Assembly (NCBI GenBank): GCA_022376465.1
Contig: JACDTU010000015.1
Location: forward strand, 620,001-684,000
Origin: Cubamyces lactineus
Taxonomy: Eukaryota > Basidiomycota > Agaricomycetes > Polyporales > Polyporaceae
Direction of reading: 5' to 3'
DNA length: 64,000 nucleotides
The translations under genes and the position numbers were made by a program. The notes beneath the pieces are model-generated. The model ran no database searches, had not been told where the DNA came from, and saw only the letters and a program-made list of their open reading frames with translations. This document shows, piece by piece, positions 1 through 64,000 of this stretch (positions are counted from its first letter, which is position 1; every line of letters begins with the position of its first letter).

Positions 1-18
1 TCACTTACACTCGACCAG

Positions 19-2284
19 GCGGACGCTATCAACACTCGGGCCGTACTGTCAGGCTCCCTCCTTGTCGCTACCCATTCCCCGCACGACAATCGTGATGCGA
101 CTGAGAACAAGGCTGGCTGCGGGATGTACTCTGCGGGCTCGAGTGCCGTTATCGACAGGCGAACGGACTGGTCAACGATCGAAGTTACTGTCGAATGCGA
201 GACTGGATACGAAGACGACCCGGATGCATTGGACGTTGTAGTAGAAGAAGTGGCCAGCTATCCAATTCTTTCCCGATCACGGAAGGGGCTTATTGCTCAG
301 ATCACCACTACCAGCAGCCTCGTCTCCAAGTACCAGCTGGTTACACATCATTTCACCATTCTCCTCCTCGGCGAATACGCACGTGTTGCTATGTCTGACC
401 GCGCAGGAATTATCTACTCCTCCCAAGTCAACTACAAGGCGAATCCAGCGAAGCTTGGGCGGGTACTCTGGTGTCTCTCGCACGCTTCCCCCGAAGCTCG
501 TGGCCATGACCCATCTGCGGTTCGCATCCATCGCGACAGCCCAGAATACGATGCGATGGTCGCATGGAAAACCAAGATACTCCCTGTCGACGACCACGCT
601 CGTGAGGTCTTCGTGGAGACGCTTCGCGAAGACTATCCATGGTATAAGTTGACGGTAGGTTGCGAAGACGGGCCGAGAGACTTCCTCGTTGCGAAGCCTA
701 CATATGTCGCGCCAGAGCTCATTGGGCGCGGCACTCACGGGTTTGTTGCATACAATGTCGGCGATTCCAAACGGCCCTTCGTATATCTGAAGGACTGCTG
801 GCGCGTGGTACACGGACCCTCAAAGCAAGAGGGTGAGATCCTCGCATACCTCAACTCCAAGGGCGTCAGATACATTCCGACGCTACTCTGTCACGGTGAC
901 GTCCCTGGTCAGGAGACAGTAGCGCACAAGATATGGCAACGCGTCAACGCGAGTCCGGATAAGCGTCTGATTAAGACGAATCAGCACTACCGCCTCGTAG
1001 TTAATGAGGTGGGCAAACCAATATACGAGTTCTCGAACGGGAAGCAGCTCGTCAAGCTTATAACCGAATGTATGTTTGGTACGTGGGTACTTGTTGTCCA
1101 CATCCAGCCTGCCGAAACTGAGTCGACCTCATAGCGCACAAGGAAGCCTACGACAAAGCCAAGGTCATCCATCGGGATATCAGTGCTGGGAACTTGCTCA
1201 TGGTCCCAGTAGGCAAGACCACTAAGGGCGGGACAATCTATCGTGGTCTGCTCACGCACTGGGAACTGTCCAAGCGGATTGATGAACGCAATTTGAAGCC
1301 CCGCAATCCTGACCGAGCGGTATGTGGTGGATAGTCGCTCTCTGTGAGATGTGTGCTAAGTACGATCTTACTATATTCTAGGGTACATGGCAGTATATGT
1401 CCGTGAACGCACTCAACCTGCCATCAAAGGAAATCGACGTCGCCGATGACCTTGAATCTTTCCTGTACGTCCTGATCTGGTGCGCAATCCGGTACCTTCC
1501 GCATAATTGCCCCGACGTGGGCCACTTCATGTACTACTTCTTCGACGACAGCGAGACAACCAACTATCAGGAGTACAGCTGCGGGCTGTTGAAGAGGCTG
1601 GCAGTAGAAGCAGGCTATCTGTTGACCAGCATGCAGAAACGCGTCGTCTTCCTCCGCGAGCCTCCCCGGATCGCCGTGAGCACGGCCGCAGCACCTCATG
1701 AGTCTGCCTTTGTAGCTGCGGCGACACCCACTTTGGACAACGAACCGTCGACGCCCCCTTCGACACCACCAGCTCACGCTCCCAGTTCCGCCCTCGTGTA
1801 CTCCTCTGCATCGTCTTTAGACATACCCGAGAAGGATCAACATCCGGTCCATCTGATCGTCACCGAACTCCTCCAACGGTTCATGATGTATTACAAGCTC
1901 CAGGCAAACACCGGCAAGCACGTAAAGCCGGTCGTGATCGCGGAGGATGTCGACGAGTTGTATGGTCTGGACGCTGCGGTTCGGTTCGACACGGGCACGG
2001 ACGAGGGCGAAGCCGCTAGCTTTTCGCATGAAATGATCCCAGCACATGAGCGTGGAAACATCACGAAGGCCGTCAACACCCACCGTGCATTCGGAGAACT
2101 TCTCATGAGCTTCCCCAATAACAAGATGGTCGGTTGGCCCGAGAATGACCGACTCGCCGACCAACTCGACCCAGCGTATCGCCCTGACAAGGAGGATAAG
2201 ACACGAGAGAAGCGTCCGAGACACGAAGACAAGCCTGCTAATTCGGACAGCAAGCCATTTCGCAGCGACACGTCGAAGACCTAG
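19..2284 (+). CDS. FunK1-type fungal protein kinase A (5' end outside window)
   Basis: Three exons are visible: 19-1078, 1135-1319 and 1382-2284. An acceptor AG at 17-18 shows that at least one coding exon lies to the left; the paralogue at 15.1-17.6 kb has a 52-codon first exon at this point. All junctions keep frame, giving 715 visible residues. Kinase landmarks in order are a beta3-like lysine in FVYLKDCWR, HGDV, the catalytic loop VIHRDISAGN (HRD near visible residue 366), a DWE-like HWELSK in the DFG position, GTWQYMS directly after intron 3, and DDLESFLYVL as helix F. These are hallmarks of the basidiomycete-expanded FunK1 family, a group of presumed Ser/Thr kinases without assigned substrates. 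The C-terminus is charged, with a KRPR stretch. It lies tail to tail with kinase B. The fold and family are well supported; whether it is active is unknown, because the DFG-equivalent is atypical. Confidence 0.85.
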
Positions 2285-2905
2285 CCCCATACGATCACTG
2301 CAAGCTTCTCATTGGCTCTTCCCGTGCCTTCGTGTCGACATACTGCTTGAGTTTCAATTTGTCCACTTTCAGCCCCTCTCGAACAATCCGCGCCAGTATA
2401 CTTATCTATGTCATGCTAATTTTTATTCCAAGCATCGGATTCTGGTCGTATGTGCTTCTACCGCACGTCTCGCCGTCTCTACTCGTAGCTAGGCATAGCA
2501 TTGAACTGCGGGATGCGTTGATGTACCCGTCGCTCCTTTGTACTGCCAGTGTCCGTCAGCTGTGACCGCTATATATGATAGCATCATACTCTCTTCCAGT
2601 GGACCACTCCACGTTATCTGTGACCTGCCGAAACAAATTGCTTCACGGTGGCAGCTATGTACGTCCCTATCAATGCTAGGTCATGGGACCCCGTACTATT
2701 ATTCTGTGCCATGCTAAGACTGTGTGGTCAATGATCACGGCGAATGGAACTGGAAACGCTGTCCAGGGCCTGCACTAAGCGCTCCTACAGAAGCGGCAAC
2801 AGAAAGGGAGACAATATGGATCATGAATTGGTGGCGATGATATGATACAAGTGCTAACACAACAAGTCGAGCTCGAACAGGTGCAGGAGAGAGAAAGATT
2901 GGGCT
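2285..2905. other. Intergenic stretch between tail-to-tail kinases A and B
   Basis: This 621-bp stretch separates the two 3' ends. The last 60 bp next to kinase B match, in inverse, the sequences just after kinases D and E (a gagctcga block followed by a tgttaggatttgta-like block), so it is probably shared 3' UTR. I see no gene, tRNA or mobile element in the rest. Confidence 0.6.
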
Positions 2906-5456
2906 TCATCCACGCGAAGCAGCGCTGCATACACGCTTGCTCTCAGGCTGCGACTCCTCGAAGGCGTCGTCTTCTCGGTCCGGACGTTTTCCTGGCCGCT
3001 GGCTGTTCTTCGGATCGGGATCGAACTTCGGATCAAGCTGGTCAGGCAGCTTGTCATCGCGTGGCCACTTTTCCTTCCACTCTTCACTGTACAACATGGT
3101 AGCGAGGACGCCGAGCATATCACGGTGGGTGTTGAGCTTCCTCGCAGTCGCTTGCAGCAAAGCGACGTCTGGGGCGTTGCGTGCAGCTAGCGCTGATGCG
3201 TTGTCCTTGACGTAGCGTTCCCACCTAGCTGCACCGCGAGGGTCCCATGAGTCTAGGCGATGGTTTGAAGCTACTGGCCTGGAATCAGAGGGAGGCTCCA
3301 TGAGCTCGTAGCGTGCTTTGAACCAGCCCAAGAGTGTCTCGAAAATCTCGTCAATGGGATGGCGCAGGTCTTCTGGAACGCCTGTCTTCTCCTGGAACGT
3401 AGCCGCAATGGAGGACGAATCAGGCTGCCCCGACAGCTGCAGAGTCACACTTGAGCCTTTTTCCGACTGGGCAGCGGCAGCGGCGATCTCTTCCTGAGTT
3501 CGAGGTCGAGTGAGGAACACGATAGGTATACCGGAAGCGGTCCTGAGGCGTCCCAGAAGCATTGACGTGGACTTCAGTACAGAGCAGGTGTACTCTCTAT
3601 GCCCGACAGTCTCGCCGCAATCGAAGAAGGTGTACATAAATCGACTGACGTCGCTGCAAGTGTGAGGGAGGAACCTGATCGCGCAATAGAGCAGGACGTG
3701 GAAGAACGACTCGAGTTCGTCGGCGATCTGAATTTGAGCCTTGGGATTGCTGAGCGCATGGGTTGACAGAAACTGCCACGTTCCCTGAACATACCTGTCA
3801 GGCCATAAACAACCTGGATATAACGATAATGACTCACAGTTCGATCCGGATGACGCGCTTCTAGTTCGTTGTACTCCGTCCGCTTTGATAGCTCCCAGTC
3901 CGCCAGCATCCCCTTGTATAGCGGCTGCTTGTCCACCGGATGCTCGCCGCACGGGATGAGCAGGATGTTGCCAACACTGATGTCCCTGTGCATGATATTG
4001 GCCTTCGTGTACGCCTCCTCGTGCGCTGTGATCGTCGTGAGCCGCGAAAACGCGCAGATAACAAAACCGGAACACACCTTCGATGCAGTCAATCAGGACC
4101 GACACCAGTTCTCTCCCGTTCGGGAACTTCTTGAGGGGCAGACCGACCTCGTTCACGACCAGTCGATAGTGTTGATGCGCCTTCATACGGCATTCCTTCG
4201 TCGGATGCAGGCTAGCCCATACGTCCTGCGACACCGTCCGCTGCCCCTCCACATCTCCATGACAGAGCACGGTCGGAACATTCGACACCTCGTGTTGATT
4301 GAGCACAGCGAGGATGTCGCCTTCGAGCTCGGAGCGTTCGTGCACCACCCGCCAACAGTCCTTGACGTACACGAAGGGGCGATCTTTGTTGCCCTTGTCG
4401 TATGCGACGTATCCTCGAGTCGCCCGGCCAACGACACCAGGAGCAATGAACGTAGGCTTCGCCACCAGGAACTCCTTGTAGCCGTCTCCGTCCCGGACCT
4501 TCAGCTTCCACCAAGCCCAGCCGCGATCAAGGGTCTGCACGAAGAGCTGGCGTGTGTAGTCGTCCTCTGGAAGGGTCTTCGTCTCCCAAGCAAGCATCTC
4601 GAGGCCCTCAAGGCTGCTCGGGGAGACGTATACGGCGGTGGGATCACGACCGCGAGTCTCCGGGGACGCGTGGGCGAGTCGCCAGAGGAAGTGACCGAGC
4701 TTGGCAGGCTCTTGCTTGTAGTTGAACTTGGACGAGAAGACGAGCCCTGCGTGGTCGAACCGTTCGAGGCGTGCACAGTCGCCGAGGATTATGACAGAGA
4801 AATGGTGGGTGACGTGCTGGCGGTTGAAGACGGTACCTGCGTAGCCCAGGATCTGGCCGAGATTGTCCCGACGCCTCATCGATGTAGTGGGGTACCCAGA
4901 ATCTGTTTTTTCTTCGAACGGGTCGTCTTGGGTAGGATGGGTCTTGAACTCGATAGTGAGCTCGATGGCCGCCCAATTCGTACGTGCGCCGGTAGCTGGC
5001 ACCGTGTCTTGGGGGTACATCCCCACATCGGTCTTCCTCTTCTTCGTGTCCGAGGGATCCGGCAGGGAGTCTGTCGCCGCCAGAGAGAAGTTGCCTAGGA
5101 TGTTTGCCTTATTGACGGCCTCAACCTGATATGTTGTCAGGTACTGATCTCGTCAACTATGAGAATGCACTCGGAATATCACGTACGAATGGTTTGTACA
5201 TGTCAGTCTCTTTCCCGTCGGTGGGGACTGCATCGAACATCTGATCGTAGATGTTGGCGTCGGGTTCGCCTTCGACAGCAGGCAAGAAATCTGTCATGAA
5301 TTTGTCGTAAGGGAGCATGGCGAGCTTGTGGACCATGACTCGATGGAGTTCGTCGTTGAGGACCTTAACCTTCAGGTTCTGAGCAGCAGAGTAGGGCCCT
5401 GTCATGGGCGTACGCCGGGGAGGCGTCGAGTGGACGGAAGCCTGACCGTCAGCCAT
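2906..5456 (-). CDS. FunK1-type fungal protein kinase B
   Basis: Four exons on the minus strand: 5456-5187, 5125-4078, 4025-3838 and 3784-2906, encoding 794 residues with consistent intron phases (0, 1, 0). The start MADGQASVH is chosen because a TATATA box lies at 5511-5516, 55 nt upstream; the open frame before it is probably 5' UTR. Motifs are a beta3-like lysine in FVYVKDCWR, the catalytic loop IMHRDISVGN (HRD 452-454), ADWELSK, GTWQFLS opening exon 4 (residue 503), and DELESFFHVL. The C-terminal 150 residues are charged and end in an RPDRED/SKRV region. It is almost identical to kinase E (23447-25991) up to about residue 640, then abruptly divergent. It belongs to the inverted duplicated unit that also carries the secreted-protein gene at 6973-7437. 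Substrate unknown. Confidence 0.87.
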
Positions 5457-6972
5457 GGTTGTGGGAGAAGGAAGAGGGCGGTGGGGGGACTCACGGGAGA
5501 TTGGGCAGACTATATACTGGTGTAGTTTAGCCACGAGAAGCGCTGATGATTGTGAGCCCAAACTGGAAGGAGAGAACAAACGGACAAAGGAAATGCGCGT
5601 CGCCGATCAAATTATGGCTAAATCGACGGGGGCTGCGTTGCGTGAGCCTGGTGGTGGGTGGTGGCTAAGTTGTGGAAGTCAAGCGCCCGACGGCCGGCCG
5701 CAGCTCGCCTAGCAGATCAAGCGCCCGTCCTCATCGCTCTGAGGGCGCTTTCCCTCATCTCCCAGCCAACTCTTTCTTGGCGAGACATGCGTGCACTGGC
5801 GGCATATGTGCATAATCGCAAGTTGAGATATCAATGCCGAGATGCCATGTGCGCGCCGTGGTTAACGCACGGTAGAGCCGTTGGAATGTCGACACCCAGT
5901 CGTTCCATCTCTGCGCTTGAGCACAGCCACCAGCCAAACTTCAGCCAGTCACGACAATGCGAACTTTGTGCTAATTCCAAGTCGTGCCATGACTGTGCCA
6001 CGCAAGGACAACCAGCCATTGATTGCTTTACCGGTAAATTGGAATGTCTTATAACTGCCTTTGTTCGTCATGTGCTTATGTTGGCACTGACATGCGGCCC
6101 TAGCCAAGATACGCCAGGCTCCAGACAATGCGCTGAGTGAGTTTGAGTGTGCCGCGATGCCAGCCACGCAAGAACATTCAGCCATACTTGCGCCACGAGG
6201 TAACTGATTGATTCGATGCATTTAATGTTCGTAATGTGTTACAATGGCTCGCTGACTACAACTTGGCTTGACAGATGAAGTGAGATTAGCCACCTGCACT
6301 GACATTCGCCCTATGGTCCGGGGTGCATTTCCCCCATTCCTGGAACGCCCGCATCTAGTTGACACAGTCGACAATTGCAGGAGTGCTGGCTAGCCTTTCG
6401 CCGTAAACCTGCCACCACCACCCGCAAAACTTGACTCGGCACACACAACGGGACATGAATTCACCAAGTCCGACTTCCGAGTCCGGACTCCGCATATTAG
6501 TACTGAAGGTTTGTGAAGCTAGGATGGAACTTGGGCAGCCCTCTAACGTCCTTACAGGTACATCAAGTTGTCCAAGCTCCGCTGATTCACCGCGATGCCC
6601 CCGTTACCCGTCGCGAGCGTGCGCTCAATACCCTCAAAGAGCATGCATCATATTCCGCGTCGTTTGGCTCTCATAGTAAGACCGAGCATGGTATAGCTCC
6701 GGGCTGCGCAGGTCTGCCTCAATTGCGACTTCACTCGCACCTTCGCAGTGCGGCCAGCACAAGTGTCCGGGCCACCACATTCGGCGCGACGTCCGTGGTA
6801 CCCTTCTCGTACACTTTGTGAGTCCAAGTCAGGCTCTCGCACATTAACTACACGACCTCATTCTCGTCGAAGCTCCTTGTTACTACATGCTCTCCCTTCA
6901 TCGTCGGCCTACGTATACAACCACCAGCCTATGTCAACTTAAAGGACCGCCGTTTGTATACACGATACGCGC
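5457..6972. other. Kinase B promoter and duplicated intergenic block
   Basis: The stretch holds a TATA box for kinase B at 5511-5516 (minus strand). The remainder corresponds, inverted and with substitutions and small indels, to 21968-23446. Open frames here (for example around 6513-6821, with a counterpart at 22152-22436) lack ATG starts or recognisable domains and look like drifted noncoding DNA. Confidence 0.6.
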
Positions 6973-7437
6973 TTAGTTCCCGTCATTGCGGCACTGTTTG
7001 AGCGTGTCCCATGGTGTCAGCATCCATCATCGAGTGATCGAGGGAATGACTGCTAGCTACTCACACAGACAGAGATGACGTCGCTGCCACACACGCCCGA
7101 GTTCGGGTCAGGACGGCAGGCGTAGATGAGGCCCGTGACCGTGCTCGTGTACCGGTCGAACAGAATAGGAGGCGGCGAGCACCCAAAGATCCCTTGGTCG
7201 CATGGGTTGCCGTTCGTAGTGAGACCATCGGCGACATTGCAGCTGTCATCGTAGACGTTCCCTGCGGAAGCGAGAAGTCAGTGCATGGCGCGGAGCATGC
7301 CCTAACGGAGGCCTACATCGCGAATAACCGCCCCCGAGAACGATCTGGTTTCCAATGGCGTAGTTGAAGCCAGGGCAGATGGCGGAGACCTGACTGACGG
7401 TAGCGGCGAGAGTCGCAAAGGCGATGAGGTACTTCAT
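6973..7437 (-). CDS. Small secreted cysteine-rich protein, copy 1
   Basis: Three exons on the minus strand: 7437-7329, 7261-7065 and 6993-6973, giving 108 residues. The protein opens with a typical signal peptide (MKYLIAFATLAATVSQVSA). The mature part begins ICPGFNYAIGN and contains eight cysteines, the last two adjacent in SVCCRNDGN. The splice at 7328 falls within glycines and continues NVYDDSCN. A TATATAA box on the minus strand at 7549-7555 lies about 110 nt upstream. Eight cysteines recall hydrophobins, but the two CC doublets and spacing of that family are absent, so I leave the function open: an extracellular or effector-like small protein. It sits 1.5 kb upstream of kinase B on the same strand, and the pair is duplicated at 21.5-26.0 kb. 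Confidence 0.8.
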
Positions 7438-8699
7438 GACTAGATGAGAATCTGGATTGCGGGATGCAGTTGCTGGGGGCGTGGCTAGGATGAGAGCGTT
7501 GGGTGCTCTGGTTAGCTGTGCTGCTCTGCAACGCAGTCTTGACTCGCCTTATATACATCTCCGTCCTCCGAGTCGCCTCGCTGGCAAGCGCCCGAGTGTC
7601 TGCATGACGTGTGGGGCCGTAGGCGGCCGTCATGACCCCAGGTGACGGTACCTACATGACGTTAAATCGCAGTATGCGCTGAAATTGTAGGGCAAACGTG
7701 CTATGCGCAGTCATGACCACGGCGACTTTATGGTGAGCCGGACTGAACCCTAAGCAGACAGGTGGTCTTCACATCTTCGCAGTCACACCCGGCGGCGGAC
7801 ACATGATTGAGTTTACTCTTCGTTCGAAACGATACAACCTGCTTTATATACGAGGTGTATGTGGTCAATCGAAATCCTCGACAAGAAAAGCAATGCTGCT
7901 AGACAATGCCATTGGGCGAATGGAAACACGCCTGAAGACCCTTGCAGTTCGTGGAGGCTGATGTGTGGGAGGCTGCACTGCATTTCTGCTGTGCCGCCAC
8001 AGTGGAGGTAGTGCCGTAGCGTCTCAAGAGGTGTGAGTTCTGGGGCGCATTAAGATCGATGTTCAGTCAGTACGACAGCGCGGGAGAAGTGAACGCCCTT
8101 GAACACAAACGTACAGCGACAACACATCGAGTGTCCTGACAGGTAGTGACAACAATCTTCTATTAGGGTCCCCGGCACGTTATGGACCATGCGCTTGGGT
8201 CAAGTGGCACGATTCATGCCCGGTAGGCGGGGCGATGTTCAGCCCACTGTGAGGTTCTGCTTCAGGTCCAGCGTTGGCCTGAGGCCCCGTGGCCGACCTG
8301 GTCCTGGAGAGTATCCATGCATACGGCTGAATGACCTGGGCATCCAATCGTGGCGCCACACAAGAATGAGGAGGTCGAGGGCCTGTCATGGGTGACTTGT
8401 TCACCAAACTAGCAGCCGAGGTACTCACTTCAAGGCGCACCACGGCGAGCGACAGTCACGGGTGGTTCGAATGAGTTCATGCCGAGTCGATGCCACCGGA
8501 TAGCCTGGGATAGGACGAGTGAGTTCTACGGCATCAGCAGCTAAGGTTCTGAGAGCGCACACGAGATCATCTGTCAGTTTACATTGGATGTAGACCTGCC
8601 AACTTGACTCCTGTCTCTACGGCATTGCGTCTAGCCCTGAGTGAACGCAATGTGGTGGAGGTCTCCGCTGACTGATGCTCCTTCCGCCCAGCCCTAGTC
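7438..8699. other. Gene-free stretch
   Basis: The first 270 bp, to about 7710, belong to the inverted duplicated unit. From there to 8700 I see no coding pattern, tandem repeat or mobile-element end. Confidence 0.5.
7549..7555 (-). promoter_or_regulatory. TATA box of secreted-protein gene copy 1
   Basis: TATATAA on the minus strand, about 110 nt upstream of the ATG. The duplicate gene has TATATTA at the same place (21389-21395). Confidence 0.5.
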
Positions 8700-9094
8700 G
8701 GCGTCTTCTGTGTTACCTTGGAATATTCCTGATGAACACGCATCCTATTCATGCGGTTGTCTCCGAGCTCCTCCAATGGCACCCAAAATTCCAAGCATTC
8801 ACTCACGAGCACGTTCAACTGGCCATGGCCGACGACGACTCGGATGGATTATGCGGCCGTCTAGATGCTCTAGTAGGGTTCGGCACGGCTGACAGGGGAA
8901 GAAATTATGGCGCCACTTTCGCGTATGGGTCGACCCCAGCGCATGCACGGGACAGAATTACAAAGGCGGTTCAGTCATCTGCCACCGTTCAGTTGGGGGA
9001 GTACTCACGAGTCACGACGCTCTTACGCGACAAGAAGACAGAAGACAACGGCAGGCCAAGGAAGCTTTACAAGCCTCAAGTTCAGAAGCGATAA
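8700..9094 (+). pseudogene. Decayed C-terminal fragment of an A/C-type FunK1 kinase
   Basis: The translation NTHPIHAVVSELL matches QHPVHLIVTELL of kinase A, and downstream PAHARDRITKAV matches PAHERGNITKAV. A preceding NIPDEH piece, matching DIPEKD in kinase A, is in a different frame, so a frameshift lies near 8720-8735. No catalytic domain precedes it, and the frame loses similarity before a normal C-terminus. It is a relic of a further kinase copy on the plus strand. Confidence 0.65.
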
Positions 9095-9767
9095 TTTGAC
9101 ATCCAAGCCTTGAACCCCTCTCCCGTGGATGGTCAAGTTTCAGACCGCCGCACCATTTCGACTCACGCTCAACTCGATCATAATGTCATGGATATTTGTG
9201 TCCCGAAATACGAGGTCAAGACTGACGGCCTTAACACCGTATAGCACCTCTTGAGATGCAGTTACTCCTAAATTTCGTACCAAGTGTGGGGGAGACGTGG
9301 GCTTAGGTCTAGAAGCCCGTACATCGGAGCCGAGCGACCACCTGTTTTGTGGCGCCCATTCAATGTCGACGTGACTCGCTATGAGAAGAGCAAGTGCGCA
9401 TACATTCAATTTACATTCAGTCCATTCGTAGCTGAGAGGCTCACTGGCGAACCCTGCCCGCCACGCGTCTCTCCGGCCCCCATCCTCCTTCAGCTGACAA
9501 AAGGGCCGTGCATGCTAAGCTAAGCCAATTGTGCGAATGTCGATCTACCCGTTTCCCGGCTAGGATGGCCTAATGGAGATCCTGGTTTAATGTATGGGCG
9601 TAGTCGTATGAGCCGGACGGTTGAGTATATGTATGTATAGCGCTAGTAAACAATGCATCCGTGAGAGCGCTTGATGACGAAAGTATCGCAATCGCACCTG
9701 GTGATCGTCTTGCTGCGTCATCCCGTTCCACGCTTTCTGAATAAGCACGCATTGCGGTACCCATGCA
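9095..9767. other. Gene-free stretch upstream of GST gene
   Basis: No recognised gene or repeat. The GST TATA box follows at 9768. Confidence 0.45.
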
Positions 9768-9773
9768 TATAAA
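9768..9773 (+). promoter_or_regulatory. TATA box of GST gene
   Basis: TATAAA ends 10 nt before an ATG at 9783 and 105 nt before the ATG at 9879. Normal TATA-to-start spacing favours transcripts beginning after 9783, and therefore translation from 9879. Confidence 0.5.
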
Positions 9774-9878
9774 GACTAGGTTATGCTTCGAGCCACAACA
9801 TCCACAACATCCCGCCTTGGACGATTCTCCAACACTCGCATAATCAGAACTAACAACACAATACGTTCCAAGTCGACC

Positions 9879-10835
9879 ATGAGTGTTCCCGACCAGCACA
9901 TCTACCCGCACGCAACCGGTCAAGCGGCAAAGACGGTGGAACAGCGCCAGGAACCGCAAGACCTCGTGTTCTACTCAGGATGGGCAAGTATTTCGACGCC
10001 CAGCCGAAATGCGCATGATTAACGCTTGATCTCTTATGACAGTTCTGCCCATTCGTGCAACGCGCCTGGATTGCTCTTGAGGAGAGGGGCATCCCGTACC
10101 AATACAAGGAAGTGAACCCTTACAAGAAGGAGAAGCACTTCCTCGGTACGTCTCCATACGCATATCCAACCACCGAATTAGACTGCTTACTCACCAAACG
10201 CATCACCCGAACAGACATCAACCCCAAAGGCCTCGTCCCCGCCATCGAATACAAAGGAAAGGCGCTGTACGAATCGCTCATCCTCATCGAGTTTTTCGAA
10301 GACGCCTTTCCCGAGTACAAGCCGCGCCTCCTGCCCGACGACTCCTTCGACCGCGCATATGTCCGCCTCTGGGTTGACCACGTCGCAAAGCAGATCGTGC
10401 CCGCGTTCATGCGCACCGTTATGGCCCAGGAACCCGAGAAGCAGAAGGAGAACCTTGAGGAGTACTACAAGGCGCTTCGCACGCTCACCGACAAGATCAA
10501 GGGGCCGTACTTCCTGGGGGAGCAATTCTCGTTTGTCGACGCTGCGTTGGCTCCCTGGGTCGTCAGGGACTATATCATTGCCGAGAACCGCGGTACTCGA
10601 GGGCGGCGGTTGGAGAAAAGTGGAAGGCGTACGCAGAGAAGATCGAAACGCGCGAGAGCGTGTTGAAGACCATAAGCGTAAGTCCATGACACTTGACGTT
10701 GTTGATGCCGAGGAGCAGAAAATTTACGAGCAACGACAGGACAAGGAACACTATGCGGAGATATATGCGAGGTACCTGCGCAACGAAGCACAGAGCGAGG
10801 CGGCAAAGGCGATGAGGGCTGGCAGGCCCTTCTGA
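9879..10835 (+). pseudogene. Omega-class glutathione S-transferase with apparent 1-nt frameshift
   Basis: Exons 9879-9983, 10043-10145, 10215-10677 and 10740-10835. The thioredoxin-like N-terminal half has the omega-class catalytic cysteine in WFCPFVQRAW (Cys37), then INPKGLVPAIEY and ESLILIEF. The helical C-terminal half contains GEQFSFVDAALAPW and ends ARYLRNEAQSEAAKAMRAGRPF. Intron 1 is GC-AG: GCAAGT at 9984, the only donor that keeps frame. Frame is lost near 10590: IIAENR is in one frame and EKWKAYAEKIETRES in another. The summed exons (767 nt) are one base short of a multiple of three, consistent with a single missing base; the length would then be about 255 residues. This is either a true inactivating deletion or a sequencing error. 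The enzyme would use glutathione in the cytosol for thiol transfer or detoxification. Confidence 0.85.
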
Positions 10836-11161
10836 GTCGTTGTCAAGGATGCATCGAGAACTGTACGATAGCGTTTGTGCGATATCAAGCATTTTGGTTG
10901 AATAGTTGGAAGAGCTCAGCGCTGAGCGGTAATGCACCATGAGTGTAGTAACGTCGAGCTGGAGGACGGTGGTTATGGCAAGAGGACGAGAGAGGATTCT
11001 GTATTTGGAAGGCGGAGGCTTTGAATCCTAACAGGTACAAACAACGTCGCTGACGCTGCATGAGACTCAACGCGAGGGAGCGCCTATCACTCTCAGGGAG
11101 TTCCACTACCGATAGCACGACGTCGTCTCAGCTATTTTGTAGCTGAGGAGCTATTACGAAT
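10836..11161. other. Intergenic stretch between GST and reductase genes
   Basis: A 326-bp gap between two same-strand genes. No separate gene or repeat is seen. Confidence 0.5.
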
Positions 11162-12190
11162 ATGTCAAATGCTCAAGAGCTATACGACCGTGAGTCTCGC
11201 ATTCGCTTGCACCCGAGACTGAACTAACCAAAGGCGATAGTCGCCCGCAAGTGGTTTGCGTTGACGCCGTTGGCCATATTCCCCGTCACCTTCGCCATTG
11301 ACGCGCCGTTTGGGAGGTTCTCGCCGTCGAAGGACAGTATATTCCTTGTCGACGGTGCGTAATCCCAGCCCAACCTCGTCTTGCCCCTGCGCTCACGCTC
11401 ATCGTCCTCTTTCCCAGGCATCAAGTCATGGATTTTCATGGAGCTCATTTCCCCTGCCTTCTTTATTTACACCTTCCTGCACTCCCCGCTCTCTCCAACC
11501 GGCGCATCGCCATCTCTCTCCCTCAACCACCCGCCAACGCTCCTCTCCGCGCTCTTCCTCCTGCATTACCTCAACCGCGCGCTCATCTCGCCTCTACGCA
11601 CACCCTCGCGTTCCAAGTCGCACATCCTCGTCCCCCTCAGCGCTGTCGCGTTCAACAGCGTGAATGGCTCGCTCCTCGGCACGTACCTCTCCTCGCCCGC
11701 CGCAAGTGCGTTCCTCAGCGACGCGTTCGCACGCCCGCGCTTCTGGGCCGGGGTCGCGCTCTGGGCGCTCGGGCTCGCGGGTAACATCGTTCACGACGAG
11801 ATCTTGCTCAACATCCGCAGGAAAGCCAAGGCGAAGGGCAAGGCGCGCGATAGCAACGGCGCTGCAAAGGACGATGATAACAACGGGAAGGTGAAGAAGA
11901 ACGCGCAGGAGCACTACGCGATCCCGCACGGGCTACTGTACCGCTTCATCTCGTACCCGAACTACTTCTGCGAGTGGACGGAATGGCTCGGGTTCGCGCT
12001 CGCTGCGTCCCCTGCGCCGTCCTTCACGTCGTTCGCCGCGTTCCTGGCGACCGTCAGCCCGCCGTGGCTGTTCCTTTTCTCAGAGTTCTTCCTCATGTTC
12101 CCCCGCGCGTGGAAGGGACACAAGTGGTATCACAGCCGCTTCCCCGACTACCCCAAGGAGCGCAAAGCGGTAATTCCTTTCTTGCTCTAG
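11162..12190 (+). CDS. Steroid 5-alpha-reductase-family membrane oxidoreductase
   Basis: Three exons, 11162-11189, 11241-11354 and 11418-12190, give 304 residues; all junctions keep frame (phases 1 and 1). The protein resembles fungal 3-oxo-5-alpha-steroid 4-dehydrogenase proteins: LFxIDAPFGRFSPS-like start, GIKSWIFMELISP, HYLNRALISPLR, NSVNGSLLGTYLSS, GNIVHDEILLNIRRKAKAKG, then the conserved end HYAIPHGLLYRFISYPNYF followed by ERKAVIPFLL. Several hydrophobic segments are expected to span the ER membrane. The family reduces a carbon-carbon double bond next to a carbonyl using NADPH; the natural fungal substrate is not known from sequence. A lysine-rich insert separates the INIRR and HYAIP parts. 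It lies downstream of GST on the same strand and converges with RER1. Confidence 0.9.
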
Positions 12191-12497
12191 ACCCCAATTA
12201 GACATCACGTGTTGTATGTTGTGATACACTTGGACGCTGAGTATGTGTACGTGGCATCATGTACTCATAGATACCTGGCAGCGACGTGGAACTACATATA
12301 TACCTCTTTCCGGCGCATGTGCGGCTGTAGGACCACCATTGTGTCTGCATTATCCTGAGGGTGAATAGAACATAGCGATATGGTATACGTAGCAGATCGT
12401 CTAGGTCGTAGCAAATGCGCACCGCCTGTCAATTCACGATGTGAGTATAACCATCGTAGGCGTCGGCGGCTATTTACGTACCATGCGCCATAAACCC
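12191..12497. other. Convergent intergenic gap
   Basis: A 307-bp gap between the 3' ends of the reductase (+) and RER1 (-). Nothing beyond probable 3' UTRs is seen. Confidence 0.5.
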
Positions 12498-13416
12498 TCA
12501 CCGGTGCGAACCACCGTAGCGCACCTTACGTCCAATGTCGAACGGGACGTACTTGTACTTGACCATGTGTCTATTTCCAGAGTGAATTCCAAGCAAATGA
12601 GATAGACAGAGGGCGGACGTACTGTATTTGCCGGCGCATGGTGAGCAGGAAGAGGACGAACCAGTAGACGACGAGGATCGGCCAGTACACGGGGACGTCG
12701 AACATTTCAAAGAACGAGCAAATGATGGCAATGAGCGTCGCGCGCGTCGCCGAGAGCCTATCGACCAACAGTGCTGTCAGACCGGAGACAATATGCGTTC
12801 GCAAGCCGGTGAAAAGGCGCACCAGAACTGCCACTCTGGCAGCCGCCGCACGAAAGGCCTGAACTCGTCGTCCCGCTGGGAGGGGAGAGGTGACGCTGAA
12901 CCCTCTGCACCTTCTTCTAGATCATCCGCGAGAAGGTCATCCTGCAGCGAGGGATCGAACTTGGGTTGCAGGAAGGCGAGGAGAAGGTTGAGGAGGTAGA
13001 TAGCGTGGGCGTCTGTAGATGGCGAGCCTAGGTCAGCTTATCCCTCCTTACGAGAAAGCTGAGCGGATTTCAGACATACAGGCCACTAAAAACGAGGTCA
13101 ATCGGACGCAAAGAGGATGTTACCGAGAAGGACGTACCGATGTACCACTAGACCGCGCACAGCAAAAGCACAGGCCAGTCAATGATTCCGTCCCAGACAG
13201 CTTCATCAGCCGAAATAGTGAATTACTCACCCCTTGCGCAAAGACGATCCTTAGCATAAACAAGGACAAGAGACCAGCCGTCCCTAGCCAGCGGTAGAGC
13301 ACGAAAGGAGTAACCCGGTCGAGCCATTGCTGGTACTGCCGGCGCGCCTTGGCGAGGTGGGTCGCCAGCGGCTCCATGGGGCCCGCAGAGGGCTCAGTGT
13401 CCGAAGAGGCCATCAT
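12498..13416 (-). CDS. RER1: RER1, Golgi-to-ER membrane protein retrieval receptor
   Basis: Six exons on the minus strand: 13416-13231, 13147-13138 (10 nt), 13085-13080 (6 nt), 13012-12823, 12757-12623 and 12570-12498, giving 199 residues (human-type RER1 is about 196). The two tiny exons add W-Y-I-V-A, completing the conserved GWYIV...AIYLLNLL stretch. Their flanks have good GT/AG signals and TTGAC or CTGAC branch points. Other landmarks are [53 protein letters not shown] and [16 protein letters not shown]. Four membrane segments in two hairpins fit the family. RER1 cycles between Golgi and ER and returns escaped membrane proteins. The start is the first of two adjacent ATGs (13416); the open frame upstream to 13743 is low-complexity and likely promoter. 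It is divergent from TDA10. Confidence 0.93.
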
Positions 13417-13769
13417 TTTCGCTGCCGTATCCTTTTTGTACAGTCCGCCAGAAGCTAGAGAGGCGGTAGAGAAAGACGAGGGCGACGAGGAGGAGGAGGA
13501 AGATGAAGGGACAGAGAGCGCGCAGACCGCGATTCGTGCAAATGCAACGCTGTCCAGTCCCTGCGCTCGCGCGGCGTTTGCCGAGACGCGCGCGCAGCCA
13601 AGCGCAGTCCAGATCGCGCCGCTCCTCCCGGCCCGCGCTGCCCTCGGATGGCGGGGAGCAGGCAGCTGAGGCTTTCTCTCAGCCATCGGGGCCACTCCGA
13701 GGCGGCACTCCGAATCCGCGGGATGGCCGCACGACTTGAACACAAACCACGACGAGCAGCAAAGTGGTC
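13417..13769. promoter_or_regulatory. Shared divergent promoter of RER1 and TDA10
   Basis: A 353-bp GC-rich gap between two divergent starts. It contains a serine-coding-like GGA/GGAAGA run (13480-13505). Antisense open frames here (for example 13349-13669) have no recognisable product. Confidence 0.5.
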
Positions 13770-14909
13770 ATGATGGCGGCGGAGGTGAGCTGCGTCTCCT
13801 GCTCGTCTCTACTCGTTCATTCAACTCACATCACCTCCAGACATCTTCAGATATACCGGAGGCGATACCTCACATGGTAGATCATGTCCTAGCGGAGCTT
13901 CGCGCTCATCGCGCGCGGCAAGGTGGTAAACCAGCGGCACCACCGTTGGTCGTCGGCGTGCAGGGGCCCCAGGGTAGCGGCAAGACATACCTAACGTCCA
14001 TCCTCCGCGACGTGCTGCAAGGACCTCCGCACAATCTATCCGTAGCCGTGTTATCGCTGGACGATCTCTACCTACCTCACGATGGACTCGTCAATCTCGC
14101 CAACACGCACCCGGACAATCCGCTCCTTCGAGGACGAGGGCAGCCGGGCACGCATGACGTCCCTCTGGGGACAGAACTGCTGAACAAGCTGAAGCGCATC
14201 AACTCGCCCGGGAACGTATACGAGCTAGAGCTTCCGAACTTTGACAAAAGCTTGTATGATGGCGAAGGAGACCGTGCGCCTCACGGGCCCATCGTCCGAC
14301 CTCCTATCGACGTCCTCCTCTTCGAGGGCTGGTGTGTCGGGTTCTACCCAATCCCTCAGGCGGAAGCCGAACGTCGCTATGCTCAGCCTGTCAAAGGGCT
14401 CGGGGACGATTTCTTGCAAAGGAGGGGCTATCGCCTCCAGGACGTGCTCGACGTGAACGAGAGGCTCAAGAGCTACGTTTCGTGGTGGGACCTCTTCGAT
14501 GCTTTCATACAGGTAAGTACATCGGCTCATATTTCTCACCAGTACCATCTTATCACTGAACGTTACCCCTAGATTAAGCCACCGGAAGAACATCCTTATA
14601 GCTATATTTACAAGTGGCGGTTACAACAGGAGCACAACATGAAGGCCCGCAACGGCGGGAAGGGCATGTCAGATGAGCAGGTTGAGAAGTGAGTGGCTGA
14701 TCCTGACCCTAGCGTAGTTCCATTGCTGAGCTCTCCTGGTGACTAGATTCGTCGATCGCTACATCCCGGGATACGTCTTTTTCGGCGACGGGGTCGTCTC
14801 TGGCTACACAGACGCGAGCGGTACGCGGATATCGCCGCCCTGGATAGGGCATGGTTTACAGGTGCAGATTGGCGAACACCGGGAGGTGTTACATGTGAGG
14901 AGATTCTAG
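13770..14909 (+). CDS. TDA10: TDA10-type P-loop kinase (D-glycerate 3-kinase family)
   Basis: Exons 13770-13784, 13841-14512, 14573-14688 and 14747-14909, 321 residues. The Walker A motif is GPQGSGKT (residues 47-54). Then come LSLDDLYLPHDGL, NPLLRGRGQPGTHD, ELPNFDKSLYDGEGDR, DVLLFEGWCVGF (Walker-B-like strand) and, after intron 2, YKWRLQQEHNMKARNGGKGMSDEQV, followed by FVDRYIPGY. This order matches yeast Tda10 and plant/fungal glycerate kinases, which phosphorylate D-glycerate with ATP. A five-codon first exon MMAAE is preferred over the unspliced frame starting at 13736, because the donor GTGAGC and acceptor CTCCAG fit and the shorter product matches family length. Shares a divergent promoter with RER1. 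Confidence 0.88.
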
Positions 14910-15096
14910 CTGTGCGAATTGCGGACCTACGTAGTCGTTCTCCTTGTAAGGATCCTATCAAGCTAACGCAGGGCTCCATCTCAATCGTTTCCCTTGTGTG
15001 CGCGGCGTTCCTTGTCGAGTTGGTCGACAGCGGGCCACTTCGCTGTGTTGGAGAGCCGAACTTCGTGGGCGAGGCGATGACAATTGCGGGCTCGTT

Positions 15097-17602
15097 TCAC
15101 GATGTGTCGCTGCGAAGTCCCTTGCTGTCAGATTCAGCAGGCTTTTCTTCGTCCCTCGGGCGCTTTCCCCGCGGTTTGTCTTCCTTGTCGGGGCTGCAAT
15201 TGAGGTCAAGTTGGTCTGCGAGCCGGTCGTTCAGAGGCCATTTGGCATTCTTGTCGCGGATAGAGTCCACGAGAAGGTTTCCAAACATCCGATGACTGTT
15301 GGCCCTCTTTGCGATCTTCTTGCGGTTATATGCCGATGCGAGACTGTGATCGTCGCTCAGATCCCATCCCGGTTCCGTATCCGAGTTAGAGCCAGAGCCA
15401 GAGTTCGAGTCTGAGCCCGAGTCCGTGTCGAATTCGGCTAGATAGTATGCCGAGCCGTCGAAACCGCTCACTGCCGCGATTTTCTTGGGATTTACAGAGG
15501 CAACGGAAGAAAACTCTTGGGCCTTGTAATACCTCCCAAATCGTCGGAGGAGTACGGTGACGATATGATGAATAGGATGTTCCTGTTCCTGCGAAATTCC
15601 CGTAGATAACGATAACTCGATGGTGTTGGAGGGAGATGGAGAGGGGAGCTGCCGTTTGTGAAGCGTTTGTGTAGGTACAGGAGGCAAAGGAGTAGAGTCG
15701 TCGCGTGCCACAGACGGGTCCACAGAGGTAGGGAGAGGCTCGCGGAGGAAAGTGACGGGCTTCTGCGTATTGGTCATGAGATAACCCTCCGATATGGCAA
15801 GCCTCTTCAGCAGACCGCAGGTGTACTCTTTATGGTTCGTCGTCTCCCCGTGGTCGAAGAAGTAGTACATGAAGTGGCCCACGTCGGGGCAGTTATGCGG
15901 AAGATACCGGATTGCGCACCAAACCAACACGTATAGAAACGACTCCAAGTCGTCTGCGACGTCGACGTGTTTCGTGGGATTGTTCAGTGCGTTGACAGAC
16001 AAATACTGCCATGTACCCTAGTATGTGTTAGAAGAGCTTAGAAGCGTATGGACAGCTAGAGTAACAATTACTCACTGTTCGATCAGGATGGCGAGGTTCC
16101 AAGTCATATTCATTGATTTCTTTCGAAATTTCCCAATCTGTAAGCAAGCCGCGATAGATCACCGTACCCTGGGGGCTCTTGTCTACAGGAATCATGATCA
16201 TGTTCCCAACACTGACATCCCGATGAATGACTTTAGCCTTCTTGTAGGCCTCCTTGTGCGCTATGAAGCCGAATGAGCATCCGGTAGATCACATACATGG
16301 GTAACCTGGGAATACGCACCTAAGACGCAGTCTGACAGAATCTTGACGAGCTGCTTGCCGTTGGAGAACTCGTAGATCGGCTTGCCGACCTCCTTGACGA
16401 CAATACGGTAATGCCGGTGCTCCTTCATCTGGCACTCCCTCTCTGGATTCCCGTTCGCGAGCTGCCAGATCTCCTGCGCTACCGTCTTCTGGCCAAGGAC
16501 GTCACCATGACAGAGCAGCGGAGGGATATTCTTGACACGCTTGGAGTTGAGGTAGGCGAGGATCTCGCCCTCCGGCTTCAAGCGTTTACCCACCACGCGC
16601 CAGTAATCCTTCAAGTATGCGAAGGGTCGTTTGGGATCGCCGACATTGTATGCAACAAACCCGTGAGTGCCACGCCCAAGCAGCTCTGGCGCGACATATG
16701 TAGGCTTCGCAACGAGGAAGTCTCTCGGCCCGTCTTCGCAACCTACCGTCAACTTATACCATGGATAGTCTTCGCGAAGCGTCTCCACGAAGACTTCACG
16801 AGCGTGGTCGTCGACAGGGAGTATCTTGGTTTTCCATGCGACCATCGCATCGTATTCTGGGCTGTCGCGATGGATGCGAACCGCAGATGGGTCATGGCCG
16901 CGAGCTTCGGGGGAAGCGTGCGAGAGACGCCAGAATACCCGGCCAAGCTTCGCTGGATTCGCCTTGTAGTTGATTTGGGAGGAGTAGATGATCCCTGCAC
17001 GGTCAGACATAGCAACACGTACATATTCCCCGAGGAGGAGAAGAGTGAAATGATGCGTGACCAGCTGGTACTTGAAGACGATGCTGCTGGTAGTGGTGAT
17101 CTGGGCAATAAGCCCCTTCCGTGATCGCCCAGGAATCGGATAGCTGGCCACTTCTTCTACAACGCCTGCATCCGGGTCGTCTGCGTATCCGGTCTCGCAT
17201 TCAATAGAGACCTCGATCGTCGACCAGTCCGTTCGCCTGTCGATAACGGCACTCGAGCCCGCAGAGTACATCCCGCAGCCAGCCTTGTTCTCAGTTGCGT
17301 CACGATTGTCGTGCGTGGAATGGGTAGCCACAAGGAGGGAGCCTGACAGCACGGCCCGAGTGTTGATAGCATCGGCCTGGTCGCATGTGAGTGATGTGGC
17401 ATATCCACAAGAAGCTCATCTGAGTCCACTCGAATTTAATACTCACAAATGCTTCGTATATCGCAGATTCGCAACCATTCGTGGGAACAGAATCGAAGAG
17501 ATTGTCAAAGAACACATCTTCTGGTTCGCCTGCGACCGGTTTCACAAGCTCGTGCATAAAAATGTCGAAGTCGAGTCTCGTGGCTAGTAATTCCTGGTCC
17601 AT
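15097..17602 (-). CDS. FunK1-type fungal protein kinase C
   Basis: Four minus-strand exons, 17602-17447, 17376-16320, 16260-16076 and 16017-15097, give 772 residues. The first exon (52 codons, MDQELLATRL start, GEPEDVFFDNLFDSVPTNG) is the part missing from kinase A. Motifs are FAYLKDYWR (beta3-like lysine), HGDVLGQ, VIHRDVSVGN (HRD 417-419), TDWEISK, GTWQYLSVNAL (residue 467) and DDLESFLYVL. It is nearly identical to A through exon 2 but diverges in the catalytic-loop exon and C-terminal tail, which carries a serine/aspartate-rich stretch and an RGKRPRDEEK basic patch. It is head to head with kinase D across a 786-bp gap. Confidence 0.87.
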
Positions 17603-18388
17603 TGTGTGTGTCCAGTCGACGTTCGTGGATGGCGGTGGCGGCCTTCCGGGACGAGACTAGCAAGCGGCTTCGTAGGTTGGTTGTCACTGGGAACAGTAGT
17701 CAGACTGAGTGCCTCAGACAACGGGAAGTTGAATAGGCGAATCCGAGTTTCGGCTGGTTGAGCCACCTCGCAGCCCATGGCGAGACATAAGCAACAATGG
17801 CTATTAAATGGAGGACATCTACCTCGTGAAGAAAACTTGATCAGCTGAATATCCGCGGGAAGCGTGTGCGGGAAACCGTCGAGTCGCACTCGCATTCATT
17901 GTTGAAGTCACTTGGCTGCCGATTAGGTGGCTGTGCCGAACGAGCGGAGATTGAACGACTGCCACTGCCAGGTGTCGATGTTCCAGCTACCGCCTCTACT
18001 AGTACTAGAGCGGATATTTCAGCCCGCCAGACGCATCTACGTTACAGAAAACAAATCCTTTCCAGGTCATAAAGATGTGCATATGTCACCTATGCGAGCG
18101 TGCCACGTCGAGAAAGACTTGTCTTGGACAAAGATCCAGAGCGCCTGGGGGATAAGTACTTGGGCGCTTGTCTCCCGCAGCTTAGCCACAATCCACTACC
18201 ACGCCGACACAACGCAGCCTCGGCCGATTGAGCCATGACTTCTTTCATGAAACACCCTTTGTCTATCGAGCCCTGTGCTTCCGGTATAGGCTCACAATCA
18301 CCGGCGCTTCCTGTGGCTAAACTACAACAATATAAAGTCCGCCCAGATGCGTTGGCAAACAACGGTTCACAGCTTGAAGCTCGTCATC
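17603..18388. promoter_or_regulatory. Divergent promoter region between kinases C and D
   Basis: The D side (about 17930-18340) is a drifted copy of the promoter regions of kinases B and E, including CTAAACTACA just before the TATA box TATAAA at 18331-18336. No gene is seen in it. Confidence 0.55.
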
Positions 18389-20766
18389 ATGCTTTCTTAC
18401 GGCAAATTCATGGCAGAGTTCTTACCTCCAGTCGAAGGCGAACCAAACGACAACACCTACGATCACATGTTCGATGCAGTCCCCGCAAATGGGAAAGAGC
18501 AAGACATACATCAACTGTTCGTACGTGGCATAGTCCAAGCTCACTCTCGTACTGGATGATATAACCTAACAAGAAATCAGGTTGAAGCCGTCAATAACGC
18601 AGGCGTCCTAGGCGATTTTTCTTTGGCTGCCACAGATGCACTTCCAAATCGCACTTATCCAAAGAGGAGGAAGACCGACGTGGGGATGTACCGCAAAGGC
18701 ACGGTGCCACCTACCGGCAGACGTACGGGCTGGGCGGCCATCGAGCTCACTGTCGTGTTCAAGGCCCATTATGATCAATACGACTCCACTGAGGACGAGT
18801 CGGTCGACTGTGAGGATGATCTCGGGCAGATCCCCAGCTACGCAAGTAGCGTTTTCAGCCGCCAGCATGTCACCCACCATTTCGTTGTCATAATTCTGGG
18901 CGACTGTGCATGGATAGCGCGGATTGACCACGCGGGGCTCGTCTCCTCTTCCAAGTTCAACTACAAGCAAGAGCCTGCCAAGCTGGGCCAGTTCCTCTGG
19001 CGACTCGCCCACGCGTCCCCGGAGACTCGCGGGCGCGATCCCACCGCCGTCTACGTCTCCCCGACCAGCCCTGAGGGCCTCGAGATGCTTGCTTGGGAGA
19101 CGAAGACGCTTCCAGCCGACGACTACACACGCCAGCTCTTCGTAAAGACCCTCGATCGCGGCTGGGCTTGGTGGAAGCTGAAGGTCCGGGACGGAGACGG
19201 CTACAAGGAGTTCCTGGTGGCGAAGCCTACGTTCATTGCTCCTGGTGTCGTTGGCCGGGCAACTCGAGGATACGTCGCATACGACAAGAGCAACAAAGAT
19301 CGCCCCTTCGTGTACGTCAAGGACTGTTGGCGGGTCGTGCACGAACGCTCCGAGCTCGAAGGCGACATCCTCGCTGTGCTCAATCAACACGAGGTGTCGA
19401 ATGTTCCGACCGTGCTCTGCCATGGAGATGTGGAGGGGCAGCGCACGGTGTCGCAGGACGTCTGGGCCAGCCTGCACCCGACGAAGGAATGCCGTATGAA
19501 GGCGCATCAACACTATCGACTGGTCGTGAACGAGGTCGGTCTGTCCCTCAAGATGTTCCCGAACGGGAGAGAACTAGTGTCGGTCCTGATTGACTGCATC
19601 GAAGGTGTGTTCATAATGTGTTATCTGCGCATCTTCGCAGCTCACGACGATCGCAGCGCACGAGGAGGCGTACACGAAGGCCAATATCATGCACAGGGAC
19701 ATCAGTGTTGGCAATATCCTGCTCATTCCGTGCGGCGAGCATCCGGTGGACAAGCAGCCGCTATACAAGGGGCTGCTGACGGACTGGGAGCTGTCGAAGC
19801 GGACGGAGTACAATGATCTAGAAGCGCGCCACCCGGATCGAAATGTGAGCCGTGTTTATTGCACTCAGATATTGGAGTTGTGTTGACGCTGTCCAGGGAA
19901 CTTGGCAATTCCTATCGGTGAACGCGCTCAGGCATCCCAAAGCTCAGATTGAGATCGCCGACGAGCTTGAGTCGTTCTTCCACGTCCTACTCTACTGCGC
20001 GATCAGGTTCCTCCCACATACCTGCGACAACGTGAGCCGATTCATGTATGACTTCTTCGATCGCGGCGAGACTGTCGGCCGTAGCTGGTACACCTGCTCC
20101 ATTCTCAAGTGGTCAGTGTTATACCGAGGCTGCATCGAGAGCGCTTCTGGCGTACCAATTGTGTTCCTCACTCGAACTCGAACTAAGGAAGAGATCGCCG
20201 CTGCGGTTGCGGAGGTTGAGGGGACGCCATATCTGCCACTACAAGAATTGTTACCGGAGGGGTCCACAGTCAGCGCGAAGACAATCAATCCGGAGGATCA
20301 GCGACACCCCATCGACGAGATTCTGAGGACGCTCTTGGGGTGGTTCAAGGCGCGTTATAAACTCGTAAGGCTGGCGGAAATGGCACGACCATCTACTTCA
20401 GATTTCTCGCTCGGCGACGTGGACCTCGATGACCCTCGTTCACTGGCTAAATGGCAGCGCAATGTCAACGGGTTGCCTCAAAACACTGCTTCACGACCCC
20501 TGCCGGACATAGCTAAGCTCAGAGAAACCGCACAGAATATCGTCACCCACACGCCCATTCTCAGCCTTCTCACTGCAACAGTCCACGGGGTAAATTGGAA
20601 GAAGAAGTGGATGCGTGACGACAAGCAGCCCGACCAGCTCGATCCGGATTTCGACCCCGGCGATCCGGAGAAGTGCTTGGGCAAGCGCACAACAAGAGAC
20701 GACGACGTGCTCGAGGAGTCGCAGCCCGACAGCAAGCGTGCTCGCAGCGTTGGCTCCCAAGGATGA
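18389..20766 (+). CDS. FunK1-type fungal protein kinase D
   Basis: Exons 18389-18520, 18581-19604, 19657-19844 and 19897-20766 give 737 residues. The start MLSYGKFMAEF is the first in-frame ATG at a workable distance (52 nt) after the TATA box at 18331; an ATG at 18347 lies only 11 nt past it. Compared with kinases B and E, about 50 codons of the normal first exon are missing, including the MADGQ start, so the N-terminus is shortened. Motifs are FVYVKDCWR, HGDVEGQ, IMHRDISVGN (HRD 398-400), TDWELSK, GTWQFLSVNAL and DELESFFHVL. The middle of exon 2 and exon 3 are almost identical to B and E, whereas both ends are clearly divergent. The tail carries a GKRTTRDDD region and ends SKRARSVGSQG. Confidence 0.83.
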
Positions 20767-21511
20767 ATGAAGTCCGACCTTCTTCCCTCGCACACCTGGG
20801 CATTTCATGCTCCCGAGCTCGACTTGTAGTGTTAGGATTTGTATTAGTACCTTGATCGCCAATGCATGACTGTTGATTTTTCGCTTTCTGTTGTCGTCCC
20901 CGGTCACGGGACGTTTTGTGCAAGCCTGCAAGGCAGATATTCGAGCCGGTTGATAAGAAACAGTGCTACCACCCTACCGACTCCGCCGTGTTGAACCCCG
21001 TGCCCATAACGGCAATGCCAGGCGGGTCTGTCGCGCTTTCCTTTGCTACTCTGCTACGTCAGGCGTGAAGCTGTCCAGCGAACGTCCACAACGGTGGGTT
21101 TGAATGTATCGTAATGTTCTTCCAGTATTCTTGACACTAGCAGACTTTGAGTCACACCTTTTCCAGTGCCACAGTGTGTAGCGCGGGCTCACCTAGGAGA
21201 CAGAGAAGTACGCGGGGTAGCTGCTATGTGCGAGACGCATAGCCCATTTGCCTTACAACCTCAACACACAGTGCGATTTGACGCCATGTAGGTACCGTCG
21301 CCTGGGGTCATTACGGCCGCCTACGGCTCCACACATCATGCAGACACTCGGACGCTTGCCCGCGAGGCGACTCGGAGGACGGCGATGTATATTAGGCGAG
21401 TCAAGTCGGCGTTGCAGAGCAGGAGACCTAACCAGAGCACCCCAAGCTCAACTGCTCATCCTAACCGCGCCCTCAGCAACTGCATCCCGCAATCCAGATT
21501 CTCATCTAGTC
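20767..21511. other. Intergenic stretch with an edge repeat
   Basis: It contains kinase D 3' UTR-like sequence, the repeat 21063-21222 (see separate entry), and from about 21225 the duplicated unit that leads into the secreted-protein gene. A weak TATATTA lies at 21389-21395. Confidence 0.55.
21063..21222. repeat. Dispersed repeat, copy 1
   Basis: About 140-160 bp resembling 63863-64000 in the same orientation, sharing GTGAAGCTGT, CAGCGAACGTCCA, TCGTAATGTTCTTC and CTCACCTAGGAGAC with scattered differences. It abuts the left border of the right-hand duplicated unit. Confidence 0.7.
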
Positions 21512-21967
21512 ATGAAGTACCTCATCGCCTTTGCTACTCTCGCCGCTACCGCCAGTCAGGTCTCCGCCATCTGCCCTGGCTTCAACTACGCCATTGGAAA
21601 CCAGATCGTTCTCGGGGGCGGTTATTCGCGCTGTAGGCCCCCGTTAGGGAATGCTCCGCGCCATGCACTGACTTCTCGCTTCCGCAGGGAACGTCTACGA
21701 TGACAGCTGCAATGTCGCCGATGGTCTCACTACGAACGGCAACCCATGCGACCAGGGAATCTTTGGGTGCTCGCCGCCTCCCATTCTGTTCGACCGGTAC
21801 ACGAGCACAGTCACGGGCCTCATCTACGCCTGCCGTCCTGACCCGAACTCGGGCGTGTGTGGCAGCGACGTCATCTCCGTCTGTGTGAGTAGCCAGTGGT
21901 TACCACCTTGATCACTCGATAGTAGGATGCTGACGAGACGGGACAGTGCCGCAACGACGGGAACTAA
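21512..21967 (+). CDS. Small secreted cysteine-rich protein, copy 2
   Basis: Exons 21512-21620, 21688-21884 and 21947-21967 give 108 residues, the same structure and length as copy 1 at 6973-7437. The signal peptide differs by at least one substitution (valine to alanine). All eight cysteines, the intron positions and the SVCCRNDGN end are kept, while both introns differ more than the exons. That suggests the coding sequence is under constraint. The TATA element is altered (TATATTA instead of TATATAA). It lies 1.5 kb upstream of kinase E on the same strand. Function unknown; secretion is inferred from the signal peptide only. Confidence 0.8.
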
Positions 21968-23446
21968 GGGCGTATCGAATGTACGGAACGGCGGTCCTCT
22001 AAGTTGACGTAGGCTGGTGGTTGTATACGTAGGCCGACGATGAAGGGAGAGTATGTAGTAACGAGGAGCTTCAACGAGAATGAGGTCGTATAGTTGATGT
22101 GCGAGAGCCTGACTTGGACGCGCAAAGCGCACGAGAAGGGCACCACCAACGTCACGCGGCTACGCCGAATGTGGTGGCCCGGACACTTGTGCTGGTCACA
22201 CTGCGAAGGTGCGAGTGAAGTCGCAATTGAGGCAGGCCTGCGCATCTCGGAGCTATACCATGCTTAATCTTACTATGAAAGCCAAACGACGCGGAATATA
22301 ATGCATACTCTTCAAAAGTATTGAGCGCACGCTCGCGACGGGTAACGGGGGCATCGCGGTGAATCAGCGGAGCTTGGACAACTTGATGTACCTGTAAGGA
22401 CGTTTGAGGGCTACCGAAGTTCCATCCTAGCTTCACAAACCTTCAGTACGAATATGCGGAGTCCGGACTCGGAAGTCGAACTTGGTGAATTCATGTCCCG
22501 TTGTGTGTGCCGAGTCAGGTTTTGCGGGTGGTGGTGACAGGTTTACGGCGAAAGGCTAGCCAGCACTCCGGCAATTGTCGACTGTGTTAACCCGGATCAT
22601 AGGGCGAATGTCAGTGCAGGTGGCTAATCTCACTTCATCTGTCAAGCCACGTTGTAGTCAGCGAGCCATTGTAACACATTACGAACAATAAATGCATCGG
22701 ATCAATCAGTTACCTCGTGGCGCAAGTATGGTTGAATGTTCTTGCGCGGCTGGCATGGCGGCACACTCAAACTCACTCAGCGCATCGTCTGGAGACTGGC
22801 GTATCTTGGCTAAGTCCTCATGTCAGTGTCGTCGTAAGGACGAACAAAGACAATGAAGAGACATTTCATTGACCTGGTGAAGCAACCAATGGCTTATTGT
22901 TCTTGCTTGGCACAGTCATGACGCGACTTGGAATTAGCACAAAGTTCGCATTGTCGTGACTGGCTGTTGAAGTTTGGCTGGTGGCTGTGCTCAAGCGCAG
23001 AGATGGAACGACTGTGTGTCGACGTTCTAACGGCTCTATCGTGCGTTTACCACGGCGCGCACATGGCATCTTGGCATTGATATCTCAACTTGCGATTATT
23101 CACATATGTCGCCAGTGCATGCATGCTATTCCAAGAAAGAGTTGGCTAGGAGATGAGGGAAAGCGCCAGAGCGATGAGGACGGGCGCTTGGTCTACTAGG
23201 CGAGTTGCGGCCGTCGGGCGCTTGTCTTCCGCAACTTAGCCACCACCCACCACCAGGCTCACGCAACGCAGCCCCGTCGATTTAGCCATAATTTGATCGG
23301 CGACGCGCATCTCCTTTGTCCGTTTGTTCTCTCCTTCCAGTTTGGGCTCACAATCATCAGCGCTTCTCGTGGCTAAACTACACCAGTATATAGTCTGCCC
23401 AATCTCCCGTGAGTCCCCCCGCCGCCCTCTTCCTTCTCCCACAACC
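21968..23446. other. Duplicated intergenic block with kinase E promoter
   Basis: Inverted counterpart of 5457-6972. TATATA at 23387-23392 lies 55 nt before the kinase E start. No gene is supported. Confidence 0.6.
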
Positions 23447-25991
23447 ATGGCTGACGGTCAGGCTTCCGTCCACTCGACGCCTCCCCGGCGTACGCCCATG
23501 ACAGGGCCCTACTCTGCTGCTCAGAACCTGAAGGTTAAGGTCCTCAACGACGAACTCCATCGAGTCATGGTCCACAAGCTCGCCATGCTCCCTTACGACA
23601 AATTCATGACAGATTTCTTGCCTGCTGTCGAAGGCGAACCCGACGCCAACATCTACGATCACATGTTCGATGCAGTCCCCACCGACGGGAAAGAGACTGA
23701 CATGTACAAACCTTTCGTACGTGATATTCCGAGTGCATTCTCATAGTTGACGAGATCAGTACCTGACAACATATCAGGTTGAGGCCGTCAATAAGGCAAA
23801 CATCCTAGGCAACTTCTCTCTGGCGGCGACAGACTCCCTGCCGGATCCCTCGGACACGAAGAAGAGGAAGACCGATGTGGGGATGTACCCCCAAGACACG
23901 GTGCCGGCTACCGGCGCACGTACGAATTGGGCGGCCATCGAGCTCACTATCGAGTTCAAGACCCATCCTACCCAAGACGACCCGTTCGAAGAAAAAACAG
24001 ACTCTGGATACCCCACTTCATCGAGTCGGCGTCGGGACAATCTCGGCCAGATCCTGGGCTACGCAGGTACCGTCTTCAACCGCCAGCACGTCACCCACCA
24101 TTTTTCTGTGATAATCCTCGGCGACTGTGCACGCCTCGAACGGTTCGACCACGCAGGGCTCGTCTTCTCGTCCAAGTTCAACTACAAGCAAGAGCCTGCC
24201 AAGCTCGGTCACTTCCTCTGGCGACTCGCCCACGCGTCCCCGGAGACTCGCGGTCGTGATCCCACCGCCGTATACGTCTCCCCGAGCAGCCTTGAGGGCC
24301 TCGAGATGCTTGCTTGGGAGACGAAGACCCTTCCAGAGGACGACTACACACGCCAGCTCTTCGTGCAGACCCTTGATCGCGGCTGGGCTTGGTGGAAGCT
24401 GAAGGTCCGGGACGGAGACGGCTACAAGGAGTTCCTGGTGGCGAAGCCTACGTTCATTGCTCCTGGTGTCGTTGGCCGGGCGACTCGAGGATACGTCGCA
24501 TACGACAAGGGCAACAAAGATCGCCCCTTCGTGTACGTCAAGGACTGTTGGCGGGTCGTGCACGAACGCTCCGAGCTCGAAGGCGACATCCTCGCTGTGC
24601 TCAATCAACACGAGGTGTCGAATGTTCCGACCGTGCTCTGTCATGGAGATGTGGAGGGGCAGCGGACGGTGTCGCATGACGTATGGGCTAGCCTGCATCC
24701 GACGAAGGAATGCCGTATGAAGGCGCATCAACACTATCGACTGGTCGTGAACGAGGTCGGTCTGCCCCTCAAGAAGTTCCCGAACGGGAGAGAACTGGTG
24801 TCGGTCCTGATTGACTGCATCGAAGGTGTGTTCCGGTTTTGTTATCTGCGCGTTTTCGCGGCTCACGACGATCACAGCGCACGAGGAGGCCTACACGAAG
24901 GCCAATATCATGCACAGGGACATCAGTGTTGGCAACATCCTGCTCATCCCGTGCGGCGAGCATCCGGTGGACAAGCAGCCGCTATACAAGGGGATGCTGG
25001 CGGACTGGGAGCTATCAAAGCGGACGGAGTACAACGAACTAGAAGCGCGTCATCCGGATCGAACTGTGAGTCATTATCGTTATATCCAGGTTGTTTATGG
25101 CCTGACAGGTATGTTCAGGGAACGTGGCAGTTTCTGTCAACCCATGCGCTCAGCAATCCCAAGGCTCAAATTCAGATCGCCGACGAACTCGAGTCGTTCT
25201 TCCACGTCCTGCTCTATTGCGCGATCAGGTTCCTCCCTCACACTTGCAGCGACGTCAGTCGATTTATGTACACCTTCTTCGATTGCGGCGAGACTGTCGG
25301 GCATAGAGAGTACACCTGCTCTGTACTGAAGTCCACGTCAATGCTTCTGGGACGCCTCAGGACCGCTTCCGGTATACCTATCGTGTTCCTCACTCGACCT
25401 CGAACTCAGGAAGAGATCGCCGCTGCCGCTGCCCAGTCGGAAAAAGGCTCAAGTGTGACTCTGCAGCTATCGGGGCAGCCTGATTCGTCCTCCATTGCGG
25501 CTACGTTCCAGGAGAAGACGGGCGTTCCAGAAGACCTGCGCCATCCCATTGACGAGATTTTCGAGAGACTCTTGGGCTGGTTCAAAGCACGCTACGAGCT
25601 CATGGAGCCCACCACCGCCTCAAAGCCTGTTGCTGGAAATCGCCGCGTGGCCCTGGCAGACCCTCGCTCGGCAGCCCGGTGGAAGCGCAACATCAAGAGC
25701 AATGTCCCAAAGCCAGCTGCGGCCCCAGACGTAGCTATGCTGCGAGCGACGGCACAGAAACTCGACACTCACGGGGACATGCTCGACCTACTGACTGACA
25801 TGCTAGACAACGAACAGTGGCAAGACAAGTGGCCGCGCAATGACAAGCAACCCGACCAGCTTGATCCGAAGTTCGATCCCGACCCACAGAAAGGCCAGCA
25901 GCAGGGCAAACGCACGGAGCGAGAAGATGATGCTCTCGTGGAGTCGCAGCCTGAAAGCAAGCGTGTTTGCAGCGTTGTCTCGCAAGAATGA
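23447..25991 (+). CDS. FunK1-type fungal protein kinase E
   Basis: Exons 23447-23716, 23778-24825, 24878-25065 and 25119-25991 give 792 residues. It is the inverted duplicate of kinase B, with the same start (MADGQASVH), TATA spacing and intron phases. Motifs are FVYVKDCWR, HGDVEGQ, IMHRDISVGN (HRD 452-454), ADWELSK, GTWQFLS and DELESFFHVL. Identity with B is almost complete from the promoter to ARYELMEP (about 25608), where it drops sharply; the last 130 residues differ at many positions while keeping PDQLDPKFDPDP and the ESQPESKRVCS end. This pattern points to recent gene conversion or strong selection on the tail. Likely a cytosolic or nuclear kinase; substrate unknown. Confidence 0.87.
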
Positions 25992-27440
25992 AGTCCGACC
26001 TTTTATCGTACACCTGGGCAGTTCATGTTCCCGAGCTCGACTTCTAGTGTTAGGATTTGTATCACATACCAGTACTCTCATCGCCAATGCATGACTCCAT
26101 ATTTCCGCTTTCTCAGGCTGTTGTCGTCCCCGGCCATGTGACGTTCTGAGCAAGGCAGGCATTCCGTATTGATGAGAAACAGTACTGCTCCGCCGTGTTG
26201 GACCAACTTCGGCAACGCCAGGCGCCGGGTCATCAGCAAATTTAGTAAAGTACTGCCTAACGGAATGCAAGGAAATGCAATCCCGGAATCCGTTGCATTC
26301 CTTACATGGGAAGCGCCGGTTATGCATTGCCTGTCATAGGAGAGAGGCGTGTATGACAGTACCTCACCGCGCGCCACCTACCATCACCTTGCCCAACCTT
26401 CCTTTGCCTCGCAAGGCGACGGGGTTCCTTCCCGGCCATGTAGGGTGAGGATTTCAATGTCGGGCAAAGGACTGCATGCGCCGGTGATAGTTTGGCATGC
26501 GAGGGCGTAGGGATCGCATACCGAATGCACCCCGTAGGCTGAGAACTCACTTCCATAGCCTAATACATACCAGGGCGAGGTGGTTCTATGCAATCCATTC
26601 AACATACGGTGCATTTGATCACATCAGACGGGACTAATCATTGTATGCATATACTATTACATGAAAATATACCACACCAGCTCATCCATACGGTCTGCCT
26701 CACACATGACGAGAATCCCGGCAGGCTTTCGCAACGCGCCAAATGGCCTTGAGCATTCCCACGGGGCCGCCGATGTACTGGATAGCCTGCGGCGCGTGCG
26801 GCGTGCGCGATGTCGATCTTCCCATGTGGGAGCGCGAGCGCGAGCGCATACCCGGCCATTGTGCTCAGGATGCCGTGCTTACCAATTCACGCCATGGTGT
26901 GCATGCATATATGCGCTTACCTGTTGTTGTAGGCGTGCATATATGCGCTTACCTCGTTGTATGCATGCATATATGCGCTTACCTCGTTGTATGCATGCAT
27001 GTATGCGCTTACTTGTTGTTGTATGCATGCATGTGTATACTCACCTCTTGTTATATGCACATACCTTCGACCTGGCTTGGTGGTGTAGAGGACACCATGG
27101 GTGGGCGCGCGCGCAGATGGATGGCAAACAACTAAGCCTGAGGTTGAGGGGAAAGAGGTGAACATGGAGTGGAGAGGGAACACTGGGCGTTATGAGAATT
27201 ATTTTCTGAAGATATGTGAGGCAATGTCGATCTTTGGGTCCATGTTTTCACCATCTTTGTACGAGCCGATCTTTGGTCTATGTTTGCGCGCCGCAAACAT
27301 TGGAGACGGTCACGTGTCCTACGCGTAGCGCGTCCGTCGCGAGGATCTCGCGTCTGAAGTCATCAGTGACAGTAACCTTCTTGACTGCATACACTCACCT
27401 ACGTCCCCGTCTTGCGTGTTGCCCTGCACACAATATACAT
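25992..27440. other. Gene-free stretch before foldback P1
   Basis: Roughly the first 100 bp match the 3' flanks of kinases B and D. A short minisatellite occupies 26907-27063. Open frames around 26638-26859 show no family resemblance. The final part (27380-27440) is probably the upstream region of the transposase-like gene now displaced by P1. Confidence 0.5.
26907..27063. repeat. Approximately 31-bp minisatellite
   Basis: About five imperfect tandem units containing GCATATATGCGCTTACCT and a TTGT-TATGCAT tail (starting near 26910, 26939, 26969, 26999 and 27030). Each unit carries the self-complementary core GCATATATGC or a variant of it. Confidence 0.75.
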
Positions 27441-27447
27441 TTTCTTC
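27441..27447 (+). repeat. 7-bp target-site duplication of P1 (left)
   Basis: TTTCTTC immediately before the left terminus, repeated exactly at 32507-32513 after the right terminus. Confidence 0.7.
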
Positions 27448-27559
27448 CACTAGTGGTCACCACAGATTGTTAACAACTGCCCACGTAGGTGGGGAAATTC
27501 TCGTGGAAGACCTGCCAACTCGATATACAAATACAAATGGCCCACCTCATTGAGAATCA

Positions 27560-28770
27560 ATGACACTATGGATTTTCAATGGGAGTGGGGCTTTTGTAGT
27601 AGTGTATTAACAATTGTGCCACATTTGTAAATGAGATGCATAAATAATGCCCCCACGTATGATACACAATAGCTGGATCGTACATGGACGTGGGTGGTTT
27701 GTATATCCCTGCAATACACAATCCACCCACGTCCAATGTACAATAGCTGAATTGTAGATGGACGTGGGTGATTTGTAGATGCCTCTGATATACAATCTGC
27801 CCACGTCTGATGTACAAAAGCTGGATTGTAGATGAACGTGGGCAGTTTGTAGATGTCAATAGCTGGATTGTAGATGGACGTGGGTGCTTTGTACATGCCT
27901 CTGATATACAATCTGCCCACATCTGATGTACAATAGCTGGATCGTACATGGACGTGGGCGGTTTGTATATCCCTGTGATACACAATCCACCCACGTCCAA
28001 TGTACAATAGCTGAATTGTAGATGGACGTGGGTGATTTGTAGATGCCTCTGATATACAATCTGCCCACGTCTGATGTACAAAAGCTGGATTGTAGATGGA
28101 CGTGGGCGGTTTGTGGATGTCAATGGCTGGATTGTAGATGGACGTGGGTGATTTGTACATGCCTCTGATATACAATCTGCCCACGTTTAGCTTGATTGTA
28201 GATGGACGTGGCAGTTTTGTACATGCCTCTGATATACAATCAGCCCACGTCTGATATACAATAGCTGGATTGTATATGAACGTGGCAGTATTGTATATGA
28301 ACGTGGCAGTATTGTATATGAACGTGGCAGTTTTGTATATGAACGTGGCTGGATTGTAGATGAACGTGGGTGATTTGTACATGCCTCTGATATACAATCT
28401 GCCCACGTTTAGCTTGATTGTAGATGGACGTGGCAGTTTTGTAAATGCCTCTGATATACAATCAGCCCACGTCTGATATACAATCAGCCCACGTCTGATA
28501 TACAATAGCTGGATTGTATATGAACGTGGCAGTTTTGTATATGAACGTGGCAGTATTGTATATGCCTCTGATATACAATCTGCCCACATTTAACTTGATT
28601 GTATATGGACGTGGCAGTTTTGTACATGCCTCTGATATACAATCAGCCCACGTCTGATCTACAATAGCTGAATTGTATATGAACGTGGCAGTTTTGTACA
28701 TGCCTCTGATATACAATCTGCCCACATTTAGCTGGATTGTATATGGACGTGGCCACTTTGTAGATGCCAC
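27560..28770. repeat. P1 left-arm CCCACGT array
   Basis: Irregular tandem units alternate GACGTGGGC, TTGTACATGCCTCTGATA and TACAATCTGCCCACGT blocks. The mirrored copy occupies 31184-32394. The periodic frame produces repeat-only open frames on the minus strand. Confidence 0.85.
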
Positions 28771-28796
28771 TTTTGTATTACAACTACTATCTGGGC

Positions 28797-28985
28797 ACTT
28801 TCTAGCGCTTTTTGGGCTCCTATTTGGGCGCTTCTTCAACGCTTTTGGGCGCTTTTTTGGCTGTTATCTGGGCGCTTTTTTGGCTGTTATCTGGGTGCTT
28901 TGTGGGTTGTTATCTGGGCGCTTTTTTGGCTGTTATCTGGGCGCTTTTTGGGTTCCTATTTGGGCGCTTTTTGGGCGCTTTTTTG
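28797..28985. repeat. P1 GGGCGCTTTT minisatellite
   Basis: Short imperfect units built on GGGCGCTTTTTTGG and CTGTTATCTG; mirrored at 30969-31157. Confidence 0.8.
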
Positions 28986-29902
28986 CGTCCAAATAGGGCA
29001 GGCATATTCAACACCTTCCTGCCCTCCTCTTCTGGGGCCCTATTAGGGCACCCTGTTGGGCCAAAAATATACATAGCATGTATGTATATGCCATAGTACA
29101 TCTCTGTGTGCATAGTGATGCAATAGTGCAGGGAAAATAACCAAAAAATGCGACCCTAGGCCAAGGGCCACCAGGAGGGGACCACTGCAGGGTGGCTGGC
29201 CTGGCTTCCTCTGGTCCAATTTCTGTGAGTAATATATCATTGGAGAGGTGCTTGAAAGGGCTTTTCAACGCATATTTTTGCAGGAGGAACCATGCAAAAT
29301 TGGTAGAAATATGGATCATCGCATTTTCGCCAAAAATGGCCATTTTGTTTCCTTGATTGCTCAGCACACAGGTGTCCCCTCATGTTTCCCTTGGTACCGT
29401 TCAATTCGCGTTTTCAAGGGCTTTCTAACAGTAGTACATACATGGCATTCTGACCACATGCATTGACATCCTTCTCCTGCCCCTCCCTCACTTTACCACC
29501 TCATAGCTCCTGCAGTTCTTTGTCTTTCTCTGTGAAGTCTTTTGATATCTGTAGTATACATACAGAACTATGTATTTATTGCTTTTTACGCCCTAATATG
29601 GCCTATCCCCAATGGAATCCATCTAGGTGCATTTTCGCACTTTTCAGATTCTCCCCTCCATATCTCTGCACCCAGAGCAGCTATTGCCTTTGTTCTTTTC
29701 GCATTTTGTGCCTGGACATTGCTACTACATGTCTGTAGAAGCTCATTTTTATCGAATGCAGCGATCAGAATTGAGCTCCTTATCAGCTGTGGCAGGCAGA
29801 TCCTGTTTTGGCTTACATTCAGGGCATTATTTTCTGATCAGATAGCACATTCATATTCTACTCGTCTATAGCTACCTGTAACAACAAGAATCATGGGATT
29901 TG

Positions 29903-30051
29903 GTGAAGAATTGAGTGAGCTACAGTGAATGGACCTCCTGGACACCCAAAGTTGCAGTGTGTGCAGTTGCACTGCTCCGGAAATGCATGCAGTGCATTGC
30001 TGAACAGGCAGCATTTGGTGCCTCTGGGCCATATCTCTGCAACCACTCCTC
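29903..30051. other. P1 hairpin loop (central spacer)
   Basis: The 149-bp non-palindromic centre of P1. Its reverse complement is closely related to the centre of P2 (38041-38187), so the loop is a conserved family part and gives the element a polarity. Confidence 0.8.
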
Positions 30052-32506
30052 CAAATCCCATGATTCTTGTTGTTACAGGTAGCTATAGACGAGTAGAATA
30101 TGAATGTGCTATCTGATCAGAAAATAATGCCCTGAATGTAAGCCAAAACAGGATCTGCCTGCCACAGCTGATAAGGAGCTCAATTCTGATCGCTGCATTC
30201 GATAAAAATGAGCTTCTACAGACATGTAGTAGCAATGTCCAGGCACAAAATGCGAAAAGAACAAAGGCAATAGCTGCTCTGGGTGCAGAGATATGGAGGG
30301 GAGAATCTGAAAAGTGCGAAAATGCACCTAGATGGATTCCATTGGGGATAGGCCATATTAGGGCGTAAAAAGCAATAAATACATAGTTCTGTATGTATAC
30401 TACAGATATCAAAAGACTTCACAGAGAAAGACAAAGAACTGCAGGAGCTATGAGGTGGTAAAGTGAGGGAGGGGCAGGAGAAGGATGTCAATGCATGTGG
30501 TCAGAATGCCATGTATGTACTACTGTTAGAAAGCCCTTGAAAACGCGAATTGAACGGTACCAAGGGAAACATGAGGGGACACCTGTGTGCTGAGCAATCA
30601 AGGAAACAAAATGGCCATTTTTGGCGAAAATGCGATGATCCATATTTCTACCAATTTTGCATGGTTCCTCCTGCAAAAATATGCGTTGAAAAGCCCTTTC
30701 AAGCACCTCTCCAATGATATATTACTCACAGAAATTGGACCAGAGGAAGCCAGGCCAGCCACCCTGCAGTGGTCCCCTCCTGGTGGCCCTTGGCCTAGGG
30801 TCGCATTTTTTGGTTATTTTCCCTGCACTATTGCATCACTATGCACACAGAGATGTACTATGGCATATACATACATGCTATGTATATTTTTGGCCCAACA
30901 GGGTGCCCTAATAGGGCCCCAGAAGAGGAGGGCAGGAAGGTGTTGAATATGCCTGCCCTATTTGGACGCAAAAAAGCGCCCAAAAAGCGCCCAAATAGGA
31001 ACCCAAAAAGCGCCCAGATAACAGCCAAAAAAGCGCCCAGATAACAACCCACAAAGCACCCAGATAACAGCCAAAAAAGCGCCCAGATAACAGCCAAAAA
31101 AGCGCCCAAAAGCGTTGAAGAAGCGCCCAAATAGGAGCCCAAAAAGCGCTAGAAAGTGCCCAGATAGTAGTTGTAATACAAAAGTGGCATCTACAAAGTG
31201 GCCACGTCCATATACAATCCAGCTAAATGTGGGCAGATTGTATATCAGAGGCATGTACAAAACTGCCACGTTCATATACAATTCAGCTATTGTAGATCAG
31301 ACGTGGGCTGATTGTATATCAGAGGCATGTACAAAACTGCCACGTCCATATACAATCAAGTTAAATGTGGGCAGATTGTATATCAGAGGCATATACAATA
31401 CTGCCACGTTCATATACAAAACTGCCACGTTCATATACAATCCAGCTATTGTATATCAGACGTGGGCTGATTGTATATCAGACGTGGGCTGATTGTATAT
31501 CAGAGGCATTTACAAAACTGCCACGTCCATCTACAATCAAGCTAAACGTGGGCAGATTGTATATCAGAGGCATGTACAAATCACCCACGTTCATCTACAA
31601 TCCAGCCACGTTCATATACAAAACTGCCACGTTCATATACAATACTGCCACGTTCATATACAATACTGCCACGTTCATATACAATCCAGCTATTGTATAT
31701 CAGACGTGGGCTGATTGTATATCAGAGGCATGTACAAAACTGCCACGTCCATCTACAATCAAGCTAAACGTGGGCAGATTGTATATCAGAGGCATGTACA
31801 AATCACCCACGTCCATCTACAATCCAGCCATTGACATCCACAAACCGCCCACGTCCATCTACAATCCAGCTTTTGTACATCAGACGTGGGCAGATTGTAT
31901 ATCAGAGGCATCTACAAATCACCCACGTCCATCTACAATTCAGCTATTGTACATTGGACGTGGGTGGATTGTGTATCACAGGGATATACAAACCGCCCAC
32001 GTCCATGTACGATCCAGCTATTGTACATCAGATGTGGGCAGATTGTATATCAGAGGCATGTACAAAGCACCCACGTCCATCTACAATCCAGCTATTGACA
32101 TCTACAAACTGCCCACGTTCATCTACAATCCAGCTTTTGTACATCAGACGTGGGCAGATTGTATATCAGAGGCATCTACAAATCACCCACGTCCATCTAC
32201 AATTCAGCTATTGTACATTGGACGTGGGTGGATTGTGTATTGCAGGGATATACAAACCACCCACGTCCATGTACGATCCAGCTATTGTGTATCATACGTG
32301 GGGGCATTATTTATGCATCTCATTTACAAATGTGGCACAATTGTTAATACACTACTACAAAAGCCCCACTCCCATTGAAAATCCATAGTGTCATTGATTC
32401 TCAATGAGGTGGGCCATTTGTATTTGTATATCGAGTTGGCAGGTCTTCCACGAGAATTTCCCCACCTACGTGGGCAGTTGTTAACAATCCGTGGTGACCA
32501 CGACTG

Positions 32507-32513
32507 TTTCTTC
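32507..32513 (+). repeat. 7-bp target-site duplication of P1 (right)
   Basis: TTTCTTC, an exact match to 27441-27447. Confidence 0.7.
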
Positions 32514-32526
32514 ATCATCTGCTGCC

Positions 32527-33607
32527 ATGCCCCTGCCGCCGCCTGCTCAGCGCCGCTACGTTTGTCCTTGCAACGTATGTCGGAGCGACCCCCGACAGAA
32601 GCAGACACTGCCGACTACCAACGCGCACCGGAAGAGAGAGCGAAAGACACGGGATGCTGCCCTTCGCGCTCCTGTACCCCCTACGCCTGCTGCAGAACAC
32701 CCTGAAGACTTAGCGAGGACCCACTCGGACAGCCGCATGGGCTCCGTCGAGAGCTCTGGCTATGTAGCGACTCGACCTGGTGACTTGGCTTGTGACACTC
32801 TTGCTGTTCGACCCCTGGCCTCTGTGGACGACGACTCGGGCGACGACTCGGGCGACGACTCGGGCGACGACTCAGGCGACGACTCAGGCGACGACTTGGG
32901 TTGCCCGCGATTGGATGTTCCCTTCGAAGTGAATGCCCCTGGCAATCATGCTCCTGGTGACGACGACGACGACAACAACATGAGTAGCTCTAGCAGCTCT
33001 GATACTGAGAGCGATCTACAAGGCTTCGCTGTCTCGGAACTGCGCCCTACTTCCCCTGCCTCTGATAGCTCTGACGACGAATTCTTCGACGTCAATGAAG
33101 ACGATCCACTGTATGCACATCGCGAGACACTCTATGCTGAAGAGCCTGATCGCGAGCCCGCGCGGGATGCACGAAGGGTTGCGCCCGCCTTGCATGAACA
33201 TCCCCTGGTACGACGAGCGTATGTTCAAGCATTTATAGCTGCTGCTTTCCATGGGGCTACACACGACCTGGCTCAGTATATGCTTGAGTCTGCACACGCT
33301 ACCCTCGTAGGGGTCTCTGAAGACGCTAGCTACGACATCCCTGGCCTTGATCACATGGCTCGCACCCTCCGCACTGCTGAACGTCGACTTGGCTTGGATC
33401 CGGACGAACATATCACGTACTACGCTGTCTGCGACATGTGCTGGGACTGCCATCATCCTGGCGAACTCAACAGTCTCCCTGTACATGGCAAATGCACGAA
33501 ACCTGGCTGCTCTGGACAAGTCTTCGAAACCAAGTGCTATAGCGACGGCCACAAACGTCGTATTCCTGTCAAGGTGCTCGCGACGACAAGCCTAAAGGCA
33601 GAGGTGC
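32527..33607 (+). pseudogene. N-terminal part of a basidiomycete transposase-like protein
   Basis: Open from the ATG at 32527 (MPLPPPAQRRYVC) until the P2 terminus at 33609, about 360 codons. The pattern resembles N-terminal regions of the large transposase-like proteins common in basidiomycetes (Tnp2-type, CACTA/CMC group): an early CPCNVC cysteine cluster, an acidic middle with five GDDSGDD-type repeats, then TAERRLGLDPDEHITYY, VCDMCWDCHHP and a second cysteine cluster GKCTKPGCSGQ, ending RRIPVKVL. No DDE catalytic core is present because the frame is interrupted by P2. Likeness ends at KVL (33582); the next 25 bp may already be copia-derived. A possible C-terminus of the same type lies at 52409-52902 on the same strand. 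Family assignment is from memory of the pattern only. Confidence 0.55.
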
Positions 33608-33744
33608 ACAGTCGTGGTCACCACTCATTGTTAACAATAGCCCACCTAGGTAGCAAAACCATTGTGGAAGACGTGGCCACATCAAGTACAATGATAAAAT
33701 GCCCACAAGGTTTGATAATGAAGAATCACTGAATTGTAATTGGA

Positions 33745-35740
33745 CGTGGGCTCTTTGTCAATACAATATGAACAATCGTGGGGGTATTGTACATGGTTCT
33801 GAATTACAATTGGCCCACGTAGGGATGATAATAGCTGCGTTGTAGATGTTCGTGGGGGTATTGTACATCGTCCTGAATGACAATTGGCCCACGTAGGGAT
33901 GATAATAACTGGATTGTCAATGTTCGTGGGGGTATTGTACATCGTCGTAGGGGCATTGTACATCGTCCTGAATGACAATTGGCCCACGTAGGGATGATAA
34001 TAACTGGATTGTCGATGTTCGTGGGGGTATTGTACATCGTCGTGGGGGTATTGTACATCGTCGTGGGGGTATTGTACATCGTCGTAGGGGTATTGTACAT
34101 CGTCCTGAATGACAATTGGCCCACGTAGGGATGATAATAACTGGATTGTCGATGTTCGTGGGGGTATTGTACATCGTCGTGGGGGTATTGTACATCGTCG
34201 TGGGGGTATTGTACATCGTCGTAGGGGCATTGTACATCGTCATGGGGGTATTGTACATCGTCCTGAATGACAATTGGCCCACGTAGGGATGATAATAGCT
34301 GGATTGTCGATGGTCGTGGGGGTATTGTACATCGTCGTGGGGGTATTGTACATCGTCGTGGGGGTATTGTACATCGTCCTGAATGACAATTGGCCCACGT
34401 AGGGATGATAATAACTGGATTGTCGATGTTCGTGGGGGGTATTGTACATCGTCGTGGGGGTATTGTACATCGTCGTGGGGGTATTGTACATCGTCCTGAA
34501 TGACAATTGGCCCACGTAGGGATGATAATAACTGGATTGTCGATGTTCGTGGGGGTTATTGTACATCGTCGTGGGGGTATTGTACATCGTCGTGGGGGTA
34601 TTGTACATCGTCGTAGGGGTATTGTACATCGTCCTGAATGACAATTGGCCCACGTAGGGATGATAATAACTGGATTGTCGATGTTCGTGGGGGTATTGTA
34701 CATCGTCGTGGGGGTATTGTACATCGTCGTGGGGGTATTGTACATCGTCGTAGGGGCATTGTACATTGTCATGGGGGTATTGTACATCGTCCTGAATGAC
34801 AATTGGCCCACGTAGGGATGATAATAGCTGGATTGTCGATGGTCGTGGGGGTATTGTACATCGTCGTAGGGGCATTGTACATCGTCCTGAATGACAATTG
34901 GCCCACGTAGGGATGATAATAACTGGATTGTCGATGTTCGTGGGGGTATTGTACATCATCGTGGGGGTATTGTACATCGTCGTGGGGGTATTGTACATCG
35001 TCGTAGGGGTATTGTACATCGTCGTGGGGGTATTGTACATCGTCGTAGGGGCATTGTACATCGTCATGGGGGTATTGTACATCGTCCTGAATGACAATTG
35101 GCCCACGTAGGGATGATAATAACTGGATTGTCGATGTTCGTGGGGGTATTGTACATCGTCGTGGGGGTATTGTACATCATCGTGGGGGTATTGTACATCG
35201 TCGTAGGGGGATTGTACATCATCGTGGGGGTATTGTACATCGTCGTAGGGGCATTGTACATCGTCGTAGGGGCATTGTACATCGTCCTGAATGACAATTG
35301 GCCCACGTAGGGATGATAATAACTGGATTGTCGATGTTCGTGGGGGTATTGTACATCATCGTGGGGGTATTGTACATCGTCGTGGGGGTATTGTACATCG
35401 TCGTAGGGGTATTGTACATCGTCGTGGGGGTATTGTACATCGTCGTAGGGGCATTGTACATCGTCATGGGGGTATTGTACATCGTCCTGAATGACAATTG
35501 GCCCACGTAGGGATGATAATAACTGGATTGTCGATGTTCGTGGGGGTATTGTACATCGTCGTGGGGGTATTGTACATCGTCGTAGGGGGATTGTACATCA
35601 TCGTGGGGGCATTATCAATGATCATGATTTACAAAATGCCCACGTAGGGATGATAATAACTGGATTGTCGATGTTCGTGGGGGTTATTGTACATCGTCGT
35701 ACAGACATTGTACATCATTGTGGGGGTATTGTACATTGTC
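33745..35740. repeat. P2 left array (21-bp units)
   Basis: Dozens of tandem 21-bp units (GTGGGGGTATTGTACATCGTC and point variants) are grouped between longer spacers containing CAATTGGCCCACGTAGGG and ATGATAATAACTGGATTGTC. As 21 is a multiple of three, all frames stay open for long distances; the resulting 288- and 335-codon frames are artefacts. The mirrored array (39090-39571 plus 50320-51120) is shorter and differently arranged. Confidence 0.9.
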
Positions 35741-35813
35741 GTACAGGCATATTCAACACCTTCCTGCCACTCCTTCTCTAGGGCCACATTGGGGCACCCT
35801 GTTGGGCTAAATC

Positions 35814-37199
35814 TGTTGAACGAGGAGCGACGCGGGAGCGAGAACGGGTAGATTGTGGCTCGAGAAAAAGCGTAGATACATGCGATGTTCGTGTACCAGA
35901 CGAAGGTTTAAGGTTCAAGCTCCGACGTTAAGCGCCAGGCTTCGTACGAGACGCCTACACTACAACACGCCCACTCGGCGAGGTACGAAGCACAAGAAAT
36001 AAAGACTGCGCCCACTGAAAACGGCAAATGATACAGAAAAAGCACAAAACACACAGTAAACACGCACACATAAGCCGCTACACCAGCATCGAGTCGACCC
36101 TCCAAGCATCCCAGCTCGTACTTGTCGCACTCCTCCAGTCTCGCAAACTCAGAACACGTAAATAAGCAATAAAAACGCACATCTAACTCTAGAAAAGCCT
36201 GATAACGTCATCATTAACACGGATAGTCTTCGCATGTAGTGGGAGGTCCAGTTTTGCAGTGTCCGCAGTGTCTGATGGCACGGGCTCGGTAGCACGGCAG
36301 TAGCGAGCGATGTGGCCGGGGGCCTGACAGCGGTGGCAGATGACGGGGGAACGGGGGGCTCCAGGTGCTTGACGGGTGCGGGCAACGAAGGCAGAGGTCG
36401 TAGAGGGATCACGGTCCTTGTTGAGTTGCTCCTCAGCATCGACAAGGGCGGCAGCAACAGTGGAAACGGATAGGTTCTCTTGATGCATAAGGGTCGTGGC
36501 AGCGGGATGGAAAGATGGATGCAGGGCGAATATCAGAATGTCGACTATGTCTTCATCCGAGAGGGTGATGCCAATGCTTTTGAGGCGTGCAACGAGAGTG
36601 GTGATACCGGCAACATACTCGATGATGGGGCGCTCGGTGTTGTGGACAAATGTGTAGAGTTGGCGCTTGAGCATGATGCGATTGGCGCGACTGTGACGCT
36701 CATAGATGTCCTCGAGGGCCTTCCAGGCAGCGGGGCCGGTGGTACAATCGCGGATGTACTGCACCTGTGTCTGGTCTACGGCAAGACCGATGGCGGTGAG
36801 GCCTTCCTCTGAGAGCTTATCCCAAGCTATGGACTCCGAGGGGTTCGCAGGACGCGTGTCTGTCCCATTGACAACAGTCCAGCAGCCTGAGCGGCGTAGA
36901 ACCATGGACATGTTGAACTTCCAGTCGTGGTAGTTCTGTCCATCGAGTTTGGGCACGGACGCGAGTAGCGCATTGACGTTTGACATAGTGGAAATGCAGA
37001 GAGTGACGCGAAGCAGGAAGTTAGGCGAGAGCAGGGCTCATAACCTGTTGAACGAGGAGCGACGCGGGAGCGAGAACGGGTAGATTGTGGCTCGAGAAAA
37101 AACGTAGATACATGCGATGTTCGTGTACCAGACGAAGGTTTAAGGTTCAAGCTCCGACGTTAAGCGCCAGGCTTCGTACGAGACGCCTACACTACAACA
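35814..37199 (-). mobile_element. Gag-only LTR retrotransposon (TR-GAG-like, copia group)
   Basis: Two 154-bp LTRs (35814-35967 and 37046-37199) begin TGTTGAACG and end CTACAACA. They differ by one base that I can see (AAAAAGCG versus AAAAAACG). Flanking 5-bp duplications AAATC lie at 35809-35813 and 37200-37204. The undisturbed mirror arm of P2 reads straight through this point, proving insertion. On the minus strand the internal part starts at GGTTATGAGCCCTG, a copia-type binding site for the anticodon-region half of initiator tRNA, and contains a single gag gene. No protease, integrase or reverse transcriptase fits in 1386 bp, so it is non-autonomous. Confidence 0.9.
36189..36986 (-). CDS. 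Copia-type Gag protein of the gag-only element
   Basis: 265 codons from ATG at 36986. The N-terminal half has the usual copia Gag/UBN2 pattern (LDGQNYHDWKFNM near residue 14, then GPAAWKALEDIYERHS, LKRQLYTFVH). One CCHC zinc knuckle lies near the C-terminus (CHRCQAPGHIARYC). The protein would form particles and bind RNA. It ends shortly after the knuckle with RVNDDVIRLF and has no protease fusion. The uninterrupted frame and nearly identical LTRs suggest a recent copy that may rely on another copia element's enzymes. Confidence 0.88.
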   Translation of the reverse strand: MSNVNALLASVPKLDGQNYHDWKFNMSMVLRRSGCWTVVNGTDTRPANPSESIAWDKLSEEGLTAIGLAVDQTQVQYIRDCTTGPAAWKALEDIYERHSRANRIMLKRQLYTFVHNTERPIIEYVAGITTLVARLKSIGITLSDEDIVDILIFALHPSFHPAATTLMHQENLSVSTVAAALVDAEEQLNKDRDPSTTSAFVARTRQAPGAPRSPVICHRCQAPGHIARYCRATEPVPSDTADTAKLDLPLHAKTIRVNDDVIRLF

Positions 37200-38040
37200 A
37201 AATCTATATATAACATATATGTATTTGCTTTAACACATATATCTGTTTATAGCAACACATTTGGGCAGGGAAAGTAGCCTAAAAATGCGACCCTAGGGTA
37301 GGGGCCATCAGGAGGGGACCAGTGCAGGGTGCGTAGCATGGCTCCCTCTGGGTCAATTTCTATGAACAATATATCATTGGAAAGGTGCTTGAAAGGGCTT
37401 TCCAACGCATATTATTGCATGAGGAATAATGCAGTATTGGTAGAGATATGGACCATCGCATTTTCGCCCAAAATGGCCATTTTGGTTCCTTGATTGCTTG
37501 GCAACCAGGCATTCCCTCATGCTCCCCTTGGTACCGTTGGATTCGCGTTTTTAAGGGCTATCTAATGGTAGTAAATACATGGTATTCTGACCACATGCAT
37601 TGTCACCCTCCTCCTGCCCCTCCCCCACTTTACCACCTCATAGCTCTTGCAGTTCTTTGTCTTTCTCGGTAATCTCTTTTGATCCTTGTAGTATACATAG
37701 AGAACTATGTATTTACCGCTTTTTACACCCTAATATGGCCTACTCCCAATGGAATTCATGTAGGTGCATTTTCGCACTTTTCAGATTCTTCCCTCCATAT
37801 CTCTGCACCCAGAGCAGATATTGACTTCGTTTTTTTTGCATTTTGTGCCTATAAACCTCTGCTATTGGGCTGTGGAAGCTCATCCTTATCGAATGCAGTG
37901 ATCAGAATTGAGCTCCTTATCAGCTGGGGGAGGCAGATCCTGTTTTGGTTTACATCCAGCGAAATATTTTCTAATCAGATGGCACATTCATATTCTACTC
38001 GTCTATACCTACCTGGCACAACAAGAATCATGAGATTTGG

Positions 38041-38187
38041 ATGAGTAGTTGCAGAGATATGGCTCAGAGGCACCAAATGCTGCCTGTTCAGCAATGCACT
38101 GCATGCATTTCCGGAGCAGTGCAACTGCACATCCTGCAACTTTGGGTGTCTAGGAGGTCCATTTCCTGTAGCTCACTCAGTTCTTCA
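38041..38187. other. P2 hairpin loop (central spacer)
   Basis: 147 bp between the core arms. It is related to the P1 loop in opposite orientation, with shared blocks such as CATGCATTTCCGGAGCAGTG. Confidence 0.8.
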
Positions 38188-39571
38188 CCAAATCCCATGA
38201 TTCTTGTTGTGCCAGGTAGGTATAGACGAGTAGAATATGAATGTGCCATCTGATTAGAAAATATTTCGCTGGATGTAAACCCAAACAGGATCTGCCTCCC
38301 CCAGCTGATAAGGAGCTCAATTCTGATCACTGCATTCGATAAGGATGAGCTTCCACAGCCCAATAGCAGAGGTTTATAGGCACAAAATGCAAAAAAAACG
38401 AAGTCAATATCTGCTCTGGGTGCAGAGATATGGAGGGAAGAATCTGAAAAGTGCGAAAATGCACCTACATGAATTCCATTGGGAGTAGGCCATATTAGGG
38501 TGTAAAAAGCGGTAAATACATAGTTCTCTATGTATACTACAAGGATCAAAAGAGATTACCGAGAAAGACAAAGAACTGCAAGAGCTATGAGGTGGTAAAG
38601 TGGGGGAGGGGCAGGAGGAGGGTGACAATGCATGTGGTCAGAATACCATGTATTTACTACCATTAGATAGCCCTTAAAAACGCGAATCCAACGGTACCAA
38701 GGGGAGCATGAGGGAATGCCTGGTTGCCAAGCAATCAAGGAACCAAAATGGCCATTTTGGGCGAAAATGCGATGGTCCATATCTCTACCAATACTGCATT
38801 ATTCCTCATGCAATAATATGCGTTGGAAAGCCCTTTCAAGCACCTTTCCAATGATATATTGTTCATAGAAATTGACCCAGAGGGAGCCATGCTACGCACC
38901 CTGCACTGGTCCCCTCCTGATGGCCCCTACCCTAGGGTCGCATTTTTAGGCTACTTTCCCTGCCCAAATGTGTTGCTATAAACAGATATATGTGTTAAAG
39001 CAAATACATATATGTTATATATAGATTTAGCCCAACAGGGTGCCCCAATGTGGCCCTAGAGAAGGAGTGGCAGGAAGGTGTTGAATATGCCTGTACGACA
39101 ATGTACAATACCCCCACAATGATGTACAATGTCTGTACGACGATGTACAATAACCCCCACGAACATCGACAATCCAGTTATTATCATCCCTACGTGGGCA
39201 TTTTGTAAATCATGATCATTGATAATGCCCCCACGATGATGTACAATCCCCCTACGACGATGTACAATACCCCCACGACGATGTACAATACCCCCACGAA
39301 CATCGACAATCCAGTTATTATCATCCCTACGTGGGCCAATTGTCATTCAGGACGATGTACAATGCCCCTACGACGATGTACAATGCCCCTACGACGATGT
39401 ACAATACCCCCACGATGATGTACAATCCCCCTACGACGATGTACAATACCCCCACGACGATGTACAATACCCCCACGAACATCGACAATCCAGTTATTAT
39501 CATCCCTACGTGGGCCAATTGTCATTCAGGACGATGTACAATGCCCCTACGACGATGTACAATACCCCCAC

Positions 39572-40113
39572 TGTTACGCTTTCGAGCGTGACTCTTAAAC
39601 TATCAAGCCTTAAGACGTCAATGAATAGAGAGCTTGTATCTATTCAGCTACTAGCCCTAGCTTGTCGAAGATAAGCGCGTAGTAGTGTTTACAGTTGAGA
39701 GCGAGTTAACGAGCAACCAAAGTCGTATTTCGCGAAGAGACTGAAAGCTGAGGGTCGCTCTATGGCGTCGCCTCTTATATACATGTATGCAGGCCTGTAG
39801 ACGGAATGTTCTAGCGTGTACATGGACTTTCTGGTGCGTAGTAGTCAGCGCTAGTCGAACCTAGTAACACTGTGGCAGTGCTGCTGTGGACTGTGCAGAA
39901 GCGCCTGTGCACTGCGCGGAAGTAACTGTGCACTGTGCAGCAGTAACTGTGCATAGAAAGTCCTAGAGAGTCCTAGATAATACGAGACCATTCCTGTCTT
40001 TAAGAACCGTAGCTAGAATCCTAGAGTCCGCCATATTCGTATAGTACAGAGACAGAAGTAGAGACCATACCAAATCGTACAGTTCGTAAGACGCCTATCG
40101 TACATTTGTAACA
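39572..40113 (-). repeat. 3' LTR of chromovirus (outer)
   Basis: 542 bp, identical-looking to 49778-50319. On the minus strand it is preceded by the polypurine tract GCGGAGGGGGAGC (within 40114-40140). Confidence 0.9.
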
Positions 40114-40147
40114 TTAGCTCCCCCTCCGCTGAAGGTCGTCCTCGACC

Positions 40148-41427
40148 TTAGGCATGCACGATAATGTTCTGGTTACGCTCGACGACCTCAGGACGGAAGA
40201 CGTCCAAAGAGATCTGGACGAGGTCAGACACGTTACCTACTGCCCGAATACAATCCCACTGCGCCGATTCCGCCGCCGACATGCCTATAGCCTGGCGATA
40301 AGTCGTCGGGGTGCGTTCGGCCTCGATCTTGAAGGCAGGGAAATTTCCTCGACGAGCAATGACATCGTCGATAAGGAGAGAGGCTGCCATTGTGGTTCTG
40401 ACAGAAGCTTCCGGCCATCGCAGATGGTATGCGACCATGATCCGAGTGACGGAGATGCCGAAAGGATTGTTGGGGACCACGAAGATGTCGCCGTTGGAAT
40501 TGACATAGCCAAGTCGATCTTCTCCGGTTCCTCGAAAGAAACCGCAGCGTCCGCGAGGTTCTTCAGCGTTCTTAGTGAGAGTCGCTGGTGGGGGAGGAGG
40601 AGGAGAGGGTGCCCTAACCGCGACCTTCAGGGCTTCGTGGAACTCCTCCTCAAGGAGCTCGTCGACCTCGTCAACCGTACTGAGCTCGAGATGCTCAAGC
40701 TCCGGGAGAAGGTCGAACGATTCCACCTCGGAGTAAGGTGAATCCGAGCGAGATGAAACCAAAGAGGGGGTGGACTCCTCAGAGGTTTGTCCCCACTTGA
40801 CGGCTTCTTCCTCGGGGTCTGGAGTAGCAATCTTCCATGGGTCAGTTGAGGGAACTGACCATCCTCCGACTGAACTCACGTCCGCGTCTTCATCCTCATC
40901 TACCTCGATAGACTCCGGGTAGTCATCGAGACGTTGCGGCCAGAAAATATGTCCCCAGTTATGAGTACCGTGTTGGTTGCGGAGGGGCATGAGATCCGAG
41001 AGAGCCCCCGCGATCTGGGGGTTAGCGAGCATCGAGAGTACCTTCTCTGCTCCTTGGATCACCGCCTGGTAAGCCTCGTTCGCAACCTGATCGACCTTCT
41101 TCTTCTCCGACTTGGGCGCCGACGTCCTCTTGTTATAGTTGACGAGAACTCCGTAGGACGGAGCAGCCCTGGCGAGAGAGCGGTAGACGTCGATGAGGTC
41201 CTTGACCTCAGGGAGATGAGAAATTCGAGCCTCTACGTGACTGTAGAGGTCGGGGTGGACAATGACCCAGCCGATGCGGTCGGCGAGGGTGCCTTCGTCG
41301 TTGGCCGAGACAGTGTGTCGAGGGAGGTGGTTGTAGAAAACCGTCCTCCGTTCGCGGATGAAGTTGGGGGGACGGGGAATGTTGCGTCTGGAAGCCTCAG
41401 AGAAGCGGCGACCAGTAAGATGAGTGC
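40148..41427 (-). pseudogene. Second, 5'-truncated copy of accessory ORF3
   Basis: The frame runs from the middle LTR border (41427) to the stop at 40148 and aligns along its length with the complete ORF3 at 41992-43287, starting at HLTGRRFSEASRRN instead of MVYTNTRLTGRR. The first in-frame ATG is 41062. Apart from the missing start it has no obvious break. It ends NQNIIVHA versus NNAIVHL in the full copy. It is separated from the rest of the element by an internal LTR and would not be translated from its own start. Confidence 0.8.
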
Positions 41428-41957
41428 TGTTACGCTTTCGAGCGTGACTCTTAAACTATCAAGCCTTAAGACGTCAATGAATAGAGAGCTTGTATCTATT
41501 CAGCTACTAGCCCTAGCTTGTCGAAGATAAGCGCGTAGTAGTATTTACAGTTGAAAGCGAGTTAACGAGCAACCAAAGTCGTATTTCGCGAAGAGACTGA
41601 AAGCTGAGGGTCGCTCTATGGCGTCGCCTCTTATATACATGTATACCAGCCTGTAGACGGAACGTTCTAGCGTATACAAGGACTTTCTGGTGCGTAGTAG
41701 TCAGCGCTAGTCGAACCTAGTAACACTGTGGCAGTGCTGCTGTGCACTGCGCGGAAGCGACTGTGCACTGTGCAGAAGTAACTGTGCATGGAAAGTCCTA
41801 GAGCATCCTAGATAATACGAGACTGTTCCATAGAATCCGCCATATACAATCGTAGCTGGAGTCCCAGAGCCTACCATACTTGTATCGTACAGAGTAAGTA
41901 CTAGAAACCGTTACCAGTTCGTCGAGACGTCGCAATACCTATTGTACATTCGTAACA
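41428..41957 (-). repeat. Internal, divergent LTR
   Basis: About 530 bp, beginning TGTTACGC and ending TTCGTAACA. It is clearly related to the outer LTRs but with many substitutions and small deletions, so it is an older lineage. A second polypurine tract (GCGGAGGGGGAGC, in 41958-41985) borders it. Confidence 0.88.
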
Positions 41958-41991
41958 TCAGCTCCCCCTCCGCTGAAGGTCGTCCTCGACC

Positions 41992-43287
41992 TTAGAGGTG
42001 AACGATAGCATTGTTTCTCTCGACGACCTCAGGACGGAAGACATCCAGGGAGATCTGGACGAGCTCCGCATCGCTACCTACTGCTCGAATGCAGTCCCAT
42101 TGAGCAGTCTCTGCCGCCGACATGCCTAAAGCCTCGCGATAAGTAGTCGCGATGCGTTCAGCGTCGACCTTGAAGGCGGGGTAATTTCCACGCCGGGCGA
42201 TGACATCGTCGATGAGTAGGGAGGCGGCTTGGGTGGTCCTGACTGAAGCTTCCGGCCATCGGAGATGGTATGCGACCATGATCCGAACGTCAGAGATGCC
42301 GAAGGAACTGTTGGGGACCATGAAAATGTCGCCTCGAGAGTTGATGTATCCGAATCGATCTTCTCCGGTTCCACGAAAGAAACCGCATCGTCCATGGGGT
42401 TCCTCGACGTGCTTGGTGATCGTAGTCGGGGGAGGAGGAGGCGGGGAAGGGGCCCTTACTGCGACTTTCAGGGCTTCGTGGAACTCCTCTTCCGAGAGCT
42501 CGTCGATCGTGCTAAGCTCTAGTTGTTCGAGCTCAGGGAGTAAGTCGAAAGACTCGACTTCCGAATAGGAGGAGTCAGAACTTGAGGAGGATAGGGTCGG
42601 GGTCGACCCCTCAACTGAAGTCGGACCCCATTTGATGGCTTCCTCCTCAGGATCAGGAGTGGAAACCTTCCAAGGGTCAGTCGAGGGAATGGACCATCCA
42701 CCATCCGAGCGTACCTCGTCCTCGTCTTCTTCCTCATCCGAAGAATCGACCTCGATAGCTTGCGGGTAGTCATCGAGGCGTTGCGGCCAAAAGACATGCC
42801 CCCAACTATGCGTACCGTGTTGGTTACGCAGGGGCATCAGGTCCGAGAGTGCTCCCGCGACCTGAGGGTTAGCGAGCATAGAAATTACTTTCTCTGCCGC
42901 TTGAACCACTGCCTGATAGGCCTCGCTCGCAACTTGAACTACCTTCTTCTTCTCGGACTTGGGCGCCGACGTTCTCTGGTTGTGTTTGATGAGAACAGAG
43001 TAAGAGGGGGCGGCCCTGGCGAGAGCGCGGTAGACGTCGATGAGGTCCTTGACCTCAGGAAGATGGGCAATACGGGCCTCGACATGGCTGTAGAGGTCGG
43101 GGTGCACGATGACCCAGCCGACACGATCGGCGAGGGTGCCCTCGTCGTTGCACGAGACGGTGTGTCGGGGAAGATGGTTGTAGAAAACAGTGCGCCGTTC
43201 CCTAATGAAGTTGGGGGGACGGGGAATGTTGCGACGAGTCGCCTCAGAGAAACGACGACCAGTAAGACGAGTGTTGGTGTAGACCAT
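41992..43287 (-). CDS. Retrotransposon accessory protein ORF3 (unknown function)
   Basis: 431 codons, ATG at 43287, lying 67 nt downstream of the pol stop in the position where some retroelements carry a third gene. It starts MVYTNTRLTGRRFSEATR. Later come LMPLRNQHGTHSWGHVFWPQ, an acidic run (DSSDEEEDEDE), a serine/proline-rich linker with a seven-proline run, GRCGFFRGTGEDRFGYI and IMVAYHLRWPEASVRT. There is no signal peptide or membrane segment, so it does not look like an envelope protein. I do not recognise a family. Its duplication with an open frame in the same element argues that it is a real gene of this retrotransposon lineage. Confidence 0.75.
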   Translation of the reverse strand: MVYTNTRLTGRRFSEATRRNIPRPPNFIRERRTVFYNHLPRHTVSCNDEGTLADRVGWVIVHPDLYSHVEARIAHLPEVKDLIDVYRALARAAPSYSVLIKHNQRTSAPKSEKKKVVQVASEAYQAVVQAAEKVISMLANPQVAGALSDLMPLRNQHGTHSWGHVFWPQRLDDYPQAIEVDSSDEEEDEDEVRSDGGWSIPSTDPWKVSTPDPEEEAIKWGPTSVEGSTPTLSSSSSDSSYSEVESFDLLPELEQLELSTIDELSEEEFHEALKVAVRAPSPPPPPPTTITKHVEEPHGRCGFFRGTGEDRFGYINSRGDIFMVPNSSFGISDVRIMVAYHLRWPEASVRTTQAASLLIDDVIARRGNYPAFKVDAERIATTYREALGMSAAETAQWDCIRAVGSDAELVQISLDVFRPEVVERNNAIVHL

Positions 43288-43354
43288 AGTGAATAGAGGA
43301 GAAATTTGTTCAGAAAATTCGAAGAGATATTGGGTGAGGAGTGGGTTGAGTCTT

Positions 43355-46300
43355 TCACGACAACTTGTGCCTCTTCTTATAGTTGCGCAAGATCGACTGC
43401 GCGTTCTTGAGATGTCTTTCTGGTTCCCAAGAATTTTCCGATGCGGGCCAGCCCTTCCAAGCCACTAGATACTGCTTTTGGGTACCTCTAGTGCGGTGGC
43501 TCAGAATTGCTTCTACCTCCCATTCCTCTCCTTCAGTTGATTCAGGAGTGGGAATCGGTGGAGGTCGGACATAGTCTGGTCCGTGCTCCTTAGTTGTGTG
43601 GTACGGGGTAAGTAGCGCTGCGTGGAAGACGGGGTGTATCTTCCATTTCTCCGGAAGCTTTAACTTAAATGTAACCGGTCCCAAGACCTTGACGATGGTG
43701 AACGGTCCCACTCGTTTTGGAATCAACTTCCTGGAGACATATGGAAGCCTGAGGTTCTTTGTATCGAGAAGAACCTTGTCTCCGAGCTTCAGCGGAACTT
43801 GCGCAGCGGGGAGCCTTCTTGACATAGCTGCGGCGGCCTGCGCATGCGCCGCTATTGTATTCTCCCTGGCTTCCTGAAGACTTTGAAGCCTCTGCTCCGT
43901 ACTTGGATGCTTTGGGGTGGTTCGGACTGTCCCAACGGCCTCTGGCTGAAACCCGTAGAGTAGCTCAAACGGGGATTTTCCCGTGACAGAGTGTGTCCGC
44001 TGATTGTGCGCGAATTCGAATTGAGGCAGCAGTTTGGCCCAGTTCTCCGGATTGTTAGCACAGTAGAGCCGAAGTGCTAAGTCGAGTTCTTGATTTACTC
44101 GCTCCGTTTCCCCATCTGTCTGAGGATGGTAGGCCGTGCTGAGTGCCGTTTCAATTCCGAGGCTATTGTGTAGTTCTTTGAATGCCTTGGATATGAATTG
44201 CGGCCCTCGATCCGAGATGACCTTTGCAGGTAGTCCGAATCTGCGATATACATCCCTTTGCAGAATATCCATGGCTCCTTCTGCCGTAATATTCTTGGTG
44301 CAAGGGGAAAATACCGCTGCCTTGGATACATCATGGTCAACTACCACTTGGACGGCATTGAATCCATCCGACTCTGGTAGATCCGTGATATAATCCATTG
44401 TAATGGTCCGGAAAGGCCTAGTATCCCCACTGTGTTGAATGGGAATTAAGCCTGGTTTAATGGGATGCGTATTGACCTTGCTTGTTTGGCAAGCGGCGCA
44501 ACCTTTGACATATTGCACAATGAATTTCCGCATGCCTGGCCACATATATTCCCGTTTAACCAGATCGTAGGTTTTCTGGACTCCTGGGTGTCCCATAATC
44601 GGTGCGTCGTGATGCATCTTGACTATATCACGATACAATTGATTATCTGGTGGAACATATACCCTGTTCTTGTACAGGAGTATTCCGTCATCGTCGGACC
44701 AATCTTCTGGTTTGCCGAACTCTGGGCGTTTGATAGCCTTTCCTTTTAGGGTAATGTACTCTACTACCGAGCTGTCCCGTAGCTTGCTATCGCGGATGCG
44801 CTCTTGTAGCTCAACGTTGACAGCTTTGGCAAAAAGTTCTGGTCCCAATAATACGACATCCTTGTTGTCATTTTCCCCCCCGTCATGCCCTGATCTCCGA
44901 GAAAGGGCGTCTGCTTGAGTGAGGGATTTTCCGGGTTGGTGCTTGATTACGATGTTGAACTCCGAGAGGAATAAATGCCATCGTGCCTGCCTGCGATTTA
45001 GCTTCTGCGCCGTACGGAAGTAGGTCAGATTTTTGTGATCTGATAGAATTTCTGTAGGGTGTGGGGAACCCTGCAAAAAATGCCGCCATGCTTCGAGGGC
45101 TCGAACAATGGCCAACAATTCCCTATCATAAATCTGATAGTTCCGTTCCGCAGGAGTAAAGGACTTGGACAAATAGGCACAAGGATGCCATAGTCCGTCC
45201 TCTCCTTGCTGTCGTAGTACAGCACCTGTTGCGACTTTAGAAGCATCGCACTCAATCTGAAATGGTTTCTCCGGATCCGGGATTTGCAGGATCGGTTCTT
45301 CAGTAAACCGCTTCTTGAGTGTGTCGAATGCTTTCTGACAATCAGGGGTCCACAGAAAAGGCTGGTCCTTCTTGGTTAATTCCGTGAGGGGTCGGACTAT
45401 CTTTGAATAATCCCGAATGAACCGTCGGTAGAAATTACCGAACCCCAGAAATGCCTGAACCTGCTTGACTGTTTTCGGTGGTTCCCACTCGATAATTGCC
45501 TTTAGCTTTACTGGATCCATAGCGACTACCCCCGGTCGGATTATTGATCCTAGGAATTCGACTTCTTGTCTGTCGAATTCGCATTTTTCCGCTTTGAGGA
45601 ATAGATCACTGTCTTGAAGTCGCTGTAAAGCTCTTCGCGTCCGCTCATGGTGATCCTCGACATTGTCTGAGAATATCAGGATGTCGTCCATATAAATGAC
45701 CATCCATCCTTCCTGGAGCATGTCTCGGAAGAGGTCATTCATCATGTTTTGGAATGTGGCCGGTGCATTGCACAGACCAAAAAACATGACTGTTGGTTCG
45801 AACAATCCACTGGGTGTTATAAACGCAGCTTTCCACTCATCGCCCTCCTTGATGCGCACATTATTGTACCCTGCTCTCACGTCGAGTTTGGTGAATATTG
45901 TGGCCCCCTTCAGCCGGTCAATGATGTCGCTGATGAGCGGCAAGGGATATGCGTTTTTAATAGTCCCCTCGTTAAGAGCCCTGTAGTCTTGAACAGGTCG
46001 AAGACTCCCATCTTTCTTGGTGACAAAGAAAAATGGCGAGGCTAGTGGAGACTTGGATTTTCGAATGTAGCCCTTCTCAAGGTTCTCCGCAATGAATTTG
46101 TCGAGTTCTATACGTTCCGTATAGGTCAGAGGGTAGATTTTCCTCCAAGACCCCTTGGTATGATGGTCGAAGTCCTTCTTGAATTCGATAGCATGGTCCC
46201 ATGGTCTCGAGGGCGGAAATCTACTTGCTGCCTTTTTCTCAAAGACCTGTCGATAGTCCTTTACAAAATCAGGTAGGATTTCGTCTAGGGTCTTCTCCTT

Positions 46301-47016
46301 CTGGTCTTTCTTCGCTGCTATAGCGATCTCCGTAGACTTATTAATCTTTCGGATTTTCTTCTTGCGGTACCATAGCTCGATGGCCCTCGAAGGATTAAAT
46401 GTAAGCCTTTCGGAGTCTGGGTCTGCGTCGTCCTCGTCCGGTATAGCACGTACGAACGATACGACCAGGTCTTGATTTAGAGGTTTTACTGGGAAGTTCC
46501 ACAGCATCCCTTCAGGTGGGTCGTGCTCGCATTGGTATTTGTGGATCTGCTGCTGTTTCTTGATAATATCCGACTTGAAAGTAATGCGACCACTTTCCCA
46601 GTCGATATTAGGATTGTACTTGCGGATCCATGGCATGCCAAATAGGACATCGTCCCGCCCAATGTCAGCCACATACCAATTTGTTGGGAGCTTCTTCCCT
46701 TGGAGATTAAATGTCCCCTCCACCCGATGGGTAATGGTTCCCATGCTATTAACGCTATCGTCCGCGTTCCGGAAAGTCAGAGTCTTTGGTAGTCTGACTG
46801 TCGGAAGATTGTACTTGTCCACAATCTTTTTATTGACGATCACTGCGTCCGCACCAGTGTCGATGAGTCCCTTGATTTCGACGGCTTTGTCCTGAACCTG
46901 CATGTAACCGGGTATCAGCAGAGCACTGCGTCTCCGCTCTGTATTGGTTACAATAGTTACATGCAGTTCCTTGGGCAAGTCAGGCGTCGAGTCTGCTTGC
47001 CTGCCTAAAAACCCGT
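43355..47016 (-). CDS. pol: Chromovirus Pol (protease, RT, RNase H, integrase, chromodomain)
   Basis: The frame is open beyond 46978 (a TTG codon) and overlaps the gag end, so Pol is probably made by -1 frameshifting at 47014-47008. Counting from 46978 it has 1207 codons. Domains in order are an aspartic protease with IDTGAD (near residue 40), reverse transcriptase with YMDDILIF, RNase H, an integrase zinc finger (HHDAPIMGHPG, CAACQ), a DDE core (MDYITDLPE, ISDRGPQFI, ETERVNQEL), the GPF module (KRVGPFTIVKV), and a C-terminal chromodomain YLVAWKGWPASENSWEPE, which targets insertion to chromatin. No internal stop. Length and order are normal for Ty3 chromoviruses. Confidence 0.95.
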
Positions 47017-48879
47017 CTCAAAATCTGTAGCCCTGAGTGCGTTAATAGAAATATTGTCCTCTTCGTCCTCTTCGTCCTCTTCGTCTGAGATTTCTTCAGA
47101 CTCGTCCTCTAAGTCCTCGTCGGTAACCTGTCGTACCTTCCGACTGACAGGTTTGCCGGGCTTCTTAGGTTTAGAAGGACAGTCTCTAGAAATATGTCCC
47201 GGCTTCCTGCACCGGAAGCATAGTCCCTTGTCTTGCAGCTCCTGTCTCTCCTTGACAGAGAGCTTGTTAATATCGAGCGAGTCGTCCTCGATATTAACCG
47301 TCTTGACGTTCTTCCTAGTCTTCAAGGTTTTGGCCTTGCGTCCTCTGCGATTAGCCAAAATCTTTTCCGTAAGGTGATAGCTATGGTCGATCTCCTTAGT
47401 CCTAGTCATCCACTCTTCAATGGTCGTCGGCGGAGGGTACGACATGGATATCTTCTTCAGTAAATATTCTGGAAGCGCATTCCTGTACAGGGCCAGTTGC
47501 GCTGCTGGGTCCAGAATTTTTCCCTTGAGAGCTAGATCCATGAACCTCGCATTGAACTCATCGACTGAAGAGTAGTCCTTGAGCTGTATCGTCGTGAGAT
47601 TAACCATAGAGTCGTCCACCTCGTCTACTGGGGCAAAGGCGAGTAGGAAATTCCTCTTGAAGACCGGCCAAGAGTCAAATCCTCGATAGACTCCCGGTCT
47701 AATTTCCTCTTCAGCTCGCTGAATTGTGATGTCCTTCCAGTAGTTTATATTGTCCCCTTCCATGAAGGATAGGGCCGTCGCCACCTTCGTGTAATCATTA
47801 ACGAAGTCGTGGGGTCGCGCCGTGAACAACAGGAACAGTTGATTGAGGAAGGACCTGGTTTTGTCTCGGTCTCCGTTGAAGACCTCAGGGTCCTTGATCT
47901 TGCCCTTTCCGTGTCCTTGCGGCGCATTTCCTGGAGCTTCTTGCGGTTCCGGGTCTGGGTCTGGTCCTGGTGGTCCTCCTCCTGGGGAGTAGGGATCTGA
48001 AGGCTCAGGGTCAGGCCGACCTCCGGGCCTACCTGGTCCGCCTCCTCCTCCACCTCCAGAAGGATTGATAACTCCTCCAGAAATTGCCGTTGCCCGAGGG
48101 GCTGGTCCACTTGATAAAGACCCGTATCTTTCTCCTTCTGAGCCTTGCCCTTGCGGAGTGAACGCATATCTATGGGCTCCAGAAATGGACTCTCCTGTCA
48201 CTGTTCCCGACATGTACGATGGTACTGATTTTCGTACAAATTCTGGGGTTGCGCTGCGACCAGTATACTCCAATTCAGATTTAGTCTCCTCGACCTCTGT
48301 CTGAATATGCTCTTCTCTCGGTTCAGGTGTTTCTGCCTCTACCCGAGTGTCTTCTGTTTTCGGTGCAGGTACTACGACCTTAATCCGAATAGTTTCTTCG
48401 ATTTTCGGTTCAGGTGCTTCGACCGTCGTCCGAAAAGGCTCGTCCTCCTTGTCCGAGTCCTCTACCTTAGGCGGTTCGGTCTCCTTTCCTTTCTCCTTGA
48501 AGGATGGACCTGATTCCTTAGGTGATTCGGATTCTTGAGGTTTTGGGGTTCCTACTCTTGAAGTCGGAAACGATCCTGACACAACTCTCGGACTATTAAT
48601 CCGACCAGTAGCTTTTCCAGCAAGTAGTGGCTTCTTGACTAACGCGGGTTGTCGTCCGTGGGTGTTAGTAATATCCCGCTCTTGTGAAGAGTGTGTTAGG
48701 ATTAAAGCCGATGCGTGCTTGACGTTTGGAACCTCCTTAGTGTTGTACCGAAGTGGACACCTTTCGTTGGTGCAAAAATTCCACTTGTCTACGCTTTCTC
48801 GATAGTATACGTCCCGAGCTTTGTCGGAGTTGTAGAGATGATATAACCTTGAACAACTATATGGTTCAGCTGAACTCAT
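47005..48879 (-). CDS. gag: Chromovirus Gag
   Basis: 624 codons from ATG at 48879. The N-terminal half is long, acidic and proline/glutamate-rich with no recognised domain. It is followed by a GGGGGGGPGRPGG linker and a retrotransposon Gag region (FNGDRDKTRSFLNQLFLLF, later YRGFDSWPVFKRNFLLAF, LKDYSSVDEFNARF). The CCHC knuckle CFRCRKPGHISRDC is near residue 555, and the tail is highly acidic (SDEEDEEDEEDN). Its ATG overlaps the ORF0 stop as ATGA, which suggests coupled reinitiation. Gag would form particles and package the RNA. Confidence 0.9.
   Translation of the reverse strand: MSSAEPYSCSRLYHLYNSDKARDVYYRESVDKWNFCTNERCPLRYNTKEVPNVKHASALILTHSSQERDITNTHGRQPALVKKPLLAGKATGRINSPRVVSGSFPTSRVGTPKPQESESPKESGPSFKEKGKETEPPKVEDSDKEDEPFRTTVEAPEPKIEETIRIKVVVPAPKTEDTRVEAETPEPREEHIQTEVEETKSELEYTGRSATPEFVRKSVPSYMSGTVTGESISGAHRYAFTPQGQGSEGERYGSLSSGPAPRATAISGGVINPSGGGGGGGPGRPGGRPDPEPSDPYSPGGGPPGPDPDPEPQEAPGNAPQGHGKGKIKDPEVFNGDRDKTRSFLNQLFLLFTARPHDFVNDYTKVATALSFMEGDNINYWKDITIQRAEEEIRPGVYRGFDSWPVFKRNFLLAFAPVDEVDDSMVNLTTIQLKDYSSVDEFNARFMDLALKGKILDPAAQLALYRNALPEYLLKKISMSYPPPTTIEEWMTRTKEIDHSYHLTEKILANRRGRKAKTLKTRKNVKTVNIEDDSLDINKLSVKERQELQDKGLCFRCRKPGHISRDCPSKPKKPGKPVSRKVRQVTDEDLEDESEEISDEEDEEDEEDNISINALRATDFETGF
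47008..47014 (-). promoter_or_regulatory. Candidate -1 ribosomal frameshift site
   Basis: On the minus strand the heptamer GGGTTTT sits immediately before the gag stop (gag frame ACG GGT TTT TAG). A -1 slip gives GGG TTT TTA GGC and continues into pol. It fits the X-XXY-YYZ rule. Confidence 0.65.
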
Positions 48880-49751
48880 ACACGTTGTGCTTGTCGTAGG
48901 AAAGCCTGATGTAGTTCCCTAGCTCGGAGGCAACTACGAAATTTCCTAAGATTTTCTTCGAGGTCTATATCTGCGTAGTTCTCCGGATTGAGGACCTTTG
49001 CTCGCAGGTAGTCAATCTGGTTCTGAAGATATCCCGCAAAGTTCCGTACCCTCGTTGGAGGCGTAACAGCTTGTCTTGGAATAAATTCGAGTGTCTGGAT
49101 GACCTGAGTTATGTATCGATGGGCTCGTTCGAGAGTCGCGTGATATCTCCTCGTGAAGTCTTCCTGTCCTAGTACTTCCAAGTTATCTGCTATAACTCGA
49201 AGTGTATCGATCGCGTGCACCGGAAGCTGTGTTCTCCGATAGAATATCCCTGCCGTTGAGGATGCTTCTTCAACACTAGTTTCTGGAGTCGATCGATCCG
49301 AACTATCCGTTCCTGGACTCGCTCGGGTTGGAATGGGTACGCCTATTGCTACTCCTGATTCCGCCTGAATGGCCAGAGAATTCCTATATTCTCTCCACTT
49401 GTCTGTTCTCTGAAACGCGGGTTCTTGTTCCGATACTCGAGTGCTCCGACCCGACGATGTCGAACTGGTACTTTCTACGTAAGGGATTGTCGAGCTAAAA
49501 CCTCTTATCAAGGGGAATGGGGATCCTCCTGGCGATCTTGGGAGAGCAACTATATTCTCCGGGATCGCGAGTGGTGGTAAGCTCGGCAGTGTTTTGTTCC
49601 TTCCGCCTAGTACCCTGGGTGATTGTCGCAATGGGGGTTGTGTAGTTCCCTCCGTATTGACTATCGTCTCTCTGTACGTTACGAGCAAGAGAGAGTTCTG
49701 ATGCGTTTCGTAGTCGTTGTCTTCCGACGTAGGCCTCTGCACTTTTAACAA
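48876..49751 (-). CDS. Methionine-free upstream frame ORF0 of the chromovirus
   Basis: About 291 codons ending TGA at 48878-48876, overlapping the gag ATG by 4 nt. The first possible initiator is TTG at 49751; no ATG codon occurs in the frame, which stays open upstream into the LTR. Composition is proline/serine-rich at first, then a helical region (TLRVIADNLEVLGQEDFTRR, YLQNQIDYLRAKVL, LRARELHQAFLRQAQRV). I recognise no domain. It could be an N-terminal Gag part made by frameshifting or non-AUG initiation, or the end of a spliced product. The long open frame without stops makes chance unlikely. Confidence 0.55.
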   Translation of the reverse strand: MLKVQRPTSEDNDYETHQNSLLLVTYRETIVNTEGTTQPPLRQSPRVLGGRNKTLPSLPPLAIPENIVALPRSPGGSPFPLIRGFSSTIPYVESTSSTSSGRSTRVSEQEPAFQRTDKWREYRNSLAIQAESGVAIGVPIPTRASPGTDSSDRSTPETSVEEASSTAGIFYRRTQLPVHAIDTLRVIADNLEVLGQEDFTRRYHATLERAHRYITQVIQTLEFIPRQAVTPPTRVRNFAGYLQNQIDYLRAKVLNPENYADIDLEENLRKFRSCLRARELHQAFLRQAQRV

Positions 49752-49777
49752 GTGGAGGGTTAAAGCTTTCAGTCTAA

Positions 49778-50319
49778 TGTTACGCTTTCGAGCGTGACTC
49801 TTAAACTATCAAGCCTTAAGACGTCAATGAATAGAGAGCTTGTATCTATTCAGCTACTAGCCCTAGCTTGTCGAAGATAAGCGCGTAGTAGTGTTTACAG
49901 TTGAGAGCGAGTTAACGAGCAACCAAAGTCGTATTTCGCGAAGAGACTGAAAGCTGAGGGTCGCTCTATGGCGTCGCCTCTTATATACATGTATGCAGGC
50001 CTGTAGACGGAATGTTCTAGCGTGTACATGGACTTTCTGGTGCGTAGTAGTCAGCGCTAGTCGAACCTAGTAACACTGTGGCAGTGCTGCTGTGGACTGT
50101 GCAGAAGCGCCTGTGCACTGCGCGGAAGTAACTGTGCACTGTGCAGCAGTAACTGTGCATAGAAAGTCCTAGAGAGTCCTAGATAATACGAGACCATTCC
50201 TGTCTTTAAGAACCGTAGCTAGAATCCTAGAGTCCGCCATATTCGTATAGTACAGAGACAGAAGTAGAGACCATACCAAATCGTACAGTTCGTAAGACGC
50301 CTATCGTACATTTGTAACA
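49778..50319 (-). repeat. 5' LTR of chromovirus (outer)
   Basis: 542 bp, identical-looking to 39572-40113. A minus-strand TATA-like GTATATAA lies at 49981-49988. Confidence 0.9.
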
Positions 50320-51294
50320 CCCACGAACATTGACAATCCAGTTATTATCATCCCTACGTGGGCCAATTGTCATTCAGGACGATGTACAATACCCCCACGA
50401 CGATGTACAATGCCCCTACGACGATGTACAATACCCCCACGATGATGTACAATCCCCCTACGACGATGTACAATACCCCCACGATGATGTACAATACCCC
50501 CACGACGATGTACAATACCCCCACGAACATCGACAATCCAGTTATTATCATCCCTACGTGGGCCAATTGTCATTCAGGACGATGTACAATACCCCCATGA
50601 CGATGTACAATGCCCCTACGACGATGTACAATACCCCCACGACGATGTACAATACCCCCACGACGATGTACAATACCCCCACGAACATCGACAATCCAGT
50701 TATTATCATCCCTACGTGGGCCAATTGTCATTCAGGACGATGTACAATACCCCCATGACGATGTACAATGCCCCTACGACGATGTACAATACCCCCACGA
50801 CGATGTACAATACCCCTACGACGATGTACAATACCCCCACGACGATGTACAATACCCCCACGATGATGTACAATACCCCCACGAACATCGACAATCCAGT
50901 TATTATCATCCCTACGTGGGCCAATTGTCATTCAGGACGATGTACAATGCCCCTACGACGATGTACAATACCCCCACGAACATTGACAATCCAGTTATTA
51001 TCATCCCTACGTGGGCCAATTGTCATTCAGGACGATGTACAATACCCCCACGAACATCTACAACGCAGCTATTATCATCCCTACGTGGGCCAATTGTAAT
51101 TCAGAACCATGTACAATACCCCCACGATTGTTCATATTGTATTGACAAAGAGCCCACGTCCAATTACAATTCAGTGATTCTTCATTATCAAACCTTGTGG
51201 GCATTTTATCATTGTACTTGATGTGGCCACGTCTTCCACAATGGTTTTGCTACCTAGGTGGGCTATTGTTAACAATGAGTGGTGACCACGACTG

Positions 51295-52330
51295 GGTGCC
51301 AAGCTGATCCTTGCGGCTCTTCTCCTCATTGAGGACTTGCGAGACAACGAGGTTGGTCGTGAGCGTGTCTTGAGACGAGTTGAGGATGGTGCGGAGTGTC
51401 GAATAGGACGCGGGGAGGGAGTTGAGCATCGCGTATGCGATGAGTGAGTCGCCGAGGGGCTGACCGAGTTGCTCGATCAGGCGGCCCTTGAGCTGCATGG
51501 CGTCGAGCTGAGCCTCGAGCGATTCTTGGTCGGAGAGCGTACCGCGGAAGAGCTCCCCGATGAGCGTAGCGATTGTCTGCTTCCCTTTCCCTTCGTACCT
51601 CTGAAGAAGCTTGTCCCAGGCTTCTGCGGACGTCCGCGCGAGCATGACGCTGCGGAGCGGGGTGTCGTCGAGGGTGAGGGAGATTTGCAGCTTTGCGTGG
51701 CGGTCGCGTTCCATCCAAGCAGTGATAGCTGCGCTGCCGGCGTTGCTAGTCGGACACGGCTCGACCTTGCTGACGATCCCCCAGAGCTTGCGAGACTCGA
51801 GGATCATCTGCATGCGGAACTTCCACATGGGAAAGTTGCTGCCGTCGTCCTTGAGGTTGGTGATGTCGAACAGCCGGTTGGACTGCGCAAGACTGGTCGT
51901 GGACGAGACGTAGGCGTCGACGGAAGCGTATGCAGCCGTGGACGGATTCGGCGTAGCCGTCGGGTCAGGGGCTGTCGTGGCAGACGGCGCCGGATCGGGC
52001 TGAGGCTGACCAGTGGGGGAAGTCATGACGTTGAGGGACCTTTTGAGCAAGATTTATCGGTGGAAATCTTCTGAGTCTTGGCTAGAGCGTTTACGCAGGG
52101 CTCATAACCTTTTGAAGGTGGTCTCGCGAACGCTAGAATACGACGGAGAAAGACTCAGTCTCGCGGGCACGGTAGTGGCAAGAGCTGTATTGTTAAGTAC
52201 CTAGAATACGACGGAGAAAGACTAATGTAATATCAGTATCAACCGGCGAATGTCTAGGATAGTGAACAAGGGTGCATACCTCAGTCTCGCGGGCACGGTA
52301 GTGGCAAGAGCTGAGGTACGAAACGAAAAA
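51295..52330 (-). mobile_element. Copia-type LTR element remnant (gag, leader, scrambled LTR)
   Basis: The minus-strand Gag frame from ATG 52026 (MTSPTGQPQPDPAPS) runs into the P2 terminus at 51294. It has the copia UBN2 pattern (LKDDGSNFPMWKFRMQMIL, SAEAWDKLLQRYEGKGKQTI, LSDQESLEAQLDAMQLKGRL, LPASYSTLRTIL). Upstream, GGTTATGAGCCCTGCG (about 52096-52111) is a half-tRNA-type primer site, next to an LTR-like end (TTTTGAAGGTGG). That LTR is broken: CTAGAATACGACGGAGAAAG and TCTCGCGGGCACGGTAGTGG each occur twice between 52130 and 52312. Pol and the other LTR are absent. A relic, truncated at one side by P2. Confidence 0.8.
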
Positions 52331-52408
52331 ACGTTGAGAGGAAGGGAGCCGCGGGCGGTTACCTAATCTACGAAAAAGGAAATTAGCCACGGCGCCTAAC
52401 GCGGCCAG

Positions 52409-52902
52409 TGGACTCGTACGAACGTCTACTTCGTACTTCAACAGCGCGACGCCGTGGAGATCACTCACATTCTTCACTGCCAACATCTCGTGCCGGACAA
52501 CAAGCACGTTTTGACCGCGGACCTCGCAATTGTCAAGCCATTCGTACGCAGCCCGGATGATTGGCGGTTTCCCTGGGCCTCACGGTATGCATGTGTTGTC
52601 TGACAGTAACTACTATGTACTGAATACTGTCTCATTGCAGGGCAGCTGACCTCGGTATTGACGTCTGGACATTCAAGCAATTCCGCCCGGCACGCGTTGT
52701 CAACCTCCAGGAACTGAGCGGACACTTCGCCATGAATACTATTACGCACAAGTATCGTAAACTCACCGTCACAATGTCTCTGTGCCATGTGAGTGCTTCG
52801 AGCTGCTAGGACGTGTATGTATGTACATCTGACTCCTCTTGTTCCTAGGACACTCAAGAACCAGATCGTCTGGATGACCTGGATGACAATGAGTGGTCCT
52901 AA
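52409..52902 (+). pseudogene. C-terminal exons of a transposase-like protein
   Basis: Three exon-like segments (52409-52584, 52641-52788, 52849-52902) join in frame at GT-AG sites and end DDNEWS-stop. The translation has VEITHILHCQ, ADLAIVKPFVRSP, LGIDVWTFKQF, VVNLQELSGHFAMNTIT and MSLCH. LGIDVW followed by LSGHFA and LCH resembles, as I remember it, the C-termini of the basidiomycete transposase-like proteins whose N-terminal type is at 32527-33607. The catalytic middle is not found between the two. No start codon or promoter is associated, so it is treated as a remnant. Confidence 0.4.
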
Positions 52903-53005
52903 TCGTTACCAGCTGGTAACTCCCTGGGCAACCCAACGAGTGCCCTGACCTGTGGTGAGTACTGACGTGCTCTTTCACCCTGTCTACTTATTCATCCACG
53001 TGCAG

Positions 53006-53745
53006 GACCCCGAGCGGTTCGCCAAGTTCAGCCAACGCTCGGGCTCCCAGTATTCCTCCGTCCGCATCCTGCTCGACTTCTCGAAGAACTATCACGGAGC
53101 CCATCCTTGCGACGCTGCTGGACCCCGTGCGCGAGGCGCATGTCGAGACGTACCGCGATAAAATGTTCGCAGGCAAGTACATCAACACGTCCGAGGACCA
53201 TGCTGTCCTGCACAACGCCCTCCGCAACTTCGACGATTTCAAGATCAGCAAGGCCGGCATGGATGAGGTCGACGAGGTCCTCGCTCACATGAGGGAGTTC
53301 ATCGAGACGATCCGGCGTGGCGAGTGGAAGGGATACACGGGCAAGACGATCAACACCATCGTCAACATTGGTTTCAGCGGCTCCGACCTTGACCGCGTCA
53401 AGGTGACAAAAGCTCTGAAGCCCTACGCGAAGCGCGACCTCCACGCGTACCTCGTTCCCAACATCGATGGCACGCACCTCACGGAGACGCTCCGCCTGTG
53501 CGACCCCGAGCGGACGCTGTTCATCACCGCGAGCAAGACATTCACGACGCAGGAGACGATCACGAACACGGAGAGCGCACGCGACTAGTTCCTCGAGCAC
53601 GCGAAGGACAAGGCGTACGTCGCGAAGCACTTCGTCGCACTCATGACAAACACCAGGGTCGTCACCGCGTTTGACATCGCCGAGCATCTAGTTCTAGGAC
53701 TGGGTCGACGGCCGCTACTCGCTCGGGAGCTCGGCTGTCCAGCGT
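53006..53745 (+). pseudogene. Glucose-6-phosphate isomerase pseudogene fragment
   Basis: Strong likeness to fungal glucose-6-phosphate isomerase over about 240 codons: RFAKFSQRSGSQYSS, MFAGKYINTSEDHAVLHNAL, KGYTGKTINTIVNIG, NIDGTHLTETLRLCDPERT, ASKTFTTQETITN, AKDKAYVAKHFVAL. Damage includes a 1-nt frameshift near 53092, an in-frame TAG at 53586-53588 where tryptophan of SARDWF is expected, and another frameshift near 53690 before DWVDGRYSLGSS. The sugar-phosphate-binding IGIGGSDLG motif reads IGFSGSDLD. The start and the C-terminal half are missing. It is a truncated nonfunctional copy; the functional gene must be elsewhere. Confidence 0.88.
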
Positions 53746-54414
53746 CGATCAGCGATGAGATGTATTTTGATACGGACGAGCTTCATGCCTGCGGTGAGTT
53801 TCTGCGCGATGCTGTCTGTCTGATGTCAGCGCCGCATTCACCCCATGGCGCGTTCCTCTCTCTGCCGGACTACGACATGGAAGTCCTCTCTGAACCGCCT
53901 AGTTCACCGCACTCGCCACATCGCGTGCTCCCGGAGCTCGAGGACGACGACATGCAACCGTTTCCGATCCAGCAACCCGCCCCGGTGGACACGATCTTGC
54001 CCACCCTCCTCAGGGCGTGCCTCCTCTGGCGGAACACGCGGGACTCGGGCTGTTCTTGCAGCCAGTCTCGATTGGCCCGCCACTCATGCGCTCACTGTCT
54101 CGACCCAGAGAGCACGAACCTGGAGATCGACGAGTCTGCAACTCCTCGCCAAAGCGAAGCTCATCAAGCGAATTACTGCTGCTGCGAGCGCCCTGCTCCC
54201 GCGACTCGGCGTCCGCTATCGTTGTGGATGCAGAGCTGGGCGTGGCAATGAATTGGGCACGGAGGCGTACGCATGAGCTTCATGCGGTGAAGGAGACACA
54301 TGCCGAGGCGTGGTGAGTACACAGGCTGCAGAAACGTCACCCTGAAGATACGGACGCTGACCCCTCTGAATGCCAGACGCTTTCCCCTTGTCACGACGGC
54401 TACAAGAACATACT
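53746..54414. other. Unrecognised stretch after the isomerase fragment
   Basis: Several overlapping open frames on the plus strand (for example 53643-54251) are rich in serine/proline and show no known domain or consistent splice pattern. I see no repeat. Possibly further decayed gene pieces. Confidence 0.4.
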
Positions 54415-56202
54415 CTACTCATACTCAAGCTCGTTGTCAGTGTGTCGATCATGCTCTCCTTGAACGCTCTCCACACCCTCAGCCTCGTACTCCCAGCGCG
54501 GGGATCCTCTGCAGTCGCTTCCTCCGTTCGCCTGCTCGCTCGCTTGCCCCTCGCCCTCTTCCCCCTGGCAGGACCCATCGTTGCTCAATTGGTATGTACG
54601 AGCTTCTTCGTCGTCAGCGATGTACTTGCGAGTATTGAAACTTTCCCCAAATTCGCCTTCAAGCCATGCCGGATTTATCATGTCGTAGGGGATTCTGATC
54701 GTCGACTTGCTCCCTGTGAGCACTGGGAGCGACGTCAAATGATCCGGACGAGGGTCGCCACGCTTGCGAGGTCTGTACATGTTTCCTCGGCCTGATGTGT
54801 TCTCTGCTCGCTGTTGACTGACGTGGACATCCAGCATATCCAGTACGGTATTTGTCTAACAATCTGGTGAGTACAAGAGTGTAGTACGGTCGCAACCTCC
54901 TGATGGACCCTTACCTCAGGCAAACGCCACGCAGGCGCGTGCGAGACCCAAACTTTGCGAGCCTTTGCACGTCCTCGAAGATTGGGCTTGATGTCCCCTT
55001 CGTCTTCGGTGTCGGGGTCGATGACGGCGTGGGATAACGGTACAATCTCCTCAACCTCAGATTCGTCAGAAGACTGATACTGCCATTGAAACAGAAAGTC
55101 GTATTCGGGTTTCCCTGCCTCCAGGACCTTGTAGCGCACGCTCTCGCGTGCTTCGACTTTCTAGTGAAGGCGTCCAAACTAGTCAGTACATGTGGAATCA
55201 ATGACGAGGTATGCGACCGTTCACCGTCTTCTTGCGCCCATTCATTTTCTGAGACAGGTTGCGGGCCTGTTTTTGCGCCATCCCATTGCCCTCGGTCTGC
55301 AACTTCCAGTTGCGCACCAAGTTTTTGAAGACGACCTGAATGGTATGATCGATCGTATCGCGCGAAAGCGATTCCAGCTGCTCCTGTGATAATGCACTGG
55401 TATAGTCATGGCCATTCGCCTTGATCCGCGAAGTCGCACGGTAAACCCAACCCTTCTTGTTCACCGCCCACGGTCGATCCCAGTCAGGCCGCAAGATGCT
55501 CTCCATGAGCGTTTCACCATCCAAGCCTTCCCTCTGTGGCGACATCGGTCGGCTCTCCCAGAAGGTGCCACCACCTAGCGGCCTAGGCAACTTCTCGCTA
55601 GTGCTGATCCCCATGAGGCTGTACAGACACTTGCGCACCGCATCCTAGAATAGGTGAGCTATCATGAATAACGTCGTACGATTGTGCACAGGACTACTTA
55701 CATGCAAGGCGTTGTTACGCTCCTTCGCTAGTTCGACGGCATTGCTCTTGGTATCAGAGCTCTGCTTATCACGCGAGCCTGTCGCGACCAGACGAACGAC
55801 CGACTCTTCAACCAGCGCGATAGTGGCACGAAGATCAGCTACAGTATCCTCGAGTTGGTCAGTTCTCTGTATGAGATGGCTGACTCCTGCGTTAACCATC
55901 TCAAGATCGGACAGCGCAGCGTCAGCCAACGTTCTGCAGCGATCGAGATCCAAGCCTTGTTGCTGGACCTGGGTGCGTAACTGATCTATCTTCATGCGGT
56001 ATTCTGATAGCTGATCTGCAATGCGTTTTGCAGAGGAGCCTACGGAAGCCCCACCGTCTGTGTGAGCAATCGGAGTTTGATTGTGACCGTCATCGTACTA
56101 ACCTCCTGCCTCATCAGCAGCCCTTTGAGTCTGTGCGGGCTGATTGCCGGCGACAAGGGTTGGGCCCCTGGCTCCGAGCGCAGCGAGCTTAGCCAGCTTG
56201 TT
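54415..56202 (-). pseudogene. Main part of a basidiomycete gene of unknown function, split by copia
   Basis: Minus-strand exons 56202-56103 (continuing the first exon at 62168-62091), 56057-55702, 55644-55225, 55160-54915 and 54855-54415 all join in frame. With the upstream piece they would encode 546 residues. Features are a coiled-coil-prone segment (RMKIDQLRTQVQQQGLDLD and LEDTVADLRATIALVEESV), a conserved-looking block with GGGTFWESRPMS, ESILRPDWDRPW and NLSQKMNGRK, then QWQYQSSDESE, an acidic region, RPRKRGDPRP and IPYDMINPAW. I recognise this as a fungal hypothetical protein type without known role. The copia insertion lies between codons 26 and 27 and separates these exons from the start codon and promoter, so normal expression is unlikely. 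Confidence 0.75.
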
Positions 56203-56207
56203 TGTAC

Positions 56208-56505
56208 TGTCGAACTAGACGCGCATTAGGCGCTGACTAATAGCAGGCTAGTAAGCGGGAATGGACACGAGGCTACCAGTCTCCTGGAGAAAGTTCCGGA
56301 TACTGTGGCTGAGGTACTACATAGTATGACATCGTACTATACAGTATTACATCATAGCCTCCGTGTACATGTATATAAGGCTGCTCTGTAGGAGCAGTAC
56401 AACAAGTCGCTCTTAACCTTCAATCCCTACGTGTGCCTCTATTCAGAGCTCTACAGGTAAGTGAGCTAGTGGGGCTTTCCACTGCGTAACAAGCCCAGCT
56501 CAACA
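56208..56505 (+). repeat. 5' LTR of copia element
   Basis: 298 bp. It contains GTATATAAGG near 56371 and a splice-donor-like CAG-GTAAGT at 56457. Confidence 0.92.
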
Positions 56506-56802
56506 GGTTATGAGCCCTGGTTGATGCTCGGATCTGCGCCTGGCAAGGCTGCGATCCTGATGCTCCCAGCTCAGCTCAGCTGGTTGATGCCAAAGCTTGT
56601 GCCTGGCAAGGCCTTGCTTTTGTGCGCCCAGCAATACCTGGACGTCGCCCTAGTGGGGCTAGACGTTGCGGCCCTTAGTGTGCGCCATGTAGGCTGCACC
56701 TATGCCGCTAGAGCTTAGGGAGTGTTCAGCATTGCTGCCCTTGGCGCCGTTATGGCTGCCTTGTTGTGCGCATGGACAAATGCTGACATTCTGTCTCTAC
56801 AG
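56457..56802 (+). other. Candidate leader intron of the copia transcript
   Basis: Donor GTAAGTGAG in the LTR (56457) and acceptor CTGTCTCTACAG (ending 56802), with a branch-like TGCTGAC at about 56782. The polyprotein ATG is 14 nt beyond the acceptor. Removal would delete the primer site from the spliced RNA. Confidence 0.5.
56506..56520 (+). other. Primer-binding site of copia element
   Basis: GGTTATGAGCCCTGG directly after the 5' LTR. It resembles the copia primer site that pairs with the 5' half of initiator tRNA at the anticodon stem, not with the tRNA 3' end. Confidence 0.65.
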
Positions 56803-56816
56803 ACTCCCTTAACGCC

Positions 56817-59800
56817 ATGTCCAACTCGCTCACTCAGCTCGTTCCTGTCCTTGACGGTTCGAACTACCCTCAGTGGGTCGACCTGATGAAGGCTTACCTT
56901 CAGCAGCAGGAGGTTTGGCTCGTCGTTGAGCCTCCTGAGGGCATCGCTGCCCCTACCCTTGAGGAAGACGGTAGAAACCGGAGCGAAGTCGTCGCCTGGA
57001 ATCAGATGATGATGAAGGCGATGGGCTGTATTCGCCTCCGGCTCAGCCCCGAGGTGAGTAGCCTTGTGAAAGACAAGGCGACTCCCAAGGAGCTGTGGAG
57101 CGCCCTTAAGAGCCTCTACGGGACTACCTCGTCGATGGGTGCCTATAGTTTCTATAAGGCCGCCACCAGTGTGCGCATCCCGTCGAATGAGCATCCCGGC
57201 CCTGCGATCGCTAAGATCCAAGGGAACCTTGACCAACTGAGCGGTGCGGGGATTAACATCCCTATGAACCTGCGTGCCTTGATGATCTTGGACGCAGCGC
57301 CGCCGCGGTATGAGACCGCAATTCAGCTCTGTCTTAATGACAATGAGCTAGCGGACCTGACCACTTCTGATGCTCGGGAAGCACTTGTGGCTTCCTGGGA
57401 AGCGTCGGTGACAAAGGGTAACCGCAAAGTTGGCGAGGCAAAGAAGCTCAGTGCTGTCAAGCGCAAGGGCAAAGATCCTGCCTTCAAGCAGCAGCAGCAG
57501 CAACACCGCAACGGTGACTCGCAGCAGCAGCAGCAGAAGGGCAAGGGCAAAGCTCGGCGAGGGAAGCGTAAGGGTCAGAAGTCTTCAGACCATGACCACG
57601 CCCACCTTGCTTCCACCGCGGCCATCTCTGACGGTCCTACCACGACTGTCGATCCGCGTGCGCTTCTGCGCAAGCCTGTCCGGGTTAACGGCCCTGAGGG
57701 TGAGTCAAAGTATCCTACCCTCAAGCGTGCCTTCAACCTTGCTCGCGACCTCGACATCACGCCCAGTCCTGAGCGCATTCGCACTTTGGAAAGCGTAATT
57801 AAGGTCAGCGACAAGGGGGAGGGTTCTAGCCAGATCGTCGAGATCGACTCGGACAGCGCGGACAGTCACTCGTCGAAGCGGACTCGCCTTACCTTGGCTG
57901 AGCGCATTGACTGGACTGAAAGGGATGACGATGCGGAATCCACTGTCTCCTTCGGCTACGAAGATGACGACGTGGACATGGAGATCGCCAATGCGGCTGG
58001 TCTCTATGAGCAGTATGACGAGCAAGTGCGGTCAGTACTTCTCACTCTGCCCTACAGACAACACGCTGATGCGCTTCTTTCAGCAGCAACATGTAACAGC
58101 GTGGATGGATCTGCGGTAGTTAGATTGCGGAATCCTGTCTGTATTTCGTCTGAACAATGTAGTCATTCTGTTTCATTCGCGGAATGTGCTCGTTGCAAGG
58201 GCAAGAGTAAGGCTGACCAAAATCCTCAATGGATGCTTGACTCGGGCGCATCTCTCCATTTCACCAATGATATGGATGATTACATTGAGTATGCGCCGCT
58301 AAGTGAAGACATTGTTGTTCATACTGCGAATGGCGTTGCCTTTGTCAAGGGATCTGGGACTGTTCTTCTGAACTGTCCGTTACCATCTGGCGGTCACACG
58401 ACAGTACGCATCGCACCTGTCTACTTTATGCCAGATTTATCTATCCGCCTTCTTTCTATGGGAGAATTCCTTCAGAAAGGAATGCGAGTGAGCGGAAATG
58501 CTGAGAGAGTCAGCATCTTGCAAAGATCAGGAAAGCCATTCCTGGTTTTTCATCCACGCACTCCCAATGACACTGTCTACTGTGTCGAGTCGCTTCACGC
58601 GAGGGATGCGTTGTATATCTTTCCAACAGTCTGTAACCTTGATTACCAGACCATGCACCGTCGCTTGGGTCATCCTTCCAAGGATGTGCTAAGGCATGCA
58701 AGGGAACACACTGCAGATTTCCCTACCATTGAGTTCCCTAAGGAGGAACCTCTATGCCGTGGATGCGCAGAAGGGAAGATGCCCTTACGGTCCTTCCCGC
58801 CATCCGTTCGACGCGCTTCTCGTCCTTTTGAGATTATTCACTCGGACTTGAAGTCATTCCCCATCGACTCCTACCACAAATACAAGTATGCGATCATGTT
58901 TCTCGATGATCATACATCGTATGCTTGGGCTGTGTGTCTGCGCTCCAAGGATGCTGCGCTCACAGCGACAAAACACTTCCTTGCCAACGTCGAGAATCAA
59001 TTCAAGACGAAAGTACAGAAGTGGATGTCTGACGGTGGAGGAGAGTACAAGTCCAAAGCATTTGATGCATTGCTTAAGGACAAAGGCATAGAGATACTCC
59101 AGAGTGTTCCGCACCAGCCTCAGCAGAATGGCCGTGCTGAACGACTCATGCGAACTCTTTCAGACAAGGCTGAAGCTATGCGCTTTGACGCCTGTCTACC
59201 ACAATCATGGTGGGAATTTGCGATTGAGCACGCTGTTCATGTGTATAACCGCACGCCTTTACGCCGCTTGAAGTGGCGAACCCCCTATGAGGCGTTGAAT
59301 GGTGAAGCTCCATCTATCAAACACTTACGTGTGTTTGGGTGTGGTGCCTATGTGCACTTACCGCCTGCAGTACGAACCAATAAGCTCTCGCCTAAGTCAG
59401 AACTTATGGTGTACATTGGGGTCGCCCCCGGTGGTCATGGCTTTAGGTTCATGCGGTCACCCAACAACGTTATATTCACGTCAGCACATGCATTGTTCGA
59501 CGAGAATATGTTCCCTAAATGTCCCACCAACCAGCGACGTCGTACCTCTCGGATTGATGATCCAGAGGATGAAAACCCATCTGACCATGAACCAACCGTT
59601 CCTTCGGGCCCTGATGATGATGATGAGCCACGTCATCCTCCCCACCAACCTCTTGAAAGGAGACAGGAGCAGGAGCATGACGATGCACCTGAGATGCCAC
59701 CCCGTGTGCGCACTCCTAGTCCGCCGCCCCGTGTACCGGAATTGCCGCCTACGCCTCAGAAGCCTAGGCGTGCAACACGTGAGCGGAGAGTACCAGTTCG

Positions 59801-61733
59801 CCCAGGCAATGTGTACGGAGAGTCACGGCATCCCGTACAACAGTTCAAAGAGATTGAGAAGCAGGGGGAGTGGAAAAAGATTGTTGGTGAGCAGTCAGGT
59901 CGCTCCCGCGCCACTGGCAAGTCTCGGTCAGAATCTGTTCCCGGCAGTAGTTCTGCACCACCCGCTCCAAGCGACATACCTGCTCCATCCGCCTCGGGAG
60001 AAGCGTCTGGCAGCGCACCTGATAATGGCTCGGGTCAATCTTCAGACGAGGTCGAAGATGCCCTGCGCGCCATGCATGATGAACTGGTCCTGGCACAACT
60101 ATGCCGGGAAGGGGGAGTAGGACTTATCAACTATCTACTCATGAAAGCAGTGCCACCAGTTGATGAGAATCTGCCCGATACGTCCAACGTTAGAGAGTGG
60201 ACTTACCGTGACATCGCTCGCCTACCACCGGCTGAGCAGAAGGAATGGAAGGCTGCTTGCCGTGAGGAGCTAGAGGCACTCCGACGGCGAAAAGTCTTTG
60301 AGTTGGTTGATCGCCCTAAAGGGCGCAAGGTCATAAAGAACCGATGGGTATTCGACGTCAAATCTGACGGTCGAAAGAAGGCCAGGCTTGTAGCCAAGGG
60401 TTTCTCCCAGGTCGAAGGTGTCGACTACGACCAGATCTTCTCACCAGTTGTTCGCTTCGAGACTGTGCGGCTTTTGCTTGCACTCTCAGCACTTGAAGAC
60501 TGGTACATCACTGGACTCGACGTCCGTAATGCTTACCTTTACGGAAAGCTTGACGAGGAGATCTACATGGAACAACCCGAAGGCTTTGCAGCCAAAGGCC
60601 AGGAGCACAAAGTCCTCCGACTACTACGTGCTCTATATGGACTTAAGCAAGCAGGTCTTGCATGGTGGCGCACCCTGAATGAGTCCATGAAAGAGCTAGG
60701 CTTCAAACGCTTAGTCTCTGATGCCGGTATCTTCGTTTTTAGGGACGAGAACGGCGGCATGGTCATCGTCATTGTGTATGTCGATGACGCCCTCTTCTGT
60801 GGACGGAACAAGGCACTCGTCAATAAGATGAAGGCCAAGTTCATGGAGAAGTGGGAATGCAGAGACCTTGGCGAAGTCAAGGAATTCCTGCGTATGCGCA
60901 TCCAGCGTAGAGGTCGAACGATCCATATTGATCAGTGCGCCTACCTGGAGAAAGTGCTTCTGCGATGCGGTATGCAAAACGCGAAGCCTGCGCCTACTCC
61001 ACTGCCGGCAGGGTATCACCCAGAGCCGAATAGTCAACCAGTGGATCCCATTCTCCGCTCCAGGTTCCAAACCGTCATTGGGTCCTTACTGTATATCATG
61101 CTAGGCACTCGACCTGACATTGCTTTTGCCGTGACCAAACTATCACAGTTTGCTGCGAACCCTTCGCAAGAGCACCTCACTAAAGCGCTGTATATCTGTC
61201 GCTATCTTCTTGGGACCAGGTCTTACTCTTTGGTCTACGATGGTGCTAGCGGTCTCGGCCTGTGCGCATGTACAGACTCTGATTGGGGGTCTGACCCATT
61301 CACTCGACGGTCACAAACAGGATATTTCCTGAAGTTGGCTGGAGGGATTTTCAGCTGGCAATCTCGTGCTCAGAAGACAGTTGCACACTCGTCAACTGAA
61401 GCCGAGTACATGGCAATCAGCGATTGTTCTCGCCAAGTAGTCTGGATCCGCAACCTTATGAGCGAGATCGGCTACGAGCTAGCTCCCATCCCAATTGCGG
61501 GAGACAGCCAGGGATCGCTCTTTATGAGCTCGAACCCTGTGACTGAGAGCCGGTCGAAACACATCGACATTCGCTACCATGCTATTCGAGAGTACATCGA
61601 GAATAAGCAGGTCGAAGTGTTCTTTGTTGACGGCTCGGATAATCCAGCTGACCTCTTCACCAAGAACCTGGGACATGTCAAGTTCACCAAGTTCAGAGGG
61701 CAACTTGGCCTTGAGTTCTATGACTCGGCCTAA
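56817..61733 (+). CDS. Copia Gag-Pol polyprotein
   Basis: 1638 codons from ATG 56817 (MSNSLTQLVPVLDGSNYPQW). Domains in order: Gag/UBN2 (residues 1-200); a lysine/glutamine-rich basic linker (from about 200) in place of a clear CCHC knuckle; protease with LDSGAS (near 475); the GAG-pre-integrase zinc site (HRRLGHPS and CRGCAEGK, near 620-650); the integrase core (HSDLKS, SDGGGEYK, QNGRAERL); a proline-rich linker; reverse transcriptase with YVDDALF (near 1321); and RNase H (DSDWGSDPFTRRSQTGY, STEAEYMA). It ends at 61733, some 50 nt before the polypurine tract. Gag and Pol are in one frame with no stop, as in many copia elements. Intact and normal in length. Confidence 0.95.
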   Translation: MSNSLTQLVPVLDGSNYPQWVDLMKAYLQQQEVWLVVEPPEGIAAPTLEEDGRNRSEVVAWNQMMMKAMGCIRLRLSPEVSSLVKDKATPKELWSALKSLYGTTSSMGAYSFYKAATSVRIPSNEHPGPAIAKIQGNLDQLSGAGINIPMNLRALMILDAAPPRYETAIQLCLNDNELADLTTSDAREALVASWEASVTKGNRKVGEAKKLSAVKRKGKDPAFKQQQQQHRNGDSQQQQQKGKGKARRGKRKGQKSSDHDHAHLASTAAISDGPTTTVDPRALLRKPVRVNGPEGESKYPTLKRAFNLARDLDITPSPERIRTLESVIKVSDKGEGSSQIVEIDSDSADSHSSKRTRLTLAERIDWTERDDDAESTVSFGYEDDDVDMEIANAAGLYEQYDEQVRSVLLTLPYRQHADALLSAATCNSVDGSAVVRLRNPVCISSEQCSHSVSFAECARCKGKSKADQNPQWMLDSGASLHFTNDMDDYIEYAPLSEDIVVHTANGVAFVKGSGTVLLNCPLPSGGHTTVRIAPVYFMPDLSIRLLSMGEFLQKGMRVSGNAERVSILQRSGKPFLVFHPRTPNDTVYCVESLHARDALYIFPTVCNLDYQTMHRRLGHPSKDVLRHAREHTADFPTIEFPKEEPLCRGCAEGKMPLRSFPPSVRRASRPFEIIHSDLKSFPIDSYHKYKYAIMFLDDHTSYAWAVCLRSKDAALTATKHFLANVENQFKTKVQKWMSDGGGEYKSKAFDALLKDKGIEILQSVPHQPQQNGRAERLMRTLSDKAEAMRFDACLPQSWWEFAIEHAVHVYNRTPLRRLKWRTPYEALNGEAPSIKHLRVFGCGAYVHLPPAVRTNKLSPKSELMVYIGVAPGGHGFRFMRSPNNVIFTSAHALFDENMFPKCPTNQRRRTSRIDDPEDENPSDHEPTVPSGPDDDDEPRHPPHQPLERRQEQEHDDAPEMPPRVRTPSPPPRVPELPPTPQKPRRATRERRVPVRPGNVYGESRHPVQQFKEIEKQGEWKKIVGEQSGRSRATGKSRSESVPGSSSAPPAPSDIPAPSASGEASGSAPDNGSGQSSDEVEDALRAMHDELVLAQLCREGGVGLINYLLMKAVPPVDENLPDTSNVREWTYRDIARLPPAEQKEWKAACREELEALRRRKVFELVDRPKGRKVIKNRWVFDVKSDGRKKARLVAKGFSQVEGVDYDQIFSPVVRFETVRLLLALSALEDWYITGLDVRNAYLYGKLDEEIYMEQPEGFAAKGQEHKVLRLLRALYGLKQAGLAWWRTLNESMKELGFKRLVSDAGIFVFRDENGGMVIVIVYVDDALFCGRNKALVNKMKAKFMEKWECRDLGEVKEFLRMRIQRRGRTIHIDQCAYLEKVLLRCGMQNAKPAPTPLPAGYHPEPNSQPVDPILRSRFQTVIGSLLYIMLGTRPDIAFAVTKLSQFAANPSQEHLTKALYICRYLLGTRSYSLVYDGASGLGLCACTDSDWGSDPFTRRSQTGYFLKLAGGIFSWQSRAQKTVAHSSTEAEYMAISDCSRQVVWIRNLMSEIGYELAPIPIAGDSQGSLFMSSNPVTESRSKHIDIRYHAIREYIENKQVEVFFVDGSDNPADLFTKNLGHVKFTKFRGQLGLEFYDSA

Positions 61734-61792
61734 ATCCGCTACATTCAGCCTGCGCGCTCGCGCACACTACCGTGGTGCTTAGCGAGGGGGAG

Positions 61793-62090
61793 TGTCGAAC
61801 TAGACGCGCATTAGGCGCTGACTAATAGCAGGCTAGTAAGCGGGAATGGACACGAGGCTACCAGTCTCCTGGAGAAAGTTCCGGATACTGTGGCTGAGGT
61901 ACTACATAGTATGACATCGTACTATACAGTATTACATCATAGCCTCCGTGTACATGTATATAAGGCTGCTCTGTAGGAGCAGTACAACAAGTCGCTCTTA
62001 ACCTTCAATCCCTACGTGTGCCTCTATTCAGAGCTCTACAGGTAAGTGAGCTAGTGGGGCTTTCCACTGCGTAACAAGCCCAGCTCAACA
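61793..62090 (+). repeat. 3' LTR of copia element
   Basis: 298 bp, identical-looking to the 5' LTR; followed by the TGTAC duplication. Confidence 0.92.
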
Positions 62091-62168
62091 TGTACCGCTC
62101 GGTGCTGGTGCTCTCCCTTTGGAACCGCTGTTCCCGACGCCATCTTTGAGGAGCTTACGATTCGGCAT
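62091..62168 (-). pseudogene. Displaced first-exon part of the split unknown gene
   Basis: ATG at 62168 on the minus strand opens MPNRKLLKDGVGNSG and runs 26 codons to ...PSGT, ending in the TGTAC duplication. Codon 27 (NKLAKLAALG) resumes at 56202 across the copia element. The match of frame, duplication and intron phases supports a single ancestral exon of 178 nt. Confidence 0.75.
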
Positions 62169-63860
62169 GGCCAGGCGCGAGGTCTCGGGAGAAACACTCC
62201 GCAAGACCTGTACCACGATGCTCAAGTTTCAGTAGTGGCCCCTCTGGTATGCTCGCTCACGTACCTCGCTACTCAGACGTGCTCGCTTACGATGTTCCTC
62301 GCTGTCTTCTTCAGGCCGAGGGCCTGGCGAGCTTGCGAATGCGCGTGCCGAGGGAAGTTCCCCTGTGCGACGGTACAGTGAGCATCTCACAGAGTATGCA
62401 TCGCCTCTCAGCTCACTCACTCTTCTTTCCTTCGCCCGCCATCTCTTCCAGGTATAGCTGGCTTTTGCGTGCACAGATTACAAGTGTGCATGCAACTGCG
62501 CAGGACGCGGTGAGCAGGAGGATGAGGAACACAGGTGAGTCTCCCACTCGTCACCGTCACTGCGCCCCATTGACACTATGCGCTCGGCTTCGTACCTGAT
62601 TGCTACAGTGTCAAGCCCCTCACGTTGACGACATGTCGAACAGCTACATTGCCACGCCGGCGCAGACAAATTCACGCCATGCATCAGGCCCTCGCCCTCA
62701 ACTTAGGCAGTAGGCATGCTGTATTGGGAGGATGACAACGCGGGAGTGGGGTACCGTGGGTTCATGTAAGACCGCGCCGTGCCATTAGGACAATACAATT
62801 GCATTTTTTATCGAGCACCGCGCGTGAGGCGCAGGCCCGAGCCCGCACCAGCTATAGGGAGGACGGAGCCAAATATGGCGCCTGTATGCACTAAGCGCCC
62901 ATGTTAAAGGTGGAACAAAGATTTCAGAATTTCAAAGTTTCATGTTCTTTTGCATTGCTTTGCCGCGATACAAATCTGGCGCAAATCTGGTGCACACGCT
63001 CAACTTTCCTCCACATTTACTTGGAGAAAAAATTTCGTAACGCCCAGTGGAAAGAGTTGCGAATGAGTTCGCCAGTCTCGACACGCCCGTTAAGTAGCGA
63101 CGCTCAGATCACGCGGTTGTGACACTCGCGATCGGGCTTGCCCCAAAGCCATGACGTCAAGGACCTGTACTTGTTGATGACGTTCTGATATTCCAAGTCG
63201 TGATTATATTGCAATGCAAAATCTAACTTCTACATGAGAAGGGTTAATATGGCAGCACCTTCCCTGGCGATTGAATCCAATGTCAGACAACGCCCGGACC
63301 GGGCGAATCCTGGCAATGGATCGCCCAGGGTGGCGAACGCGTAGCAAATATTCGCCTGGCCAGGCGAATCGCGGTAGTTCAAGGCAAGGGAAGGCCAGCG
63401 CTTCCCCGGCCTGCCCGGGAATGCTATCCTTGCCGGGCGCTACCTTGCCAGGTAGAACTTTATACAATTTGCTGACGGTCTGACGGGCTTTCCTCTGCTG
63501 CCATCAGGAAAGCATGAAATCTCCATCCGTATCATATGGTCGCGCATGGACGGATGGAGGCGCTGGAGGAACCCCCCAAATAATGGAGGCGCTCGTCTCC
63601 ATCTGGCTCTGGATGGATCCTTTCCCACGACCTGGGAAGGCTCGTCCTGCGTTGCCTACGCACAAGGGTCTCAATTTTGTTCAATAAACGGACTCTGTGA
63701 CTTACGCGCAAACGATTTAGGTCGCTTTTATGGTATGCATTTGCTATATGGAAGGGGTCGGTAAACCGCCCTGGAGAATGGGCTGGGCGCCTGGAGCGAT
63801 GGAGGCCCTGGAGACGCCCACCTCCATCTGGAGATTTAACACTTTCCTGATGGCCAGCGT
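62169..63860. other. Gene-free right end
   Basis: It begins with the likely promoter of the split gene. Open frames at 62229-62684 lie on both strands and show no known domain. From 63270 to 63440 there are GC-rich, self-complementary blocks (CCCGGACCGGGCGAATC, TCGCCTGGCCAGGCGAAT, GGCCTGCCCGGG), and from 63545 to 63830 irregular GATGGAGGCGCTGGAG-like pieces. I see no gene. Confidence 0.5.
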
Positions 63861-63862
63861 CG

Positions 63863-64000
63863 GACGTGAAGCTGTGCAGCGAACGTCCATGTGGGTGGTT
63901 TCAAATGTTTCGTAATGTTCTTCTTCCAACATACTGAGTACTAGCAGGCTTTGAGGCGCGCCCCTGCTACAGTGTGCAGCGCGGTCTCACCTAGGAGACG
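63863..64000. repeat. Dispersed repeat, copy 2 (cut by window edge)
   Basis: Matches 21063-21222 in the same orientation up to CTCACCTAGGAGAC at the last base pairs of the window. Confidence 0.7.

Follow-up and report, generated by a model that had tools for sequence, protein, structure and literature searches.

A stretch of the Cubamyces lactineus genome (hereafter the window; 64,000 nucleotides, C7:620001-684000) contains, at positions 27448-32506, a palindrome of 5,059 bp. This raises the question of what the palindrome is, how it could be moved and how its two halves are kept alike. The arms (27448-29908 and 30046-32506, 2,461 nt each) are separated by 137 nt, so that the 2455-bp arms and 149-bp loop given in an earlier note on this DNA were right to within a few bases. 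The same note described the arms as identical. This holds over nearly their full length but not at the tips, which read CACTA on the left and CAGTC on the right (read inward). The only mismatches are at element positions 3 (C/G), 5 (A/C) and 17 (A/G), plus 2457 and 2459 at the loop margin. The heptamer TTTCTTC, already reported on both sides, is indeed present at 27441-27447 and 32507-32513. The palindrome is real and not due to chance, since its mirror extends over 2.4 kb and 16 of the 18 complete copies described below are flanked by exact 7-bp duplications. The features of the locus are the following.

27441..27447, no strand: left target-site duplication (TSD), TTTCTTC, identical to 32507-32513
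27448..29908, forward strand: left arm, tip CACTA; its outer ~76 bp are a terminal domain (GTGGTCACCAC...GTTAACAACTGCCCAC) common to other families, as seen with ends aligned across families
27624..28760, forward strand: subterminal tandem and inverted repeats with many CCACGT/ACGTGG and TTGTA motifs, which may be sites of transposase binding (borders approximate, placed by eye)
28790..29903, forward strand: inner non-repetitive part of the left arm, with 86-87% identity to the sister family F2 from ~28999 inward
29909..30045, no strand: loop of 137 bp, whose orientation with respect to the tips varies among the 18 copies
30046..32506, reverse strand: right arm, tip CAGTC (read inward)
32507..32513, no strand: right TSD, TTTCTTC
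33609..51294, no strand: second foldback element, of sister family F2, with CAGTC at both tips, without matching duplication and interrupted by nested LTR retroelements
46003..46302, reverse strand: empty target site of another copy, L014 (C23:726940-731422), whose joined flanks align here without gaps

The family to which the palindrome belongs (F1) was delineated by searching the 36.3-Mb, 43-contig genome for the terminus pattern with at most 3 mismatches. The search yielded 62 ends, sorted by eye into 44 F1 ends (42 exact, two with one mismatch), 17 F2 ends and one relict; one extra tip, beyond these 62, lies at the extreme end of contig C23. Thirty-six of the F1 ends pair up into 18 complete copies, 3,699-5,737 bp in length, and the remaining eight are unpaired, several of them close to contig ends. 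An exact 7-bp TSD borders 16 of the 18 complete copies (chance expectation 6e-5 per pair). The flanks of L024, inspected by eye, show a TSD of 8 bp (TCCGAACT), and L017 has no TSD despite unequal tips, the only such case among the 18. Thus, the genome-wide check proposed in the earlier note, for other copies with defined ends and duplications, returned 18 complete copies, 17 of them with duplications. The target sites of the 22 seven-base TSDs (16 from F1 and 6 from F2) have a GC content of 0.55, and no clear consensus emerges across them.

To look for empty sites, the 150 bp on either side of each of the 18 copies were joined, keeping a single duplication. Uninterrupted matches to the joined flanks were obtained for two copies: the site of L014 is a Gypsy-type pol gene of the window (46003-46302, 98.7% over 300 bp), and that of L018 lies within another copy, L026 (97.7% over 300 bp). 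The joined flanks of the focal copy match only themselves, each flank occurring once in the genome, so no empty site was found for it. Two rows for L025 were rejected as empty sites, being partial matches of low identity (71-74%) to its own flanks. As had been proposed, the palindrome behaves as a transposable element: its ends are defined, it occurs in many copies, and both target duplications and empty sites are found.

The sister family F2 comprises eight pairs of ends, one of which adjoins the focal element in the window (33609-51294). A 7-bp TSD borders six of the eight pairs, and each of these six combines a CACTA with a CAGTC tip. In the remaining two, the one in the window and C5:190367-192715, the tips are equal and a TSD is lacking, as expected of recombinants; the pair in the window is probably one. 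In this respect they resemble the Galileo chimeras without matching 7-bp flanks, as described in the accessible part of PMC3573991. Among three F2 copies read whole, the arms of L094 and L095 differ, with the central stretch left out, at the two tip bases, at one more base and in repeat number; those of L096 align poorly (85 mismatches in 730), which is read as a one-sided deletion.

Near-perfect palindromes are a minority in F1. Four of the 18 copies show arm differences at the tips and beside the loop alone (plus, in the focal copy, position 17); in the other 14 the arms differ in repeat length or at further bases. Arm length ranges from 1.8 to 2.8 kb, and no two of the four most perfect copies have arms of the same length (1,781, 2,266, 2,461 and 2,800 bp). 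Within the inner 1,044 bp, 17 of the 22 private substitutions of the 18 copies are found on both arms (14 in L028, two in L016, one in L019), and five on a single arm (four in L024, one in L021). As a substitution arises on one arm, those present on both require copying between arms. Consistently, inner arms differ on average by 2.56 bases within copies vs 11.12 between copies. Ten of the 18 copies have inner arms without any difference, and four (L014, L017, L024, L025) have inner arms differing by 8-12 bases. The loop lies in the same orientation relative to the tips as in the focal copy in 10 copies and is reversed in eight, as recombination between arms would produce.

Thus, judging from sequence comparisons, the F1 arms appear to evolve in concert. 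They would be kept nearly identical by copying from each other, through interarm gene conversion or break repair. Such copying would spread or erase mutations and could alter the number of tandem repeats, the last few bases escaping equalisation in the 18 complete copies and leaving each with one CACTA and one CAGTC tip. No outside donor of the inner arm sequence was seen, by coordinates, among the 40 of 87 candidate places that were scored; all 40 are F1 copies or fragments except C16:145722, which lies inside an unpaired F2-type end. It should be noted that consensus polishing may contribute to arm identity, this identity being read from the assembly.

Recent spread from a single perfect palindromic founder, with no later copying between arms, would fit the likeness of many copies: in five of the 18, the median is 3 differences from the arms of other copies over 1,044 bp. 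This explanation is nevertheless improbable. Every one of the 14 private substitutions of L028 is two-armed, and the most perfect copies differ in arm length from one another. Moreover, F1 and F2 have diverged by ~13% in the centre and ~33% at the ends, while the arms nearly match within most copies. Finally, asymmetries at positions 255, 397, 404 and 414 are common to several copies and absent elsewhere, in either direction. Position 255 differs between the arms (T/C) in ten copies; it is T/T in seven and C/C in one (L016). At positions 397-414, L028 is of G-type on both arms, eight copies are of A-type on both arms and eight are unequal, L014 not being comparable.

There remains the question of the transposase. 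A Pfam search with the two longest open reading frames of the arms (337 aa, mirror images of each other) gave nothing significant (best E 0.09), and no Rfam family attains its gathering score on the focal element. The earlier note had likewise reported no transposase frame, and none is recognisable. KDZ (Kyakuja-Dileera-Zisupton) transposases are a poorly known fungal family. Matches to the KDZ profile PF18758 form 61 stretches in the genome, often several per gene, and two KDZ element families could be tied to ends. The first is represented by a 16,211-bp element (C11:52367-68577) with ends of the form CAGTTGTGGTCACCA, CAGTT at both tips, the TSD GGGGAGT and 1,777-bp arms at 99.9% identity; matches to PF18758 (E 3.2e-31) and PF18803 (E 2.7e-36) in its coding sequence identify a KDZ transposase and a CxC2 cysteine cluster, respectively. 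The second, of 17,237 bp (C20:58693-75929), has the TSD AATCTCG, one CAGTC and one CACTA tip and arms of ~1 kb. It contains a PF18758 exon (E 3.3e-28), for which 10 homologous proteins were found, including one from Pluteus cervinus. A complete F1 copy with its own TSD is nested within this second element.

The ends of both elements are related to those of F1. When the outermost 76 bp of an F1 end (from L023) are aligned with the two C20 ends, 58/77 and 59/77 columns are identical; with the C11 end, 49/80 are. None of 2,000 dinucleotide shuffles scores as high as the F1-C20 or F1-C11 alignments, and the same holds without the first 16 bp. Thus, of a transposase gene bounded by the same termini, as sought in the earlier note, one part was found, namely KDZ genes between homologous ends; a KDZ element with ends identical to those of F1 was not, the closest being unlike at about one quarter of the terminal 76 bp. 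The subterminal motifs point in the same direction. In the F1 arm, CCACGT, ACGTGG and TTGTA occur 12, 20 and 34 times, vs 0.2, 0.4 and 3.3 expected from shuffles. The two C20 arms contain 7 and 14 CCACGT, 11 and 10 ACGTGG, and 29 and 35 TTGTA (0.4-0.7, 0.7-1.1 and 2.2-2.6 expected). In the C11 arm, TTGTA (10 vs 0.7 expected) and TACAA (22 vs 2.2) are raised, but CCACGT is not (2 vs 1.7). The shared CCACGT/TTGTA motif is a lead rather than a proof, since tandem repetition alone inflates counts against shuffles.

Given a multicopy family with fixed ends, 7-bp TSDs and empty sites, together with KDZ elements that have homologous ends and 7-bp TSDs, we consider it very probable that 27448-32506 is a non-autonomous foldback DNA transposon, most likely mobilised by cut-and-paste through a KDZ transposase acting in trans, and whose arms are kept alike by mutual copying. 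The termini are common to the KDZ-encoding C20 and C11 elements, and CA..TG ends with TSDs of 7-8 bp are found in 17 of the 18 F1 pairs (16 with 7 bp, one with 8 bp), both KDZ elements having 7 bp. The focal element itself does not encode a KDZ transposase and, with no transposase match in its two longest arm reading frames, can only be a non-autonomous KDZ derivative. In the proposed mechanism, the KDZ protein would come from related elements elsewhere in the genome whose terminal domain is homologous. It would bind this domain and the CCACGT/TTGTA repeats, cut next to CA..TG and insert the element with a 7-bp stagger. On the side of caution, arms of 1-2.8 kb are unusual for KDZ elements, and L017 and two of the eight F2 pairs are without TSD. 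The earlier suggestion of an undescribed system is probably not correct, since the related termini enclose a KDZ transposase, that is, a member of a described superfamily.

Other sources of transposase were considered. A Galileo-like foldback of the P superfamily, with long internally repetitive TIRs, 7-bp TSDs and a THAP/P transposase, would be a close architectural match. Galileo of Drosophila, in the accessible parts of the sources, has long TIRs with internal repeats, 7-bp TSDs, non-autonomous two-TIR copies and TSD-less chimeras (PMC3573991), and its TIR repeats hold transposase-binding sites (PMC3688188). The focal element seems, by analogy, to resemble Galileo functionally. However, the transposase encoded between homologous ends is KDZ in both gene-bearing elements, and membership of the P superfamily, to which Galileo/Foldback belong, is not supported; we regard this origin as very unlikely. 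A genome search with the P-type profile PF21787 gave 0 matches, the controls being equally silent. Slightly less likely still is a derivative of hAT7, a hAT group of rust fungi that makes 7-bp TSDs (PMC12730594, from the part available). The genome has 10 matches to the hAT dimerisation domain, but by coordinates none of the 10 lies between paired related ends, two such pairs enclosing KDZ genes instead. P and hAT transposases were set aside as the source, the former only provisionally. As for the mirror being an assembly artefact, palindromes are a known assembly failure and the arm structure is known here from assembled sequence, but this reading is scarcely credible with 18 complete copies in different flanks, 17 of them with TSDs, and with arm lengths that vary, tips that differ and empty sites for two copies.

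Among described KDZ elements, the closest in TSDs and termini are those of Kyakuja (Agaricomycotina), with 7-bp TSDs and CA..TG ends; the related elements found here encode PF18758. However, the two Laccaria families (Kyakuja-1_LB and -2_LB) are reportedly without TIRs and carry a TET/JBP gene, according to the part of PMC12730594 available, whereas arms measure 1,777 bp in the C11 element, ~1 kb in C20 and 1.8-2.8 kb in F1, and the focal element is geneless. A single weak Tet_JBP match, below cut-off, was found in the genome, on contig C40. The Cryptococcus elements KDZ1-3 share with the present ones a KDZ transposase, TIRs and TSDs of 4-8 bp, but their TIRs are of 139-241 bp, they are gene-bearing and no foldback derivatives are mentioned in the accessible part of the source (PMC12810828). 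A literature search that covered only a minority of subscription journals returned no paper treating KDZ and foldback elements together and, for Kyakuja together with palindromes, only PMC12730594 and PMC12810828. Foldback KDZ elements therefore look new, and the focal element is filed, at superfamily level, as a non-autonomous foldback variant of KDZ. The KDZ superfamily, described in the available parts of the sources cited with short or no TIRs, would thus gain a branch of foldback elements with arms of kilobase length, the counterpart of Galileo in the P superfamily. This favours a repeated origin of foldback architecture among transposons that are not related to each other. The F1 copies would moreover provide a detailed record of interarm conversion, and the candidate gene-bearing partners located on C11 and C20 make binding and excision testable.

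Finally, the tips deserve attention. Positions 3 and 5 are unequal in all 18 complete F1 copies, and unequal tips are also found in the six F2 copies with TSDs and in the C20 KDZ element. It is possible, though rather doubtful, that KDZ elements of this lineage can transpose only with two unlike ends, selection for CACTA plus CAGTC opposing conversion of the tips. In favour of such a rule, the arms are homogenised over 2 kb yet the tips are unequal, and the two equal-tip F2 pairs have no TSDs. Against it, 7-bp TSDs border both the C11 element, with its two CAGTT ends, and a 2.8-kb copy of family F6 on C12 with CACTA at both tips (TSD CGTCTCT); because of these two elements, the rule would have to be family-specific. 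L017, with unequal tips and no TSD, also speaks against it. Both tip types may be kept because the transposase needs both ends; alternatively, in a passive process, conversion of the tips could fail as it needs homology up to its end, which is absent in the flanks. Unequal tips thus lead to a testable prediction on end pairing by the KDZ transposase. As a minor observation, three proteins of the window match the fungal protein kinase family PF17667.

Elements with related ends form a further family in the genome of the same fungus, termed here F6, with ends at C3:1374186, C6:763822, C12:2293190, C22:18426 and C41:275681, each together with its partner end. These elements measure 2.8-2.9 kb and their ends have the form TAGTGGTTTCCA. 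In all three pairs read (C3, C12, and C22), both tips are CACTA. The 7-base duplication is exact on C12 and carries one mismatch on C3; none is found on C22. KDZ transposase profile matches adjoin the copies on C22 and C41.

With respect to the two foldback families, an unpaired F2-type end is found at C16:145722-148103, the inner sequence of which is 98% identical to F1, versus about 87% for F2 otherwise. It is possibly an F1/F2 chimera. The same 7-bp duplication, CGCAGAT, is observed at two complete F1 copies (L019 and L021) inserted on separate contigs, reflecting either chance or a target preference.

In the window, the following features lie within or around the foldbacks:

2906-5152, 18560-19816 and 23751-25991, a set of three genes for fungal protein kinases (PF17667)
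32530-33609, open reading frame of 360 aa containing cysteine motifs
35814-37199, short LTR element with direct terminal repeats of 154 bp
39572-50319, Gypsy-type element nested in F2

The short element has as its sole ORF a Copia-type gag (36192-37037; PF14223, E 1e-28). It sits inside the F2 foldback, where its insertion probably duplicated 5 bp, AAATC, with the borders judged by eye. It is thus classed as a non-autonomous LTR element with gag only. The Gypsy-type element is bounded by identical 542-bp repeats (39572-40113 and 49778-50319), between which lies a chromodomain pol (43358-47017). It also contains a tandem duplication of about 1.85 kb, 82% identical, holding similar ORFs at 40148-41455 and 41992-43464; a Pfam search with the first of these gave no match.

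The 360-aa frame, which has no Pfam match, occupies the interval separating the F1 foldback from F2, whose end cuts it. The three kinase genes occupy one 25-kb stretch adjoining the transposon island, and a fourth, weak match (1382-2284) falls below the cut-off. Elsewhere in the window, a Copia polyprotein is encoded by a long open frame of 1,648 codons (56787-61733; RVT_2, E 5e-71).
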